A stretch of DNA of 64,000 bases, taken from NCBI GenBank assembly GCA_945862235.1, contig CAMAYU010000009.1:1-64000 (forward strand), read 5' to 3'. The notes beneath the pieces were generated by a model that saw only the letters and a program-made list of their open reading frames with translations, did no database searches and was not told the DNA's origin. A program made the translations under genes and the position numbers. This stretch comes from Schlesneria paludicola DSM 18645. GTDB taxonomy: Bacteria; Planctomycetota; Planctomycetia; Planctomycetales; Planctomycetaceae. This document shows, in pieces, positions 1 through 64,000 of this stretch (position 1 is its first letter; each line of letters opens with the position of its first letter).

Positions 1-2645
<2,645 letters not shown>

Positions 2646-2785
2646 GTCCCAGTTTCTCCGCTAGAAAAGCCACACATTTGTCGGAACTGAACCGAAAGTG
2701 GCTCGGATCGTAGCAGTCGCGATGGGGAGATTGAAGCGAGGGTTTTTCAACTGGCAGCGATACCTCACGCAGAACAAAGTGAGAG

Positions 2786-3000
2786 GTTTCCGAGCGGGAC
2801 GGCGTCAGCCCTCCGGTTCTTCCAAAGAGGGCTTACGCCCAAGAACCGGGGGGCTGACGCCCAATGGCACTCACTTTGTCGTTCACTCCGTGAGCGGCAC
2901 GGCGCTAGCCGCCGGTTCTTTGCTTGGAAACACAACTCCGTTTACCGGCGGCTAGCGCCGTACCGCTCAAAGTGAGTGCCATTGGGCTGACACCGCCCGG
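2786..3000. repeat. Nested palindromic intergenic repeat, copy 1
   Basis: GAGCGGGACGGCGTCAGCCCTCCGGTTCTT...AAGAACCGGGGGGCTGACGCCCAATGGCACTCACTTTG...CAAAGTGAGTGCCATTGGGCTGAC; shares arms with 9284-9475. Confidence 0.85.
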
Positions 3001-3025
3001 CTCACCTGATTCGGACTACTGTCGG

Positions 3026-3619
3026 TCACATCCTGATTGGAGCACACACTCGACCGAAAACTGACGGCTCTCGCCGGGGAGTGACAGGGCGTGGATAGAC
3101 GATATTCAGAGCAACGGTTTCAAACACGCCCGCTTCGCGCAGGCCGGCCACAAAGCGGGCCACAGCGAGGTCATCCACGCCGAGACCGTCAATCTTGAGT
3201 TGCACACGATCCACATTGCGCGTTGCTGGCGTGGCGACGTTGGCTTTTTGAGCTGCGGTCTTTTCGCTCTCCTTAATCACCTGCACGATCTGAGTCGGCG
3301 AAATGATCATGTCGTAGACCTGAACTTCGGGGCGGTCACCGCCAATCGAACGCCCGATGGTCCCCAGCAACTGGACCGGCTGCTCCATCCGTTCGAGCAT
3401 CGCCAGCATCGACGCACGGCTGCGCAGCGTCGTCTGTCGCTGGAGCATCTGGTCCAGTTCCCGCTGCGTTTCGCGCAACGGCTGGGAGGACGCTTCCATC
3501 ACGGACAATTGGTAGTGCTGGGAGACGATCTGCGAGAACTGTGCCACGATGGTCACGGCACACAGCGCGGTGACCATCGTCCAGACGAGACTCCATTGCC
3601 GATTCGCCCCAGTCGATGA
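3026..3619 (-). pseudogene. PilN-like fragment (N-terminal TM plus coiled coil), fused out of frame to a PilM remnant
   Basis: SLVWTMVTALCAVTIVAQFSQIVSQHYQLSVMEASSQPLRETQRELDQMLQRQ...VQVYDMIISPTQIVQ...; upstream residues of the ORF are out-of-frame PilM sequence. Confidence 0.5.
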
Positions 3620-4194
3620 CGGCGACCGGCTCCCCCCTGCACTGCTCCGCCGAGTGCTGACGCGGCGGCGGCGGCGCGGGCCATCGCGAATGGCAGTCCA
3701 TCCAGAATCTGGCAGTCGAGACCACCGCGCCACAATTGGTGTGAGATGGCCGAGGCAAATTCTTCGTCGATCCCCAGCAGCGCATACGACCTACCGCCGC
3801 GAGCGGGGAGTTCGATTTGCGTCGGCTAGCCGTCCACGATCCAAGTCCCCGGTCCCGCCACGGAATCGGTGAGGAACGCTTTTTGCCATTCTTGTGATGA
3901 GTTCGGTTCGTCTTCCGCGACGGGCAATTCCAGCGTGCGAAACGTCATCAGACTCATCGACAACGTGCAGGCGGCGGGAAGCGGCCACCAACGATTGCGT
4001 GACGACCAAGCGCGTTGAAGTGTTCGGCCAATTTCGTCGAGGCAGCGATAAGGATCGGCGGGCGTGAGCGGAATCGCGTGCGGCACGACGCGGCAAACGC
4101 GCGGCCGGATGGTCCCGTATCCCGCTTCCAACTGCACGATCTTCACCGAGTGGCAACCGATTTCGATCCCGACCATCGTCCTGGCCGAAGCCAT
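3600..4194 (-). pseudogene. PilM/actin-like pilus assembly ATPase remnant with in-frame TAG and frameshift
   Basis: MASARTMVGIEIGCHSVKIVQLEAGYG...GTWIVDG*PTQIELPARGGRSYALLGIDEEFASAISHQLWRGGLDCQILDGLPFAMARAAAAASALGG, then frameshift to GEPVAVIDWGESAMESRL. TAG at plus 3826-3828. Confidence 0.6.
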
Positions 4195-4199
4195 TTTGC

Positions 4200-4385
4200 G
4201 CGAGCACGATCGCTCCGACAGCCAGGATGCCCAACGGCACGACGGCCGCTAACGGCACGAAGTCGGCAATGCGGCCCTAGTAGATCAGCAACATGGTGAT
4301 GGCGAGGGACAGGAACAGTCCGGCCAAACCAAACGCCAGATACCAAGTGACCAATCGCCGCGTGAGGGGCTGCGAAAGCGTGTGG
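4200..4385 (-). pseudogene. Fragment of a two-TM membrane protein interrupted by TAG
   Basis: TLSQPLTRRLVTWYLAFGLAGLFLSLAITMLLIY*GRIADFVPLAAVVPLGILAVGAIVLAQ; TAG at plus 4277-4279. Confidence 0.4.
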
Positions 4386-4509
4386 CCCGTCAGGGCGATC
4401 TCATTCCGGGGGAGGGACGCGAGTTGAGGGTTGAGGGTCAGAAAAGAGAAGCAGACCGCAACACTTTCTTTCTGACCTTCAACCCTCGGCCCTCAACCTG
4501 CCGCGAGAG

Positions 4510-4914
4510 TTACCGGCAACAGGGAGCGAGAGCATTGGTGTCCAGCAAACTTCGGGCATACGAGACGACGGCTTGTGGGCTGATCGGCTTATAGAACACT
4601 TGGTTCACGTCGTAAGCCACGACCAAGTGCGCGGCATCGACTTCCATTCCTGTAGCCGAACACAGAATGATCGGCAGATCCTTGAGCTGCATCACGTCAC
4701 GGACATGGCGACACAACTCGCCGCCATCCATGGCGGGCATCTGAAGGTCCGTGATCAGGAGGTCGAAGTTTTGCTCTTCCAGCTGTCGGATCGCCTCTAA
4801 CCCGTCGAAGGCGACGGCCGTGGCGAACCCGGCTCGCTCAAAGTTAAACCGAAGCACCTGCGTCATGGCTCGGTTGTCTTCAACAATCAAAACGGCGGAA
4901 CGCTCGTCGCGCAT
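4510..4914 (-). CDS. Single-domain response regulator (CheY-like receiver)
   Basis: MRDERSAVLIVEDNRAMTQVLRFNFERAGFATAVAFDGLEAIRQLEEQNFDLLITDLQMPAMDGGELCRHVRD...; start chosen at the internal ATG. Confidence 0.9.
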   Translation of the reverse strand: MRDERSAVLIVEDNRAMTQVLRFNFERAGFATAVAFDGLEAIRQLEEQNFDLLITDLQMPAMDGGELCRHVRDVMQLKDLPIILCSATGMEVDAAHLVVAYDVNQVFYKPISPQAVVSYARSLLDTNALAPCCR

Positions 4915-5077
4915 GATCAACTCCTCATTAAAGAACGTCCGCGAGAAGGTTGGACGCCACTCAATCACGACACCGTCGTAGCTGATGTTTGCGGTTCTCG
5001 CGAAAGTGGTATCGAAACTCGAAGTGCAGCGGTGGCCTAGCCGCTCTCTTCAAATTGTTGGACTCTGTCGTTTTCGC

Positions 5078-5527
5078 TTACCAAGTCACTGGAGCTGGAT
5101 TGGCCACAGCAGTAGAGGCATCGTTGACTCGAAGTTCCCCGTTCGCCACGTCATAGGACCAGCCGCCCGCCGTACCGACGGTCGCCGTGATTGGACTCGT
5201 TCCGGCGACCACGGTGGCGACTTGATTCGCGGTCGTGACTTGGTTGATCGGGAACGGGCCGCTCAGGAACGGCATCAAACCAGAGTTCGTATTGATGTTG
5301 GCCAGAGTCGGGAACGTCCCATTTTGCGAGCGATAGAGTTCGAGTGCGTCGCGCAACACCATCAACGATTGCTTCGTACCGCTGACGCGGGCGTTGGTCG
5401 CGGTATTCATCATCTTGGGAGCGGCAACGGCCGTCAGGATGCCGATCACCAGCACCACGATGACTAATTCGACAAGTGTGAATCCACGGCGTTTAGTCCC
5501 ACGATTGCTGGACGGGGTGAGCATCAT
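5078..5527 (-). CDS. Type IV/type II prepilin-like protein with prepilin N-methylation motif
   Basis: MMLTPSSNRGTKRRGFTLVELVIVVLVIGILTAVAAPKMMN; GFTLVE motif. Confidence 0.9.
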   Translation of the reverse strand: MMLTPSSNRGTKRRGFTLVELVIVVLVIGILTAVAAPKMMNTATNARVSGTKQSLMVLRDALELYRSQNGTFPTLANINTNSGLMPFLSGPFPINQVTTANQVATVVAGTSPITATVGTAGGWSYDVANGELRVNDASTAVANPAPVTW

Positions 5528-6181
5528 TTTCAGTTTCTCTGTTCGTTCGGCGAGTCAGTCACAGGTTGACCGAGCCTCCGTCGAGAGAGACTCATTACTG
5601 CCGATTTCATCCGCCGCGACTGAAGACAGAAGTGAGCCTAGTTCACAAATCGCGAAGGGCAAGTTGCGGTTCGGAAACATGTGGCAAAAATCATCGGGAC
5701 CGGTGGGAGAGAACAACGCCGACTCGTCGTTCCCGTTCCGTGAGCGGCAGGAGATCGCGTCCAGTCGTCGCAGTCGTGAGACTTCAGACCGAAGTCTCAC
5801 GACTTCCGCTACGGGACTGGACAGCCGTGGCATTCGCCTGAGCGCTGTCGGCTGACTGGCGCAGCCTCCCTCACGATGGACACGCCCGGCTCACCGTTTC
5901 TGTCGGAGGCATCTTGGTTGGAAGGCACGGCGCGAGTCGTATCGGTCGCATGACTTGTTCGCGTTCCAGCATCTGCGATGACGCCATGTGCTGCGGTTGA
6001 TCGGTGTCTTGCCTCTCGGACTCAGGCGGATTTGCGAAGTCGGATCTCTGACCTAGGTTGACGGAACGTTGATTGAGGTTGCGATCCTGATCGGATTGCG
6101 GGCGGCCGAGCGACCGTTACCGCGACCACAACTTCGTGAGTTTGCTTCCTGTGTTTCCCTGTTGACCAACCAACACCCCAC

Positions 6182-7939
6182 GTGAACCTGGCCATGAATT
6201 CAGCCGCCCCCCCTTCGGTCGAAAGTTATTGTTCCGCTCGATGCGAAGCGTTGCTGGCGACGCTGTCGTCCACTCTCGGAACTCCCTTTAAGCTCTGGAT
6301 GGCACATCCCGACGAGTCGGCTGCTGACAACACGACTTCCAATCACATCGCGAAGACGAAAGCTGTGGAGTCGAAACGCCGCCCGTTGCATGGCGCAGAA
6401 GTGGTCGCCGCGCTGGAGCGTGCCCGGAAGTACGGATCTGGCACGCTGGACCTCGAAGATGGGACGCTGGGAGTCTGGATTCGACTGCCCGGAATAGTCC
6501 ATCGTAAATTGATTGCGTTCGGCACGGTGATGAATGCCGATTTCGTGCAGACTCCACTCCTGATCGCTGCGGCGTGCAAACTGATCGCACAGCAGGTCGA
6601 ACTCTCGGACCAGTCGGACGACATGGACTCCTGTCTGGAGAATCTGACTTATGGACTGGAGGAGCAGACTTGGTTGAGGTCTCTCTCGAACCACCTGACT
6701 CTCTGCTCGGCCCGTCGGAGCCTGCGAGATGTGGCGATCGAATTGTTGCCTTCGCTGAGGCAACTCGTCGGAGCGGAGTCGATCGCCATCCTGCTGACCA
6801 GCACGACCGAAGGGGAAGAGGCTCCGAAACAAGAACTCATCGCTCCGGTGTTGTGGGATGGACCGCAGTCCATTGAAGACGCGTTCTGGCAAGCGTGGTT
6901 GAGCAGCCAACCGACGACACCTCATGGTCGGCCGGTGGTTCAGAACGGGTCTCGCGTGGATGCCCGGCTGCGTCGCTTCGACATCCGCTCGCTGTGTGCC
7001 GTGCAAGTTTGCCGGGGCGACAAAGTCTATGGCTGGGCGGTCGCCGTGAACCGCACTCCGTACCGCCGTGATTCGCTCGATGAAATGCCCAGCGGAATGA
7101 GCGAGGTCGAATTCGGCACGGTCGAAGCCGGGCTGGTCGAAGTGGCCGCAAAGATGCTTGCCACGCACTCGCACAACGTCGAGCTGTTGCAGGACCGCGA
7201 AGACCTCGTAATTGGAGTCATCCGCGCGATGGGGCACGCCGTCGATGCCCGCGATCCGTACACCCGCGGTCACAGTGAACGAGTCGGCTGTTACGGACGA
7301 CAGCTCGCCGAAGCCATGGGTCTGGACAGTCACGATTGCGACCGGATCTATCTGTCGGGGCTGCTCCACGATGTCGGCAAGATCGGCATCCCGGATGCGG
7401 TGCTGGGAAAAACGGGTCGGCTAACCGAAAATGAGTTTGCCATCGTGCAGCGTCATCCCGAGATCGGTGCGCGCATCATCCAGGCACTGCCTCAATTGTC
7501 GGACCTGATGCCGGGTATCCTCCACCATCATGAAAGCTTCGACGGCAGCGGCTATCCACACGGATTGAAGGGCGATGCAATCCCGCTGATGGGCCGCATC
7601 CTCGCCGTGGCCGACGCCTACGACGCGATGACCAGCAACCGGCCTTATCGGCAGGGAATGCCGCGCGAAAAGGCGGTGGACATTCTAGAGAGCCGGGCGG
7701 GAATTCGGTGGGATGCCGAACTGGTCCGAGTCTTCGCGGCCATCCCCGAATCGGAGTTGGTTCTCGCAGTCGTCGATGGCGATCAGGGTTGGAACACCGA
7801 AGAGCACTGGCTGCGCAGAGGAGCCGAAAGCATGTTCGGTCATCGGATGTCCGCCACCGTTGCCAGCGAGATATTGGATGACTCGCTCCCGCTGATCGTG
7901 CTAACTTCCTCGACACACAGTGGCCGCAATGCGATTTGA
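6182..7939 (+). CDS. HD-GYP domain phosphohydrolase (probable c-di-GMP phosphodiesterase) with N-terminal sensory region
   Basis: DPYTRGHSERVGCYGRQLAEAMGLDSHDCDRIYLSGLLHDVGKIGIPDAVLGKTGRLTENEFAIVQRHPEIGARII...HHESFDGSGYPHGLKGDAIPLMGRILAVADAYDAMTSNRPYR. Confidence 0.93.
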   Translation: MNLAMNSAAPPSVESYCSARCEALLATLSSTLGTPFKLWMAHPDESAADNTTSNHIAKTKAVESKRRPLHGAEVVAALERARKYGSGTLDLEDGTLGVWIRLPGIVHRKLIAFGTVMNADFVQTPLLIAAACKLIAQQVELSDQSDDMDSCLENLTYGLEEQTWLRSLSNHLTLCSARRSLRDVAIELLPSLRQLVGAESIAILLTSTTEGEEAPKQELIAPVLWDGPQSIEDAFWQAWLSSQPTTPHGRPVVQNGSRVDARLRRFDIRSLCAVQVCRGDKVYGWAVAVNRTPYRRDSLDEMPSGMSEVEFGTVEAGLVEVAAKMLATHSHNVELLQDREDLVIGVIRAMGHAVDARDPYTRGHSERVGCYGRQLAEAMGLDSHDCDRIYLSGLLHDVGKIGIPDAVLGKTGRLTENEFAIVQRHPEIGARIIQALPQLSDLMPGILHHHESFDGSGYPHGLKGDAIPLMGRILAVADAYDAMTSNRPYRQGMPREKAVDILESRAGIRWDAELVRVFAAIPESELVLAVVDGDQGWNTEEHWLRRGAESMFGHRMSATVASEILDDSLPLIVLTSSTHSGRNAI

Positions 7940-7984
7940 GAAGGCAAGCCTTACCGAGCCAATCCAGGAACCTTCACCAATAGT

Positions 7985-8260
7985 ACCGACTGCTGACGTT
8001 ACAGATGAACGGTGGCACCGTGCAGAACGCGGCGGGAACGGCACTGACGGGCTACACCGGCTGGACGCGGGCGGTGGTCATCCAAGAACGCCTATTCCGT
8101 CTTGAGCAACAACGCGACGGACCAAGGCTTGCGTGCGGTCACCGTTACAGTCACGTCTCCTTCTGGAAAAACGACAACCACCAAGGTCTATCGCAGTAAC
8201 ATCGGCGGAACGCAGCAACCGCTCTCCGCGAACGCCACGCTGGTGACGTGAGTCGGGCGC
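7985..8260 (+). pseudogene. Decayed pseudopilin/PilV-like fragment
   Basis: Pieces in different frames: MNGGTVQNAAGTALTGYTGWTRAVVIQ / YSVLSNNATDQGLRAVTVTVTSPSGKTTTTKVYRSNIGGTQQPLSANATLVT. Confidence 0.4.
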
Positions 8261-8483
8261 ACACTGAAGCTGGGACCAACGCACCCACGACGACCGGCGT
8301 CTCGATCAGTAACCATGCGGAGGATCAATGATGCGCCGCAGTTCACTTTGGACAACACTTCCGCACCCTGCACGGGCGCGGACGGTGACGCCGCCCGGCT
8401 CACCGAATTCGGACTTCTGTCGGTTACGTCAAAATGGCGATTTCGCGACGTAAGTCTTTTCATTGCTAGCGTGACCCGTTTTT

Positions 8484-8710
8484 GCGCAGACGACTTTTTT
8501 AGGCGCGCAGACGACTTTTTGTGTCGCGCAAACCACTTGGAGCAGCGCGCAGACGCCTCTTTGACCAGCGCAGACCACTTTGTGAGGCGCGCAGACGACT
8601 TTGTGAGGCGTGCAGACGGTCTGCGCTGATAAAAAAGACGTCTACACGACCCTCAAAGACGTCTACACGACCAAAAAAGTCGTCTGCGCGCTGCTCAAAG
8701 TCGTCTGCGC
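8484..8710. repeat. 21-bp-period repeat array: 7 direct units then 5 inverted units
   Basis: GCGCAGACgACTTT-type units start at 8484, 8505, 8526, 8547, 8568, 8589, 8610; reverse-complement units (GTCTGCGC/GTCTACAC) start at 8619, 8640, 8661, 8682, 8703. Confidence 0.9.
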
Positions 8711-8784
8711 TGGTCAATGCGGCGTTTATTACGGGACAAAAGGCGTTTCGGAGCGGGGCCGCAATCACTTCCCGAACTCAAACT

Positions 8785-8867
8785 TGTGTGACTGCGGTCG
8801 GCGCTTTGCCGCCCCCAGATTGGGGTGAATCCCGCTTCGCTGGGGGCCGCGAAGCGCCGACCCCACT
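8785..8867. repeat. Palindromic repeat (GGTCGGCGCTTTGCCGCCCCCAG ... CTGGGGGCCGCGAAGCGCCGACC)
   Basis: Inverted arms; related element at 57484-57600. Confidence 0.75.
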
Positions 8868-8869
8868 GG

Positions 8870-9239
8870 CACTGAACGGCGGCACGATCGCGTGGCGGTT
8901 CGTCGATCTCGATGGCCTGCTCCTGCACGTTCAACTACTCGATGGCTTCGGCACGCTCGTCCCCGTCGATGGAGTTATCGACGTGCCATTGGCGACCGAA
9001 ACGAAGCTCGCCAAAGGGGGCCGATCAAACTTTCGCGACGGCAATTCGCGATGACAATTCGCGACGACAACACGTTCAGTGTCCCCGAACGCTGGTTCGT
9101 CCCGATTCGGGCGATCGACTTCGACGCGACAGGAACCACAGTCAAGCTGCCATTCCGCCCCTACAGCCGCTTCCGTGACGAGCTGCAGGAGCTACGCGGC
9201 CAGAGACTCTTCCCCGGCGAAGCAACGCCGAAGTGGTGA
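8870..9239 (+). pseudogene. Frameshifted remnant of an uncharacterised ORF
   Basis: LNGGTIAWRFVDLDGLLLHVQLLDGFGTLVPVDGVIDVPLATETKLAKG(frameshift)ADQTFATAIRDDN(13-bp duplication)NTFSVPERWFVPIRAIDFDATGTTVKLPFRPYSRFRDELQELRGQRLFPGEATPKW. Confidence 0.45.
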
Positions 9240-9283
9240 GGGCCGTGGAGAGTTAGCGCGTAGACCTCGCGCGGTCTGTAATG

Positions 9284-9475
9284 AGACCTCTGAGCGGGGC
9301 GGCGTCAGCCCCCCGGTTCTTGGGCGTAAGCCCTCTTCAGAAGAACCGGGGGGCTGACGCCCAATGGCACTCACTTTGTCACTCACTCCGTTTACCGGCG
9401 ACTAGCGCCGTGCCGCTCAAAGTGAGTGCCATTGGGCTGACGCCGCCCAGCTCGGAAACCTCTCAATTGGTGCCT
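9284..9475. repeat. Nested palindromic intergenic repeat, copy 2, core loop flipped relative to copy 1
   Basis: GAGCGGGGCGGCGTCAGCCCCCCGGTTCTTGGGCGTAAGCCCTCTTCAGAAGAACCGGGGGGCTGACGCCCAATGGCACTCACTTTG...CAAAGTGAGTGCCATTGGGCTGACGCC. Confidence 0.85.
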
Positions 9476-9491
9476 GCCCCCTTGTTCCCGT

Positions 9492-11213
9492 TCACGGCGA
9501 CACAACCCGTATCAGCTTCGCCTTCGGCTCGATCCACAGACGCCCTTTCATCGCACGCAGCTCCGCGACCAGTTCCACGTCGCGGATGGCATCGACCACT
9601 TCAAAGTCGTAGCCGACGGTCTGCCAGTCGGTGTCTCCTTCCAGTGAGTTGTCACGTTTACCACCCGAGATGCGGAGACCCGCCCCCTTCCCTTGCTCAT
9701 CGGTGCGAGGCTCGACTCCTGCCGTTTTCAAGCGGACTTCAATCCGATAGCGACCCGGCCCGAGCAACACGCGCCGCCGAAATGACGCCACGCATTGGCC
9801 CGATTCGCCGACTTGGATCGAGTACTTCTTGTTCTCTGTCTCCGGATCGACTTCGTCGAGCAACGCGTCCCCCGTCTCTTGGGCACCGTACCAGTCGGCC
9901 ACTTCGATCTGGTTCGACTCATCGAACTCGATCGGCGTCGGATCGCCTTGTTCGAGTTGCTCGCGCAGAGCAGGCTCGCGCGCCGCAATTCGTTCCTTCA
10001 CCTCACGCACTCGGTCGGCGAAGGCTTGCTCGAAGTGATCCCCTTGTCGGTGAACGACGAGGGCTAGTCGCGAGACCAAGGCGTCGATGCGCTCGTTCGA
10101 TCGCTTGGCCTCGAACAACGGCAGCATCTCGATCACGCGGTCTTTGTACCGCTCTCGCCACTCGGGATTGTGCATCACCGCACTCGAGACAATGGCCGGC
10201 GGAAACTCCAAGATCGGGAAGCCGGGATCTTGAAACATCTGGTCCATGCCGTGAGGCAAGAACCGGGCGCGACCGTCTTTCGGTGAGAAGTAGATGCGGT
10301 AGTTGTTCTTGTTCGGCGTGTAGCCGTCCCAGTGACAGGTCATCCGCTCGAAGGCCATGAACGTGAGGAACGCATCCACGTCGAGCTGCTGCTCTATCGC
10401 GGGCCAACGGGCAGCGGCATCGGGTTCCTCGCACGCGGCCTTCAACGCGTGCAAGTCGCTGTGATCGTCCGGCCCCTTCCCCGAGTCCTTCTCCAGATCG
10501 ACATCGACATCCTGCACGAAGCCGCCGTCGTAGAGGTTGCCGGTCGCGTCGCCGAAGTGCCGCGTGAGGAACTGCCTGTCGAACCCTTCCTTCAGCACAT
10601 AGAAGCCGAGATCGCGACCGTTGAGCCAGACGCGGGCATGAGTGACTCGCGTGGCGGGGACCTTCGCATCGCGCGCGATCTCCGCACAAACCCACTCGCA
10701 CAGATACGACTCGTCCTGCACCGAGTTATTCAGATGGAGCTTGTCCAATCCGTGAAAGGTCTGTCCCTTGGCGTGCTTGTTCATGTTGAGCGTGAACGCG
10801 GGCTTGTCGTCCAGTTCACGAGAACTCCCCGCCGCTCCCTTCACCTTGATCGCGACCTCGGTGTAGGTCGTCTCCAGCGGTGAGTCAGGCTTGTCGGGGT
10901 TCGGCAGCGTTTCGACGATCGTGCATTTGACGTAACGCCGCAGGTCCTCGCGCAGCTTCGTCTCCTGCGACTTCTTCAACTCGATCCGAATCTCGGGAAC
11001 AAGGCCGCTGCCAAAGAAGACGTCACTCGGATCGACGGCCTTCGCGGCGGCAGCTAAGCCGGTGGCCTCAATCGCGGACAAAGGCGGCTTGCCCGCAACT
11101 CCGTTCGTCGCGACAGGAGCTTTGACCGTCGAGTCGCGGCACGACACGACGCTCATCAGCAGCAGAGCGGCGAGGAGACGCCAGCTTGAACATGGTTTGA
11201 GGAACGTGGTCAT
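9492..11213 (-). CDS. CotH kinase family protein (putative lipoprotein)
   Basis: KVKGAAGSSRELDDKPAFTLNMNKHAKGQTFHGLDKLHLNNSVQDESYLCEWVCAEIAR...VWLNGRDLGFYVLKEGFDRQFL...MPHGMDQMF region; N-terminus LLLMSVVSC. Confidence 0.85.
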   Translation of the reverse strand: MTTFLKPCSSWRLLAALLLMSVVSCRDSTVKAPVATNGVAGKPPLSAIEATGLAAAAKAVDPSDVFFGSGLVPEIRIELKKSQETKLREDLRRYVKCTIVETLPNPDKPDSPLETTYTEVAIKVKGAAGSSRELDDKPAFTLNMNKHAKGQTFHGLDKLHLNNSVQDESYLCEWVCAEIARDAKVPATRVTHARVWLNGRDLGFYVLKEGFDRQFLTRHFGDATGNLYDGGFVQDVDVDLEKDSGKGPDDHSDLHALKAACEEPDAAARWPAIEQQLDVDAFLTFMAFERMTCHWDGYTPNKNNYRIYFSPKDGRARFLPHGMDQMFQDPGFPILEFPPAIVSSAVMHNPEWRERYKDRVIEMLPLFEAKRSNERIDALVSRLALVVHRQGDHFEQAFADRVREVKERIAAREPALREQLEQGDPTPIEFDESNQIEVADWYGAQETGDALLDEVDPETENKKYSIQVGESGQCVASFRRRVLLGPGRYRIEVRLKTAGVEPRTDEQGKGAGLRISGGKRDNSLEGDTDWQTVGYDFEVVDAIRDVELVAELRAMKGRLWIEPKAKLIRVVSP

Positions 11214-11344
11214 GGAACAACCTTTCCCATGCGAATGAATCAGAAGCAGGTCTCGCGCGACGCGACACTTCACCCTCACCGGGGCAAGCCCGGTGGGGTG
11301 AGATTCAAATCTGGTGAGATTCAAATCAAAGGTCTGGATGATTC

Positions 11345-12043
11345 TTACGCCTCGCGAACCTCGACCGTCTGGACCCCTTCCAAACTTTGCAGCGACTTCA
11401 CCAGCGCGAGCGGGTCGGTCTGAGGCTTCAGTCGAACGTTGTATCTCAAGTCGAGCGACAAGCCTTGGCGAGCCGTCACGACTTGAGTCAGTCGGTGGCT
11501 CGATAGCTCGCGCTGAAAGAACTCGGTCAGCAGAGCGACCGGATCGCTCCCGGTGGCCAAGCGGATTTCGAGTCGATGCTCGATCGAGTCCGTTCCCAGC
11601 TTCGTTCCGTTTGTGGCGAGGCCGATCGCCACGAGAGCGACAATCGGAAGACCGATCAAACAGATGCCGAACTGTCCCGATCCGATTGCCATGCCGACCA
11701 CGACGGCGAAGATCACGAACGCGGTGTCGCGCGTGTCATCGACCACCGTGCGAAACCTCACGATCGACAAGGCACCGACCAAACTGAACGCCTTCGCCAC
11801 ACTATTGCCAATCACCAGCGCGGTCATCGCGACAAGAATCGTCAGCAACACCAAGGTCGCCGCGAGCGGCCAGACACTCACCGGCGCATGCCGTCGCGAG
11901 GCCATGCACGTCCCCGCCACGGCCAGTCCCGCCACGGCAGAGATCACCAGCCGCAGCGCGACCACGCTCCAAACCACGTCAGCACCATTCGTCAAATCGT
12001 TCAACAGCCAGTCGGGCATGGAGGGTCTCGGGAGGGGAGGCAT
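11345..12043 (-). CDS. DUF4956 family membrane protein
   Basis: Multi-TM; LVIGNSVAKAFSLVGALSIVRFRTVVDDTRDTAFVIFAVVVGMAIGSGQFGICLIGL, characteristic of the family found next to CotH. Confidence 0.8.
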   Translation of the reverse strand: MPPLPRPSMPDWLLNDLTNGADVVWSVVALRLVISAVAGLAVAGTCMASRRHAPVSVWPLAATLVLLTILVAMTALVIGNSVAKAFSLVGALSIVRFRTVVDDTRDTAFVIFAVVVGMAIGSGQFGICLIGLPIVALVAIGLATNGTKLGTDSIEHRLEIRLATGSDPVALLTEFFQRELSSHRLTQVVTARQGLSLDLRYNVRLKPQTDPLALVKSLQSLEGVQTVEVREA

Positions 12044-12121
12044 GAGTCATTAGCAGGTAGTCATTTGGTCATTAGGAAGTAGGGTTAAGTCACGTCTACC
12101 TTTCGCTAAGGACTCAGGACT

Positions 12122-12919
12122 TCATTTCACCTCATCCCTCAGCGGCTTCCCGCCTTGGTACAGCTTGAGATGTTCGGCGAAGTCTTCGTTCTGCGGGTCG
12201 AGTTCCAGTGTTTTGGTCGCCCATTTGACGGCGGCTTTGAAATCACCCGCTTCGGCGTGAGCGGCGGCCAAGGTATCGAGGAACTCTTCGTGCTTGTAGC
12301 CGGTCTGTTCACAAGCGAGCGTGGCCAGTGTGATCGCCTGCTTGCCGTCGCGGAACTTGGAGTCTGGGCAAGTCGCGCGGAACCACGCGAGATTGTTGGC
12401 CGGGAGCGCTGCTTTGGGAGCCAGCTTGGTGGCGGCCGTGAAGTCGGCGAGAGCCTTGTCGAGATCACCTTTTTCAACGTGCAACCAGCCACGCGTAGTG
12501 AAGGCCATCGCGAACTGAGGGTCCAGCTTGATCGCGGCGGTCAGGTCCGCGAGGGCTTTGTCCGCCGCTTCGTTCTGGTTGAACAAGGCTGCACGCACGA
12601 ACAACCCGTACGGATCTGGCTTGGATCGTTCGATGAGGGACTTGCTGTACGCGATCGCTTCGTCGGAAGTCAGCATCTGATTTCGCTCGACCCAGCCTCG
12701 TCCTTTCGTCGTGTGAACCTGAAGTTTGGTTCCTTCGATCTCACGCATGAAACACGGGGCGAGAATTTCGAGCGCGGTGGCGGTCGTCTTCGCGTCGATC
12801 CGCACGACGGCCTCTTTCTTAGGAAACAATATCTGATCGGTCAGATCCTCGGCCGCCGACACGGCTGACGCGAAGAACACGAACGAACCACAGAGGACGG
12901 GCAACCAAGATCGACTCAC
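12122..12919 (-). CDS. Tetratricopeptide repeat protein with signal peptide
   Basis: VSRSWLPVLCGSFVFFASAVSAAEDL (GTG start at 12919) then TPR units LADLTAAIKLDPQFAMAFTTRGWLHVEKGDLDKALADFTAATKLAPK. The longer ORF start lies in a palindromic repeat. Confidence 0.75.
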   Translation of the reverse strand: MSRSWLPVLCGSFVFFASAVSAAEDLTDQILFPKKEAVVRIDAKTTATALEILAPCFMREIEGTKLQVHTTKGRGWVERNQMLTSDEAIAYSKSLIERSKPDPYGLFVRAALFNQNEAADKALADLTAAIKLDPQFAMAFTTRGWLHVEKGDLDKALADFTAATKLAPKAALPANNLAWFRATCPDSKFRDGKQAITLATLACEQTGYKHEEFLDTLAAAHAEAGDFKAAVKWATKTLELDPQNEDFAEHLKLYQGGKPLRDEVK

Positions 12920-12951
12920 GACGAATCCTTTCAAGTGAAGTGCGAAACCAA

Positions 12952-13034
12952 TACCAACCCGAAGCGTGAGCGAGGAAGATCCAGTGTTGTTGACCGACTT
13001 CACTCGTCTCTCCTCGCTCACGCTTCGGGTTGGT
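12952..13034. repeat. 'NPKRKRG/TRSVSE' palindrome
   Basis: CCAACCCGAAGCGTGAGCGAGG ... CCTCGCTCACGCTTCGGGTTGG. Confidence 0.85.
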
Positions 13035-13455
13035 GTGCGAGGTTTGTCGTGAATCTCACTCACTGCGTCAACGACTCAAGCTGATCCGCATCCGGTGACA
13101 CAGACGACGTACCCGCGGGGCCAGCGACTTGTTGGGTCTGCGAAACCTGTAGGGTGGGACCAGCGGCGTTTCGCCGCGCCGGCTCTCCATGATTTCTCGA
13201 TGTTTCCTGAATGGTGGGCCGACGCTCGAAGCGAGCGGGGCCTACCCTACGCTGAAAAAGGCGATGGACCTGACGTGCCTGCCGAGTGTCTTTCGTTTTC
13301 AACGGTCGCTTCTACAATGAGCCGCTCGTCGCAGGAGTCAGAGGCTAGGAGTCAGGAATCAGAACGACAAACCGTAAGCGGCGTCGCCTGATACCAGACT
13401 CCCGTCCTCTGACCCCTCCCCTTTCCTTCTGTCATGCCGGGAGTCATCCGCGTCC

Positions 13456-15123
<1,668 letters not shown>

Positions 15124-15184
15124 CCCACGTCAGCCACTCGTGTGACCTGTCATCGCTTAATCTGGGGGGCTGCTTGTCGTTCGA

Positions 15185-15240
15185 GTAGCTCAGTCATGGA
15201 ATGACTGAGCTACGTAGTCCGGTCATGGAATGACCGGAAT
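15185..15240. terminator. Double hairpin between convergent genes
   Basis: GTAGCTCAGTCATGGAATGACTGAGCTAC followed by TCCGGTCATGGAATGACCGGA. Confidence 0.55.
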
Positions 15241-15303
15241 TCTGATGGGTTATCAACCCCAAAACGAAGACCAGACGAGGCACGAGCCATGCGAGGCAGA
15301 GCT

Positions 15304-17025
15304 TCATTCGACGTTCGGATTGGACAAGAAACCGAACTCGGCGATGTCGAGGGCGAGTGCGGCGCGGTAGTCGGCCTGCGACTCGAAGTAGTGGAGCAGT
15401 GCCTCGATCTCGACGACGCGAGCATCGAACGTGGCCGCTTCGCGGAGATTGAGTAGAAGCAAGTCACTGTCTCCCTTCTCAAGCTTCACCGCCTCGAACC
15501 GTTCCATCTGCTCGTTGAGCTTCACGCTCTGTTGGGCCTTGTCGATCGAGCGATAGGCGGCCTCGATCGTGACCACCGCGTTCTGCACTTCAGTAGCGAT
15601 CTTGTTCTCGGCGAACTGGCGTTTGGTGGCGATCTGGACCAGTTTCCCTTCGACCGCTGCCATCTTGCCGAGCGCCTTGCGACGTTGCAGCGGGACGGAG
15701 AAGTTCAATCCTGCTTCCGATTGAAACGGCGTCTTCGATCCCTTCTTGTCGGTCTCACCACCGACATCCTTGGCCGACCAGAGGCTCGCGTCGAGTTCCG
15801 GGAGCGTCAGGTTCTGTGCCTGCTGGAGATCGACCTGCGCCATGCGGTGCTGGAAGTCGAGTTCCACCAATTCGGGCCGTCGCGCGATGGCTTCCGCCAC
15901 GTCCAGTGGCATTTTGTCCGCCGTCACGGCCGTCGCCGGAGGGAACCCGACGGGAAGCTGGTCATCGGCCGGAACAAGGGGCTGGCCATCAGATGTTCTC
16001 AGGAAGAGCGAGAGCTTGATGGCATAGGTCTTCAGCTTTCGTTCGGCCTCGATCAGCTTGACCTGTCGCGACAGGATCAGGCGATGGTTGTCGATGAGCA
16101 GCGATTCGGGGCGCGCTCCCGCTTTGACCTGCCCCTCAATCTGATCGTCTCGTTCTTCGGCCAGTGCAAGCAGTTCGCGCGAGATACGCAGATGAAGTCC
16201 TGCCGCCACCCAGTCCCCGTAGGCGTACGAGCCAGCGCGAATGAACTCGATGAGCTGAGCCTGAATGAACGGCTCGACCGCGTTGACGCCATACGTCGAT
16301 TTCCAGAGCGTCGCCCTTCGTTCGTCGATCGTGCGGTTCTGCATGAGTGGGATGCGAATCCCGGCTCCGAACTCACCGCCGTCGTTTGTTTCGCGGTTGC
16401 CATACCACGGTTCGAAGTTGCCACGACCGAGCTTGTAGCCGCCGAAGACCTCGCCCCCCCACATCGTCGGCTGCTCGAAGCCGACTCCGTTGCGATAGGA
16501 CTGATAGTAGCCGAGCGGCGTGTTGTTGGTGTCCGCCTTGAGCTTCAAGTCCCAAGCCCCTTCGGCCGAAAGTTGCTCGCCCGCAGCGATGTTTCGTCCG
16601 TAGAAGGCAATCTGAAGCAGTGGGTAGCTGGCGTAGATCGACTGTACGACCGTGTTGAGCTGTACCGGTTCGCTGATCGTGCCAGTGGCATCCACTGCGA
16701 GTGGCTGGAATGCCGCTGAGCCTTCGTCGTTCGGAGCCAACTTGATGGGAGCCTGTGCCGCATCGCGAGCGACTTGTTCGCCAGTCGTCTCGTCGTTCGC
16801 CGAGACCGGGATGATGTCGCTGCGAGACGATTGGCGTTCGCGATTCCTCTCTGGATCAGTGAGTGATGAGGACTTGGCGGAAGGTGTGCTGGAGACAGAA
16901 TTGGCTGCCACGCGGCTGCCATCAGTCCGCCGCGCCGGATCGTCCTTGGTCAGCACTGACCGCGTCGAACGACAGCTCGTCGCGATCAGTGGAATGAGCA
17001 ACAACAGGACGATGCGGTGGTTCAT
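15304..17025 (-). CDS. TolC-like outer membrane efflux lipoprotein
   Basis: MNHRIVLLLLIPLIATSCRSTRS lipobox; repeat structure with RPELVELDFQHRMAQVDLQQAQNLTLPELDASL. Start overlaps the stop of the upstream HlyD-like gene. Confidence 0.85.
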   Translation of the reverse strand: MNHRIVLLLLIPLIATSCRSTRSVLTKDDPARRTDGSRVAANSVSSTPSAKSSSLTDPERNRERQSSRSDIIPVSANDETTGEQVARDAAQAPIKLAPNDEGSAAFQPLAVDATGTISEPVQLNTVVQSIYASYPLLQIAFYGRNIAAGEQLSAEGAWDLKLKADTNNTPLGYYQSYRNGVGFEQPTMWGGEVFGGYKLGRGNFEPWYGNRETNDGGEFGAGIRIPLMQNRTIDERRATLWKSTYGVNAVEPFIQAQLIEFIRAGSYAYGDWVAAGLHLRISRELLALAEERDDQIEGQVKAGARPESLLIDNHRLILSRQVKLIEAERKLKTYAIKLSLFLRTSDGQPLVPADDQLPVGFPPATAVTADKMPLDVAEAIARRPELVELDFQHRMAQVDLQQAQNLTLPELDASLWSAKDVGGETDKKGSKTPFQSEAGLNFSVPLQRRKALGKMAAVEGKLVQIATKRQFAENKIATEVQNAVVTIEAAYRSIDKAQQSVKLNEQMERFEAVKLEKGDSDLLLLNLREAATFDARVVEIEALLHYFESQADYRAALALDIAEFGFLSNPNVE

Positions 17026-18425
17026 CACTTCTTGCCTCGTAACAATTTCTCGCCGTCTTTCTTGGGTTCGTCCATTGCGACGACCGGCGGGAAGCCGTTC
17101 ATCTGACGCCAGATTTCCCACCCCAACGGCACTTCGTTCAGCAACACCCAGCCGTTGGCTCGCACTCCCTGGCGAAGGATCATTTCGTTTGGCCACGGGG
17201 CTTCGTCGGGGTCGGGCAGAATGAGGACACGGAATTTTCCCTGTCCGTCGTCCGTGGAATCGACGACCGACACGATCCCGCCAAACGTCCCAACTGCTGC
17301 CGAAGGCCATCCCGAGAATTGCACGGCGGGCCAGCCTTCAAACTGCAAGCGGACCTTGCGCGGTCGCCCGGCGGGATCCTTCGATGAAACCAGCGGTGCA
17401 TCGTTGCCATCGACCTTGATGGCGACCGCCCGATCCGGTGACGAAGGGACCAGCTCCAGCAACGAGCTGCCCTGCGAAACGATCTGTCCTCCCTGAGAGA
17501 CCTTCAGCTTGAAGATGTAGCCGTCTTGCGGCGCAACGACCGGCTGCTTCTGCATCGTCAGTTTGGCGTTAATGTCGGCAATTTCCTTTTCCGTGGCAGC
17601 AAAGTCCCCCTTAGACTTTTCGTAAACGGCGGTCGAACTGTCGATCTTGGCCTGTGCCTCCCGCGTCTTCGCGACAAGTTCCGCCTTCTTCCCGACCAGT
17701 TCATTCGCGGCGGCCTTCACGTAGGAACGGGCCTGTTCGACCTTGGCGTTGGCTTCGTCGGCCTGCCTCACCGCCCGTTCCCAATCAAACTGCGAACCGA
17801 CTTTCTGGTCCAACAACTCTTTCCGTCGAACGCGATCCTTCTCTGACTGCTCCGCCGCCGCGAGTGCCCCTTTCAACCCTTCCTCTTCGGCCTTGAACTT
17901 CTGTTCGGCCACCTTGATGAACTCTCCTCCGGCCAAAATGATCTGTTCCTTCACGTCCTTGAAAGCCAGAACGTTCTCGAAGTAGGCGTTGACGATCGTG
18001 CGATCCGCCTCCAACTTCCGCTGTGTCGCAGCGAGTTGCAGACCCATCTGTGTCCGGATGTCGGTGTCGATCACTTCGATGTCGAAGAGTCTTTCACCCT
18101 CTTTCACCATTGCCCCTTCAATGAGCGTTGGCTGCCAATTGACGATCCGCCCCGAGATGGGAGCGTCCACATCCTGATGCCGCTGATTCGAGTCGAATGC
18201 GACGACCTGCCCCTTGCCAGCCGCCGTCTGCTGCCACGGGGCGGCGAACATGGCGATGAGCGACAGGATCAGCACAAACAACAACACGCGAGCGATCCGA
18301 CGCGCGAGAATGGATGAGTGCGTCAAACGGAGCGCCGGAAATGTTCGCTCCAAGGCGTAACGGTCGCTGGGCGTCAGGGCCACGGCGAGTGAAGGGGGTG
18401 CTGTGGATGAGTTCGATGATGTCAT
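17025..18425 (-). CDS. HlyD-family secretion/membrane fusion protein
   Basis: N-terminal TM, coiled coil, VVAPQDGYIFKLKVSQGGQIVSQGSSLLELVPSSPDRAVAIKVDGNDAPLV. Confidence 0.87.
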   Translation of the reverse strand: MTSSNSSTAPPSLAVALTPSDRYALERTFPALRLTHSSILARRIARVLLFVLILSLIAMFAAPWQQTAAGKGQVVAFDSNQRHQDVDAPISGRIVNWQPTLIEGAMVKEGERLFDIEVIDTDIRTQMGLQLAATQRKLEADRTIVNAYFENVLAFKDVKEQIILAGGEFIKVAEQKFKAEEEGLKGALAAAEQSEKDRVRRKELLDQKVGSQFDWERAVRQADEANAKVEQARSYVKAAANELVGKKAELVAKTREAQAKIDSSTAVYEKSKGDFAATEKEIADINAKLTMQKQPVVAPQDGYIFKLKVSQGGQIVSQGSSLLELVPSSPDRAVAIKVDGNDAPLVSSKDPAGRPRKVRLQFEGWPAVQFSGWPSAAVGTFGGIVSVVDSTDDGQGKFRVLILPDPDEAPWPNEMILRQGVRANGWVLLNEVPLGWEIWRQMNGFPPVVAMDEPKKDGEKLLRGKK

Positions 18426-18474
18426 GTCTGTTCCGTTTCTGTTCCGACCAATTTGCGTGCGATCTCACGCCGTT

Positions 18475-18545
18475 CCGTAGGGTAAGCGTCTCGCTTGCCC
18501 GTCAGTGCTGTTGAAACCCGGGCAAGCGAGACGCTTACCCTACGG
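18475..18545. repeat. 'CGTAGGGTAAGCGTCTCGCTTGCCC' palindrome
   Basis: CCGTAGGGTAAGCGTCTCGCTTGCCCG ... CGGGCAAGCGAGACGCTTACCCTACGG. Confidence 0.85.
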
Positions 18546-18559
18546 TTTTCAACGGGCGA

Positions 18560-20752
18560 CTACGTGTGCGACATCAGCTTTGCCGTTCGAGGAAATCGGG
18601 TGGCCAAGTCGAGCCGTCCTGTCAGGATCAGCAACGTTCCTGTGATGGAGTGTGACTGCAAATTCGAGAGAAGTGGATCGAGCAAGTCGGTGGGAAGTCG
18701 ATCCAGCAAACCGTCAATCACGAGCAGTTTCGGTTGCCCCGCGATGGCGCGAGCGATCATCAGGCGAACCTGCTGCGAATCTGAGAGAGGTGCGCCGTCG
18801 CTGACCAACATGGTCCCCAGCCCCTGCGGCAGCGCGGCGACTTCATCGTGAAGCCTCACCGTCCGGAGGGCCTCGCGAATCACAGCTCCATCGACGTTGG
18901 CGCGGCCGAGATGAATGTTCTCTTCAATACTCCCCGCCAGAATCTCAACGTTGCGGATCAGCGCCACATGACGCCTCAACACGTCCGGCGACAGTTCGCG
19001 AACATCACATCCGCCAAGCTGCACCGTTCCGCCGTCAGGAGCTTCCAACCCGAATAACATGTCGGCCAGTAGACTCTTCCCCGAGCCGCTCACTCCCCAC
19101 ACGGCGGTATGTTGACCCGACGCGATCAGCAGCGAAGTCGGCTCGTGTTGTGACTGCAGGGAATTTGCCGATTCACCAGACGACACGCTCACCTTGCTGA
19201 AGAGCGGCGACGTTGAGTGGTCCAGTGACCAGACGAATCGCGGGGAACGAATCTCCGCCAGTGGGGCATCGGCCAGCACACGGAGTGAATTTCCCCCCTG
19301 CTCCAACGGGATATCGGACAGATGTCCGAGCTTGTCCATCGCCGCCATCAGGTCGAAGAACGCTTCAATGTGCTTGGCGAGTTTCGCGAACGAACCGACG
19401 ATCATCGTCACGATCAACTCGGCCGCGACGAGTTGCCCGAGCGTCAGTTGTTCGTGCATCACCAGATAACCTCCCAGCCCGAGCAGCGTGGTGCTGGCCA
19501 GTGCCTGAATGACGAAGAGGCTCATGATCTGTCGCAACAACACTCGGAAGTGACTGCGCCGAGCGATCAGATAATCGGCGGTGAGCCGGTCGGCGCGAGC
19601 CAGCGCGAAGTCGGCGCCGCCCGCCAATCGGAAGGCCAACGGACAGCGAACGATATCTTCCAACCAAGCCAGAATGCGGTACTTCTCGATCGACTCGCGA
19701 ATGGCCGTCCGCGTTCCACCCCGTCCCATCACGAGGACCACAAACAACAGCAGGGCCAGCAACCACAGGTTGTAGCCGAGCAAAAACGGATGGTAGAACG
19801 CGAGCAATGTCATCCCGATGACCGTCGTCAGCACGACCGCCAAACCATCGACCAACAGTCCGGCAACGGCCTTCTGGACCGTGGCGATATCCAGAAAACG
19901 GTTGATCAACTCGGGGCCGTTCGTGTGGCGAAGCGACTGAAAGTCGGCACGCGGCAATCGCAGCGACAAGTCGGCCACAGTGCGAGCAAACAACCGTTGC
20001 TGAATCAATTCCACGACGAAGACGTTCAGCGTTTGCAGTGCTCCCATGAAGCCCAAGCATCCGAGCAACAGCAGCGACAACACGATGATCGGCTGATAGA
20101 GCGTTCCGAACGTCACCGTTCTGACCAGTTGTTGACCGGCAATCGGGACGGCAGTCGCCAACAACGCGATCACCAACCCGATCACGAACAACACTCCGAT
20201 GTCGCTCATCTCGGGACGCAGCATCTGCCAGAAGCGAGCCAACGGAGTCGGATGATGCCCGTGAGCATGATCCTCGTGTTGCAGACTCCCGGATCCGACG
20301 GCGATCCAGTGAATCGACTGTTGGCGGTTCCCCTTCGCGATCAGTTTGGCCAGTCGTCGCGGCGAAGTTTTCGTTCCCGCCGAATTCGAATCACTCCACT
20401 GAGCCACCACGTTTCCATGACGGTCTTTCGTCACGAGCAGGAAGCGCCGCGAATCGCCATGCCACGTGAGCAGGCTTACGCCCGATGCGACGAGGTCGAA
20501 GGCCGAGTTCGGCGTGGCCGTGAACTCATCGAACTTCAGACTGACCGCACGACCGGCATCCAAAAACCAACGCGCCCAATTCGCCTCGACCTCCCCCGGC
20601 GTCGCGGCCACCGCTTCGTTGATCGCTCGCCGCAGTTCCGTCTGCTCCACCGAGGCTCCGGTCAGATGTGCCAGCCGTTCAAAAGTTGCCGGTATCGACT
20701 CGTGCCCCGTGGCCGTCATCATGTCCGCCATGTTGCTGTTCTTTTCTCTCAT
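18560..20752 (-). CDS. Type I secretion ABC transporter permease/ATPase with divergent ATPase motifs
   Basis: Walker A GVSGSGKS intact; signature APLSDSQQVRLMIARAI; Walker B LLVIDGLLDRLP. Confidence 0.85.
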   Translation of the reverse strand: MREKNSNMADMMTATGHESIPATFERLAHLTGASVEQTELRRAINEAVAATPGEVEANWARWFLDAGRAVSLKFDEFTATPNSAFDLVASGVSLLTWHGDSRRFLLVTKDRHGNVVAQWSDSNSAGTKTSPRRLAKLIAKGNRQQSIHWIAVGSGSLQHEDHAHGHHPTPLARFWQMLRPEMSDIGVLFVIGLVIALLATAVPIAGQQLVRTVTFGTLYQPIIVLSLLLLGCLGFMGALQTLNVFVVELIQQRLFARTVADLSLRLPRADFQSLRHTNGPELINRFLDIATVQKAVAGLLVDGLAVVLTTVIGMTLLAFYHPFLLGYNLWLLALLLFVVLVMGRGGTRTAIRESIEKYRILAWLEDIVRCPLAFRLAGGADFALARADRLTADYLIARRSHFRVLLRQIMSLFVIQALASTTLLGLGGYLVMHEQLTLGQLVAAELIVTMIVGSFAKLAKHIEAFFDLMAAMDKLGHLSDIPLEQGGNSLRVLADAPLAEIRSPRFVWSLDHSTSPLFSKVSVSSGESANSLQSQHEPTSLLIASGQHTAVWGVSGSGKSLLADMLFGLEAPDGGTVQLGGCDVRELSPDVLRRHVALIRNVEILAGSIEENIHLGRANVDGAVIREALRTVRLHDEVAALPQGLGTMLVSDGAPLSDSQQVRLMIARAIAGQPKLLVIDGLLDRLPTDLLDPLLSNLQSHSITGTLLILTGRLDLATRFPRTAKLMSHT

Positions 20753-20806
20753 AGTGTCATCGTCGGGATGTTCCCGTTGCGAGCGGACCATCGACCATCG
20801 GCGAAA

Positions 20807-21790
20807 TCAACAGACGCAGCCCGCTTCTTGCTGAGAACCGGCATCACCCTCCGTAGGAATCGGCACGGCCGAGTCTTCCTCCTTCGGAACATTTCGCAAC
20901 GAAGCCACCACGGCACACAGAATGATTCCCAAAATCACACCCAGCGAAACGGTTGTCGGCACTTTCACAAAGTCGGCTGCAAGCATTTTTGTGCCCACGA
21001 ACACGAGGATGGCAGACAGTCCGTGATGAAGATAGACAAACCGAGGAAGCAGACCCGCCAAAGCGAAATAGAGCGACCTCATTCCGAGCATTGCCAGAGC
21101 GTTCGAGGTGTAAACCAGAAACGGGTCCAGCGTGACGGCCATGATCGCGGGGATCGAGTCGATGGCGAACACGACATCGGTCAGTTCCACGAACACCAGT
21201 ACCAACAACAGCGGTGTCACAGCCCATTTTCCGTCGATTTTGGTCAGGAAATGATCGGCGTGCCCCGTCGGAGACACTCGTAAACACCGTCGTGCCGCCC
21301 GCATGATCCAATTCGATTCGGGATCGAATGGAGCGTCCTTGGAGACCAGCATCTTGATGCCGCTGAAGATCAACAACGCGCCGAACACATACAACACCGC
21401 ATGAAACTGCTTGACGAGCGCCACTCCGGCAAAAATGAAAACGCCTCGCATCACAAGCGCGCCCAAAATTCCCCAGAACAGAACCTTGTGTTGATAGGCC
21501 GCAGGGACGCGGAAGGAGCCGAAGATCAGCGCGAAGACAAACACGTTGTCGATCGAAAGCGATTTTTCGATCACATAGCCCGTCAGAAACTGGAGCGATG
21601 CCTCGGAACCGCTCGTGAGGTAGATGCCGACATTGAAGAGCATCGCCAACACGATCCACGCGGCACTCCAACTGAGAGCCTCACGCAGCCCGACGGCATG
21701 CGATTTTCGATGAAACACACCCAAATCGAGCGCCAACATCCCGAACAGCAGGAGGTGGAACAGGGCCCAAGCCCACAGTGAGGTATCCAT
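20807..21790 (-). CDS. TerC family membrane protein (Alx-like)
   Basis: EKSLSIDNVFVFALIFGSFRVPAAYQHKVLFWGILGALVMRGVFI...VVFAIDSIPAIMAVTLDPFLVYTSNALAMLGMRSLYF. Confidence 0.92.
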   Translation of the reverse strand: MDTSLWAWALFHLLLFGMLALDLGVFHRKSHAVGLREALSWSAAWIVLAMLFNVGIYLTSGSEASLQFLTGYVIEKSLSIDNVFVFALIFGSFRVPAAYQHKVLFWGILGALVMRGVFIFAGVALVKQFHAVLYVFGALLIFSGIKMLVSKDAPFDPESNWIMRAARRCLRVSPTGHADHFLTKIDGKWAVTPLLLVLVFVELTDVVFAIDSIPAIMAVTLDPFLVYTSNALAMLGMRSLYFALAGLLPRFVYLHHGLSAILVFVGTKMLAADFVKVPTTVSLGVILGIILCAVVASLRNVPKEEDSAVPIPTEGDAGSQQEAGCVC

Positions 21791-22086
21791 GAGGTTCTTT
21801 AGCGAAGTATTGAGATTGTTGAGTGAAAGATTTTGTGAGCAGCACAAGTCGAGACATTTCCGAGCTGGTCGGCGTCAGCCCTGCATTCAATGAATCAGGC
21901 GACTGACGCCATCCCGATAAGTTCGGGTCGCGCCAGCGATGAGTTTGCCGACCCTTGAACAGGACGATCGACATGGTTGTGGCGACTCCGTCCAGAGACC
22001 GAGAGGGTGTCTGGTTGCGTCTCGGACGGAGTCGCAGCACAACCGATGCCTGAGCGACAGTAGTGCCTGCCGCTCAAACGGGGGGA

Positions 22087-22779
22087 TCATTCGTCACGCG
22101 ATCCGCCCAAAAAACCAGCCTGAAACAAGTAGTAAGCCAGCACCATCAGTGTGCTGAACGCTGCCGCCACATAGGTGAGTGCCGCCGCATTTAGTACGCG
22201 GTCCACCGCGTCGCGTTCTTCGGGGGCGATGATTCCCGCTTCCAAAACCAGTCGTTTGGCTCGAGCCGAAGCGTCGAACTCGACCGGTAGCGTGACGACT
22301 TGAAACAACAGCACCATCGAAAAAACGGCGGCTCCCAACAGAACCACCCAAGGCGACAACATCAGTCCGACCGCCATGATCAGATATCCCGCCGTCGAAC
22401 CGATGTTGGCCGTGGGGACCAGCACCGAACGAATTCCCAACGGAACATATCCCGTGGCATGCTGGATGGCGTGACCGGCTTCGTGGCAGGCAACTCCGAT
22501 CGCGGCCAGTGACCGACCGTGATAGACATCGTGAGACAGCGCGAGTTGCCGCGCCGTGGGATCGTAATGGTCGGACAGATATCCATCTGTCTCAACGATC
22601 CCCACTTCGTGCAAGCCAGCATCGTCCAGCAACCGTTGAGCCGCTTCGGCTCCCGAGTGGCCGTGCGCGGCAGCGATTTGAGAACAGGCATCGAACGTCG
22701 TTCGCACGCGATAACTGGCCCACATCGACAGGATCAATCCGGGTGCGGCAAACAGCAGGTAAACGGGGTCGAAGAACAT
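22087..22779 (-). CDS. YugP-like neutral zinc metallopeptidase
   Basis: MFFDPVYLLFAAPGLILSMWAS...AIGVACHEAGHAIQHATGYVPLGIRSVLVPTANIGS; HEAGH zinc site. Confidence 0.92.
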   Translation of the reverse strand: MFFDPVYLLFAAPGLILSMWASYRVRTTFDACSQIAAAHGHSGAEAAQRLLDDAGLHEVGIVETDGYLSDHYDPTARQLALSHDVYHGRSLAAIGVACHEAGHAIQHATGYVPLGIRSVLVPTANIGSTAGYLIMAVGLMLSPWVVLLGAAVFSMVLLFQVVTLPVEFDASARAKRLVLEAGIIAPEERDAVDRVLNAAALTYVAAAFSTLMVLAYYLFQAGFLGGSRDE

Positions 22780-22867
22780 GGCAAGAGCGTTGGTTATCCT
22801 CCAAGTTTGAGTTGGTTTCACAAATGACGGCACACGCTTGTGCCGTCGCCTTCAAACACCGTCAGAA

Positions 22868-23053
22868 CTAATTTCTGGCGGCCTGCTGCGCAGACACTCT
22901 TCGGTCAAATCGGGGCAGTGAAGCGGATTCTCCGTCGGCATGACTCCTTTCGGAACCGGAGTCATGTGATGAGGACTTAGCTTGTCGAGACTGCTGGGTT
23001 AGCCAGCGAATCACTTCGTCGAGCGTTTGTGGCGGCGAATGGTTCTCGATCAT
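22868..23053 (-). CDS. Small hypothetical protein
   Basis: 61-aa ORF between HPF-like and YugP-like genes; no recognised domain. Confidence 0.35.
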   Translation of the reverse strand: MIENHSPPQTLDEVIRWLTQQSRQAKSSSHDSGSERSHADGESASLPRFDRRVSAQQAARN

Positions 23054-23081
23054 TTTCCGTATTCCTTTTCGTTGGAATCAC

Positions 23082-23426
23082 CTAGGAGAGGAAGGACTCA
23101 GCGCTAACCGGTTCACGTGCAAACTCGCGTTTGCGCTCAACGGCCCGACCCACGTTGTGGCCGATTCGCGCGGTGGCTCGATCGATCGTGACAGGCCAGT
23201 CGGTATCGACCACTTCGGCCACGACCTCACCCAATCCACGCAGTCGAACCACGATGAGGCAGTTCTTGTCGATCCCCCCTTTGGGACCGTTGTTGTCGGT
23301 CAGATAGACCGTCGTTTTCAGAATCCGCGAACCGAATCGCGACAGTGCGAAGGATAGCCTGCGATCGGCGTGTTCCTTCAGTTCTGAATCCATCTCAATT
23401 CCGGTGGCATGCAGTTCCCATAACAT
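23082..23426 (-). CDS. HPF/RaiA-family ribosome-associated protein
   Basis: MLWELHATGIEMDSELKEHADRRLSFALSRFGSRILKTTVYLTDNNGPKGGIDKNCLIVVRL...TIDRATARIGHNVGRAVERKRE. Confidence 0.75.
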   Translation of the reverse strand: MLWELHATGIEMDSELKEHADRRLSFALSRFGSRILKTTVYLTDNNGPKGGIDKNCLIVVRLRGLGEVVAEVVDTDWPVTIDRATARIGHNVGRAVERKREFAREPVSAESFLS

Positions 23427-23441
23427 GACGACTCTCCCATT

Positions 23442-23621
23442 TCAGAAACCCATTTCCGGTTGGGACCACTGTTTCCGGTCCAACCGACGAACCGGAATCG
23501 AAGCGTCCGCCTCGATACCCAACCGAACCTTGCCGCCAGCAATAGCGGTCACCTTCAACACGATCTCTCGATTCTCTCCAATCACAATCGCTTGCCCTGC
23601 TGTTCGCGTCAGAATCAACAT
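23442..23621 (-). CDS. csrA: Carbon storage regulator CsrA
   Basis: MLILTRTAGQAIVIGENREIVLKVTAIAGGKVRLGIEADASIPVRR. Confidence 0.93.
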   Translation of the reverse strand: MLILTRTAGQAIVIGENREIVLKVTAIAGGKVRLGIEADASIPVRRLDRKQWSQPEMGF

Positions 23622-23902
23622 CCGTTCGTCCTCCTTCTTCAAGCTGAGGGTTGAACGATCTTGTCCGGCTAACTCATGTCACTGCGACATCATCGACCGT
23701 TCGTGTGACGCCACATTTATACGTTTCAAATGAATGGTGGACGAATAGATTGTTTGGCTACGTTCCATCGATAAAACCGATGTCTTGATCGGGGCGCAAC
23801 GTCACTCGGAAAAGGGACGCTTTCGATCTGGCTTTGATGGACAGAGTCCATCGGTCGCAGAAGAGGCAACGTCGCTGCGTTACCCGTATCGGTGTTCTTT
23901 GT

Positions 23903-23954
23903 AACGGCGGCATCCTGCCGCCGAGTAACGTGGCGGCAGGATGCCGCGACTACG
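23903..23954. repeat. Short palindrome CGGCGGCATCCTGCCGCC...GGCGGCAGGATGCCGCG
   Basis: Inverted arms seen directly. Confidence 0.65.
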
Positions 23955-24104
23955 AGGTTGATACATCGCCACCTCGTTTCACCGCGCAGGCAACGCCCCG
24001 CGTGTCGATGAGCATGTCACCGTTCGCATCACCAAACGCGCACCAGCAAGACGGCGACTGGCACTCACCACGCGGCTCATACAGCAAAACGCACGCACTG
24101 CTGC

Positions 24105-24392
24105 TCAGAACTTCTGGCTGCGGATCACCTGGATATCAGAGAGATAGGCGATCATGGCGAACCGAGAAAAGAAGTCTCGTTCCAGCCGCGTCATCAGTTG
24201 CAGAGCCGGCTCAGAAGTGAGGACCACTTCAATCTGAATGTTTGCGAATTCTTCGATGTCGGCGACGCGCGAGCCTTGTGCGCCGACTCCCTCCACCGAA
24301 AAGAGCGTGTATCCGTGAGCACCGACTTCATCGAGCAGCGCCGTGACATGTGAGCGTGCGAGAGCTTCACAGATGATGGTGACGAGTTTCAT
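24105..24392 (-). CDS. sbtB: PII-like protein, SbtB-type
   Basis: MKLVTIICEALARSHVTALLDEVGAHGYTLFSVEGVGAQGSRVADIEEFANIQIEVVLTSEPALQLMTRLERDFFSRFAMIAYLSDIQVIRSQKF; adjacent to SbtA. Confidence 0.8.
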   Translation of the reverse strand: MKLVTIICEALARSHVTALLDEVGAHGYTLFSVEGVGAQGSRVADIEEFANIQIEVVLTSEPALQLMTRLERDFFSRFAMIAYLSDIQVIRSQKF

Positions 24393-24403
24393 GGGATGCA
24401 GGA

Positions 24404-25399
24404 TCACGGCGTTTCTCCAAACAGCCACTTGGCGATCTCGAAGTAGACGGGCAGTCCAACGGTGATGTTGAACGGAAAGGTGATGGCCAGTGCTGCCGTG
24501 AGATACAAAGTCGGACTTGCTTCTGGCAAGGAGAGCCGAACGGCTGCGGGGGCGGCGATGTACGAGGCGCTCGCCGCGAGGACTCCCAATAGTGTCGCCC
24601 CGCCGAGGCTCAAGCCGGCGGCATGCCCCAGTATCACACCGAGCGATCCGTGCAGGAGAGGCATCAGCATTCCAAACGCCACCAGAAACAGGCCGACTTT
24701 CCGCAGGTCGCCAAACCGTCGCGCGGCCACCATTCCCATCTCCAGCAGGAACAGCGCGAGTACTCCCTGAAAGGGTGCCACGAAGAATCCCGAGGTCGCG
24801 TCGTACCCGCGTTTTCCCGACAGAAAGCCGATCAGCATCGCCCCCACCAACAGTACCACGCTGCGTCCCAAACACGCTTCATGCAGCGCCACCTTCAAAG
24901 TCGGAAGGAAGGACTCACCTGGCTTCTGGGTCGCGAGTTTTCCCAGCACAATTCCGATGATGATTGCCGGCGATTCCATCACCGCCAGAAACGCGGTCGC
25001 ATACTCTTCATAGGGCTGATTGAGCGATTGCAGAAAGTTTGTCGCGGCGATGAATGTCACCGCGCTGACTGATCCGTAATGAGCAGCGATGGCCGCCGAA
25101 TCGACCGGCGAAAGACGACCGATGAACCGCAGTATTGGATAGCTCCACAGTGGGATCAACGTCCCCAAGACAATCGCCATCAGAGCCGGAAGCCACACAG
25201 TAGCAATCCCCGCCGAAGCAATCGCCACGCCTCCTTTGAATCCGATGGCTGTCAGCAGATAGATCGTCAGCCCGAGATACAGCGGCTCAGGAAACTTGAG
25301 ATCGCTCTTCGAGAGGGTCGCAAACACACCCAGAAGAAAGAACAACACCGCAGGAGATAGCAGATTCGCTTGGATTGCCTGAACTAAATCGGTTGTCAT
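24404..25399 (-). CDS. sbtA: Sodium-dependent bicarbonate transport family permease (SbtA)
   Basis: SKSDLKFPEPLYLGLTIYLLTAIGFKGGVAI...AAHYGSVSAVTFIAATNFLQSLNQPYEEYATAFLAVMESPAIIIGIVLGKLA. Confidence 0.92.
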   Translation of the reverse strand: MTTDLVQAIQANLLSPAVLFFLLGVFATLSKSDLKFPEPLYLGLTIYLLTAIGFKGGVAIASAGIATVWLPALMAIVLGTLIPLWSYPILRFIGRLSPVDSAAIAAHYGSVSAVTFIAATNFLQSLNQPYEEYATAFLAVMESPAIIIGIVLGKLATQKPGESFLPTLKVALHEACLGRSVVLLVGAMLIGFLSGKRGYDATSGFFVAPFQGVLALFLLEMGMVAARRFGDLRKVGLFLVAFGMLMPLLHGSLGVILGHAAGLSLGGATLLGVLAASASYIAAPAAVRLSLPEASPTLYLTAALAITFPFNITVGLPVYFEIAKWLFGETP

Positions 25400-25577
25400 C
25401 ACCCGTCTTTCAATTCTCGTGGCGGCTCGTCCATCAGAACTTTGTGGTCGGTGAAAGTCAGCTTGGAAACAGAGAATGAATTTCGGTTCACCGCGTGCAA
25501 TCTTGTCTGGCGATATTCTCAAACAGCCTCCCCACCGACCTTCGTGCGGTGAGATTGTAGGACTTCGAGATAGTTCG

Positions 25578-25592
25578 TACAAATTGCTTGTA
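25578..25592. promoter_or_regulatory. Candidate LysR-type operator dyad in sbtA/nhaR divergent spacer
   Basis: TACAA-ATTGC-TTGTA, perfect 5-bp arms. Confidence 0.35.
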
Positions 25593-25636
25593 TGACTACA
25601 TACCATCGGTTTTCACGATGAATGAAAGGCGAGTTC

Positions 25637-26536
25637 ATGGAGTGGCTGAACTACCACCACCTGCTGTATTTCTGGGTTGTGGCTCGCGAGGGGAGTGTGG
25701 CCAAGGCGTGCAAGCAGCTTCACCTAGCTCAGCCCACCATCAGCGGACAGATTCGCGCGCTGGAGAAGTCCCTGAAGTCGTCCCTCTTTAAGAAGTCGGG
25801 ACGGAACCTGGTGCTGACCGAGACCGGCCAGACGGTGTATCGCTATGCGGACGAGATTTTTTCGCTCGGACGCGAATTGCAAGACGCGCTCAAAAACCGG
25901 TCCACCGGACGCGCGTTGCGGTTCGTGGTCGGAGTGGCCGATGCGCTGCCGAAGCTCATGGTTCACCGATTGCTCGAACCGGCGTTGCGACTCCCGGACG
26001 AAGTGCAGGTTGTCTGCATTGACGGAGAACCGGATCGTCTCATGGCGCAACTCGCTCTCCACGAACTCGATCTCGTTGTTTGCGACGGCCCCGCCAACCC
26101 GCGACTCGGCTTGAAAGCCTTCAACCATCTTTTGGGCGAATGTGGCGTGACCTTCTTCGGAACCGAAGAACTGGCTCGCCGCTATCGCAAGGGTTTTCCC
26201 GAGTCTCTCAAAGGCGCACCGTTTCTCATGCCAGCGAACAACTCCATGCTCAGACGCTCTCTGGACCAATGGTTCGACGCGCTCGGCATTCGCCCGGTCA
26301 TTCGCGGCGAGTTCTCCGACAGCGCCCTGCTCAAAGCCTTCGGGCAATTTGGAGACGGCCTGTTCGCCGCCCCTAGCGCCGTCGAAGACGATGTCAAACG
26401 GATGTACCACGTCTCCGTCGTCGGGAGAGATGACTCCCTGCGAGAACGCTTCTACGCCGTCTCGGTCGAAAAACGCCTCAAACACCCCGCCGTCGTCGCC
26501 ATCTCTGAAGCCGCGAAGACGACGCTGTTTCGCTAG
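25637..26536 (+). CDS. LysR-family regulator, NhaR-like
   Basis: MEWLNYHHLLYFWVVAREGSVAKACKQLHLAQPTISGQIRALEKSLKSSLFKKSGRNLVLTETGQTVYRYADEIFSLGREL. Confidence 0.9.
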   Translation: MEWLNYHHLLYFWVVAREGSVAKACKQLHLAQPTISGQIRALEKSLKSSLFKKSGRNLVLTETGQTVYRYADEIFSLGRELQDALKNRSTGRALRFVVGVADALPKLMVHRLLEPALRLPDEVQVVCIDGEPDRLMAQLALHELDLVVCDGPANPRLGLKAFNHLLGECGVTFFGTEELARRYRKGFPESLKGAPFLMPANNSMLRRSLDQWFDALGIRPVIRGEFSDSALLKAFGQFGDGLFAAPSAVEDDVKRMYHVSVVGRDDSLRERFYAVSVEKRLKHPAVVAISEAAKTTLFR

Positions 26537-26943
26537 CTCGTGTGGGCATTGCCCTTAGGCGACCGGCAAGAACCGTCTTGTCACTACGCAGCTCCGTTCA
26601 AGCAGTCGAGCCTCAGGCTCCCGGCCGATTTCTCGCCACAGTTCAAAGCCCTCCTCTAAACCGCTGCCATCGGCGACATCCGCCGCAGCGCGTCCTGGCC
26701 CTCCTCGCGCACGGCGATTTGTGCCGATCGCCAGCCTCATTCTGACTCGTTGCACCGTAGACGCCGCACGAGCGTCTTGCATGATGCAGTCCGGTTTCGA
26801 GTCCTCATCGCTTTTTTCGTTAAATTTAATCAAGGCTCATGCCCGTCGCAGTCGATCCTAACGGAGCCGCGACCAGTGCGCGGTGGCTCGTGCTTGCGTC
26901 GAGCGTTCTGGCCGAACTAGTCGCTTCCACTCAGGGATGAACG

Positions 26944-27162
26944 ATGCGGAACCGCTTGCAACTGTTTACTGGCGACGACGATGTTGCCACCGCGACGGCA
27001 GAACAAGTCACCGTTCGTCTGGGAGACATTTCCCGGGCGCTGCGCGATGCGATGCGGTGGAACCGTACTTGGTTGGATGACTTCGAGGACGATGAAGTCC
27101 AAGTTTCTCCCGACCTCTACGACATCATCTCGGCCTACATGCGACTTCGCCCCGGTGCGTGA
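26944..27162 (+). CDS. Small conserved hypothetical protein
   Basis: 72-aa ORF MRNRLQLFTGDDDVATATAEQVTVRLGDISRALRDAMRWNRTWLDDFEDDEVQVSPDLYDIISAYMRLRPGA. Confidence 0.6.
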   Translation: MRNRLQLFTGDDDVATATAEQVTVRLGDISRALRDAMRWNRTWLDDFEDDEVQVSPDLYDIISAYMRLRPGA

Positions 27163-27187
27163 AGAAGTCGCACGGAAGAACGCCGTT

Positions 27188-27283
27188 CCTTTAACCGCAA
27201 GCCAAAGGCGAGCGCGTTGTGGAACACGTTTCCGATGTTCCCACACTCCGACACGCACGCCTTCGGCTTGCGGTTAAACGAGA
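27188..27283. repeat. Imperfect palindrome TTTAACCGCAAGCC...GGCTTGCGGTTAAA
   Basis: Inverted arms flank about 65 bp between the 72-aa ORF and the glycerate kinase. Confidence 0.65.
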
Positions 27284-27325
27284 CCCGGAGCGTGTGCGGC
27301 CGATTCGCAGCGGGAGGGCGATGCG

Positions 27326-28678
27326 ATGTCACCACGCCGTGACGCCGAAGCCATCTGGCAAGCGGGAGTCGCCGCCGTCGATTCGTCGCTGCTCGTTCGC
27401 AACGCGGTGCGCTGTCGCGCCACGACGCTTGAGGTCTGCGGCGAGGCGTTCGATCTGACGAGCCTCGATCGGCTGATCGTTGTCGGCGCGGGCAAAGCCG
27501 GCGCGGGGATGGCCCTCGGTCTGGAGACGGCTCTCGGTTCGAGGCTGCTCGATACGAAGGTCACCGGCTGGATCAACGTTCCCGCCGATTGCGTCCGACC
27601 GCTGCATCGCATTCACCTCCACGCGGCGCGACCTGCGGGCCTTAATGAGCCAACAGCCGCAGGCGTGTTCGGCAGCGAGCGGATCCTCGAACTCGTTGCC
27701 TCACAGCGCGAGCACGATCTGTGTCTGGTGCTGATCTCGGGTGGAGGGAGCGCCCTGTTGCCGCTCCCTCTCGACGGGATCCGCCTCGCCGACAAACAAG
27801 CGGTGACCCGGCATCTCAGTCGCGCCGGGGCCACGATTCACGAACTGAATGCAGTGCGCAAACGGTTGTCGCGCATCAAGGGTGGCGGACTGTTGCGCGC
27901 GGCGACGGCGGGACGGATGATCGCACTCATCATCTCCGACGTGATCGGCGATCCGCTCGACGTGATCGCTTCGGGGCCGACCGTATGCGATGACGGCACT
28001 GCCGCCGACGCGATCGATGTTCTAAACCGATTCACTACGCCAATGCCCGGCGATCCCGTCCCAGCCTTTGTTCGGAACGTACTCCGTGCGCAAGCCGAAT
28101 GCGGCCAGGCTCGCGAGCTGCCGCGAATCTCCTGTCGCAACGTCATCGTCGGCAACAATGAAACCGCTCTGAACGCCGCCCTTGCACATGCGAAGTCGCT
28201 AGGGTTTGAAGTTCGATCGCTCGGAGCTGGACGAGGCGGCATTGCGCGTGATGTGGGCGTCGAACTGGCCGAACTCTGCCTCGCCGCGCGGCGCGAGTCA
28301 CTCGACCATTCGATCTGCTTCATCGGCGGAGGCGAACCGGTCGTGAAGCTCGTTCCCACAGAACAGCCTCGCGCGGGAGGACGCAATCAAGAGCTGGCTC
28401 TCGCGGCGACCTGCCGACTCTGGAACGAAGGTCTCGACGGACTGGCGATTCTTTCGGGAGGAACCGATGGCGAGGACGGCCCCACCGACGCGGCCGGTGC
28501 CGTATGCGATGCGATCGTGCGCGAAGCGGCCCAACAGCGCGGCCTCGATCCCGCAGCGTTCCTCGCGATCAACGATTCGTACACGTTCTTCAATCAGACG
28601 AACGGCCTGCTGCAAACCGGCCCCACTCACACCAACGTCATGGACCTGCAAGTCGCCGTCGTTCATCCCCCGCAATGA
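27326..28678 (+). CDS. Glycerate 2-kinase (DUF4147/MOFRL family)
   Basis: LIVVGAGKAGAGMALGLE...VLISGGGSALLPLP...ILSGGTDGEDGPTDAAGAVCD...NDSYTFFNQTNGLLQTGPTHTNVMDLQV. Confidence 0.93.
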   Translation: MSPRRDAEAIWQAGVAAVDSSLLVRNAVRCRATTLEVCGEAFDLTSLDRLIVVGAGKAGAGMALGLETALGSRLLDTKVTGWINVPADCVRPLHRIHLHAARPAGLNEPTAAGVFGSERILELVASQREHDLCLVLISGGGSALLPLPLDGIRLADKQAVTRHLSRAGATIHELNAVRKRLSRIKGGGLLRAATAGRMIALIISDVIGDPLDVIASGPTVCDDGTAADAIDVLNRFTTPMPGDPVPAFVRNVLRAQAECGQARELPRISCRNVIVGNNETALNAALAHAKSLGFEVRSLGAGRGGIARDVGVELAELCLAARRESLDHSICFIGGGEPVVKLVPTEQPRAGGRNQELALAATCRLWNEGLDGLAILSGGTDGEDGPTDAAGAVCDAIVREAAQQRGLDPAAFLAINDSYTFFNQTNGLLQTGPTHTNVMDLQVAVVHPPQ

Positions 28679-28808
28679 TGTTGGGGCGGCTCACCGAGAC
28701 CAACCGTTGTTGATGCGTCAGTCCTTGGCATCGCCTCACGGGCCACGTTACAAACAGCCCGCCTCGTCGCACAACGTCCTCGCCCTGCCCTGTCTTTGAA
28801 GCTGCTCA

Positions 28809-30410
28809 ATGTCTCTGCGTGTCTCGAATCTGCGGCTCTCGGTCTCGGTGCCGGAAGCCGAACTGCCGCAATACCTCGCCGAGCGGCTAGGGGTTCCGGT
28901 CGAGGCACTCGCGCGGTGGCGCGTCCTCAAAAAGAGCCTCGATGCGAGATCGGCCTCGGACCTGCGGTTCGTTTACACGACACTCGTCGATCTGCCCGAT
29001 GAGGTTCTGCAATCGCCCGCCGTGCAACGGCAGTTGCACGGAGATGTGCGGCACTTCACGCCTCCCACGTTCGACGATCGGTCGCCCGGCACATTGCCAA
29101 TGCCCGAGCGACCGATCGTGGTCGGATCAGGCCCCGCCGGGTTGCTCGCGGGCTATTACCTCGCACAAAAGGGCTATCGTCCGCTGATCCTCGAACGCGG
29201 GCTGGCCGTGAAGGAACGAGTCCCCGCTGTGCGCGACTTCGATCGTGGCGGCGCGTTCGACCGCGAGAACAATTATCTCTTTGGCGAAGGAGGCGCGGGC
29301 TGTTTCAGCGACGGCAAGCTGACCTGTCGCATGGAAGGACCGGATGTCGAATGGGTTCTCGAACGGTTCGTCGAGTGTGGCGGTCGCGCCTCGATCGTGT
29401 ACGAGAACCGACCGCATCTCGGCAGCAACAAGCTACCGATGATCTGCCGCAACTTCCGTCGCAAGATCGAAGCCCTCGGCGGTGAGTACCGCTTCGGCTG
29501 CTGCATGGAAGGGATCGACGTGCGCGATGGACGTGTCGTCGGACTGCAAACGTCGAGCGGCTATCTCCCGACGAATCACGTCGTGTTGGGGATCGGCCAC
29601 AGTGCCCGCGACACCTATCAGATGCTGTTCGATCTGGGAGTCCCGCTCCTCCAGAAAGCCTTCCAACTCGGGCTGCGGATCGAGCAGCCTCAGGAACAGA
29701 TCAACCGCCACAAGTACGCGCGGCCGGAATACCTGACGCTGCTCGGCGCGGCCGACTACACGCTGAACGCGCGCGGCGAGAAGGATGTCTTCACGTTCTG
29801 CATGTGTGCTGGCGGGATCATCATCCCCAGCGTGAGCGAACCCGACATGTTCTGCTCGAACGGCATGAGCAACTCGCGCCACGACACGCCGTTCGCCAAC
29901 AGCGGCGTCGTCGTGACACTGGAAACACACGAGTTCGACAGCCCGCATCCGCTGGCTGGTATGCACATCCAACAGCGGTACGAGGCCGAAGCGTTTCGGA
30001 TCGGACGCGGAAATTATTTGTGTCCGATTCAGTCGGCCCAAGACTTCGTGAAAGGCCGCGCCCCGCACCCGTCCGCAAAACTCGACTGCTCCTACGAACG
30101 AGGCACGATTCCAACAGCCCTTGATCGTGTGTTGCCCCCCGTCATTGCCTCGGCCATCCGACGCAGCCTGCCGCTGATGGACCAGAAGCTGCGCGGCGAC
30201 TTCCTCCAACACGCGATCCTCGTCGGCCCCGAGATGCGCGGCAGTTCGCCCATCCGCATTGATCGCGATCTGGTCTCACGCCAGTGCCCGAACATCGCGG
30301 GCCTGTATCCCGTTGGCGAGGGAGCCGGTTACGCGGGCGGCATCGTCAGCGCGGCGGTCGATGGACTGAGAACGGCTCGAGCCGTCGTCGGCCAGTTCGC
30401 TCCAGTGTAG
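28809..30410 (+). CDS. NAD(P)/FAD-dependent oxidoreductase (COG2509-like)
   Basis: PIVVGSGPAGLLAGYYLAQKGYRPLILERGLAVKERV...NNYLFGEGGAGCFSDGKLTCR...YPVGEGAGYAGGIVSAAVDG. Confidence 0.92.
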   Translation: MSLRVSNLRLSVSVPEAELPQYLAERLGVPVEALARWRVLKKSLDARSASDLRFVYTTLVDLPDEVLQSPAVQRQLHGDVRHFTPPTFDDRSPGTLPMPERPIVVGSGPAGLLAGYYLAQKGYRPLILERGLAVKERVPAVRDFDRGGAFDRENNYLFGEGGAGCFSDGKLTCRMEGPDVEWVLERFVECGGRASIVYENRPHLGSNKLPMICRNFRRKIEALGGEYRFGCCMEGIDVRDGRVVGLQTSSGYLPTNHVVLGIGHSARDTYQMLFDLGVPLLQKAFQLGLRIEQPQEQINRHKYARPEYLTLLGAADYTLNARGEKDVFTFCMCAGGIIIPSVSEPDMFCSNGMSNSRHDTPFANSGVVVTLETHEFDSPHPLAGMHIQQRYEAEAFRIGRGNYLCPIQSAQDFVKGRAPHPSAKLDCSYERGTIPTALDRVLPPVIASAIRRSLPLMDQKLRGDFLQHAILVGPEMRGSSPIRIDRDLVSRQCPNIAGLYPVGEGAGYAGGIVSAAVDGLRTARAVVGQFAPV

Positions 30411-30427
30411 ACCGCGGCGGCAATCCG

Positions 30428-30475
30428 CAAGCAGCCTGCTGAAAAACGTAGCTGGGACGCCTCATCCGAGCGAAA
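30428..30475 (+). repeat. Dispersed repeat also present inverted at 39165-39215
   Basis: GCAGCCTGCTGAAAAACGTAGCTGGGACGCCTCATCCGAGCGAAAAA. Confidence 0.6.
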
Positions 30476-30536
30476 AATAATGAGGAGCTGTCGGACGGAC
30501 GAGGCGTCCATCCGACAGCTCTTCAACAACCTGTCA

Positions 30537-30594
30537 GACGGGCACTCTTGCCCGTCGTATCGAAAAAAAAGGGCGGGCAAAAGTGCCCGCCCTA
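30537..30594. repeat. 'GGGCACTCTTGCCCGTC' palindrome
   Basis: GACGGGCACTCTTGCCCGTC...GGGCGGGCAAAAGTGCCCGCCC; related element at 50498-50562. Confidence 0.7.
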
Positions 30595-30611
30595 CTGACT
30601 CAGATTGCTGG

Positions 30612-33600
30612 TTACCTGCGGGCCAAGCCTGTCTTCGCGGGTTGGGCTTCGTGTTGAACCAGCCACAGCAGAACGGGGTTGGCGATGTAGATCGTGCTGT
30701 AACAGCCGGTCACGACGCCGATGATCATCGAGAATGCGAAGCCGTGAATCCCCTCGCCACCGGCGATGTACAGGACCACTACCACGATGAACGTACTAAG
30801 TGCGGTGAGCAACGTTCGGGACAACGTTTGATTCACGCTTTGATTGATCATTTCGTAACTGATCTTGGGGTTCTTTCCCTTGATCTCGCGGATGCGGTCG
30901 AAGATCACGATCGTGTCGTTCAGTGAGTAGCCGACGATGGTCAGCAGGCACGCGATCTGGTTCAGGTTAATTTTAAAGTCTTCGAGCATGAACAGCGGCC
31001 CGATCGGCGTCTTGCTGAGATACGCTCCCAGCGCGATACAGCCGACCGTCACGAGCACGTCGTGAGCCAGTGCGGCGACTGCGGCGTAACCGAAATAGAC
31101 CTTCTCAAATCGAAACCACATGTAAACCACGATCATCACGAGGCTGGCGATGATCGCCAGCAACGCATCGACTTTGGTGTTATTCGCGACGGAGGTTTCA
31201 AACGCATTCACTTCTTCAAACACGGGGGACGCCGCGAGGCGAGCCTGTACCGACTTGATACCAGCGTCCAGATCGCTGGCGATCACTTGGCGAGTCGTCC
31301 GCACCGTGAACTCGGTGAATTTCGGACTGCTCTCGACCTTGGTCCCCGCTTTTCTTGCCGCGTCAGCCTTCTCCTTTGCGGCGGGTTTCTCAGTGGCCGG
31401 ACCGCTTGCCGACAGCAGAAGCTGAACGGATTCGTATTTCACGCGGTTTTTGTCCGTCTTGATCGCAGACAATTCCCTAGAGAGGTATTCGATGACGGTG
31501 GCCTCAGACACGGGTTCGCTGAACGTCAGTACGGTTTGGTTTCCGCCTTCAAATCGCTGTGAGCTGCCTTCGAGTTTATCCGTGATCGGAGCCACCGTGC
31601 TGTCGGCCAGCGTGACGCGGAACAGGGCATGTTGAGCGTCATCAAAGGCCTTATTGATTCCGCTCGACACGAGCGATTGGTCCTGCACGGGAGTTCTCAT
31701 ACGGAACCGTATGCCACTCGTCATCGACTGTTGTTCGCCATCGGAGGTCAGTTGTTCGAGGCTCACCCCTTCCGGGAAGATTTTCGGAGCGGACGGCTCG
31801 TTGCTCACCGCCACATCGTTCAGCCGTTTCCGCACGTCATCCATCGACTGCTTCTCAATGAATTGGAATGTGACCATCGTGCCGCCGCTGAAGTCGATGT
31901 CCATGTTGGCACTGCCACGCACGAACAAGGCCGCCATGCCTGCTGCGATCAGCAAACCAGAACCGGCAAAGGCCACGCCGCGCTTGCTCAAGAAGTCGAT
32001 GTTCGTCTCGCCCAAAAATTGCATCATCTTGATCGTCTTGACCACTCGCTTGCGGTCGATGATTTCCAAGAGCAATTGGCCGAAGTAGAGGCAGGAAAAC
32101 ATACTCATCAGCAGGCCGATGAACAGCGAGACGGCGAACCCGCGAATCAGGTCGCTGCCGATCATGTAGAGAATCGCGGCCGTCAGCAGCGAGGCCACGT
32201 TACCGTCGAAGATGGCGGAAAAGGCCCGGTCAAAGCCATTTTGAATGGCGATCCGCAGATTGGCACCACGAGCAAACTCTTCCCTCATGCGTTCATAAAT
32301 CAGCACGTTGGAATCGACGGCCATCCCGATGGTGAGGACGATCCCCGCCAAACCGGGTAGCGTGAATGTGGCCGAGATGAAGGCCATCGCGCCGACGACC
32401 ATCAGCAGGTTGAGTGCGAGACTCAAATCGGCCACGACCCCTGCGACCTTGTAGTAAATCAGCATGAAGCCGAAGACGCAGAATGCGGAGATCAGGATCG
32501 CGGTCACACCCTTTTTACGCACGTCGCCCCCGAGCAGCGGGCTGATGGTGAATTCGCTGATGGGCGTGGGATTTAGAGGGACTTCGAGGGCACCGGCGTT
32601 GAGGACGGCCACCAATTCCTCGACTTCCTTCATCGTGAAGCTGCCGGTGATTTCTCCCGCACTCGTGATTCGCGATTGAATCGTCGGAGCCGAACAAACC
32701 TTGCCATCGAGCAGAATGGCCAACCGTCGCCGGAAACCTTGTGTCGGGCCATTCTCAGAATCAGGCAAGTTGGCTTGGGTCAGGTTTCCAAAGAGAAAGG
32801 CACCACGTCCGTTGAAGTGGAAACCGACCGCCGGACGACCGTTGTTGTCCAACTGAGCACGGGCTTGCGTGAGGTGATAGCCCGTCACGGTCTGGTCAGG
32901 AAGTTCCTGTTTGATCAGAAACTGAAGGACTTCCACATCCTTTCCTTCCGCGTTTGGCAGCGTCACCACGCGCGAGCCAACGTTGCCGCCGGTGTCCTTT
33001 TCCTTGCCTTGGGAGGCATCTCGCCAAGCGGCAACGACACGTTCTTTGACAAACAACTCACGTTGGTCTTTCGGCAGCGCCTCGGCGGCTTTGACCAAAT
33101 CCGGATGATCGACACGGTTCGCGAGGATGCCGAACTCAAGACTGCCGAGACGAGTGATCTTCGCCTTCATTTGCTCGACCAAATCGCGATCGACACCGGG
33201 AACAATGACTTCGATCCGGTCGGTACCGACGCCGCGCACGGTCATGTCGATCGTTCCCGACGGATTCACACGCTTCTTGATCGCATCGACCATTTGGCTG
33301 ACGGTGGCTTTGTTGACGACCTTTTTCTGGGCTTGGGCTTCTTTCGTGTCGATCTGGTAGACCAGATTCGTTCCCCCCGCGAGGTCAATTCCGAAGTGCA
33401 GGGCATTCGTCCAACTCTGCCCTCGCAGCATTTCAAAGGCGAATGGCGACAACGACATGCTGATCGTCATCAACACCACGCCAATGCGATGCGAGAGATC
33501 AGGCAAACGCAGCAGTCGGGCGATCAGTTCGCCCATCAAAAACGGAACAGTCACCACGAGGGCAAGCATGGTGAGAATCAAGGCTTCGCGGCCCATCCAT

Positions 33601-33662
33601 GCTGAGACTCCGGCGTCATTGGCGATGCGTGACAGGAGAAGAAACTGTGCAATTCCGTCCAT
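30612..33662 (-). CDS. secDF: SecD/SecF fused protein translocase subunit
   Basis: GIDLAGGTNLVYQID...PGLAGIVLTIGMAVDSNVLIYERMREE...IDFSGGTMVTFQF...IVGYSLNDTIVIFDRIRE. Confidence 0.95.
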   Translation of the reverse strand: MDGIAQFLLLSRIANDAGVSAWMGREALILTMLALVVTVPFLMGELIARLLRLPDLSHRIGVVLMTISMSLSPFAFEMLRGQSWTNALHFGIDLAGGTNLVYQIDTKEAQAQKKVVNKATVSQMVDAIKKRVNPSGTIDMTVRGVGTDRIEVIVPGVDRDLVEQMKAKITRLGSLEFGILANRVDHPDLVKAAEALPKDQRELFVKERVVAAWRDASQGKEKDTGGNVGSRVVTLPNAEGKDVEVLQFLIKQELPDQTVTGYHLTQARAQLDNNGRPAVGFHFNGRGAFLFGNLTQANLPDSENGPTQGFRRRLAILLDGKVCSAPTIQSRITSAGEITGSFTMKEVEELVAVLNAGALEVPLNPTPISEFTISPLLGGDVRKKGVTAILISAFCVFGFMLIYYKVAGVVADLSLALNLLMVVGAMAFISATFTLPGLAGIVLTIGMAVDSNVLIYERMREEFARGANLRIAIQNGFDRAFSAIFDGNVASLLTAAILYMIGSDLIRGFAVSLFIGLLMSMFSCLYFGQLLLEIIDRKRVVKTIKMMQFLGETNIDFLSKRGVAFAGSGLLIAAGMAALFVRGSANMDIDFSGGTMVTFQFIEKQSMDDVRKRLNDVAVSNEPSAPKIFPEGVSLEQLTSDGEQQSMTSGIRFRMRTPVQDQSLVSSGINKAFDDAQHALFRVTLADSTVAPITDKLEGSSQRFEGGNQTVLTFSEPVSEATVIEYLSRELSAIKTDKNRVKYESVQLLLSASGPATEKPAAKEKADAARKAGTKVESSPKFTEFTVRTTRQVIASDLDAGIKSVQARLAASPVFEEVNAFETSVANNTKVDALLAIIASLVMIVVYMWFRFEKVYFGYAAVAALAHDVLVTVGCIALGAYLSKTPIGPLFMLEDFKINLNQIACLLTIVGYSLNDTIVIFDRIREIKGKNPKISYEMINQSVNQTLSRTLLTALSTFIVVVVLYIAGGEGIHGFAFSMIIGVVTGCYSTIYIANPVLLWLVQHEAQPAKTGLARR

Positions 33663-33779
33663 TCGTGAGTTCCATTCCCTGTTCTAAGGTCTGATCTACT
33701 AAGTTCGAGTCAGTTCGGTTTGATAGTGTGTAAGTTGAATGATCGCCTGACGCAGAAGGAGAAATATCTGCGTGGAACC

Positions 33780-34157
33780 TCAGATCGTTTTCGGCGGCGT
33801 CTCAGAGGGAGGTTCGTCGGAGAACACTTCCGCGATCGCCGACTTGCGGAACTTGATCCGCGTGCTGTCATCGACCTTCAGAGTCACTTCCTTGCCGTCG
33901 GTCGAGACGTTGGCCACCGTACCGAAGATGCCGCCAATCGTGACCACGCGGTCGTTCTTCTTGAGATTGGCGAGTCCCTGATCGCGACGATTTTGATCGC
34001 GGCGCTTGGGGGAACTCATCACGAAATACAGCACGCTGATGACCGCTAAATACGGCAGCAACACTGTCCAAGGTGAAGGCCCGAACGCTCCCGCTGCAGG
34101 TTCCGCATCGGCAAGCAATAAGTTCCACATCGACGACACAAGCATGAGTTTCAGCAA
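33780..34157 (-). CDS. yajC: Preprotein translocase subunit YajC
   Basis: LLPYLAVISVLYFVMSSPKRRDQNRRDQGLANLKKNDRVVTIGGIFGTVANVSTDGKEVTLKVDDSTRIKFRKSAI. Confidence 0.93.
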   Translation of the reverse strand: MLKLMLVSSMWNLLLADAEPAAGAFGPSPWTVLLPYLAVISVLYFVMSSPKRRDQNRRDQGLANLKKNDRVVTIGGIFGTVANVSTDGKEVTLKVDDSTRIKFRKSAIAEVFSDEPPSETPPKTI

Positions 34158-34201
34158 GTCCTACAGGCTACGGGCGATCCGGCCAAAAACGAGGCGGCAT
34201 C

Positions 34202-35350
34202 TTAGACGGACATTTCCCAACGGGCAAGTTGATCGGCTCGGAACTCCGTTGCTCGGCCTGCACGGATCGCGACTCGCAGGTCGCGAAGCAGCCGCTGATA
34301 AAACGTGAGGTTATGCAGTGAGAGCAGGATCGGGCCGAGCATCTCACCCGCGATGAACAAGTGCCGCAGGTACGCGCGGCTGAACTTCTGGCAGGCAAGG
34401 CACTCGCAATCGGGGTCCAATGGTTCCGAGGCAGTCCGATGTTTGAGGTTCCTCATTTTGACGCTCCCTCGACTGGTGAAGGCCGTTCCGTTGCGACCGT
34501 TGCGCGTCGGCATGACACAATCAAACAAGTCGATCCCACGCAGAATCCCTTCAATGAGGTCGATCGGCCGACCGACGCCCATCAAGTAGCGAGGCTTGTC
34601 CGTCGGCAGCATCGGCACCGTGTCATCAAGCGTCGTGTACATCGCGGCCGGTTCTTCGCCGACGCTCAGTCCGCCGATCGCGTAGCCGGGGAAGTCGAGC
34701 GGCAGGAGACCTTTCGCGGAATGTTCTCGCAACGCGATATTGGTCCCTCCCTGCACGATGCCGAACAACGCTTGGTCATCGCGCCGCTGAGCGTCTCGAC
34801 ACCGCGCGGCCCAGCGTGTCGTCCGATCGACCGCTGCGAGCAACTTCTCATACGGAGCGTCATGCGGCGGACATTCATCCAAACACATGATGACATCCGC
34901 CCCGAGCTGCTCCTGCACGAGAATCGCCTGGGCGGGAGACAGCTCCAACAAGCTGCCGTCGATGTGCGACCGAAAGACCACCTTGTCGTCGTCGAGCTTG
35001 CGTCGCGTGGCGAGGCTGAAGATTTGGAAACCGCCGCTGTCGGTCAGCATCGGGCCGTCCCAACCCATGAACTTGTGCAGTCCCCCGAGCTCCGCGACGA
35101 CTTCCGAGCCGGGTCGCAGCGCGAGGTGATACGTGTTCGACAACACCATCTGAGCGCCGGTCTGCTGCAGTTGATCGGGAGTCAGCCCCTTCACCGTGGC
35201 GAGAGTTCCGACGGGCATAAACGCGGGAGTCTCGACCACGCCGTGAGGCGTCACCCACCGACCGACTCGCGCGCCGGTCGCCGGATCGACGGCATCGAGA
35301 TGAAATTGAAACGCAGACACGAACGAGAAAACTCCTGCGAGAAGGCACAA
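34202..35350 (-). CDS. tgt: tRNA-guanine transglycosylase
   Basis: [49 protein letters not shown]...[12 protein letters not shown]...[35 protein letters not shown]. Confidence 0.96.
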
Positions 35351-35410
35351 CTCACCAGTCAGCAGCCTGCTGAGTGGGCGGGAAGATACAGAGGCTTGAT
35401 CGCATCGTCA

Positions 35411-35473
35411 GGGATCAGGTGGTTCAAAGTTCACTTTTCGCGGCGAAAAATGAACTTTGAACCACCTGACCCC
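35411..35473 (+). repeat. 64-bp class palindrome, copy 1
   Basis: GATCAGGTGGTTCAAAGTTCACTTTTCGCGGCGAAAAATGAACTTTGAACCACCTGACCCCGGCT. Confidence 0.9.
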
Positions 35474-35560
35474 GGCTCTCGCGGACGAGACACCGCGCAG
35501 AAGAGTCGCCGAATTCGCTGAGATCGTCGGGACCAAGGGGGGGCGGACTACAGCCGCGCA

Positions 35561-37102
35561 TCACGCCAGCATCTCCGAGATCACGCGGCTCGACTCGGGG
35601 ACGATGGGGATCGGGCGGCCGGTCTTGTCGGGTAGGAACTGGTGCGGATCGACGCCGAGCAAGTGGTACATCGTGGCGAGGACATCCTTCGGGCCGACGG
35701 GGTTCGAGACAACTTCGCCCGCGTGCTTGTCGGTCGCGCCGACGACTCGTCCGCGGGCGATGCCGCCGCCGGCGAAGAGGGCCGAGTACGCTTGCGACCA
35801 GTGATCGCGTCCGCCTCCTGCCGACCCATTGATCTTCGGCGTGCGACCATGCTCGCTGATGCAAACCACCAGCGTGTCATCGAGCATCCCGCGCTGTTCC
35901 AGATCGAGGACCAGTCCTGAGAACGCCTTGTCCAAGCCGGGCAAAAGCTGATCCGTCATGCGAGGGAAATGATTCCAGTGCGTGTCCCAAGCATCTCCCG
36001 CCAAGCCGTACTCGTCCCAGAAGACGCTGACGAGCCGAGTCCCCGCCTCCAGCATCCGCCTCGCAGCGAGACACGATTGCCCGACGAGCGTCATGCCGTA
36101 CAGCTCGCGCGTGGCGGCCGATTCTTGTCGCGAGTCGAGTGCCTCACTGACTTGCTTCGATTGGAGCAGCGAGTAAGCCATCTGTTGGAAGCTGTTCAGC
36201 GAACGACCGCGATCCGTCTTTTCAAGATCACGTCGCACGAGGTCCATCTGCGACAACAACGATCGGCGGCGGTCGAGTCGGTCGAGCGTCAGCGTCTCGG
36301 GAAGCGAAGTCGATGACAAACGGAAGTGCGCGTCACGTTCGCAGCCGACGTAGGGATCGAAGACTTCGAGGTCCTTCTTCTCACCAAGCGTCTTGTAAAC
36401 CGAGCGATCCGCCTTCCCGAGAAACTCGGTCCAGACCGGGTTGTAGGTCGCGCCGAGATAGCTCGCGTAAGGACCGGCTCGATGGACTTCGCCCGTCCGC
36501 TGCGTGCTGAAGGGAAACGGCAAGGCGACGTTTTGAGGGAACTCGGCCAAGCCGCCTCGTCGCGCCCGATCAACATATTCGACGACGCTGCCAAAGTACG
36601 GATGGTGTCGTGGGTCGGAGGGGCTCAGCTCCATGTTCGTGTCGATGGCGGGAGTACCGGTCATCGCGTAAGCCACGCCGTGGATCGGGTACTCGTGATG
36701 CAGCGACCTGAGCACTGTCACGCGATCCATCATCTTGGCCATGCGCGGCAGGTGTTCGCAGACATCAAGTCCCGGCAATGACGAGGCGATCGGCTGCATC
36801 GTCCCGCGAATCTCAGCCGGTGCGTTCGGCTTCATGTCCACTGTTTCCATCTGACTCGGCGAGCCATACAGAAACAGGATGATGCACCGCTTGGCCGAGC
36901 CGAAACCGTCGGGCAACTTGGCGATGCGGTCGAGTGCCGCGTTCGTCACCCCCGCGCGACTGGTCTCCGCTGCGCGAGCGGCATCCGCCGCGAACAATTG
37001 CGGCAGGCTCAGCCCGAGCAACCCGGTCCCGCCCACTTCAAGTAGTTCGCGCCGAGTCACTCCGTTGCACAGGCGTCGCGGGGAACTGAGGACTCGCAGC
37101 AT
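35561..37102 (-). CDS. DUF1501 domain-containing protein
   Basis: RRELLEVGGTGLLGLSLPQLF...CIILFLYGSPSQMETVDMKPNAPAEIRGTM...VCISEHGRTPKINGSAGGGRDHWSQAYSALFAGGGI. Confidence 0.93.
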   Translation of the reverse strand: MLRVLSSPRRLCNGVTRRELLEVGGTGLLGLSLPQLFAADAARAAETSRAGVTNAALDRIAKLPDGFGSAKRCIILFLYGSPSQMETVDMKPNAPAEIRGTMQPIASSLPGLDVCEHLPRMAKMMDRVTVLRSLHHEYPIHGVAYAMTGTPAIDTNMELSPSDPRHHPYFGSVVEYVDRARRGGLAEFPQNVALPFPFSTQRTGEVHRAGPYASYLGATYNPVWTEFLGKADRSVYKTLGEKKDLEVFDPYVGCERDAHFRLSSTSLPETLTLDRLDRRRSLLSQMDLVRRDLEKTDRGRSLNSFQQMAYSLLQSKQVSEALDSRQESAATRELYGMTLVGQSCLAARRMLEAGTRLVSVFWDEYGLAGDAWDTHWNHFPRMTDQLLPGLDKAFSGLVLDLEQRGMLDDTLVVCISEHGRTPKINGSAGGGRDHWSQAYSALFAGGGIARGRVVGATDKHAGEVVSNPVGPKDVLATMYHLLGVDPHQFLPDKTGRPIPIVPESSRVISEMLA

Positions 37103-37148
37103 GAGCAGGCTCCTGAATCGAACACACGGCAAACTGCCCATCGAAAAA

Positions 37149-37227
37149 CGTAGGGTAAGCGTCTCGCTTACCCGTGATCGCAGTTTCATACGACCGAGAA
37201 CGGGTAAGCGAGTCGCTGACCCTACGG
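37149..37227. repeat. 'CGTAGGGTAAGCGTCTCGCTTACCCG' palindrome
   Basis: CGTAGGGTAAGCGTCTCGCTTACCCG...CGGGTAAGCGAGTCGCTGACCCTACG. Confidence 0.8.
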
Positions 37228-37281
37228 CTGAGGCATCGATTGCATCTTATGCCGACGAATCGGGAAGGCTCAAGCCGGGTG

Positions 37282-38637
37282 TCACTTCTTCTTGAGCGGC
37301 TTATCCGCGCCGCCTGCCGTTTTCTCGGCGGCCCACCACAAATGCCATGTTCGTTCGTCGTAGCCGAAGTCCCGCTTGGTGATCTTCTGCAAGCTCGCCA
37401 GCACGTCCTGATTCCAGTGGTCTACTTTGACGAGGACCAATTTCTTGGGAGCCGCCGGTGCCGTGCTGTCGAGAACGATTGCTCCCTGCGGCAATTGCCC
37501 CGTACGCATCGCCGCTTCGACTTCAGGCGGCAGGTTGCTGGAGTTGCCGCCGAACGTCCCGTCAGTGCGGTAGCTGTAGGATGTGCCCGGTCGTTCATTG
37601 GTCGGGACGCTGTAGCGGTGCGTCGTCACCAGCGCGTCGATCAACGGCGCGATGGCCCGTTCGTCTCCGACTCGCCCGAGTGCAGCGGCGGCTCGACTGA
37701 CGATCGTGTTGTACTCGCTCCTCAACTCCTTGATGAACGCGGCCTGTGCCTGTTCAAACTTGTCGGAGCCGATCGCGTTGAGCGACGTGTAACGCACCTC
37801 GGGGTCCACGTCGAACAACGCCAGCTTCACCAATCCCGAAGCCGCTTTTCCACCGGATAGCTTGGAGAGAAGGCTTGCTCCCATGAGCCGTAAGTCACGG
37901 CGAGAGTCCTCGCACAAGAACCGAATCACGGCGGGGGCCGCCTGGATCTCGTCAATCTGCTGAAGTGCGACCAGTCCCTGCTGACGACGTTCTTCGTGGC
38001 GGCCGATGATCCAACCGTGCCACAGCTTGATCTTTTGGAACCACTCGCGCTCCTGCCCCAACTCAGCGGTCGTCTTCTGCAGAACATCGAGTTCCTGCGT
38101 CGTGACGTAACGCCCCTTGTATTTGACGTAGCCTTGAGCGGCCATCATTTCGTCCCGATCAACCCAACCACCATCGTTCCAGACGCGACCGAGCGCCACC
38201 TGAGCCTTCTCATGATTGGCATCGTGTTCGACCACCTTGAGCAGATGTACTTCCCGCTGCCGCGACAGCCCGTTGAGTCGGCACCATTCGGCCAGTCCCC
38301 AGTGAGCCTCCAGTGTGTCGGCCACGCGCCGGGCTTTGGACTCGTACTCTTCGACCACCATCGGGCGCATCGAGACGAACAGTGTGTCGCTCTTCAAGAC
38401 GACAACCGTCGCCCCCGTCAGCGACTCCAGTCGAATCGACTCCGCAGGCACTGCACCGGTCGCTGGCGAGCGGACAATCCGTCCACGCAGCTCACCGCCG
38501 TTGGCCAACTTGACCAGATCGGCTGGAGCGGGCGAGGCCGTCAGCAACACAAGCAACCCCGCCACGAAGACGATCCCACAGAAATGCCCTTGGGCCGGCT
38601 TTCGATTGCATCGCAGGAGAAAAGCAGACTTAGTCAT
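37282..38637 (-). CDS. HEAT-repeat domain protein with signal peptide
   Basis: FVAGLLVLLTASPAPADLVKLANGGELRGRIV...AAAALGRVGDERAIAPLIDALVTTHRY. Confidence 0.75.
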   Translation of the reverse strand: MTKSAFLLRCNRKPAQGHFCGIVFVAGLLVLLTASPAPADLVKLANGGELRGRIVRSPATGAVPAESIRLESLTGATVVVLKSDTLFVSMRPMVVEEYESKARRVADTLEAHWGLAEWCRLNGLSRQREVHLLKVVEHDANHEKAQVALGRVWNDGGWVDRDEMMAAQGYVKYKGRYVTTQELDVLQKTTAELGQEREWFQKIKLWHGWIIGRHEERRQQGLVALQQIDEIQAAPAVIRFLCEDSRRDLRLMGASLLSKLSGGKAASGLVKLALFDVDPEVRYTSLNAIGSDKFEQAQAAFIKELRSEYNTIVSRAAAALGRVGDERAIAPLIDALVTTHRYSVPTNERPGTSYSYRTDGTFGGNSSNLPPEVEAAMRTGQLPQGAIVLDSTAPAAPKKLVLVKVDHWNQDVLASLQKITKRDFGYDERTWHLWWAAEKTAGGADKPLKKK

Positions 38638-38790
38638 GATCTCGCCACAGCACCAAGGGCAGACAGACGTCTAGATGAACGACAAACCAAGGCGTCAGGA
38701 TTCTACGAACGGCGAATCGACGTTCGCAAGACGCTGCTGTTGATCGCCGGTGTTTATGCCTTACGCGGGATGAAGAGCGCGCATTTCATG

Positions 38791-38850
38791 CTAACCCGAA
38801 GCGTGAACGAGGACGCGTGTTGAATCCTCGCTTACGCTTCGGGTTAGTGT
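38791..38850. repeat. 'NPKRKRG' palindrome
   Basis: CTAACCCGAAGCGTGAACGAGGA...TCCTCGCTTACGCTTCGGGTTAG. Confidence 0.8.
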
Positions 38851-39164
38851 CAGCGTCTGCCGCGTGAGGTATTTGCCTGACGCGGTCATCGTCGAGTCGG
38901 CCTGATTGATACGGCAATGCAGTCGAACTGGCGTCTTCGGAATAAAAGTTTGTTGCCAGTTCGTCTGGCGAACGGTTTTGCCGGATGGGTAGCATTCGCC
39001 GCACTCGCGGATGCTAACTGCCGCTCCGAGAGGCGGACGTTCGTTCACCTTTCCCGCGCGAAAGGCCGACGCAACACGACGACATTCTGCTTCGCCTCAA
39101 CGTATTGCTCTCAATCGCCTGTTTACGAACCGTAGGGTTGACGCCCCGTCCGTCCGTTTTCAAC

Positions 39165-39215
39165 TGAAGTTTTGCTCGGACGAGATGCCCAAGCTACGTT
39201 TTTCAACAGGCCCTT
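39165..39215 (-). repeat. Second copy, opposite orientation, of the 30428 repeat
   Basis: TTGCTCGGACGAGATGCCCAAGCTACGTTTTTCAACAGGC. Confidence 0.55.
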
Positions 39216-39301
39216 AAGCCCTTGGCTCCGAAGATGGGTTCTCACTGAGACTGCGGGTTCCCGCGAACCACGCCAGTCCCGCGAACCCCGAAAGTGCAAA
39301 C

Positions 39302-40588
39302 ATGACAACTTGGAATCGCGTCGTGGTGGGGAGCGTCTGTTGGGCGCTGTTGTCGGGCGTCGCGTTGGCTCAACGCCAAACGGCGGACAAGGTTTTACCG
39401 ACTCAACAGCAGTTGAGCCGGTTCGGTTTGGAGCGGGCTTGGTGGGGTCAGGCCACGCTCAATCCCAGCCGCGACAAAGTGCGGCACGTCACCGTGGACG
39501 AAGACATTGTCTACATTCAGGCGTCATCTGGTTCGACCACGGCGTTCAACTCGGAAACGGGCGAACGACTCTGGGCGATTCAATTGGGGCGTTTCGACCA
39601 ACCGAGCTTCGCGGCGGTCTCGAATGAAGACCTCGCACTGTTCGTTGTCGGCTCGACGATGTACGGCATTGAGAAAGCGACCGGAAAAACGGCGTGGACG
39701 CTCATTCTGCCGGGCCAGCCTTCAACCGGCCCCTCCGTCGATGACAACCAAGTCTACGTCGGTACGTTGGACGGCAGTGTTTATGCCTTCAGCCTCCGGA
39801 AGATTCGGCGGCTCTACCAAGAGCAGCGGCTGCCGCAATGGTCGCACGAGGCGTTGGCATGGCGTTACCAAGCTGGAAAGGAAGTGACCTCGCCACCCAT
39901 CGTGACGGGACGCGTGGTCAACTTCGCGAGCCGCGATGGTTCGCTGTACTCGGTCAGCGCGGCAGACCGGAAGCTCGTCTATCAGATGGAAACCGACAAG
40001 CCGATCGTGGCTCCACTGGCCCGCTCGGGCAAGCTGCAGTTTTTGGCGTCCGAAGACTTCACGTTCTATGCGATCAATGTGGACAACGGTCGCGTGAGTT
40101 GGGAATTCACCTCCGGGCTACCGATCCGCCGCGCTCCCTACGTCGTGGCGAACGACTTGTTTGTGATGCCCGATCGCGGCGGCATGTACTGCCTCGATGC
40201 ATCCACGGGGACGCAGCGGTGGTGGCAGCCGAACCTGATTCGCTTCCTGGCCATCGCGGGTGACGCGATGTACGCCTCGGATGAAGACGGCAACCTGATC
40301 AAGACCAACAAGGCGACCGGCGTCATCGCGGGGTCGTATCCCCTGCGAGCCTTCTCAGTCAAAGTCTCTAATGACCGTACGGATCGCATCTACATGGCCA
40401 CCGAAAGTGGCTTGATCATCGCGCTGCGACAGAAGGGCGAGTCGCTGCCAACCTTCCACAAGTTTCCAGACCGACTGCCAATCCTGCCATTGGTTGAGCC
40501 GGAAGAAGGAACCACGGAAGAGGCCAAACCTGCTGACGAGGCCAAGCCTGCTGCGGACGCGGCAACTGATGACAACGCGACCAATTGA
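39302..40588 (+). CDS. PQQ-like beta-propeller repeat protein, secreted
   Basis: VYIQASSGSTTAFNSETGERLWAIQLGR...VYVGTLDGSVYAFSLRK...FYAINVDNGRVSWEFTSGLPIR. Confidence 0.88.
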   Translation: MTTWNRVVVGSVCWALLSGVALAQRQTADKVLPTQQQLSRFGLERAWWGQATLNPSRDKVRHVTVDEDIVYIQASSGSTTAFNSETGERLWAIQLGRFDQPSFAAVSNEDLALFVVGSTMYGIEKATGKTAWTLILPGQPSTGPSVDDNQVYVGTLDGSVYAFSLRKIRRLYQEQRLPQWSHEALAWRYQAGKEVTSPPIVTGRVVNFASRDGSLYSVSAADRKLVYQMETDKPIVAPLARSGKLQFLASEDFTFYAINVDNGRVSWEFTSGLPIRRAPYVVANDLFVMPDRGGMYCLDASTGTQRWWQPNLIRFLAIAGDAMYASDEDGNLIKTNKATGVIAGSYPLRAFSVKVSNDRTDRIYMATESGLIIALRQKGESLPTFHKFPDRLPILPLVEPEEGTTEEAKPADEAKPAADAATDDNATN

Positions 40589-40777
40589 TATGACTGGCAT
40601 TCTTTTTCGCAGGTAGCGACTCGGGGCGTCAGTCAGGCTTCCAACTCACGGGCCGGGTTTTGTATAGTCCGCCCCCGCTTGAACCGGCCCGGCCATTCGC
40701 GTTCGCTTTGCAGTGTGCAATGCGTGGCAAATTGGTGCTGTTTGCCAAAGCCACCTTACGTGTGAGTCGCCTGAACC

Positions 40778-41185
40778 ATGAAGACTCCTCTCGCTGAACG
40801 ACCTCGCCGGATGCGTCTCTGCTTTCATCCCCATGCCTATGTCTTTCTTTCAGAAGCACTGAAGACCGCTCAAGAGATCGCGGGCAGTCAACACGCCAGC
40901 GAACGCCTTGATGAGACTCATCACATCTCCGGCCAACAACTGCTGGAAGGCGTGCGAGTCCTCGGGCTGCGGCAGTACGGTTCGATGGCTCCCGTCGTCT
41001 TCCGTCACTGGGGCCTGCAAACCACCGACGACTTCGGTCGCATGGTTTTTGAAATGATCGAACGGGGCGAAATGAGAAAGTCCGAGCACGATCAGCTCAG
41101 TGACTTCCACGCACTCTTCACTTTCGACGAAGCCTTCTCCGAAGGCTACCGCATCGACGTGACCAAGGCGTTCCGCCGACTGTGA
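40778..41185 (+). CDS. Minf_1886-family protein
   Basis: FHPHAYVFLSEALKTAQEIAG...HISGQQLLEGVRVLGLRQYGSMAPVVFRHWGLQTTDDFGRMVFEMIERGEMRKSEHDQLSDFHALFTFDEAF. Confidence 0.8.
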   Translation: MKTPLAERPRRMRLCFHPHAYVFLSEALKTAQEIAGSQHASERLDETHHISGQQLLEGVRVLGLRQYGSMAPVVFRHWGLQTTDDFGRMVFEMIERGEMRKSEHDQLSDFHALFTFDEAFSEGYRIDVTKAFRRL

Positions 41186-41321
41186 ACCGCCGTGCTCTGC
41201 GTGCATCCCGATAGGACGCCGTCGATTCAAGATTGCTTGATGCCCTCACGACTTCGGCAACGCGTGGTGGCCTCGCGACTCGTATGCGGCGTTGCCGCTC
41301 ACGACAGCCGCCGCTCGCCTT

Positions 41322-41354
41322 CATGATTTTGTCCCAAAAATCGACAAAATCATG
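41322..41354. terminator. Hairpin between convergent genes
   Basis: CATGATTTTGTC-ccaaaaatc-GACAAAATCATG, 12-bp perfect arms. Confidence 0.5.
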
Positions 41355-41431
41355 ACCCGCAAAATCATGCCGAGGCTACCCTGCAAAAAGCAACTCGGCG
41401 CTTGTCCTTCAGCATGTGAACGACCGAACAC

Positions 41432-42499
41432 TCAGCAGCACTCAGCCGCCGCGCCCTGCTCCTTGCACGCTTCCCAAGCTTCGTGCGATTCGTGATCGCC
41501 GATGACGATCTCGAAGCCAAGATCGGCCACCATTTTGAAGTCGTCTTCGGCGGGCTGGCCCTTCGTGGTGAGGTAGTCGCTGACGAACATCGAGTTCGCG
41601 GCGTACAGGCCCATCGCCTGCATCGACCTCATGTTCACTTCGCGTCCGCCAGAAATGCGCAGTTCCACGGTCGGGTTGACCATGCGGAACAAGCAAAGTG
41701 TCTTGAGGCAGTAACGCGGGTTCAAGTCCCACTTCCGTTCGAGCGGCGTGCCGTCAATCGAGTGCAGGAAGTTCACGGGTGTCGAATGAACGCCCAAGCC
41801 ACGCAGCTCGAACGCCACGTCGATCAGATCGCGTTCGGACTCACCCAGCCCGACGATCAAGCCGCTGCACAATTCCATTCCGGCGTTACGAACGTTCTGC
41901 AACGTCTTCAGTCGGTCTTCGTAGGTGTGTGTCGTGCAAATGGTGTCGTGGAACGCGCGGCTCGTATTGAGATTGTGATTGATCCGATCGACGCCCGCCG
42001 CCTTCAGCTTTCCGGCTTGCTCTTCATTCAGCAGCCCGAGACAGCAGCAGATGTGCAGGCCGAACTTGTCCTTAATTTTGGTGACCGTGCTGGCGATGTG
42101 ATCGACTTCGCGGTTACTTGGCCCGCGCCCGGAGGCCACGATGCAGTATGTCCGCGCCTGAGACGCCACGGCGCGCTCGGCACCTTCCATCAGCTTGGCT
42201 TCGTTGAGCAGCGCGTAACGCGGAATCTCGGCTTCTGAAATGATCGACTGCGAGCAGTAGCCGCAGTCTTCCGGGCAGAGGCCGCTCTTGGCGTTCTTCA
42301 GGAAGTACAGATGGACCTTCTTACCGAAGTGCCTGCGGCGGATGCGATACGTTGCCGCGAGCAACTCCAGCAACTCGTCATCGCTCGACTGCAGGATCGA
42401 CAGCCCTTCCTCCGCCGTCAGTTCGTGACCATCGAGAACTCGGTCTGCCAGTTCGTGCCAGTTGGTCGTCCCATTCTCAACGCAGAGCGAGTCGTTCAT
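41432..42499 (-). CDS. bioB: Biotin synthase
   Basis: KVHLYFLKNAKSGLCPEDCGYCSQS (CxxxCxxC) ... MELCSGLIVGLGESERDLIDVAFELR...PVNFLHSIDGTPLE...GGREVNMRSMQAMGLYAANSMFVSDYLTTKGQ. Confidence 0.95.
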   Translation of the reverse strand: MNDSLCVENGTTNWHELADRVLDGHELTAEEGLSILQSSDDELLELLAATYRIRRRHFGKKVHLYFLKNAKSGLCPEDCGYCSQSIISEAEIPRYALLNEAKLMEGAERAVASQARTYCIVASGRGPSNREVDHIASTVTKIKDKFGLHICCCLGLLNEEQAGKLKAAGVDRINHNLNTSRAFHDTICTTHTYEDRLKTLQNVRNAGMELCSGLIVGLGESERDLIDVAFELRGLGVHSTPVNFLHSIDGTPLERKWDLNPRYCLKTLCLFRMVNPTVELRISGGREVNMRSMQAMGLYAANSMFVSDYLTTKGQPAEDDFKMVADLGFEIVIGDHESHEAWEACKEQGAAAECC

Positions 42500-42926
42500 C
42501 AAACGCGGTCCCTTCCAAAATCGTGAAGCCAGTCCGGCCCAGCGGCCAGCGGGGCGAGAGTCTAGCCACCGACTGCAAGTGCGGACAACCAACCGCAACG
42601 AAGACGTTCCGACAGAACTCAGAATCGGGCGAAATGAGGCTATCGTCCGGCCCCTTTGGTCTGGACGATGCCTGCAAATTCAACGAATTCGGTTGGTCGC
42701 CTGCGCGAGGTCTCTTCCGGACCAAGGGGGCCGGACTACGACTTCAACTCCCGCTTGAAAACAGCGATCAAACTGGTCGTGACGCATTTTCCGTCCTCAC
42801 CTAGAATCCGGCACGAACTGCCGATCCTCGCTAGTTTGAGGCAATCGCCGCCCGGCGCGAGGCATCGTTTTACGGAGCAGGCAGACAACGAGGGGCGCGA
42901 CGATGCAAGTCGAACGGAGCGACGAA

Positions 42927-44873
42927 ATGAACGTGCAAACACAACGGACTTGGATGTGGATCGTTGTCTTGGGGGCGACCTGCGTGGCGAACGCGGCCTC
43001 GGCCGCACCACCTCCCAGCGTGAAGGAGACGATGGCCTTCGTGCCCAAGCAGAGGGATGTCGAGTTCGAGACCCCCAAGCCCGAGGAGTACGCCAAATGC
43101 AAAGTGGAACTTGACCGCAAGGGGAAGGTTTCCGGCTGGGTGGTCCTCGGCGTGAACGGCCAGATCCTGCGGAAGTTCCTCGACACGGATGGCGACGGGA
43201 AGCTCGATCAGTGGCGGTACTTCAACCACGGGATTGAGGTCTATCGCGACATCGACACCAACGACAACGAGAAAGTTGATCAGGCGCGCTGGCTGAATCT
43301 CGGCGGCTCGCGATGGGGGATCGACCAGAACGAAGACGGTCGCATCGACGTGTGGCGCATCCTGTCGGCGGCCGAAGCGTCGAAAGAAGCCGTCCGCGCG
43401 ATGGTCTCCGGTGACGACGCGGCTCTGCAATCGGTGATGGTCACGGCCGAAGACCTCAAGGCTCTGGGACTCAATCAGGCGATGGCCGCGAAGCTGCTGG
43501 AGTCGTCGGCCGACGCGGGAAAAAAATCGCGTGCGGTCCTCGCCAAGAGCAAGTCGCTCACCGGTCAAACGAAGTGGTCGCGGTTCGATGCGTCGATGCC
43601 GAGTCTCATTCCCACCGACGATGAAAAGGCGACCGCTGATCTGCTCGTTTACGAAAACGCGGTTGCCATCGTCGAGACTCAGGGCAAGTACGCCGCCGTC
43701 CAAGTCGGCGAGATGATCCGCATCGGCGAGGTCTGGAAACTGACGCAGGTTCCGCAGCCGATTGAAGGCGAAAACGGGTCCATCGTCACCGCAGGCGGCA
43801 TCCTGATGCAGCCACTGATGGCAGCAAACAACGCGGCGGGCGGAGCGGCCGGTCCCGGAGCTTCACCCGAGGTCGAAAAACTGCTGGGTGAACTGGTCAA
43901 GATCGAGCAAGGATTGACGCAACCCAACGCCGATCGCGCGGCCGTGAAAGCCTTGATGGCACGACGCGGCGATCTGCTCAATCAAGCGATCAAACTGGCT
44001 GAGACCGACGACGAACGGCTGCTCCTCACGAAGCAGCTTGTGGACGGCTTCGCTCTCGCCGCGCAAGTCGGCACGTATCCCGAAGGGGCCGCCGATTTGA
44101 AAGCGATGGAACAAGACTGGCGTCGCAAGTCGCCCAAGTCACCGCTGGTTCCTTACGTCGTCTATCGCCGGATTCAGGCTCAGTACTACGTCGGCTTGCA
44201 GGACTCGGAAAAGGACAAAGAGAAGGACAAGCCGGCGGAAGTTCAGAAAGACTGGATCAAGGGTTTGGAAGAATTCATCGCCGAGTTCAGCGACTCCGAA
44301 GACTCGTCCGATGCGATGCTCCTGCTGGCACATCACGAAGAACTGAGCGCCCGCAGCAAGGAGGCGACCGAGTGGTATCAACGCCTCGTGAAAGAGAAGC
44401 CCAAGACCGAAGCGGGTCAACGTGCGGTAGGTGCCTTGCGCCGCCTTGACCTCAATGGCAAGCCGCTGGTTCTGACAGGGCCGGGCTTAGATGGCGGCAC
44501 GATCGACATGCGCAGCCTGCGCGGCAAGAACGTCCTCGTCGTCTTCTGGTCGAGCGAATACAAGGTCTGCGAAGACGACCTGCCTGATCTGCGGGCACTC
44601 TATCAGGCCCACAAACCCAAGGGGTTCGAGATCGTCGGCGTCTGCCTCGACATGAACAAAGCCGCCGTCAAACCGTACCTCGCCCAACACAAGATGACCT
44701 GGCCGCAGCTCTATCAGCCGGGAGGACTCAGCAACCCGATGGCGCTGGGCTACGGAGTCATCTCGCTCCCCACGATGTTCCTCGTCAACGCCGAAGGAGT
44801 CGTCGTCAGCCGCAACACCTCGGTACAGGAAGTGAAGACAGCCCTCACACCCAAGGCTGCGGCGGGTAAGTAG
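42927..44873 (+). CDS. Secreted protein with C-terminal thioredoxin-like/redoxin domain
   Basis: MNVQTQRTWMWIVVLGATCVANAASA signal; C-terminal LRGKNVLVVFWSSEYKVCEDDLPDLRALYQAHKPKGFEIVGVCLDMNKAAVKPYLAQHKMTWPQLYQPGG. Confidence 0.8.
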   Translation: MNVQTQRTWMWIVVLGATCVANAASAAPPPSVKETMAFVPKQRDVEFETPKPEEYAKCKVELDRKGKVSGWVVLGVNGQILRKFLDTDGDGKLDQWRYFNHGIEVYRDIDTNDNEKVDQARWLNLGGSRWGIDQNEDGRIDVWRILSAAEASKEAVRAMVSGDDAALQSVMVTAEDLKALGLNQAMAAKLLESSADAGKKSRAVLAKSKSLTGQTKWSRFDASMPSLIPTDDEKATADLLVYENAVAIVETQGKYAAVQVGEMIRIGEVWKLTQVPQPIEGENGSIVTAGGILMQPLMAANNAAGGAAGPGASPEVEKLLGELVKIEQGLTQPNADRAAVKALMARRGDLLNQAIKLAETDDERLLLTKQLVDGFALAAQVGTYPEGAADLKAMEQDWRRKSPKSPLVPYVVYRRIQAQYYVGLQDSEKDKEKDKPAEVQKDWIKGLEEFIAEFSDSEDSSDAMLLLAHHEELSARSKEATEWYQRLVKEKPKTEAGQRAVGALRRLDLNGKPLVLTGPGLDGGTIDMRSLRGKNVLVVFWSSEYKVCEDDLPDLRALYQAHKPKGFEIVGVCLDMNKAAVKPYLAQHKMTWPQLYQPGGLSNPMALGYGVISLPTMFLVNAEGVVVSRNTSVQEVKTALTPKAAAGK

Positions 44874-44987
44874 GCTCTGCATTGAAACTCACCCCACCGG
44901 GCTTGCCCCGGTGGAATCGAGTCTTTGCACTACTGAAAACCACAGCGAAGCAAACGTAGTCCAGAGATCCTGCCGCAATGGAAGCCG

Positions 44988-45053
44988 GGGTCAGGTGGTT
45001 CAAAGTTCATTTTTCGCCGCGAAAAGTGAACTTTGAACCACCTGACCCCTGAT
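44988..45053 (-). repeat. 64-bp class palindrome, copy 2 (opposite orientation to 35411-35473)
   Basis: Reverse complement GGTCAGGTGGTTCAAAGTTCACTTTTCGCGGCGAAAAATGAACTTTGAACCACCTGACCCCGGCT matches copy 1. Confidence 0.9.
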
Positions 45054-45091
45054 CGACGCATAACTACATGAGTGTCGAGCAGCAGCTTCAT
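45054..45091 (-). pseudogene. VapC/PIN-domain toxin start, truncated
   Basis: ATGA overlap with upstream antitoxin stop; ATG AAG CTG CTG CTC GAC ACT CAT GTA GTT = MKLLLDTHVV, then reads into the palindrome. Confidence 0.6.
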
Positions 45092-45315
45092 GAGTCCTGC
45101 ATCCCAAACGCTTCTTGGATGTCATCCGGCAGGAGATCAAAATCGGGAGCGATGACGACCTGCCCCTTCCATTGTCTCCCCTGTCGGGGCTGCGGCAGCG
45201 TTGCCCCACTCTGGTTCGAGGTGAGCAACCCGAATCGCGCCACAGTCCCTTCGGGAACCTGCAGCGGCTGATCGAGGACAATGGCCCCGTTATGAACATG
45301 TCCCAAGACCGTCAT
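45088..45315 (-). CDS. Antitoxin-like protein (VapB/DUF104-like)
   Basis: MTVLGHVHNGAIVLDQPLQVPEGTVARFGLLTSNQSGATLPQPRQGRQWKGQVVIAPDFDLLPDDIQEAFGMQDS. Confidence 0.65.
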   Translation of the reverse strand: MTVLGHVHNGAIVLDQPLQVPEGTVARFGLLTSNQSGATLPQPRQGRQWKGQVVIAPDFDLLPDDIQEAFGMQDS

Positions 45316-45392
45316 GTGAGCCGGGAAAAGAACACGAAGTCCACGAGCGGTTACGTGAAGAACGAGAAGCGGCACTTCGACACGAAGAAGCA

Positions 45393-45707
45393 ATGATCCA
45401 GAAATGGGAGAGATTGCAAACAGAGATGGATCAATTGACCAAGGGGCTCCCCGACAACTGTCCAAAATGTTCTCGTCCTCGACCGGGATATCCTTGCCCT
45501 CGCCCCAGTACTGAGCAGCCGTCCGGTGACTATCTGGCATATGCAGAAAACTGGGCTCAGACGACGAGGCAGCACGGCTGCTGCCCAGAGTGCCTTCGGA
45601 AAGACCTAGATAGCCCAAAAATAAAAACAGAAGACGTGATTCTCGTGTTTGGGGTTGGCTTTGTTGTCCTTTTTATTGTCCTTGCCGTCGGTTTCATGGG
45701 GAACTAA
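45393..45707 (+). CDS. Hypothetical protein with two CxxC pairs and C-terminal TM helix
   Basis: CPKCSRPRPGYPC...GCCPECL...VILVFGVGFVVLFIVLAVGFMGN. Confidence 0.5.
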   Translation: MIQKWERLQTEMDQLTKGLPDNCPKCSRPRPGYPCPRPSTEQPSGDYLAYAENWAQTTRQHGCCPECLRKDLDSPKIKTEDVILVFGVGFVVLFIVLAVGFMGN

Positions 45708-45971
45708 TCATGAAGAAGTTGCTCATCGGCGGGGTGGCTCTGCTCGATCAACCATTCAAGTAACGGGAGAAGTGCCACTGCTTCGGAGTCTTCAGAGAAG
45801 CAGTGCGAGTGGAGGGCAAACTCTGCAACGGCACTGTTTGTCCCAAAGCGGCCAAACAGTGGCACGTCCAAGGTGGAGGGCCGACTCGAAAGACAAGACC
45901 CTCATCCTAGCCCTCTCCCCGCAAGGCCGGGGCGAGGGGACAAGGCGAAAGCCTCAAGACACGGCGAAAGA

Positions 45972-47777
45972 CTACTCGTCGCCGCCGGTGTCGAGGACCG
46001 CGAGGAACGCCTTCTGGGGGATTTCGACTGCGCCGAATTGCTTCATGCGCTTCTTGCCTTCTTTCTGCTTCTCCAGCAGTTTTCGTTTACGAGAAATGTC
46101 GCCGCCGTAGCACTTGGCGGTCACGTCTTTTCTCACGGCCGAGATCGTTTCGCGGGCAATGATTCTGGCGCTGAGTGCCGCTTGAATCGGGATCTCGAAC
46201 TGGTGGCGGGAGATTTGTTCTTTGAGCTTCTTGCAGAGCTGGCGGCCTCGGCGTTCGGCTTGGGAGCGATGGACGATGCAGGCGAGGGCATCGACCTTTT
46301 CGCCCTTCACGAGGACATCCATCTTGACGAGGTCGGCCGCGCGGAAGCCGATGATTTCGTAGTCCATCGTGCCGTAGCCGGCGGTGATGCTCTTCAGCTT
46401 GTCGTACATGTCGAACACGATTTCGGCGAGCGGCAGTTCGTAGACGAGCTGTGCGCGGTTGGGGCCGAGGTAATCGGTCGTCTTGTAGACGCCGCGTCGA
46501 TCGGCACTCAATTGCATGATCGCGCCGATGCGGTCGGTCGGCAGGATGAAGTTCACTTTGGCAATCGGCTCGCGGAATTCTTGGATCTGGCCGGAGTCGG
46601 GAACATCCTGCGGGCTGTCGATCCGCACGATCTCACCCGTGTTCTTGAGCAGCTCATAGGTGACGTTCGGGGCCGTCTGGATCAGATCGACGTTGGCTTC
46701 CTGCTCCAGCCGCTGCTGGATGATTTCCATGTGCAGCATCCCGAGGAAGCCGCAACGGAAACCGAAGCCGAGGGCCTCGGAGGTGTCCGGTGCGAACGAG
46801 AAACTAGCGTCGTTGAGACCCATGCGCATCAGTTCTTCGCGCAGGTTCTCGAAGTCGGTGGCGTCGAGCGGGTACATGCCGCAGAAGACCATTTGCTGCG
46901 GAACGGCGTAGCCCGGCAACGCGACGGAGGCGCGGTTGTGAAACCCGGTGACGGTGTCGCCGACGTGAACATTGCCGAGGATTTTGATGCCGCCGATGAT
47001 GTAACCGACCTGGCCGGGACCAAGCTCATCGCAGGGGACCATGTTCGGGCGGAACTGGCCGATTTCCAGAATCTCATGCGCCGTGCCGGCCTTCATGAAC
47101 AGTACTTTCTGCCCCTTGGAGACCGTTCCCTGCTTCACGCGGATGTAGGTGATGACGCCTCGGTAATGGTCGAACTTGCTGTCGAAGACCAGGGCCTGCA
47201 ATGGGGCGTCACGATCGCCCTGGGGAGCGGGGACGCGTTTGATAATCGCCTCAAAGCATTCTTCGATGCCGATCCCCGCCTTGCCGCTGACCCGGACGCA
47301 GTCCGTGGTGTCCAGCCCGACGACGGTCTCGATTTCTTCGAGGACTTCGTCCGCACGAATGATCGGCAAGTCGATCTTGTTGAGAACCGGGATGACTTCG
47401 AGGTTGGCGTTGATCGCCGCGTAGGCATTGGCCACCGTTTGAGCCTGCACGCCTTGAAAGGCATCGACGAGGAGCAAGGCTCCTTCGCACGCGGCCAAGC
47501 TGCGCGAGACTTCGTAATGGAAATCGACGTGGCCGGGAGTGTCGATCAGATTCAACTCGTACTGCTGGCCGTCGAGCGTGTAGTTGATCGCGACGGCCCG
47601 CGCCTTCACGGTGATGCCACGTTCCCGCTCGACTTCGAGGTCGTCGAGAATTTGGTCACGGAACTCGCGCATCGTGATCGCACCGCTCTTCAGCAGCAGT
47701 TGATCGGCGAGCGTGCTTTTGCCGTGGTCGATGTGGGCGATGATGGAGAAATTGCGGATGAAGCGTTGGTCAAACAT
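45972..47777 (-). CDS. lepA: Elongation factor 4
   Basis: MFDQRFIRNFSIIAHIDHGKSTLADQLLLKSGAI...NLIDTPGHVDFHYEVSRSLAACEGALLLVDAFQGVQAQTVAN. Confidence 0.96.
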   Translation of the reverse strand: MFDQRFIRNFSIIAHIDHGKSTLADQLLLKSGAITMREFRDQILDDLEVERERGITVKARAVAINYTLDGQQYELNLIDTPGHVDFHYEVSRSLAACEGALLLVDAFQGVQAQTVANAYAAINANLEVIPVLNKIDLPIIRADEVLEEIETVVGLDTTDCVRVSGKAGIGIEECFEAIIKRVPAPQGDRDAPLQALVFDSKFDHYRGVITYIRVKQGTVSKGQKVLFMKAGTAHEILEIGQFRPNMVPCDELGPGQVGYIIGGIKILGNVHVGDTVTGFHNRASVALPGYAVPQQMVFCGMYPLDATDFENLREELMRMGLNDASFSFAPDTSEALGFGFRCGFLGMLHMEIIQQRLEQEANVDLIQTAPNVTYELLKNTGEIVRIDSPQDVPDSGQIQEFREPIAKVNFILPTDRIGAIMQLSADRRGVYKTTDYLGPNRAQLVYELPLAEIVFDMYDKLKSITAGYGTMDYEIIGFRAADLVKMDVLVKGEKVDALACIVHRSQAERRGRQLCKKLKEQISRHQFEIPIQAALSARIIARETISAVRKDVTAKCYGGDISRKRKLLEKQKEGKKRMKQFGAVEIPQKAFLAVLDTGGDE

Positions 47778-47901
47778 GAGGCGGCGGGGGAGGCTTTCAC
47801 GAGGAAGCGCGGTGGCCCATTGCGGTCGCATCAGTCAGCGGTGCCGCGTGGCGGGCGGATTCTATAGGGAAGGCCCGGTGGTCGAAAGAGAGGTCGCAAT
47901 C

Positions 47902-47998
47902 AACACCACCCCGAAGCGTGAGCGAGGACGCCTGTAGAAACAGGCCCGTTCGAGGTTCGGTCAACCACCCGTCCTCGCTCACGCTTCGGGTTGGTGTC
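47902..47998. repeat. 'NPKRKRG' palindrome
   Basis: ACACCACCCCGAAGCGTGAGCGAGGACG...CGTCCTCGCTCACGCTTCGGGTTGGTGT. Confidence 0.85.
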
Positions 47999-48000
47999 GT

Positions 48001-48768
48001 TCACGAGTGCGGCACCGACGACGACGCGGCGTCGGCAGGGAGGGCTTTCTGACGCTTCCATTCGTTGTGACGGGATCGCATCTGCATCAGTTCGATCCCC
48101 AGCGAGAAGGCCATCGCAAAGTAGATGTAGCCTTTGTCGATCTCCTGATGAAACCCTTCTGCGACGAGCAGCACTCCGATCAGCAGCAGGAACGACAATG
48201 CCAGCAGCTTGATCGCTGGGTTCTGATCGACAAACCGGACGATGGATCCCGAGAAGACCAGCATCACACCGACAGAGATCAGCACGGCGGCGATCATAAT
48301 CGGCACTTCCTTGCACATGCCGACCGCCGTGATGACCGAGTCGAGCGAGAAGACCACGTCCATGATCGTCACCTGCACCAGCATCGCGTTCAGTGTGGAG
48401 ACGCGTGGCGAACCGTGCCCATCCTCTGCGTGGTGGCCTTCCACTTTGTGATGAATCTCGACGGTCGCCTGTCGAATCAGGAACAGTCCTCCGGCGAGGA
48501 CAACCAAATCTTTCCATGTGAATTCGTGCCCGAGCAACGTCCCCATCGGCTGCTTCAATTGCACGACCCAGCCGATCGTGAAGAGCAACAAAACACGCGA
48601 GACAACGGCCAGGAGCAGCCCCAATCGTCGCGCTCGGTCGCGTTGTTCGACGGGAAGATTTCCGGCCTGAATCGCGATGAAAATGATGTTGTCGATCCCC
48701 AGTACGATCTCCAACGCGGTCAGAGTCAGCAGTGCGATCAGGTTCGGAACGGTGAGGAGTTCAATCAT
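48001..48768 (-). CDS. TerC family membrane protein (second paralogue)
   Basis: MIELLTVPNLIALLTLTALEIVLGIDNIIFIAIQAGNLPVEQRDRARRLGL...DVVFSLDSVITAVGM. Confidence 0.92.
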   Translation of the reverse strand: MIELLTVPNLIALLTLTALEIVLGIDNIIFIAIQAGNLPVEQRDRARRLGLLLAVVSRVLLLFTIGWVVQLKQPMGTLLGHEFTWKDLVVLAGGLFLIRQATVEIHHKVEGHHAEDGHGSPRVSTLNAMLVQVTIMDVVFSLDSVITAVGMCKEVPIMIAAVLISVGVMLVFSGSIVRFVDQNPAIKLLALSFLLLIGVLLVAEGFHQEIDKGYIYFAMAFSLGIELMQMRSRHNEWKRQKALPADAASSSVPHS

Positions 48769-48805
48769 AGTGAGGTCCGTTTCTCGAAGACTTGCAGCGT
48801 TTGAA

Positions 48806-48882
48806 ACACTAACCTGAAGCGTCAGCGAGGACGATTCCACGCGGGTTTTTCCGAAGCCTCGCTGACGCTTCGAGTTTGTGTT
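48806..48882. repeat. 'NPKRKRG' palindrome variant
   Basis: ACACTAACCTGAAGCGTCAGCGAGG...CCTCGCTGACGCTTCGAGTTTGTGT. Confidence 0.8.
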
Positions 48883-48888
48883 GGGCTT

Positions 48889-50370
48889 CTATGGAACAGC
48901 CCGTTTGGCTTCGACTTCCTTCCAGAGCGGCCCGTAAATCTCTTTGTCGAACGGGGGACAACCGGTCGCGTATTGGCCGAGCGGGTGATCTTTCGCCCGC
49001 ATCAGGTTCGTGCAGTACGAGAACGTGCGGCAGATCAGCTTGCGGTTCATCGAGCCATGTTCTTGCAAATGCTTCGCGAAGTCGGGGTGAGACAGTGTGG
49101 CTCGACCGAGACCGACGATCGCGCAATGTCCGTCGCGCACGTTCCCCGCTCCCGCCTGCATCGCGAAGTCTTGCAGCCAACTGTAGCCACTACCGATGAC
49201 AGGCAACTCGGGAACGGCGGCTTGAATGGCGGCGGTCGCGTTGAAGTGGCGGAGGACTCCAATCAGCGGATGCTCGGGCGCGTGATAGCCATCGACCGGC
49301 GGGAACTCGGCGGGGCGAACGACGTGCGGGTTCGCGTAGGGATTGCCCAGCGTCACATTGATGGCGGAGACGCCCCAATCGCGGAGCCACTTCACCACTT
49401 GAACCGGCTCGGTCAGGTCGAGCTTCAAGTGATCTGACGGATCGACGCCGAAGCCGACTTGAATCGGCAATGAGTGCGGAGCGGGAATGCCCTTCCCCGC
49501 GAGCAACTCGGCGTCGGTTTCATTGGGCATCGCGGGGCGTTGCGATTCGGGAAGCCGATCGCGTCGGACATACGGGATGCCGTCGTAGACGTTCATCCGG
49601 GTGACGATGGTCAGCGACGGGAGTTCCGCACGGATGCGACCGATGACGTTGCGAACCAGTCGCGTTCGGTTCTCCAAGCTGCCGCCGTATTCGCCGGGAC
49701 GATTCTTCGACGCGAGCAACTCGGACAGCAGATACCGATGACACTGCTTGAGATCGACGAAGTCGCAGCCGATCCGCGCGGCGAGTCGCGCGGCGACGAG
49801 GTACTGATCCTCGATCCGCTTCAAATCGTCGTCGGTCAACAGCGGGTACGAATCATCGACGAACTTACCGGTCGATTTGTCGATCGTGAGCGGGTCGAGA
49901 ATCGGGTCGTGCGTCGTCAACTGCGGTCGGCGATAACTGAATCGTCCCGAGTGCGTGAGCTGCAAGCCGACGGCCAACTCCGCGTTGGCTCCTATCGACT
50001 CATGATGCGCCTGACGACAGCCGTTGAGCATCTCCTCCAGTGCGGAAGCCGTTCCGTCGTGCAGCCACAATTGGCGCGGGTTCATGCGCGCCGCTTCGTC
50101 GATGGCCGTCGCCTCGCCCCAGATCAGCTTGGCCCCGCCCGCTCCGAAGCGACGATAGCGGCGATAAGTCAGTTCATCGGGGCCACCATCGAGCGTTCCG
50201 TCGCAGCCTTCCATCGGTTGCACGCACAGCCGGTTGCCGAGGGTCAACGCCCCAAGCTGGCACGGCTCAAACAACGGAGAGAAGTCGCTCGACAGAGATA
50301 ATGTCGAACCGAGTCCGACCGCGTCCGCAACCAGTTCTTCCGAAGACTTGTATTTGAAGTAGCGTGCCAT
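48889..50370 (-). CDS. NADH:flavin oxidoreductase / Old Yellow Enzyme family
   Basis: LFEPCQLGALTLGNRLCVQPMEGCDG...GGAKLIWGEATAID...GCDFVDLKQCHRYLLSELLASKNRPGEYGGSLENRTRLVRNVIGRIR. Confidence 0.9.
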   Translation of the reverse strand: MARYFKYKSSEELVADAVGLGSTLSLSSDFSPLFEPCQLGALTLGNRLCVQPMEGCDGTLDGGPDELTYRRYRRFGAGGAKLIWGEATAIDEAARMNPRQLWLHDGTASALEEMLNGCRQAHHESIGANAELAVGLQLTHSGRFSYRRPQLTTHDPILDPLTIDKSTGKFVDDSYPLLTDDDLKRIEDQYLVAARLAARIGCDFVDLKQCHRYLLSELLASKNRPGEYGGSLENRTRLVRNVIGRIRAELPSLTIVTRMNVYDGIPYVRRDRLPESQRPAMPNETDAELLAGKGIPAPHSLPIQVGFGVDPSDHLKLDLTEPVQVVKWLRDWGVSAINVTLGNPYANPHVVRPAEFPPVDGYHAPEHPLIGVLRHFNATAAIQAAVPELPVIGSGYSWLQDFAMQAGAGNVRDGHCAIVGLGRATLSHPDFAKHLQEHGSMNRKLICRTFSYCTNLMRAKDHPLGQYATGCPPFDKEIYGPLWKEVEAKRAVP

Positions 50371-50497
50371 GCCCGTCCGCTCGACCCAAGATCTGTTCGT
50401 GAGGGCGGGGAGTATAGGGACGAGCCTTCCAGCGCGGTAGCGGATGAAGATTCATCGTCCCTCGCTGTTGAATGTTCGTACCACGAATCGTTTGAAG

Positions 50498-50562
50498 GAT
50501 GGGCACTCTTGCCCGTCTGGCTTTGGCATTGAAGAGCGGACGGGCAGGAGTGCCCGTTCTAC
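50498..50562. repeat. 'GGGCACTCTTGCCCGTC' palindrome
   Basis: GATGGGCACTCTTGCCCGTC...GACGGGCAGGAGTGCCCGTTC. Confidence 0.7.
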
Positions 50563-50676
50563 AAACATCGAGGCGGATACAAAGCTCGTGACTCGGTTGA
50601 GAACCTGTACCCAAGTAGTCAGACTCCCGCCCCCTTCCCCGTTTCATCGCAGTGTCAGGAGCGTTCAGTAAGCCGC

Positions 50677-51588
50677 ATGTCCGCGAGACCCACTTCCATT
50701 GTGACTCCCGTCCTCAAGACGACGCTTTATGACCGGGCGAGTTCGTGGTCGATGGTGTTGTTCGCGGCGGTCGGCATCGTCTGCTTGGGTGTCGTGTCGA
50801 AGTGGCTGGCTGACCGGCTCCCTCCTCCCCCGGAAGGGGTGACGATGGAGTTGGTCGAGTTGCCCGGCGGGTTCGAGGATGGAACACCCGGTGAAACGTT
50901 GCGGGTCGATTCTCCATTGCCCGAGGTGCGCGATGCCGCTCCCGTAGAAGAGGTTTCGGATCGCGTGGAGATCGCCGAAGCCCTTTCGACCGTAGCCGAC
51001 GCGGCGGAATCGGGAGTCGGTCTGGCAGTGGCCTCCGATCAGAGTCAGCCTCAATTCGACACCGGCATCGAAAACAAAGGGCGTCCGGGAAGCGCGAAGG
51101 GAACGGGACGGAAGGGACTCGGCGTGGGAGGCGGGACCGGCGGGTTTCCTCGCGAACAGCGTTGGTTCGTCCGTTTTGGAGATAAGGCGGGTATCGATGA
51201 ATACGCCAAGCAACTCGGCTTCTTCGGTGTGGAGTTGGGGGCACTGCTGCCAGACAGTCGGCTGGCCTATCTCTCGAAGTTGAATCAGCCCGTGCCCGAT
51301 GTTCGCTACGTGAAGACCGGGAAAGACGAACAACGACTCTACATGACGTGGCAGGGTGGCGATCGTCGCGGTGCCGATGTCGAGTTGTTCAAACGAGCGA
51401 ACATCGACGTGGGACCGGACACGGTCATCTTCCACTTCTATTCCAAGGCAACCGAATCGAAGCTGGCTCAACTCGAACGAGATTACAAAGGTCGCCCGGT
51501 CGGAGTGATTCGTCGCACGTATTTTGTGGTGGAGGTCGTGGCGGGTGGTTATCAGTTCGCCGTCACACGCCAGACGTATTTTCAATGA
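50677..51588 (+). CDS. Single-TM periplasmic protein, possible TonB/TolA functional analogue
   Basis: N-terminal TM SWSMVLFAAVGIVCLGVVSKWLADRLPPPPE, low-complexity linker, globular C-terminus; immediately upstream of ExbB/ExbD. Confidence 0.6.
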   Translation: MSARPTSIVTPVLKTTLYDRASSWSMVLFAAVGIVCLGVVSKWLADRLPPPPEGVTMELVELPGGFEDGTPGETLRVDSPLPEVRDAAPVEEVSDRVEIAEALSTVADAAESGVGLAVASDQSQPQFDTGIENKGRPGSAKGTGRKGLGVGGGTGGFPREQRWFVRFGDKAGIDEYAKQLGFFGVELGALLPDSRLAYLSKLNQPVPDVRYVKTGKDEQRLYMTWQGGDRRGADVELFKRANIDVGPDTVIFHFYSKATESKLAQLERDYKGRPVGVIRRTYFVVEVVAGGYQFAVTRQTYFQ

Positions 51589-51613
51589 GTTCGTTCAACC
51601 GCGATTTGGAAGG

Positions 51614-51683
51614 CGTAGGGTAAGCGTCTCGCTTGCCCTTTTTTCCAACGGCAGTCACGGGCAAGCGAGACGCTTACCCTACG
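51614..51683. repeat. 'CGTAGGGTAAGCGTCTCGCTTGCCC' palindrome
   Basis: CGTAGGGTAAGCGTCTCGCTTGCCC...GGGCAAGCGAGACGCTTACCCTACG. Confidence 0.85.
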
Positions 51684-51702
51684 TTTGTTCCCGAAGTCCG
51701 GC

Positions 51703-51769
51703 TGACACTAACCCGAAGCGTAAGCGAGGATGCGACACATGTCCTCGCTCACGCTTCGGATTGGTGTTG
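51703..51769. repeat. 'NPKRKRG' palindrome
   Basis: ACACTAACCCGAAGCGTAAGCGAGGA...TCCTCGCTCACGCTTCGGATTGGTGT. Confidence 0.8.
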
Positions 51770-51883
51770 CCAAGGCCGTTTGAGAACCACTTCCTCGCTC
51801 TGTAGCATCGCACCGCGTTCGTGTTTGAGATGAGCTGGCCGCTGACCGTATGAGATAAGCTGGCCGCTGGCCAAGGAGTTGAA

Positions 51884-52507
51884 ATGCACACGACCGACCT
51901 CGTCAAATGGCTGGAGAAGTTCAGCTACGGTTTCCTCGCCCTCAATTTCTTGTGGGGGATGTACTGCGTGATCCTGAACTGGCGGCGGTTGTCTCAGTTG
52001 CGGTTCCGCTCGGTGGAGGCGGAGGCGGCGTTCCTCGACGAATTGCAGGGGCATCTGCAAAAGAAGGACTACGACTCGGCGATCAAACAGTGCGACTTCG
52101 ACTTCCGCGCCCTGCCCCGCCTAGTCCTGTTGATGATTGCCAACCGCGCGCAGCCGTTTCAGCAACTTCGGCAACGCGTCTCGACTTCGATGCAGCGCGA
52201 CATCCTGGCGGACCTCGAATACCGCGTCAGTTGGATCGTCACCGTCATCAAGAACGGCCCGTTGCTCGGTCTGTTCGGGACGGTGCTCGGGATGATGGCC
52301 GCGTTCGGGCGCATCGGTACCGGTGAGAAGATTCAACCATCGCAGATCGCGGATGAAATCAGTATCGCTCTGATCTGTACGGCGATGGGTCTCGGGACAG
52401 CCATCCCGCTGGGATACATCCTGTCCAGCATGTCGATCCGATTGAGGCTGCTTCAGGAATCACTGGCGTCGAGTCTAACTCAAGTGTTGGAACACTTCCG
52501 TAACTGA
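51884..52507 (+). CDS. MotA/TolQ/ExbB proton channel family protein
   Basis: ILADLEYRVSWIVTVIKNGPLLGLFGTVLGMMAAFGRIGTGEKIQPSQIADEISIALICTAMGLGTAIPLGYILSSMSIRLR. Confidence 0.92.
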   Translation: MHTTDLVKWLEKFSYGFLALNFLWGMYCVILNWRRLSQLRFRSVEAEAAFLDELQGHLQKKDYDSAIKQCDFDFRALPRLVLLMIANRAQPFQQLRQRVSTSMQRDILADLEYRVSWIVTVIKNGPLLGLFGTVLGMMAAFGRIGTGEKIQPSQIADEISIALICTAMGLGTAIPLGYILSSMSIRLRLLQESLASSLTQVLEHFRN

Positions 52508-52517
52508 CTTTTCCATG

Positions 52518-52602
52518 TCGTAGGGTGCGTGGAGTCTTCGGAACGCACCGTATCGAGCCTCGTTTGCAAGGTGCGTTCCGAAGACTCCACGCACCCTACA
52601 CA
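52518..52602. repeat. 'GTAGGGTGCGTGGAGTCTTCGGAACGCACC' palindrome
   Basis: GTAGGGTGCGTGGAGTCTTCGGAACGCACC...GGTGCGTTCCGAAGACTCCACGCACCCTAC, about 30-bp arms. Confidence 0.85.
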
Positions 52603-52622
52603 TATCACGCCATGAGCCGCCC

Positions 52623-53108
52623 ATGACTTCCGCCTCGCATTCGCCGAGTCTCGATGATCCCGACAACCCGTTGTTGGCACCTCGCAAACTTGAGGCCGAC
52701 GCCAATTTCGATGTCACGGCGATGATCGATCTCGTGTTCATGATGAACATCTATTTTCTCGTCACGACGCTCGGCGCGGCGGCGGGTGAGTTGAATCTGC
52801 CCGCAGCCAAACACTGTGTGGCGGCGGATCGCGAAACGTCGGTGATCGTCTCGATTATTGAAGGCGTCGATCGTTCGGCCGGTCAGGTTTACGTCGGTGA
52901 TGGGCGTGAGGGCGAACCGCTCGTCGAACGGGAGGAGCAAGAGAAGGCCGTTCGGGCGGCGGTCGAAGAGGGAGTGAGATCACAGAAGAACACGGTCCTC
53001 ATCAAAGCGGAAAAGAACGTCCGGCTGCGTGATGTGGCCCGAGTGGCTGCTGCTGCGGCGGGTGTCGCTGGCATGGAACTCAAGCTGGCCGTTATCGAAA
53101 AGGAGTAG
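52623..53108 (+). CDS. ExbD/TolR family biopolymer transport protein
   Basis: ADANFDVTAMIDLVFMMNIYFLVTTLGAAAGELNLPAAKH... Confidence 0.88.
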   Translation: MTSASHSPSLDDPDNPLLAPRKLEADANFDVTAMIDLVFMMNIYFLVTTLGAAAGELNLPAAKHCVAADRETSVIVSIIEGVDRSAGQVYVGDGREGEPLVEREEQEKAVRAAVEEGVRSQKNTVLIKAEKNVRLRDVARVAAAAAGVAGMELKLAVIEKE

Positions 53109-53114
53109 TCCGTC

Positions 53115-53756
53115 GTGTCGGTTCGGTTTGCCTGTCCCCGCTGCCGTACGAAGCTGAAGGTCGATGACGACGTCGCAGGCCAGATCGCCGCTTGTCCCGG
53201 CTGCGGTCGCAAGCTCGACGTGCCGCAGGCAACCGCACGGGTGAAGTCGGCGATCAAGCGGCGTTCCAAAACGTCGGTGCCAGAGGACTCGCGCCATCCC
53301 GATGACGATGAGCCACCGTTGGTCAAGATGTCCCCCTCCATCGACCACGAAGAATTGATCGACATGACGGCGATGGTGGACATCGTTTTCTTCCTGCTGA
53401 TTTTTTTCCTAGTGACTTCGATGCAGTCGCTCGATTCGGCGATCCCGATGCCCAGCCCTGATCCTCAAAAAGGGGCCGGGCGCGAACAGAAAACAGACGA
53501 TCCCGAATCCGACGACGACTATGTCATCGTCCGCATCGACAAGAATGACGCGATCCAGGTCGATGGCGTCGCGGTGCAGGACGTTCCGGATTTAATCGCC
53601 AAACTGCGCGAACTCCGCTTCGGTGCGAAGCAGTCCACCAAAATGCTCGTGGTCGGCAACGGAGATGCCTCGCACGGGATGACCGTCGCCGTAATGGACT
53701 CCGGCCACGAAGCGGGGATGGAACGAATTCGGCTGTCGATCTCGGATGAAGAATGA
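53115..53756 (+). CDS. ExbD/TolR family protein with N-terminal zinc ribbon
   Basis: SVRFACPRCRTKLKVDDDVAGQIAACPGCGRKLDVP then EELIDMTAMVDIVFFLLIFFLVTSMQSLDSAIPMP. Confidence 0.9.
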   Translation: MSVRFACPRCRTKLKVDDDVAGQIAACPGCGRKLDVPQATARVKSAIKRRSKTSVPEDSRHPDDDEPPLVKMSPSIDHEELIDMTAMVDIVFFLLIFFLVTSMQSLDSAIPMPSPDPQKGAGREQKTDDPESDDDYVIVRIDKNDAIQVDGVAVQDVPDLIAKLRELRFGAKQSTKMLVVGNGDASHGMTVAVMDSGHEAGMERIRLSISDEE

Positions 53757-53764
53757 ATGAACGA

Positions 53765-53852
53765 CATTTCCAAACTAGCCCGACGCGCAAGCGAGGGCTT
53801 CGCTGCATCGAACGTCCAGCCCTCGCTTGCGCGTCGGGCTAGTTTGGAAATG
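53765..53852. repeat. Palindrome with 35-bp perfect arms ('TAGCCCGACGCGCAAGCGAGGGCT' family)
   Basis: CATTTCCAAACTAGCCCGACGCGCAAGCGAGGGCT - loop - AGCCCTCGCTTGCGCGTCGGGCTAGTTTGGAAATG. Confidence 0.92.
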
Positions 53853-53897
53853 CCCACTGTCCACTCCCCACTGGCTCCTACTTCCTGACTTTCCACC

Positions 53898-56800
53898 ATG
53901 CCGTTGCTGAAACTTCAATACCCTGACGGTTCCGAGCAGGAGCGCGAATTGTCTCGCTCGCAGCCGCTGTCGATCGGTCGTCAATCGTTCAACGATGTCT
54001 GCGTTGCTGAGGACGGCGTCGGGGCGATGCACTGCCGGATCAGTTGGAACAAGACGGCGTTCGAGGTAACGGCGGCCACGGCCTCGGGAGTCGATGTCAA
54101 CGGGACATCGGTCGCGCGGGCGACCCTTCAGTCAGGCGATACCCTCCGTATCGGCAGCCTCGATCTGGTCTATCTCGACTCCCAAGCTGGGTACACGGAC
54201 GACGAAGACTCCGGGATTCGCTTCAAGGTGGTGGAGCAGGCGGCTCGCGCGAAAGCGGACTTGCCGTTGAAGCTGGTGCCGCCGATCCCCGAACCGAAGT
54301 CGAGCAGTCGCGCCGACAAACCGAAGCGACCGCCCGAGCTGCCCATCGAGCCGCCTCCCAAACCTGTCGAAGACATGTCGCTGTTCATGGGTGCGGTCTA
54401 TACGGAATCGCAGGCACTCCCCGTCGCGGCGTTTGATGATGAGGACGATGACGACGACTCAAGCCAACGCACGCTGTCCCGATCATCGAGGTCTTCGTCC
54501 AACGATTTATCGTCGAAGAAAGGTTCTCCGGTGTTGTCGGTCCCGACCGGACGCCGACGGCCGGGTGAGCAGGATATTTTCACGTCGCCCCTCTTCATGG
54601 GTTTGAGTATTGGCGGCGTGGTGCTGCTCCTCGTGACCGGGATCTTCTGGTTCCTGATGGCGCGCGAGCAAACCTCGCGGTTGTTTGCCCAAGCGCAGAG
54701 CGAACTGGCCAACGGACAACCGGTTCAGGCCGCAGCCTCTTTCGAGGCCTTCGTGAAGACTTATCCGCGACACGCGCTGCGGCGTCAGGTTGATCGTGGG
54801 CTGGACCAAGCCCTCGTGCAGAAGGAAACGACGGGAGCCGCCCCGGCGTGGAAGAAGGGTCTCGAGCAGCTACAGAAACTGATCTCGAACCACCGCGCGG
54901 AATCCGACTTTGCCGAGCTGCACCCGGTGCTGTTCAAGCTTTCGGAAGAGATCGCGATCGGTGCGGCGCAGACCGCCGAATCGGCGCGCGATGCGCAACT
55001 GCTCATCGTCTCGGACGAAGCTCGTTCGCTGATGGAGCGGTACGCCGATCCCACCAACCCGCCGACGGCGACGCTCGCTCGCATCAAGACGGCAAAGGAC
55101 TCCGCTGAGAACGCGATTGGCAAACAAAACACGTTTGACTCGGCAATGACGGCGGTTGAAACGGCGCTCGCCAACAAACAGCCGATCGTCGCGCTGGCTG
55201 AGCGTGAGAAGCTCGTCCGGCGGTTCGCCGACTACGCCAACTTGAAGCGGGTGAAAACTGCGTTGCAGAAGTCACTCGATCTGGAGCGGTCGGTCATTGC
55301 GACCGACGAAACCGAACGAGCCGCTGAAACGAATGAGGAAGAATCGGCGCTGGCCTCCCCTGCTCTGGGACTGTTCCATACGCGGTCGCGCACGGAAGAA
55401 GTCTCTGCCGGTCGCGTCGCTTATGCCGTGGCCAAGGACAGTTGTTACGCGGTCGATACGGTGACGGGCGAACTCGTCTGGCGGCGCGTCATCGGTCTGG
55501 ATGCTCCGTTCTTTCCGTTGCTTGCCAAAGCGACTCAGCCCTCGTTGCTGCTGTACGACGCGCGGCGGCAGTCACTCCTGTGCTGTCAGCCCACCTCGGG
55601 GAAACTGATCTGGCGACTGAAGCTTGATGGCCGGCCGCGTTCGGCTCCGCTAGTGCATGAAGGTCAAATCTATCTTCCGACCGACGACCGCGCGTTGTGC
55701 CGAGTCGATCTCGATTCGGGACGACTCACCGCGAAAGTGGTGTTCTCGCAGAACGTGCTCGGTCCACCGGCCCTCTCTCACGATGGTGGCCATCTGCTGA
55801 TGGCGGGCGAGCTGGCGATGATCTATGCGCTGACGATGCGACCGCTGGGCGCGGCGGCGATGACGTTCACCGATCACGCGGCCGGAGCGATCACCGCGCC
55901 GCCGTTGTCGATGGGAAAGCTGCTGCTGCTGTGCGACAACGATCAGGCCGACAGCACACGGCTGCGAGTTTGGAACGCGGAACAGCCCGCCGCGCCCCTC
56001 GTGGAATTGACCGGCGAGCACATGACCGGCGCGCGGGTGTCAGGCTCCGTGCGCGAACCGGCCGTCTTGCGCGGCAACCAACTGGTCGTCCCCTCGAGCA
56101 ACGAACATCTCGCCGCGTTCTCGGTCACGGATGAAGCGGGTCGCGCGGGACTGGCTCCCGTCGCGCAGTACCGCGTGAAGGGCGGATACGGGGGACCGAT
56201 GTTCGTGGCCCTCGGTCCCGATCGACAATTCTGGGCGGCCAGTTCCGCGTTTCGTCGGTTTGAAATCGGAGCCGACACGATTCGGATGGACCAGAACTCG
56301 CAATCGCCGGGAATCGCCTCGCAGCCGTTGCAGTCTGTCGGCGAGCAGTTCTTCGTCGGTCGCAAGGCTCCGTTCCACGATGCCACGACGTTCTCGGCCG
56401 TTGATCGCGAACGGATGACCAGCCCGTGGCGCACGGTTGTCGGGGCCGAGCCATTGGAACTCGTGGCGGCTCGCGGCGCTGGGGGGTCGGTCGCCGTGAG
56501 CGAAGCGGGTCAGACCGTGTTGCTCGGGCCAAACCGCTTGAAGCAGGGTGGCTTCGATTTGAAAGCGGCCACGGAATTGGAGCTGCCGGCCGGAGTGAAA
56601 CAGCCGCTGCGCGCGAGTCGTCTGCACGATGGCCGGATCGCTGTCGCCGCGTCGGGAGAGACCACTCACGTTTGGATCGTGAACGGTTCGGGACAAGCCG
56701 ACGCGCTGTTCAAGCTGGGGAACGAGGATGTGGTGGAAGCCAACCCAGTGTTGTTCGATGACGGTCTCGTCGTGCCGTTAATCGGGCGTTTGAAACTGCT

Positions 56801-57461
56801 GCCACTCGGTTCCAACAAAAAAGCCGTGCAGGATTGGCTCGCACCGCAGGGCGAACAGCCCGCGCCGCACTGGCGGTTCTTGACGCGACTCGACGGCAAC
56901 GAGTTAATTGCGTGCGATGAGACCGGCCTGCTGACTCGCATCCAACTCCGCGCGACTGACGTGCCACATCTGGCCGGAGCATCGAAGCTGCAACTGGCGC
57001 AACCGGTGGACGTGGCTCCCGGCCTGCGCGGCGAAGCGTTCTTCGTCGCGGATGCCTCGGGCGCTGTGAGGCAACTCAACGCACGCTCGTTCGACATCGA
57101 CGGGCAGCGGACGTTTGAGTCACCCGTGCGCGGTGTCTGGTCGGTCGGTGAATCGCTGCTCGTCTGGTCTGGTGACGAGAAGCTGCATGCGGTCACACCC
57201 GGTCGAGAGTTGCCGGAACGCTGGTCGCTCGCGCTGACGAACCGCCGCCCGGCCGGAGCGCCGGTCGAATGGTCGGGGCGCATCTGGGTGGCGTGTCGCG
57301 ATGGCTTGGTCGTCGCGCTCGAACCGGCGACGGGGGTTGAGTCGCAACGGATCGAGCTGCCGCAAACACTGAGTCTCGGCCTGCGCGTGATCGGCGACGA
57401 CCTGTTCGCGGTGGCGTGTGATGGCTCGCTGTATCGCCTCTTGGCAAAGGGGCAGCCATGA
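53898..57461 (+). CDS. FHA domain - TM - helical repeat - PQQ-like beta-propeller protein
   Basis: FHA: LSIGRQSFNDVCVAEDGVGAMHCRISWNKTAFEV..; TM FMGLSIGGVVLLLVTGIFWFLMA; propeller units VAKDSCYAVDTVTGELVWRRVIG, LLCCQPTSGKLIWRLKLDGRPRSAPLV. Confidence 0.85.
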   Translation: MPLLKLQYPDGSEQERELSRSQPLSIGRQSFNDVCVAEDGVGAMHCRISWNKTAFEVTAATASGVDVNGTSVARATLQSGDTLRIGSLDLVYLDSQAGYTDDEDSGIRFKVVEQAARAKADLPLKLVPPIPEPKSSSRADKPKRPPELPIEPPPKPVEDMSLFMGAVYTESQALPVAAFDDEDDDDDSSQRTLSRSSRSSSNDLSSKKGSPVLSVPTGRRRPGEQDIFTSPLFMGLSIGGVVLLLVTGIFWFLMAREQTSRLFAQAQSELANGQPVQAAASFEAFVKTYPRHALRRQVDRGLDQALVQKETTGAAPAWKKGLEQLQKLISNHRAESDFAELHPVLFKLSEEIAIGAAQTAESARDAQLLIVSDEARSLMERYADPTNPPTATLARIKTAKDSAENAIGKQNTFDSAMTAVETALANKQPIVALAEREKLVRRFADYANLKRVKTALQKSLDLERSVIATDETERAAETNEEESALASPALGLFHTRSRTEEVSAGRVAYAVAKDSCYAVDTVTGELVWRRVIGLDAPFFPLLAKATQPSLLLYDARRQSLLCCQPTSGKLIWRLKLDGRPRSAPLVHEGQIYLPTDDRALCRVDLDSGRLTAKVVFSQNVLGPPALSHDGGHLLMAGELAMIYALTMRPLGAAAMTFTDHAAGAITAPPLSMGKLLLLCDNDQADSTRLRVWNAEQPAAPLVELTGEHMTGARVSGSVREPAVLRGNQLVVPSSNEHLAAFSVTDEAGRAGLAPVAQYRVKGGYGGPMFVALGPDRQFWAASSAFRRFEIGADTIRMDQNSQSPGIASQPLQSVGEQFFVGRKAPFHDATTFSAVDRERMTSPWRTVVGAEPLELVAARGAGGSVAVSEAGQTVLLGPNRLKQGGFDLKAATELELPAGVKQPLRASRLHDGRIAVAASGETTHVWIVNGSGQADALFKLGNEDVVEANPVLFDDGLVVPLIGRLKLLPLGSNKKAVQDWLAPQGEQPAPHWRFLTRLDGNELIACDETGLLTRIQLRATDVPHLAGASKLQLAQPVDVAPGLRGEAFFVADASGAVRQLNARSFDIDGQRTFESPVRGVWSVGESLLVWSGDEKLHAVTPGRELPERWSLALTNRRPAGAPVEWSGRIWVACRDGLVVALEPATGVESQRIELPQTLSLGLRVIGDDLFAVACDGSLYRLLAKGQP

Positions 57462-60400
57462 ACGAACGAAGCGAAGTTCAGAGAGGCCGAGTGATGTGTG
57501 GCTGGGGTCGACGTTTCGCCGCCCCCAGACGCGAGTGCGATCCCGTGTTAAGGCGTGTCGGCGATCACTGGGGGCCGCGAAGCGCAGATCCCAGCCACAC
57601 AGCGCTCAGCCTGACGCGACACTTCGTGGGCGTCGCGGTACTCGTGATGGGCCTCTTGGCTTCTGCCCGCTTCGCATTCGCTCAAGCATCCAAGGAAGAC
57701 GTTCCGCCGCCGAAGTACAGCGAGATGGTGTTGCCGTCGGGCGAAGACCTGTTGCGCGGCAAGCCGTTCGATTGGATCGTGCTGCGGACGGAAGACGTGC
57801 TGGTGGTTGAGCCGACTTCACCTCGCCCCGATCCGCTGGGACGGCTCACGCTGCGACACAAGCAAGCGGAAGTGGTTTATTTCCGCGCGTTGAAGTACCG
57901 ACCCGCGCGGATGGCTGAGGCCGATCAACTCTTGCAACGCGACCGGGGCGCAGACGCCGACAAAGTGCGAGCCGCCGTGGAGGTGCCGCTGGCTGCCGCT
58001 CGCAACCGAATGCAGGATTGTCAGGCGGCTCTACAAAAGTTGGCGGTCACGTTGCTCGATGACAGCGTCGATCCCGACTATGTGCTGGAGACACGATTCA
58101 TTCAGAGGATCGTGCATTACGAAGACTTGGTGCTGCGGCGCGTCGAGCAACTGGTCGCCGAGGGTCGCGTGTCGCTCGCTTACGACCTGATGCTGCTCGT
58201 GGGACGACGGCATCGCGACAACAACGCCCGCATCAAGGAAGAGTTGGAAGAGGATGAGGCGACCACCGCCTCCAACATCGCGGACCTGACGACTCGCCGC
58301 CAGGAGTTGCGCGACGAGCGCGAAGCCTTGAGAAAACTTCCCGCCTCCAAACGGACGGCCGGGTCGAAGAAGCGAGAATCGGATATCGATAACGGCATCG
58401 ATTCGTTCACGAAGGAGTCGAAGGAGTGGGAGGAAGACTTGGTGGCGATCCGCAAGAAACTGCGATTCGCTCGGCCGAAAGACTTCCCCAAACCGGACCC
58501 ACTTCAAAAGGACGACATCCTCTTTCCCTCGTGGCCGAAGTTTGACGAGACCTATGTGAAGTTGGTCTTGAAGGATGCCGAGTTACAAGCGGCTCGCAAC
58601 GACTTCGACGGCGCGTGGCGATTGCTCGAAGAGATTTGGAAACCGGGAGGGGTTGTCATTGGGTTGTCGGTTCAGATGGGGAGCGTCGTCGATCGCTTGG
58701 TCGGGCCGCTCGTCCAACGACAGGACTACCGGCAGGCCCGTCATTACATCAACCGCTTGGCCGCACTCGAACCGGAACATGCGACCGTTCAGAAATGGCG
58801 GGGACCGTTGATCGGACAGGCGAACGCGGCGATCGGTGACGCCCGCGCAGCAGCCTCGCGCGGTGAGGCTGCTGCCGCCGTGCAGAGCATCGAACGAGCC
58901 GCGCGCATCTGGCCCGAGTCACCCGGTTTGAAAGAGGCTCATCGCGAACTGACCGATCGACATCAAAGTGTGCGCGTTGGTGTGCTGCGAGTGGCAAACA
59001 CCGTCGCGAGTGGCCCGTTTCCGACTGCCGCCGAGGAACGGGCGCGATTGCTGATGACTCAAACGCTGTTCGAGCCGACGCGGATCGGCGAGCAGGGCGT
59101 GCGGTATCGCTCGTCCTACTTCGAGGCGTGGGAGCCGGCCGACTTGGGACGCGAGATCAAGTTCACACTCAAACTGCGGCGAGCCGATTGGGAGTCACGG
59201 GGACTCGTCACGTCGGCCGATGTTCAGTCGGAGCTGGCCGTGCGACTCGACCCGCAGCGGCCGAGTTTCGACGAACGGTTGGCAGGCTTCGTCGCAGGCA
59301 TCTCCGTACAAAGTCCGTCCGAGTTCACTGTGCGCTTTCACCGATTGCCGCTCCGCTTGGAGTCGCTCTGGCAATTCCCGGTCGCGGTGCAGCGGGGGTC
59401 GCTCTCGTTGAACGAAGACTTGTTGCCCGGCAACTTGTTGCGAGAGTCGGTATCCACACCAACCCGCAGCGTGAGCAAGGACGCCCCTCAGCAGGACTTA
59501 CCAGCGCCCGCCGCGCCACCGAGCGAGCGCGGTCTCGACGATCCCGCCGATGCGACTCGCCCCGATTCCATCGCCCCCGCAGCGCCGCCTTCTGTGCCGC
59601 TGCCTCCCCCTACGTCATCTCCGATCGCACCCTCCTTCGTCGCGTCGTCACTCGTCACGATCCCGGCAGAATTGGGGCGTCAACGATTCACACGTGTCTC
59701 CGCCAACGAGCACCAAGCCGTCTTTCATCGCGCGCGGCCACAGCCCGCTTCCACGCGGCTGCGTCACGTCAACGAAGTCGTCGAGGTGAAGTACGACTCG
59801 TGGGAAAAGTCGCTGCAAGGACTGCTGCGCGGGGAAGTGACGCTGCTCCCCACCGTGGACCTGCGGGACTTGAAGGGACTTCAAGACGACGGCCGGTTCT
59901 TCGTGATGCAGTACGCCCTGCCCCAGTCTCACTTCCTGATGTTTCAGTCGAAGACCGCCGCGCTGCGCGATGGTCAGTTGCGGCGAGCCATCCTGCACAC
60001 GGTGCCACGCGAGCGGCTGCTGCGCGAGGTCGTGCTGAAGGACGCCCCCGCGTCACACGGACGACTTGTCACCGGTCCGTTCGCCTCGTCGAGCTACGGT
60101 TACAACCGTTTGCTTAAGCCGCCCGCCTACGATCCACAGCTCGCCGCCGCACTGGCTCAAACGGCGAAGAAGCAACTCGGTGGAACACTTCCCCCGTTGC
60201 GGTTGCTCTGCCCCGATGACCCCGTTTTGCGCGAGGCGGCGCGCGCGATGATCGCTGAATGGAAGCGGGTCGGGCTGACCGTCACTCTCGTCGAAGATGC
60301 CGCACCGGATGCAGCTCTCACGCGAGACGACTGGGACATCTGTTATCGCACCGCGCGGTTCGTGGAGCCGATCGCGGACATCTGGCCGCTGCTGACTCTG

Positions 60401-60682
60401 CAAACGGAAGCCCGCGTTGCCGCGTTGCAGCCGCTGCCGGAACGGACGCGCCGCACGCTCTTGGAACTCGAACGAACTATCGACTGGACGACCGCGACCG
60501 CGTTGCTCCACCGGTTGCTCGGCGACCTGCTGACCGAGGCGCGTTACGTCCCGCTGTGGGAAGTGGATGAGTACCTCGTCACCCGCAAACATCTCATCGG
60601 GCTTCCGCCGCGCCCGATGCACACGTACGACGACATCGAACGCTGGACGCTGCAATCGTGGTATCCGCAGGACGCGCCGTGA
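57458..60682 (+). CDS. Secreted protein with N-terminal helical/coiled-coil region fused to family-5 (oligopeptide-type) solute-binding domain
   Basis: ATGA overlap with FHA gene; signal-like HFVGVAVLVMGLLASARFAFAQ; SBP part TQTLFEPTRIGEQGVRYRSSYFEAWEPADLGREIKFTLKLRRADWESRGLVTSADVQ...LRRAILHTVPRERLLREVV...TGPFASSSYGYN. Confidence 0.75.
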   Translation: MNERSEVQRGRVMCGWGRRFAAPRRECDPVLRRVGDHWGPRSADPSHTALSLTRHFVGVAVLVMGLLASARFAFAQASKEDVPPPKYSEMVLPSGEDLLRGKPFDWIVLRTEDVLVVEPTSPRPDPLGRLTLRHKQAEVVYFRALKYRPARMAEADQLLQRDRGADADKVRAAVEVPLAAARNRMQDCQAALQKLAVTLLDDSVDPDYVLETRFIQRIVHYEDLVLRRVEQLVAEGRVSLAYDLMLLVGRRHRDNNARIKEELEEDEATTASNIADLTTRRQELRDEREALRKLPASKRTAGSKKRESDIDNGIDSFTKESKEWEEDLVAIRKKLRFARPKDFPKPDPLQKDDILFPSWPKFDETYVKLVLKDAELQAARNDFDGAWRLLEEIWKPGGVVIGLSVQMGSVVDRLVGPLVQRQDYRQARHYINRLAALEPEHATVQKWRGPLIGQANAAIGDARAAASRGEAAAAVQSIERAARIWPESPGLKEAHRELTDRHQSVRVGVLRVANTVASGPFPTAAEERARLLMTQTLFEPTRIGEQGVRYRSSYFEAWEPADLGREIKFTLKLRRADWESRGLVTSADVQSELAVRLDPQRPSFDERLAGFVAGISVQSPSEFTVRFHRLPLRLESLWQFPVAVQRGSLSLNEDLLPGNLLRESVSTPTRSVSKDAPQQDLPAPAAPPSERGLDDPADATRPDSIAPAAPPSVPLPPPTSSPIAPSFVASSLVTIPAELGRQRFTRVSANEHQAVFHRARPQPASTRLRHVNEVVEVKYDSWEKSLQGLLRGEVTLLPTVDLRDLKGLQDDGRFFVMQYALPQSHFLMFQSKTAALRDGQLRRAILHTVPRERLLREVVLKDAPASHGRLVTGPFASSSYGYNRLLKPPAYDPQLAAALAQTAKKQLGGTLPPLRLLCPDDPVLREAARAMIAEWKRVGLTVTLVEDAAPDAALTRDDWDICYRTARFVEPIADIWPLLTLQTEARVAALQPLPERTRRTLLELERTIDWTTATALLHRLLGDLLTEARYVPLWEVDEYLVTRKHLIGLPPRPMHTYDDIERWTLQSWYPQDAP
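57484..57600. repeat. Palindrome inside the 5' end of the SBP-5 ORF
   Basis: GTGGCTGGGGTCGACGTTTCGCCGCCCCCAG...CTGGGGGCCGCGAAGCGCAGATCCCAGCCAC; same family as 8785-8867. Confidence 0.75.
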
Positions 60683-60746
60683 TCGAGTTCGGCGTCAGTT
60701 TGAGTGCCACAGTGCGAGCGAAGCCGTGAGAGGGAGTGAGAGAACC

Positions 60747-62351
60747 GTGAGTCGAAGTCGTTTCCTAAACAGTGCCGGGACGGGAACCGTAGTCCGGACT
60801 ACGGTCTCCGCTCATGACGACACTGCGAACCGATGCCCCGCACTTCAACCTCGCACTCACATCTCGCTCCTCGCCCTGCTGGTCGGGCTGATGTTGTTCG
60901 GTGCGACACCCGTCTCCGCCGCAGATCCCTCCGCCGAGCTACCCGTCGATGTGCGGCCCTATCGTGTCCGGTTGGCGATCGCGTTTGATGCGCCGCAGCT
61001 TTCGGAAGCGGCTCAGCGAGAAATGCTTCTTGCCACGGAGCAGGCGGCGCGGCGGTGTGTTGGTTCCATGTGGCAGTTGCGTGTGGAGTCTTTACCGTGG
61101 CTGCAACCGGTCAGTGCGGCGGGACTGTCGCGACTCAAAGTGGCCGAATTGGTCGAGCGTGCCGATCCGCAGGAACTGCCCGGTGAACCGGTGGAGGTTT
61201 GGTTTGTGGCCACCGTTCAAGCGGCTCGGCCCGGCTATCGGGTCGAGGTGCGAGCGTGGCAGCCAGAGATTCAACTTGCGCTGGCCAGTGTCGGCGAGCG
61301 CGTGGTCGATCCGCGCGACGTTCCGCTCGCCATTCTGAAGTTGAGTTGGCAGACGTTTCGCCCGGTCGGTGTCGTGGAAGGAGTGGACGGGCACACGGTG
61401 CAAGTTCGACTGCGTGCGGGGGCGCTCACTGCACCCGATGTCCGCTTCGCGCTGGCTCAACCGAAGGACATCTTCGTTCCGTCGATCGCCGTTCGCAGTC
61501 GCGAGAATCGAGTCGAGAGATTGTTGCCGATTCCGTGGACGTATCTCACCGCGACCGAGGTTTCCGGCTCATTGATGACGGCCAACGTCGGAAGTGGCCT
61601 TCGTTCGCCGATCAGTGCCAAGCAGCGCGGACGCAATGAGACGATCGTCGTGGCCGTGCGTCCACAGCAGCAGGTCACACGATTGGAACTGGCCACGCAA
61701 ACCAAGCCGTCGCTCCCGTTGGTCGCGCATCGCATCGAACTGTGGAGTTCACCCGCGACGCCGGTTCAAGACGATCCCGTCGCGCGGTTGGAGACACTCG
61801 TGGGAGAGTTGCTGACTGACCGACGTGGCCTCGTGACGATCGCCGTGGATCGCGAACGACCGCTCGTGTGGCTGTTCGCCTACAGCGGGCAATACCTGCT
61901 GGCACGAGTCCCCTTCGTCCCCGGAGTGGCTTCTCAGGTGAGACTCGAAGTTCCCGATGACTCCACCAGACTGGCGGCGGAAGCCGACGTGCAAATGCTT
62001 CAAGGGCAGCTCATCGACGCGGTCGCCGTTCGTAATACTCAGATCGGACTGATTCGAGCGGCCGCCAAGCAGCGAGACTGGAAAGAGCAGGAGTCCAGAC
62101 TGGCGGGACTCGCCAAGCTGGATGATGCCCAATCGTTTCTTGACCGCCTCGCCGCAGTGCGCGTCCCGGCGGTGAACGCCGCGAAGTCGCGCAAGGACAA
62201 GACCGGCGAGGCTCGGATCAACCGCCTCTGCGACGAAATGGCCACGCTGATCCGGCAGTACCTGAGCGAAGACCGAATCAAACAGCTCAACGAAGAAGCG
62301 ACGGAACTTCGCAAGGCCGATGCCGAAGCGGAGGAGAAGGAAAAGGGATGA
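60747..62351 (+). CDS. Secreted hypothetical protein; start uncertain
   Basis: THISLLALLVGLMLFGATPVSAADPSAELPVDVRPYRVRLAIAFDAPQLSEAAQREMLLATEQAARR...; candidate GTG start at 60747, ORF open from 60567. Confidence 0.6.
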   Translation: MSRSRFLNSAGTGTVVRTTVSAHDDTANRCPALQPRTHISLLALLVGLMLFGATPVSAADPSAELPVDVRPYRVRLAIAFDAPQLSEAAQREMLLATEQAARRCVGSMWQLRVESLPWLQPVSAAGLSRLKVAELVERADPQELPGEPVEVWFVATVQAARPGYRVEVRAWQPEIQLALASVGERVVDPRDVPLAILKLSWQTFRPVGVVEGVDGHTVQVRLRAGALTAPDVRFALAQPKDIFVPSIAVRSRENRVERLLPIPWTYLTATEVSGSLMTANVGSGLRSPISAKQRGRNETIVVAVRPQQQVTRLELATQTKPSLPLVAHRIELWSSPATPVQDDPVARLETLVGELLTDRRGLVTIAVDRERPLVWLFAYSGQYLLARVPFVPGVASQVRLEVPDDSTRLAAEADVQMLQGQLIDAVAVRNTQIGLIRAAAKQRDWKEQESRLAGLAKLDDAQSFLDRLAAVRVPAVNAAKSRKDKTGEARINRLCDEMATLIRQYLSEDRIKQLNEEATELRKADAEAEEKEKG

Positions 62352-62463
62352 GGTCTGGCTAAACCTCGCGCGGCGCGAGAGGAGAGGCTGGCAAGCCGAC
62401 GTACGAGAGGTCAGACCGTCGAACTCATGGTCGAACAGCTTGAGATTGCGGAGTTGTTCAAAT

Positions 62464-62532
62464 CTAGCCCGACGCGCAAGCGAGGGCTTCACCTTCATCG
62501 AATGCCCAGCCCTCGCTTGCGCGTCGGGCTAG
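62464..62532. repeat. Second 'TAGCCCGACGCGCAAGCGAGGGCT' palindrome
   Basis: CTAGCCCGACGCGCAAGCGAGGGCT...AGCCCTCGCTTGCGCGTCGGGCTAG between convergent genes; loop resembles that at 53765. Confidence 0.88.
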
Positions 62533-62543
62533 TTTTGAGAAGC

Positions 62544-63203
62544 TCACTCACCACTCTTCGTATCGAATGCCGCGCGGAATCCGGCGCTGTTGTTGACGTA
62601 GAGTTGGTACGTCGCGGCGAGTCGCTGTCGTTGAGCCTCGCTGAGTTCCTTCAACTGCCGGGCGGGACAGCCTGCCCAAAGCGTGTGCGGCGGAACGTGA
62701 GTCCCTTCCATCACGACGGCACCGGCGGCAATGAGTGCCCCCGCGCCGATCACGCAGCGGCTGAGAACTGTGGCGGAGATGCCAATCAACGCGCCGTCTC
62801 CCACGGTCGAACCATGAACGATCGCGCGGTGCCCGAGCGTGACGCGATCTCCAAGAATGCACGGATAGCCGTGATCGACGTGCAGGATCGAGCCGTCCTG
62901 CACGTTGGTCTCTTCACCGACCTCGATCCACTCGAAGTCGCCTCGCAAAACGCAGCCAAACCAAATCGAACTGCGCGCCTTCAAGCGGACTCGGCCCATC
63001 ACGATCGCGCCGGGTGCGACGAACGCCGTGGAGTCGATCACGGGGCGGGAATGAATCGCCCGCCAGTCCCAGTGAGAGTCGGGGTACGGTACCAGTGGCT
63101 CGGGTGGGAGCGACTCGCCGAGCAGCGGCCAGTCTCGCAGAAGAGTCTCGCGGTCGGTCGATACCGAGTCCACGTTGCGCGATGCTTCTGGCACGCTCTC
63201 CAT
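62544..63203 (-). CDS. Gamma-carbonic anhydrase-like hexapeptide-repeat protein
   Basis: AFVAPGAIVMGRVRLKARSSIWFGCVLRGDFEWIEVGEETNVQDGSILHVDHGYPCILGDRVTLGHRAIVHGSTVGDGALIGISATVLSRCVIGAGALIAAGAVV. Confidence 0.93.
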   Translation of the reverse strand: MESVPEASRNVDSVSTDRETLLRDWPLLGESLPPEPLVPYPDSHWDWRAIHSRPVIDSTAFVAPGAIVMGRVRLKARSSIWFGCVLRGDFEWIEVGEETNVQDGSILHVDHGYPCILGDRVTLGHRAIVHGSTVGDGALIGISATVLSRCVIGAGALIAAGAVVMEGTHVPPHTLWAGCPARQLKELSEAQRQRLAATYQLYVNNSAGFRAAFDTKSGE

Positions 63204-63258
63204 TTTGAAAGTCCTTCTTATCGGGTCGCGATTGAGTGGTGGCGGCGTTTGATCGGAG

Positions 63259-63404
63259 CGTAGGGTAAGCGTCTCGCTTGCCAGCCAGTTCCGTTAGTCA
63301 TTCGGCATCGTGCCAATCCGCCTGTCGCCAACGGGGGGTTCAATGGCCCGACTCTAATCTCAATATCTCAAGAGTCGATGGGCAAGCGAGGCGCTTACCC
63401 TACG
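63259..63404. repeat. 'CGTAGGGTAAGCGTCTCGCTTGCC' palindrome with long loop
   Basis: CGTAGGGTAAGCGTCTCGCTTGCC...GGCAAGCGAGGCGCTTACCCTACG. Confidence 0.8.
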
Positions 63405-63431
63405 GGCATTCGAGTGCTGTTCGCGGCGGAT

Positions 63432-64000
63432 TCAAATTTTGAATTCGTCGAGTTCGACCGTGAGGCACTTTTCCTCGCCGTCGCGCAGATAGATGACGGT
63501 CACGATGTCGCCCGGTTGTCGCAAACCGATTTGCTCGACCAGAGTTTCAAAGTTTGGGATGGCGACACCGTCAAACTCAAGGACCACGTCTTCCGGTTGA
63601 AGTCCGGCGGCATCACCCGGTCCGTCGGGGACGAGACGACTGATGACCAATCCGTTCTCAACCAGCCCGCTTGACGGTTGCACTCCCATAAACGCGGGGC
63701 CTCGTTCGGCAACGACACCTTGCAAGTCCGCTTTGAGTTGCGCGAGGGCTTCCGGAGAAATCTTCGCTCCGGTCGGTCCCTTGATGACGTACAGCGCGGA
63801 TCGCTGCTGGAATCGAGCGGCAGGTTGAAAGTCCTCAATCCGTCGGAGGTACTTGAGGCCCTCGTCGCCACCGATCCACTGACGATTGATCATCGCCGCC
63901 TTGATGGGAGGAGGCGGGGCGTCGCTGTCGGGGTCTTCGTCAACGTGGAACCGGACGAGTCCACCGAGCTTGCGGAACGCCGCCAGCGCACGCCGATGGC
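63432..64000 (-). CDS. PDZ domain protein, 5' end beyond window
   Basis: Frame stays open to window end (RKLGGLVRFHVDEDPDSDAPPPPIKAAMINRQWIGGDEGLKYLRRIEDF); PDZ part MGVQPSSGLVENGLVISRLVPDGPGDAAGLQPEDVVLEFDGVAIPNFETLVEQI. Confidence 0.8.
   Translation of the reverse strand, partial: HRRALAAFRKLGGLVRFHVDEDPDSDAPPPPIKAAMINRQWIGGDEGLKYLRRIEDFQPAARFQQRSALYVIKGPTGAKISPEALAQLKADLQGVVAERGPAFMGVQPSSGLVENGLVISRLVPDGPGDAAGLQPEDVVLEFDGVAIPNFETLVEQIGLRQPGDIVTVIYLRDGEEKCLTVELDEFKI

What the first reader, a model, noticed from the sequence alone, without database searches (positions are those of the whole stretch)
50677..62351. Candidate undescribed envelope machine: ExbB/ExbD motor with FHA/propeller receptor and a permease-less solute-binding protein
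Seven co-oriented genes lie close together: a single-TM TonB/TolA-like protein, ExbB, ExbD, zinc-ribbon ExbD, FHA-TM-propeller protein, coiled-coil/SBP-5 fusion, and a secreted protein. The FHA stop and SBP start overlap (ATGA). ExbBD motors normally power TonB or Tol, but no TonB-dependent receptor, Pal or TolB is present, and the SBP-5 protein has no ABC permease or ATPase nearby. Inference: a proton-driven trans-envelope complex with a cytoplasmic phosphothreonine input (FHA) and periplasmic ligand/propeller output.
Basis: partly seen in the sequence, partly recalled or inferred. Interest (0 to 1): 0.75.

Follow-up and report, generated by a model that had tools for sequence, protein, structure and literature searches.

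The report
Planctomycete proton-driven envelope machine, undescribed
Seven neighbouring genes, kept together as a set across almost a whole class of bacteria (Planctomycetia), appear to encode a proton-powered machine that pulls or pushes across the cell envelope; the window's genome and six family relatives show no recognisable TonB or TolB, so this may be their own version of that kind of machine.

Summary
In detail: seven same-strand genes at 50677-62351 (TM transducer-like, ExbB, ExbD, zinc-ribbon ExbD, FHA-TM-TPR-propeller, TPR/SBP-5, secreted protein). Their association is not accidental. Of 35 loci picked only for the first gene, with 10 kb on each side, 23 have all seven in the same order. 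The first gene occurs in 251 of 298 genomes of the class, the last in 259, both in 246. Where the unit is broken, at different joints in different lineages, the pieces persist elsewhere. The window genome and six family members have no TonB C-terminal domain, TonB-dependent receptor or TolB N-domain. Gene 1 looks like a TonB/TolA-type transducer: some distant homologues keep the TM Ser-x3-His, but its confidently predicted C-terminal domain matches no solved fold. Gene 7's model resembles FlgT and TolB. Best reading: a class-wide, Tol-like, proton-driven trans-envelope force system. Its output is unknown and all function is inferred. New variant of a known kind.

The parts
50677..51588 (+). 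Gene 1 (P0001, 303 aa): TonB/TolA-like putative force transducer; TM 17-45, disordered linker ~50-158 beginning with a motor-box-like hydrophobic stretch (GVTMELVEL), folded C-terminal domain 158-303 of unknown fold
   Evidence: AF2, CTD mostly pLDDT>90; no PDB fold match, best E 0.23; Ser-x3-His in some distant homologues
51884..52507 (+). Gene 2 (P0002): ExbB/TolQ-type proton channel; Thr133 and Thr166 invariant
   Evidence: ortholog scores far above paralogs
52623..53108 (+). Gene 3 (P0003): ExbD/TolR-type, TM with the conserved Asp (MIDLVF)
53115..53756 (+). Gene 4 (P0004): second ExbD with N-terminal Cys4 zinc ribbon and TM Asp (MVDIVF)
   Evidence: Cys4 in 13/13
53898..57461 (+). Gene 5 (P0005, 1187 aa): cytoplasmic FHA-like domain (degenerate pThr pocket), TM ~232-250, TPR-like stretch, periplasmic BamB/PQQ-type propeller
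57458..60682 (+). Gene 6 (P0006): secreted TPR/coiled-coil protein with C-terminal SBP_bac_5 domain; ATGA overlap with gene 5, real start uncertain because of a hairpin insertion at 57484-57612
60567..62351 (+). Gene 7 (P0007): secreted protein; ORF open from 60567, real start uncertain, possibly a GTG near 60726 or 60747; AF2 pLDDT 94, best fold matches FlgT and TolB
51614..51767 (.). Two hairpin spacer elements between genes 1 and 2
   Evidence: I5, I6
52520..52599 (.). Perfect 30-bp-arm hairpin spacer between genes 2 and 3
   Evidence: I4
53765..53852 (.). Perfect 35-bp-arm hairpin spacer between genes 4 and 5
   Evidence: I2
57484..57612 (.). Inverted repeat (45-bp arms, 82%) inside the annotated 5' end of gene 6
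   Evidence: similar ORF fragments elsewhere in the genome

Best explanation
The seven genes encode one proton-motive-force-driven trans-envelope machine, built like Tol or Ton but not a member of either, and characteristic of the class Planctomycetia. Likely mechanism: gene 2 (ExbB-type) forms the proton channel around an axle made of the two ExbDs (genes 3 and 4; gene 4 carries a cytoplasmic zinc ribbon). The motor drives gene 1, a TonB/TolA-type transducer with one TM helix, a stretch after it that resembles the motor box, a ~100-residue disordered linker and a C-terminal domain of new or very remote fold. That domain would reach periplasmic partners made in the same unit: gene 7 (TolB/FlgT-like fold), gene 6 (TPR plus SBP-5) and the propeller of gene 5, which crosses the inner membrane and exposes a variable cytoplasmic domain (degenerate FHA, helical domain, or kinase). 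The most likely output is Tol-Pal-like: mechanical coupling of inner membrane to cell wall and outer membrane in genomes without recognisable TolB or TonB. Shown by computation: gene content, order conservation, co-retention, domain and fold assignments, absence of TonB_C, TolB_N and TBDR in the window genome and six relatives. Inferred: complex formation, proton coupling, the partner of the gene 1 domain, the output.
For: Same seven genes in the same order in 12/12 class relatives found through gene 6 and in 23 of 35 full-flank loci chosen by gene 1 alone. Gene 1 in 251/298 and gene 7 in 259/298 class genomes, 246 with both (odds ratio ~129; Fisher p ~1e-28 ignoring phylogeny); outside the class only one marginal hit in 197 phylum genomes. 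The unit is broken at different joints, 1|2-3-4-5|6-7 in G386 and G357, 1-5-6-7|2-3-4 in G221, G320, G201 and G287, yet all seven are present. Motor residues intact. Some distant gene 1 homologues have Ser-x3-His in the TM (L195 SCLIHG, SAIIHG; L187 SLTVH) or TolA-like AVLLHV (L183, L185, L189). Gene 1 C-terminal domain confidently folded. Gene 7 model: FlgT E=1e-8, TolB E=6e-6. No TonB_C, TolB_N or TBDR in the window genome and six family genomes, with E. coli and two other controls positive. A published survey calls Tol-Pal 'largely reduced' in Planctomycetes (PMC8871954).
Against: No experiment. The His that docks TonB/TolA to the motor is missing from gene 1 in the window and most relatives, so docking must differ. 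Profile-sequence comparison finds no TolB similarity and no TolA similarity outside the TM. No outer-membrane barrel, lipoprotein or peptidoglycan-binding domain was recognised in the unit. Gene 1 is unlinked to the rest in several close relatives. Foldseek TM-scores for gene 7 are low (about 0.2), so its similarity to FlgT and TolB is partial. Co-occurrence counts are not corrected for shared ancestry.
Confidence: 0.6

Rival explanations
1. Energised import: a Ton-like system in which gene 1 drives uptake of large substrates through an unrecognised outer-membrane channel, with the SBP-5 domain of gene 6 catching the substrate in the periplasm.
For: Complete-looking SBP_bac_5 region with DppA/NikA-like matches, kept in all 12 relatives; ExbBD motors power TonB import elsewhere.
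Against: No TBDR in the window genome and six relatives; no ABC permease recognised among the most recurrent neighbours; a single class-wide locus is unlike substrate-specific uptake, which is usually multi-copy (own knowledge).
Confidence: 0.15
2. A gliding or surface-motility motor of the Agl-Glt kind.
For: Same outline: one ExbB, two ExbDs, an FHA-TM protein, TPR proteins; GltG of Myxococcus has FHA plus TM and interacts with AglR (PMC3169522).
Against: No TonB_C domain on the FHA protein here; FHA is not conserved; no Glt outer-membrane part recognised in the unit; present in most of the class, where gliding is not known to be general (own knowledge).
Confidence: 0.08
3. A signalling relay: a kinase/FHA-linked sensor in which the propeller and SBP-5 domain sense envelope or ligand state and modulate the motor.
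For: FHA, kinase-type helical domain or fused Ser/Thr kinase at the N-terminus of gene 5; convergent Ser/Thr kinase next to gene 7 in eight loci.
Against: FHA phosphothreonine pocket degenerate and domain absent in 16 of 59; the kinase is on the opposite strand and seems to belong to a conserved neighbourhood with a pseudouridine-synthase-like gene; does not explain motor plus transducer.
Confidence: 0.1
4. Chance neighbourhood of unrelated envelope genes.
For: Genes are scattered in several Schlesneria-like genomes.
Against: Identical order in 23/35 loci and 12/12 class relatives; co-retention when scattered.
Confidence: 0.03

Closest known systems
Tol-Pal system (TolQRA-TolB-Pal-CpoB)
   Same: Proton motor of the TolQ/TolR kind, single-TM transducer-like protein, periplasmic propeller, TolB/FlgT-like fold in gene 7, TPR protein, one locus
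   Different: Transducer C-terminal domain not like TolA; propeller sits on an inner-membrane protein; no Pal in the unit; two ExbDs, one with zinc ribbon; SBP-5 domain
TonB-ExbB-ExbD
   Same: ExbBD motor; TM of some distant gene 1 homologues with Ser-x3-His; stretch after the TM like the motor box
   Different: No TonB_C domain and no TonB-dependent receptor in the window's genome
PVC vWA force transducers (PMC12204202)
   Same: TM-linker-globular-domain transducer beside one TolQ-like and two TolR-like genes plus a TPR gene in PVC bacteria; published as of unknown function
   Different: No von Willebrand A match by Pfam or fold in gene 1; different partners. Other ExbB loci of the same genome (L224, L226) could be of that kind, not proved
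Agl-Glt gliding machine of Myxococcus (PMC3169522)
   Same: AglR/AglQ/AglS motor with FHA-TM protein GltG and TPR proteins
   Different: No TonB motif on the FHA protein, no Glt outer-membrane parts recognised
FlgT of Vibrio flagella
   Same: Best fold match of gene 7 (3w1e, E 1e-8)
   Different: No flagellar genes in the unit; similarity at fold level only

Membership tests
Tol-Pal | TolQ/TolR-type motor pair | tested here: met
   PF01618 and two PF02472 with motor residues; no NCBIfam equivalog cut-off reached
Tol-Pal | TolA with its C-terminal domain | tested here: not met
   no Pfam hit, no fold match, comparison with E. coli TolA aligns only 14 TM residues
Tol-Pal | TolB (N-domain plus propeller) | tested here: inconclusive
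   TolB_N absent by Pfam in 29 genomes, no sequence similarity to E. coli TolB, but the gene 7 model matches a TolB structure and gene 5 has a propeller
Tol-Pal | Pal lipoprotein in the locus | tested here: not met
   none among the seven; OmpA-domain proteins only elsewhere
TonB system | TonB_C domain | tested here: not met
   0 of 7 genomes of the window's family, E. coli control positive
TonB system | TonB-dependent receptor in the genome | tested here: not met
   0 of 7 genomes of the window's family
TonB/TolA-type force transducer | TM helix with Ser-x3-His motor-docking motif | tested here: inconclusive
   His absent in the window and most members; in register in six distant homologues, three of them with Ser-x3-His
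TonB/TolA-type force transducer | TM, disordered linker, folded C-terminal domain | tested here: met
   AF2 model
PVC vWA transducers | von Willebrand A domain | tested here: not met
Agl-Glt | FHA-TM protein with TonB-like C-terminus (GltG) | tested here: not met
   C-terminus is a propeller
FHA phosphothreonine receptor | Arg, Ser and Asn of the pThr pocket | tested here: not met
   window: Arg28 and Asn68 present, Ser position is Gly42; across relatives Arg 10/43, Ser 0/43, Asn 42/43
SBP-dependent ABC importer | permease and ATPase with the SBP | tested here: not met
   none in 50677-62351; none recognised among the top recurrent neighbour families; flanks not scanned for PF00528
Zorya and other defence systems | PADLOC profiles | tested here: not met
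   no hits
Tol-Pal or Ton | function (outer-membrane stability or energised uptake) | not testable with these tools
   needs mutants

The most novel reading that the evidence does not exclude
Planctomycetia, which lack FtsZ, lack recognisable TolB and, in this family, TonB, run their own proton-driven envelope-coupling machine with a new class of force transducer (gene 1). It would take the place of Tol-Pal, for example in budding division or outer-membrane upkeep, and in some lineages be tied to Ser/Thr kinase signalling.
Probability: 0.35. Interest if true: 0.88.

Novelty: new variant of a known kind. Interest (0 to 1): 0.7.

Why it matters
Planctomycetes build and divide a diderm envelope without several parts thought general, and how their inner and outer membranes are mechanically coupled is open. 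A class-wide set of seven genes with a proton motor, a transducer domain of unknown fold and TolB/FlgT-like periplasmic parts gives a direct genetic handle: genes 1 and 7 are single-copy in most genomes, and the class has members that can be grown and mutated in the laboratory. It would add a further class to the motor-driven force transducers recently said to remain undiscovered (PMC12204202).

Tried and rejected
PDB profile searches with genes 1 and 7: nothing credible. Comparison of gene 7 with E. coli TolB and gene 1 with E. coli TolA: no real match. Phage-defence reading tested and rejected. Rfam: no RNA family in the region. Promoter/terminator scan at chance level. Search for the conserved upstream toroid gene or the kinase in the window: none. 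Literature: no paper found naming this locus; the P. limnophila essential-gene paper does not mention Tol, TonB or ExbB in its main text; R. baltica exbB/exbD are salt-induced, but it was not checked whether these are the orthologs. A first count of FHA pocket residues was off by one position and was redone.
Full report
What is there. Pfam confirms ExbB, two ExbDs, FHA and PQQ/BamB propeller repeats on gene 5 and SBP_bac_5 on gene 6; genes 1 and 7 match nothing, even as family alignments. ExbB keeps its two Thr, both ExbDs keep the TM Asp, and the second ExbD has a Cys4 ribbon in 13 of 13 sequences.

Is it a unit? A search of 197 genomes of the phylum with gene 6 found strong full-length matches only in the same class; all 12 such genomes carried the seven genes in the same order and strand. 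Because that sample was chosen through gene 6, I repeated it with gene 1 alone in named genomes: of 35 loci with 10 kb on both sides, 23 hold 1-2-3-4-5-6-7, three hold 1-5-6-7, one 1-2-3, and the other eight have gene 1 without an intact neighbouring unit. The closest named relatives are Schlesneria (61-65% identity in gene 1). Class-wide, gene 1 is in 251 and gene 7 in 259 of 298 genomes, both in 246, neither in 34 (contingency counted by hand from the listings; not corrected for phylogeny). Outside the class the gene 1 profile gave one marginal hit.

Broken units. In two Schlesneria-like genomes the set lies as 1 | 2-3-4-5 | 6-7; in f77 and f86 genomes as 1-5-6-7 | 2-3-4; in G345 as 1 | 2-7. 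All seven were present in G386, G357, G221, G320, G201 and G287. In G392 gene 5 was not located. The distant family f78 keeps divergent copies of genes 1, 2-4 and 6, in two genomes with gene 1 convergent to 4-3-2.

Gene 1. AlphaFold2 on 85 sequences gives a TM helix 17-45, a low-confidence linker and a C-terminal domain 158-303 mostly above pLDDT 90. Foldseek against the PDB finds nothing (best E 0.23; the whole model with its linker was searched). The TM lacks the His of the SHLS motif that docks TonB and TolA (motif: PMC12204202), but six distant homologues have His in that column, three of them as Ser-x3-His, the others as AVLLHV, close to TolA's SAVLHV. I therefore read gene 1 as a TonB/TolA-type transducer whose C-terminal domain was replaced or has diverged beyond recognition, and whose docking changed. 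This is inference.

Genes 5, 6, 7. The gene 5 N-terminus varies: FHA in 40 of 59 by Pfam (43 by motif), a helical domain of the kind seen before the neighbouring planctomycete kinases in others, a fused kinase in one, nothing recognisable in some. Forty members also match the FHA-like YscD domain, which is a structural ring domain in type III secretion (own knowledge). Gene 6 is secreted, with TPR-like repeats and an SBP-5 region kept in all relatives. Gene 7, modelled at pLDDT 94, matches FlgT (1e-8) and TolB (6e-6); TM-scores are low and the sequence comparison with E. coli TolB is negative, so this is a fold-level lead.

Genome context. The window genome and six genomes of its family have no TonB_C, no TonB-dependent receptor and no TolB_N, while controls rang; OmpA-domain proteins are present. 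A published survey also reports a largely reduced Tol-Pal in Planctomycetes (PMC8871954). The genome has five further ExbB-like loci, some with paired ExbDs and TPR or TM proteins, which may be the published vWA-type sets, not proved.

Extra neighbours. A secreted alpha/alpha-toroid plus HEAT protein lies directly upstream, same strand, in 21 of the surveyed loci, often within a few bases, but not in the window. A convergent Ser/Thr kinase lies beside gene 7 in eight loci.

Judgement. Observation confirmed. Interpretation partly right: a real, apparently undescribed, class-wide proton-driven trans-envelope unit is well supported by comparative genomics; the phospho-input is not; the output is open, with a Tol-like role most likely.

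Noticed in passing
L041:17912-19501, L049:15188-16984, L202:1673-3463 and 18 more loci: A secreted alpha/alpha-toroid (prenyltransferase/squalene-cyclase-like) plus HEAT protein sits directly upstream of gene 1 on the same strand in 21 loci; possible eighth member, not adjacent in the window.
   Followed up: partly
L043, L048, L049, L191, L192, L196, L201, L202: A Ser/Thr kinase gene converges on gene 7 within ~200 bp; in L202 a kinase is also fused to the N-terminus of gene 5.
   Followed up: partly
window 51614-51767, 52520-52599, 53765-53852, 57484-57612, 62451-62545: Hairpin spacer elements with 25-45 bp arms fill gaps between genes; the one at 57484 makes up the first codons of the annotated gene 6, and similar ORF pieces occur elsewhere in the genome.
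   Followed up: partly
L226 (G000:C36) 836-8657 and L224 (G000:C30) 7196-10266: Other ExbB loci of the same genome with two ExbDs, a TPR gene (L226) and an unassigned TM protein (L224); candidates for the published vWA-type transducer sets.
   Followed up: partly
L183, L185, L187, L189, L195: Distant gene 1 homologues keep the TonB/TolA-type His in the TM helix, lost in the window's family.
   Followed up: yes
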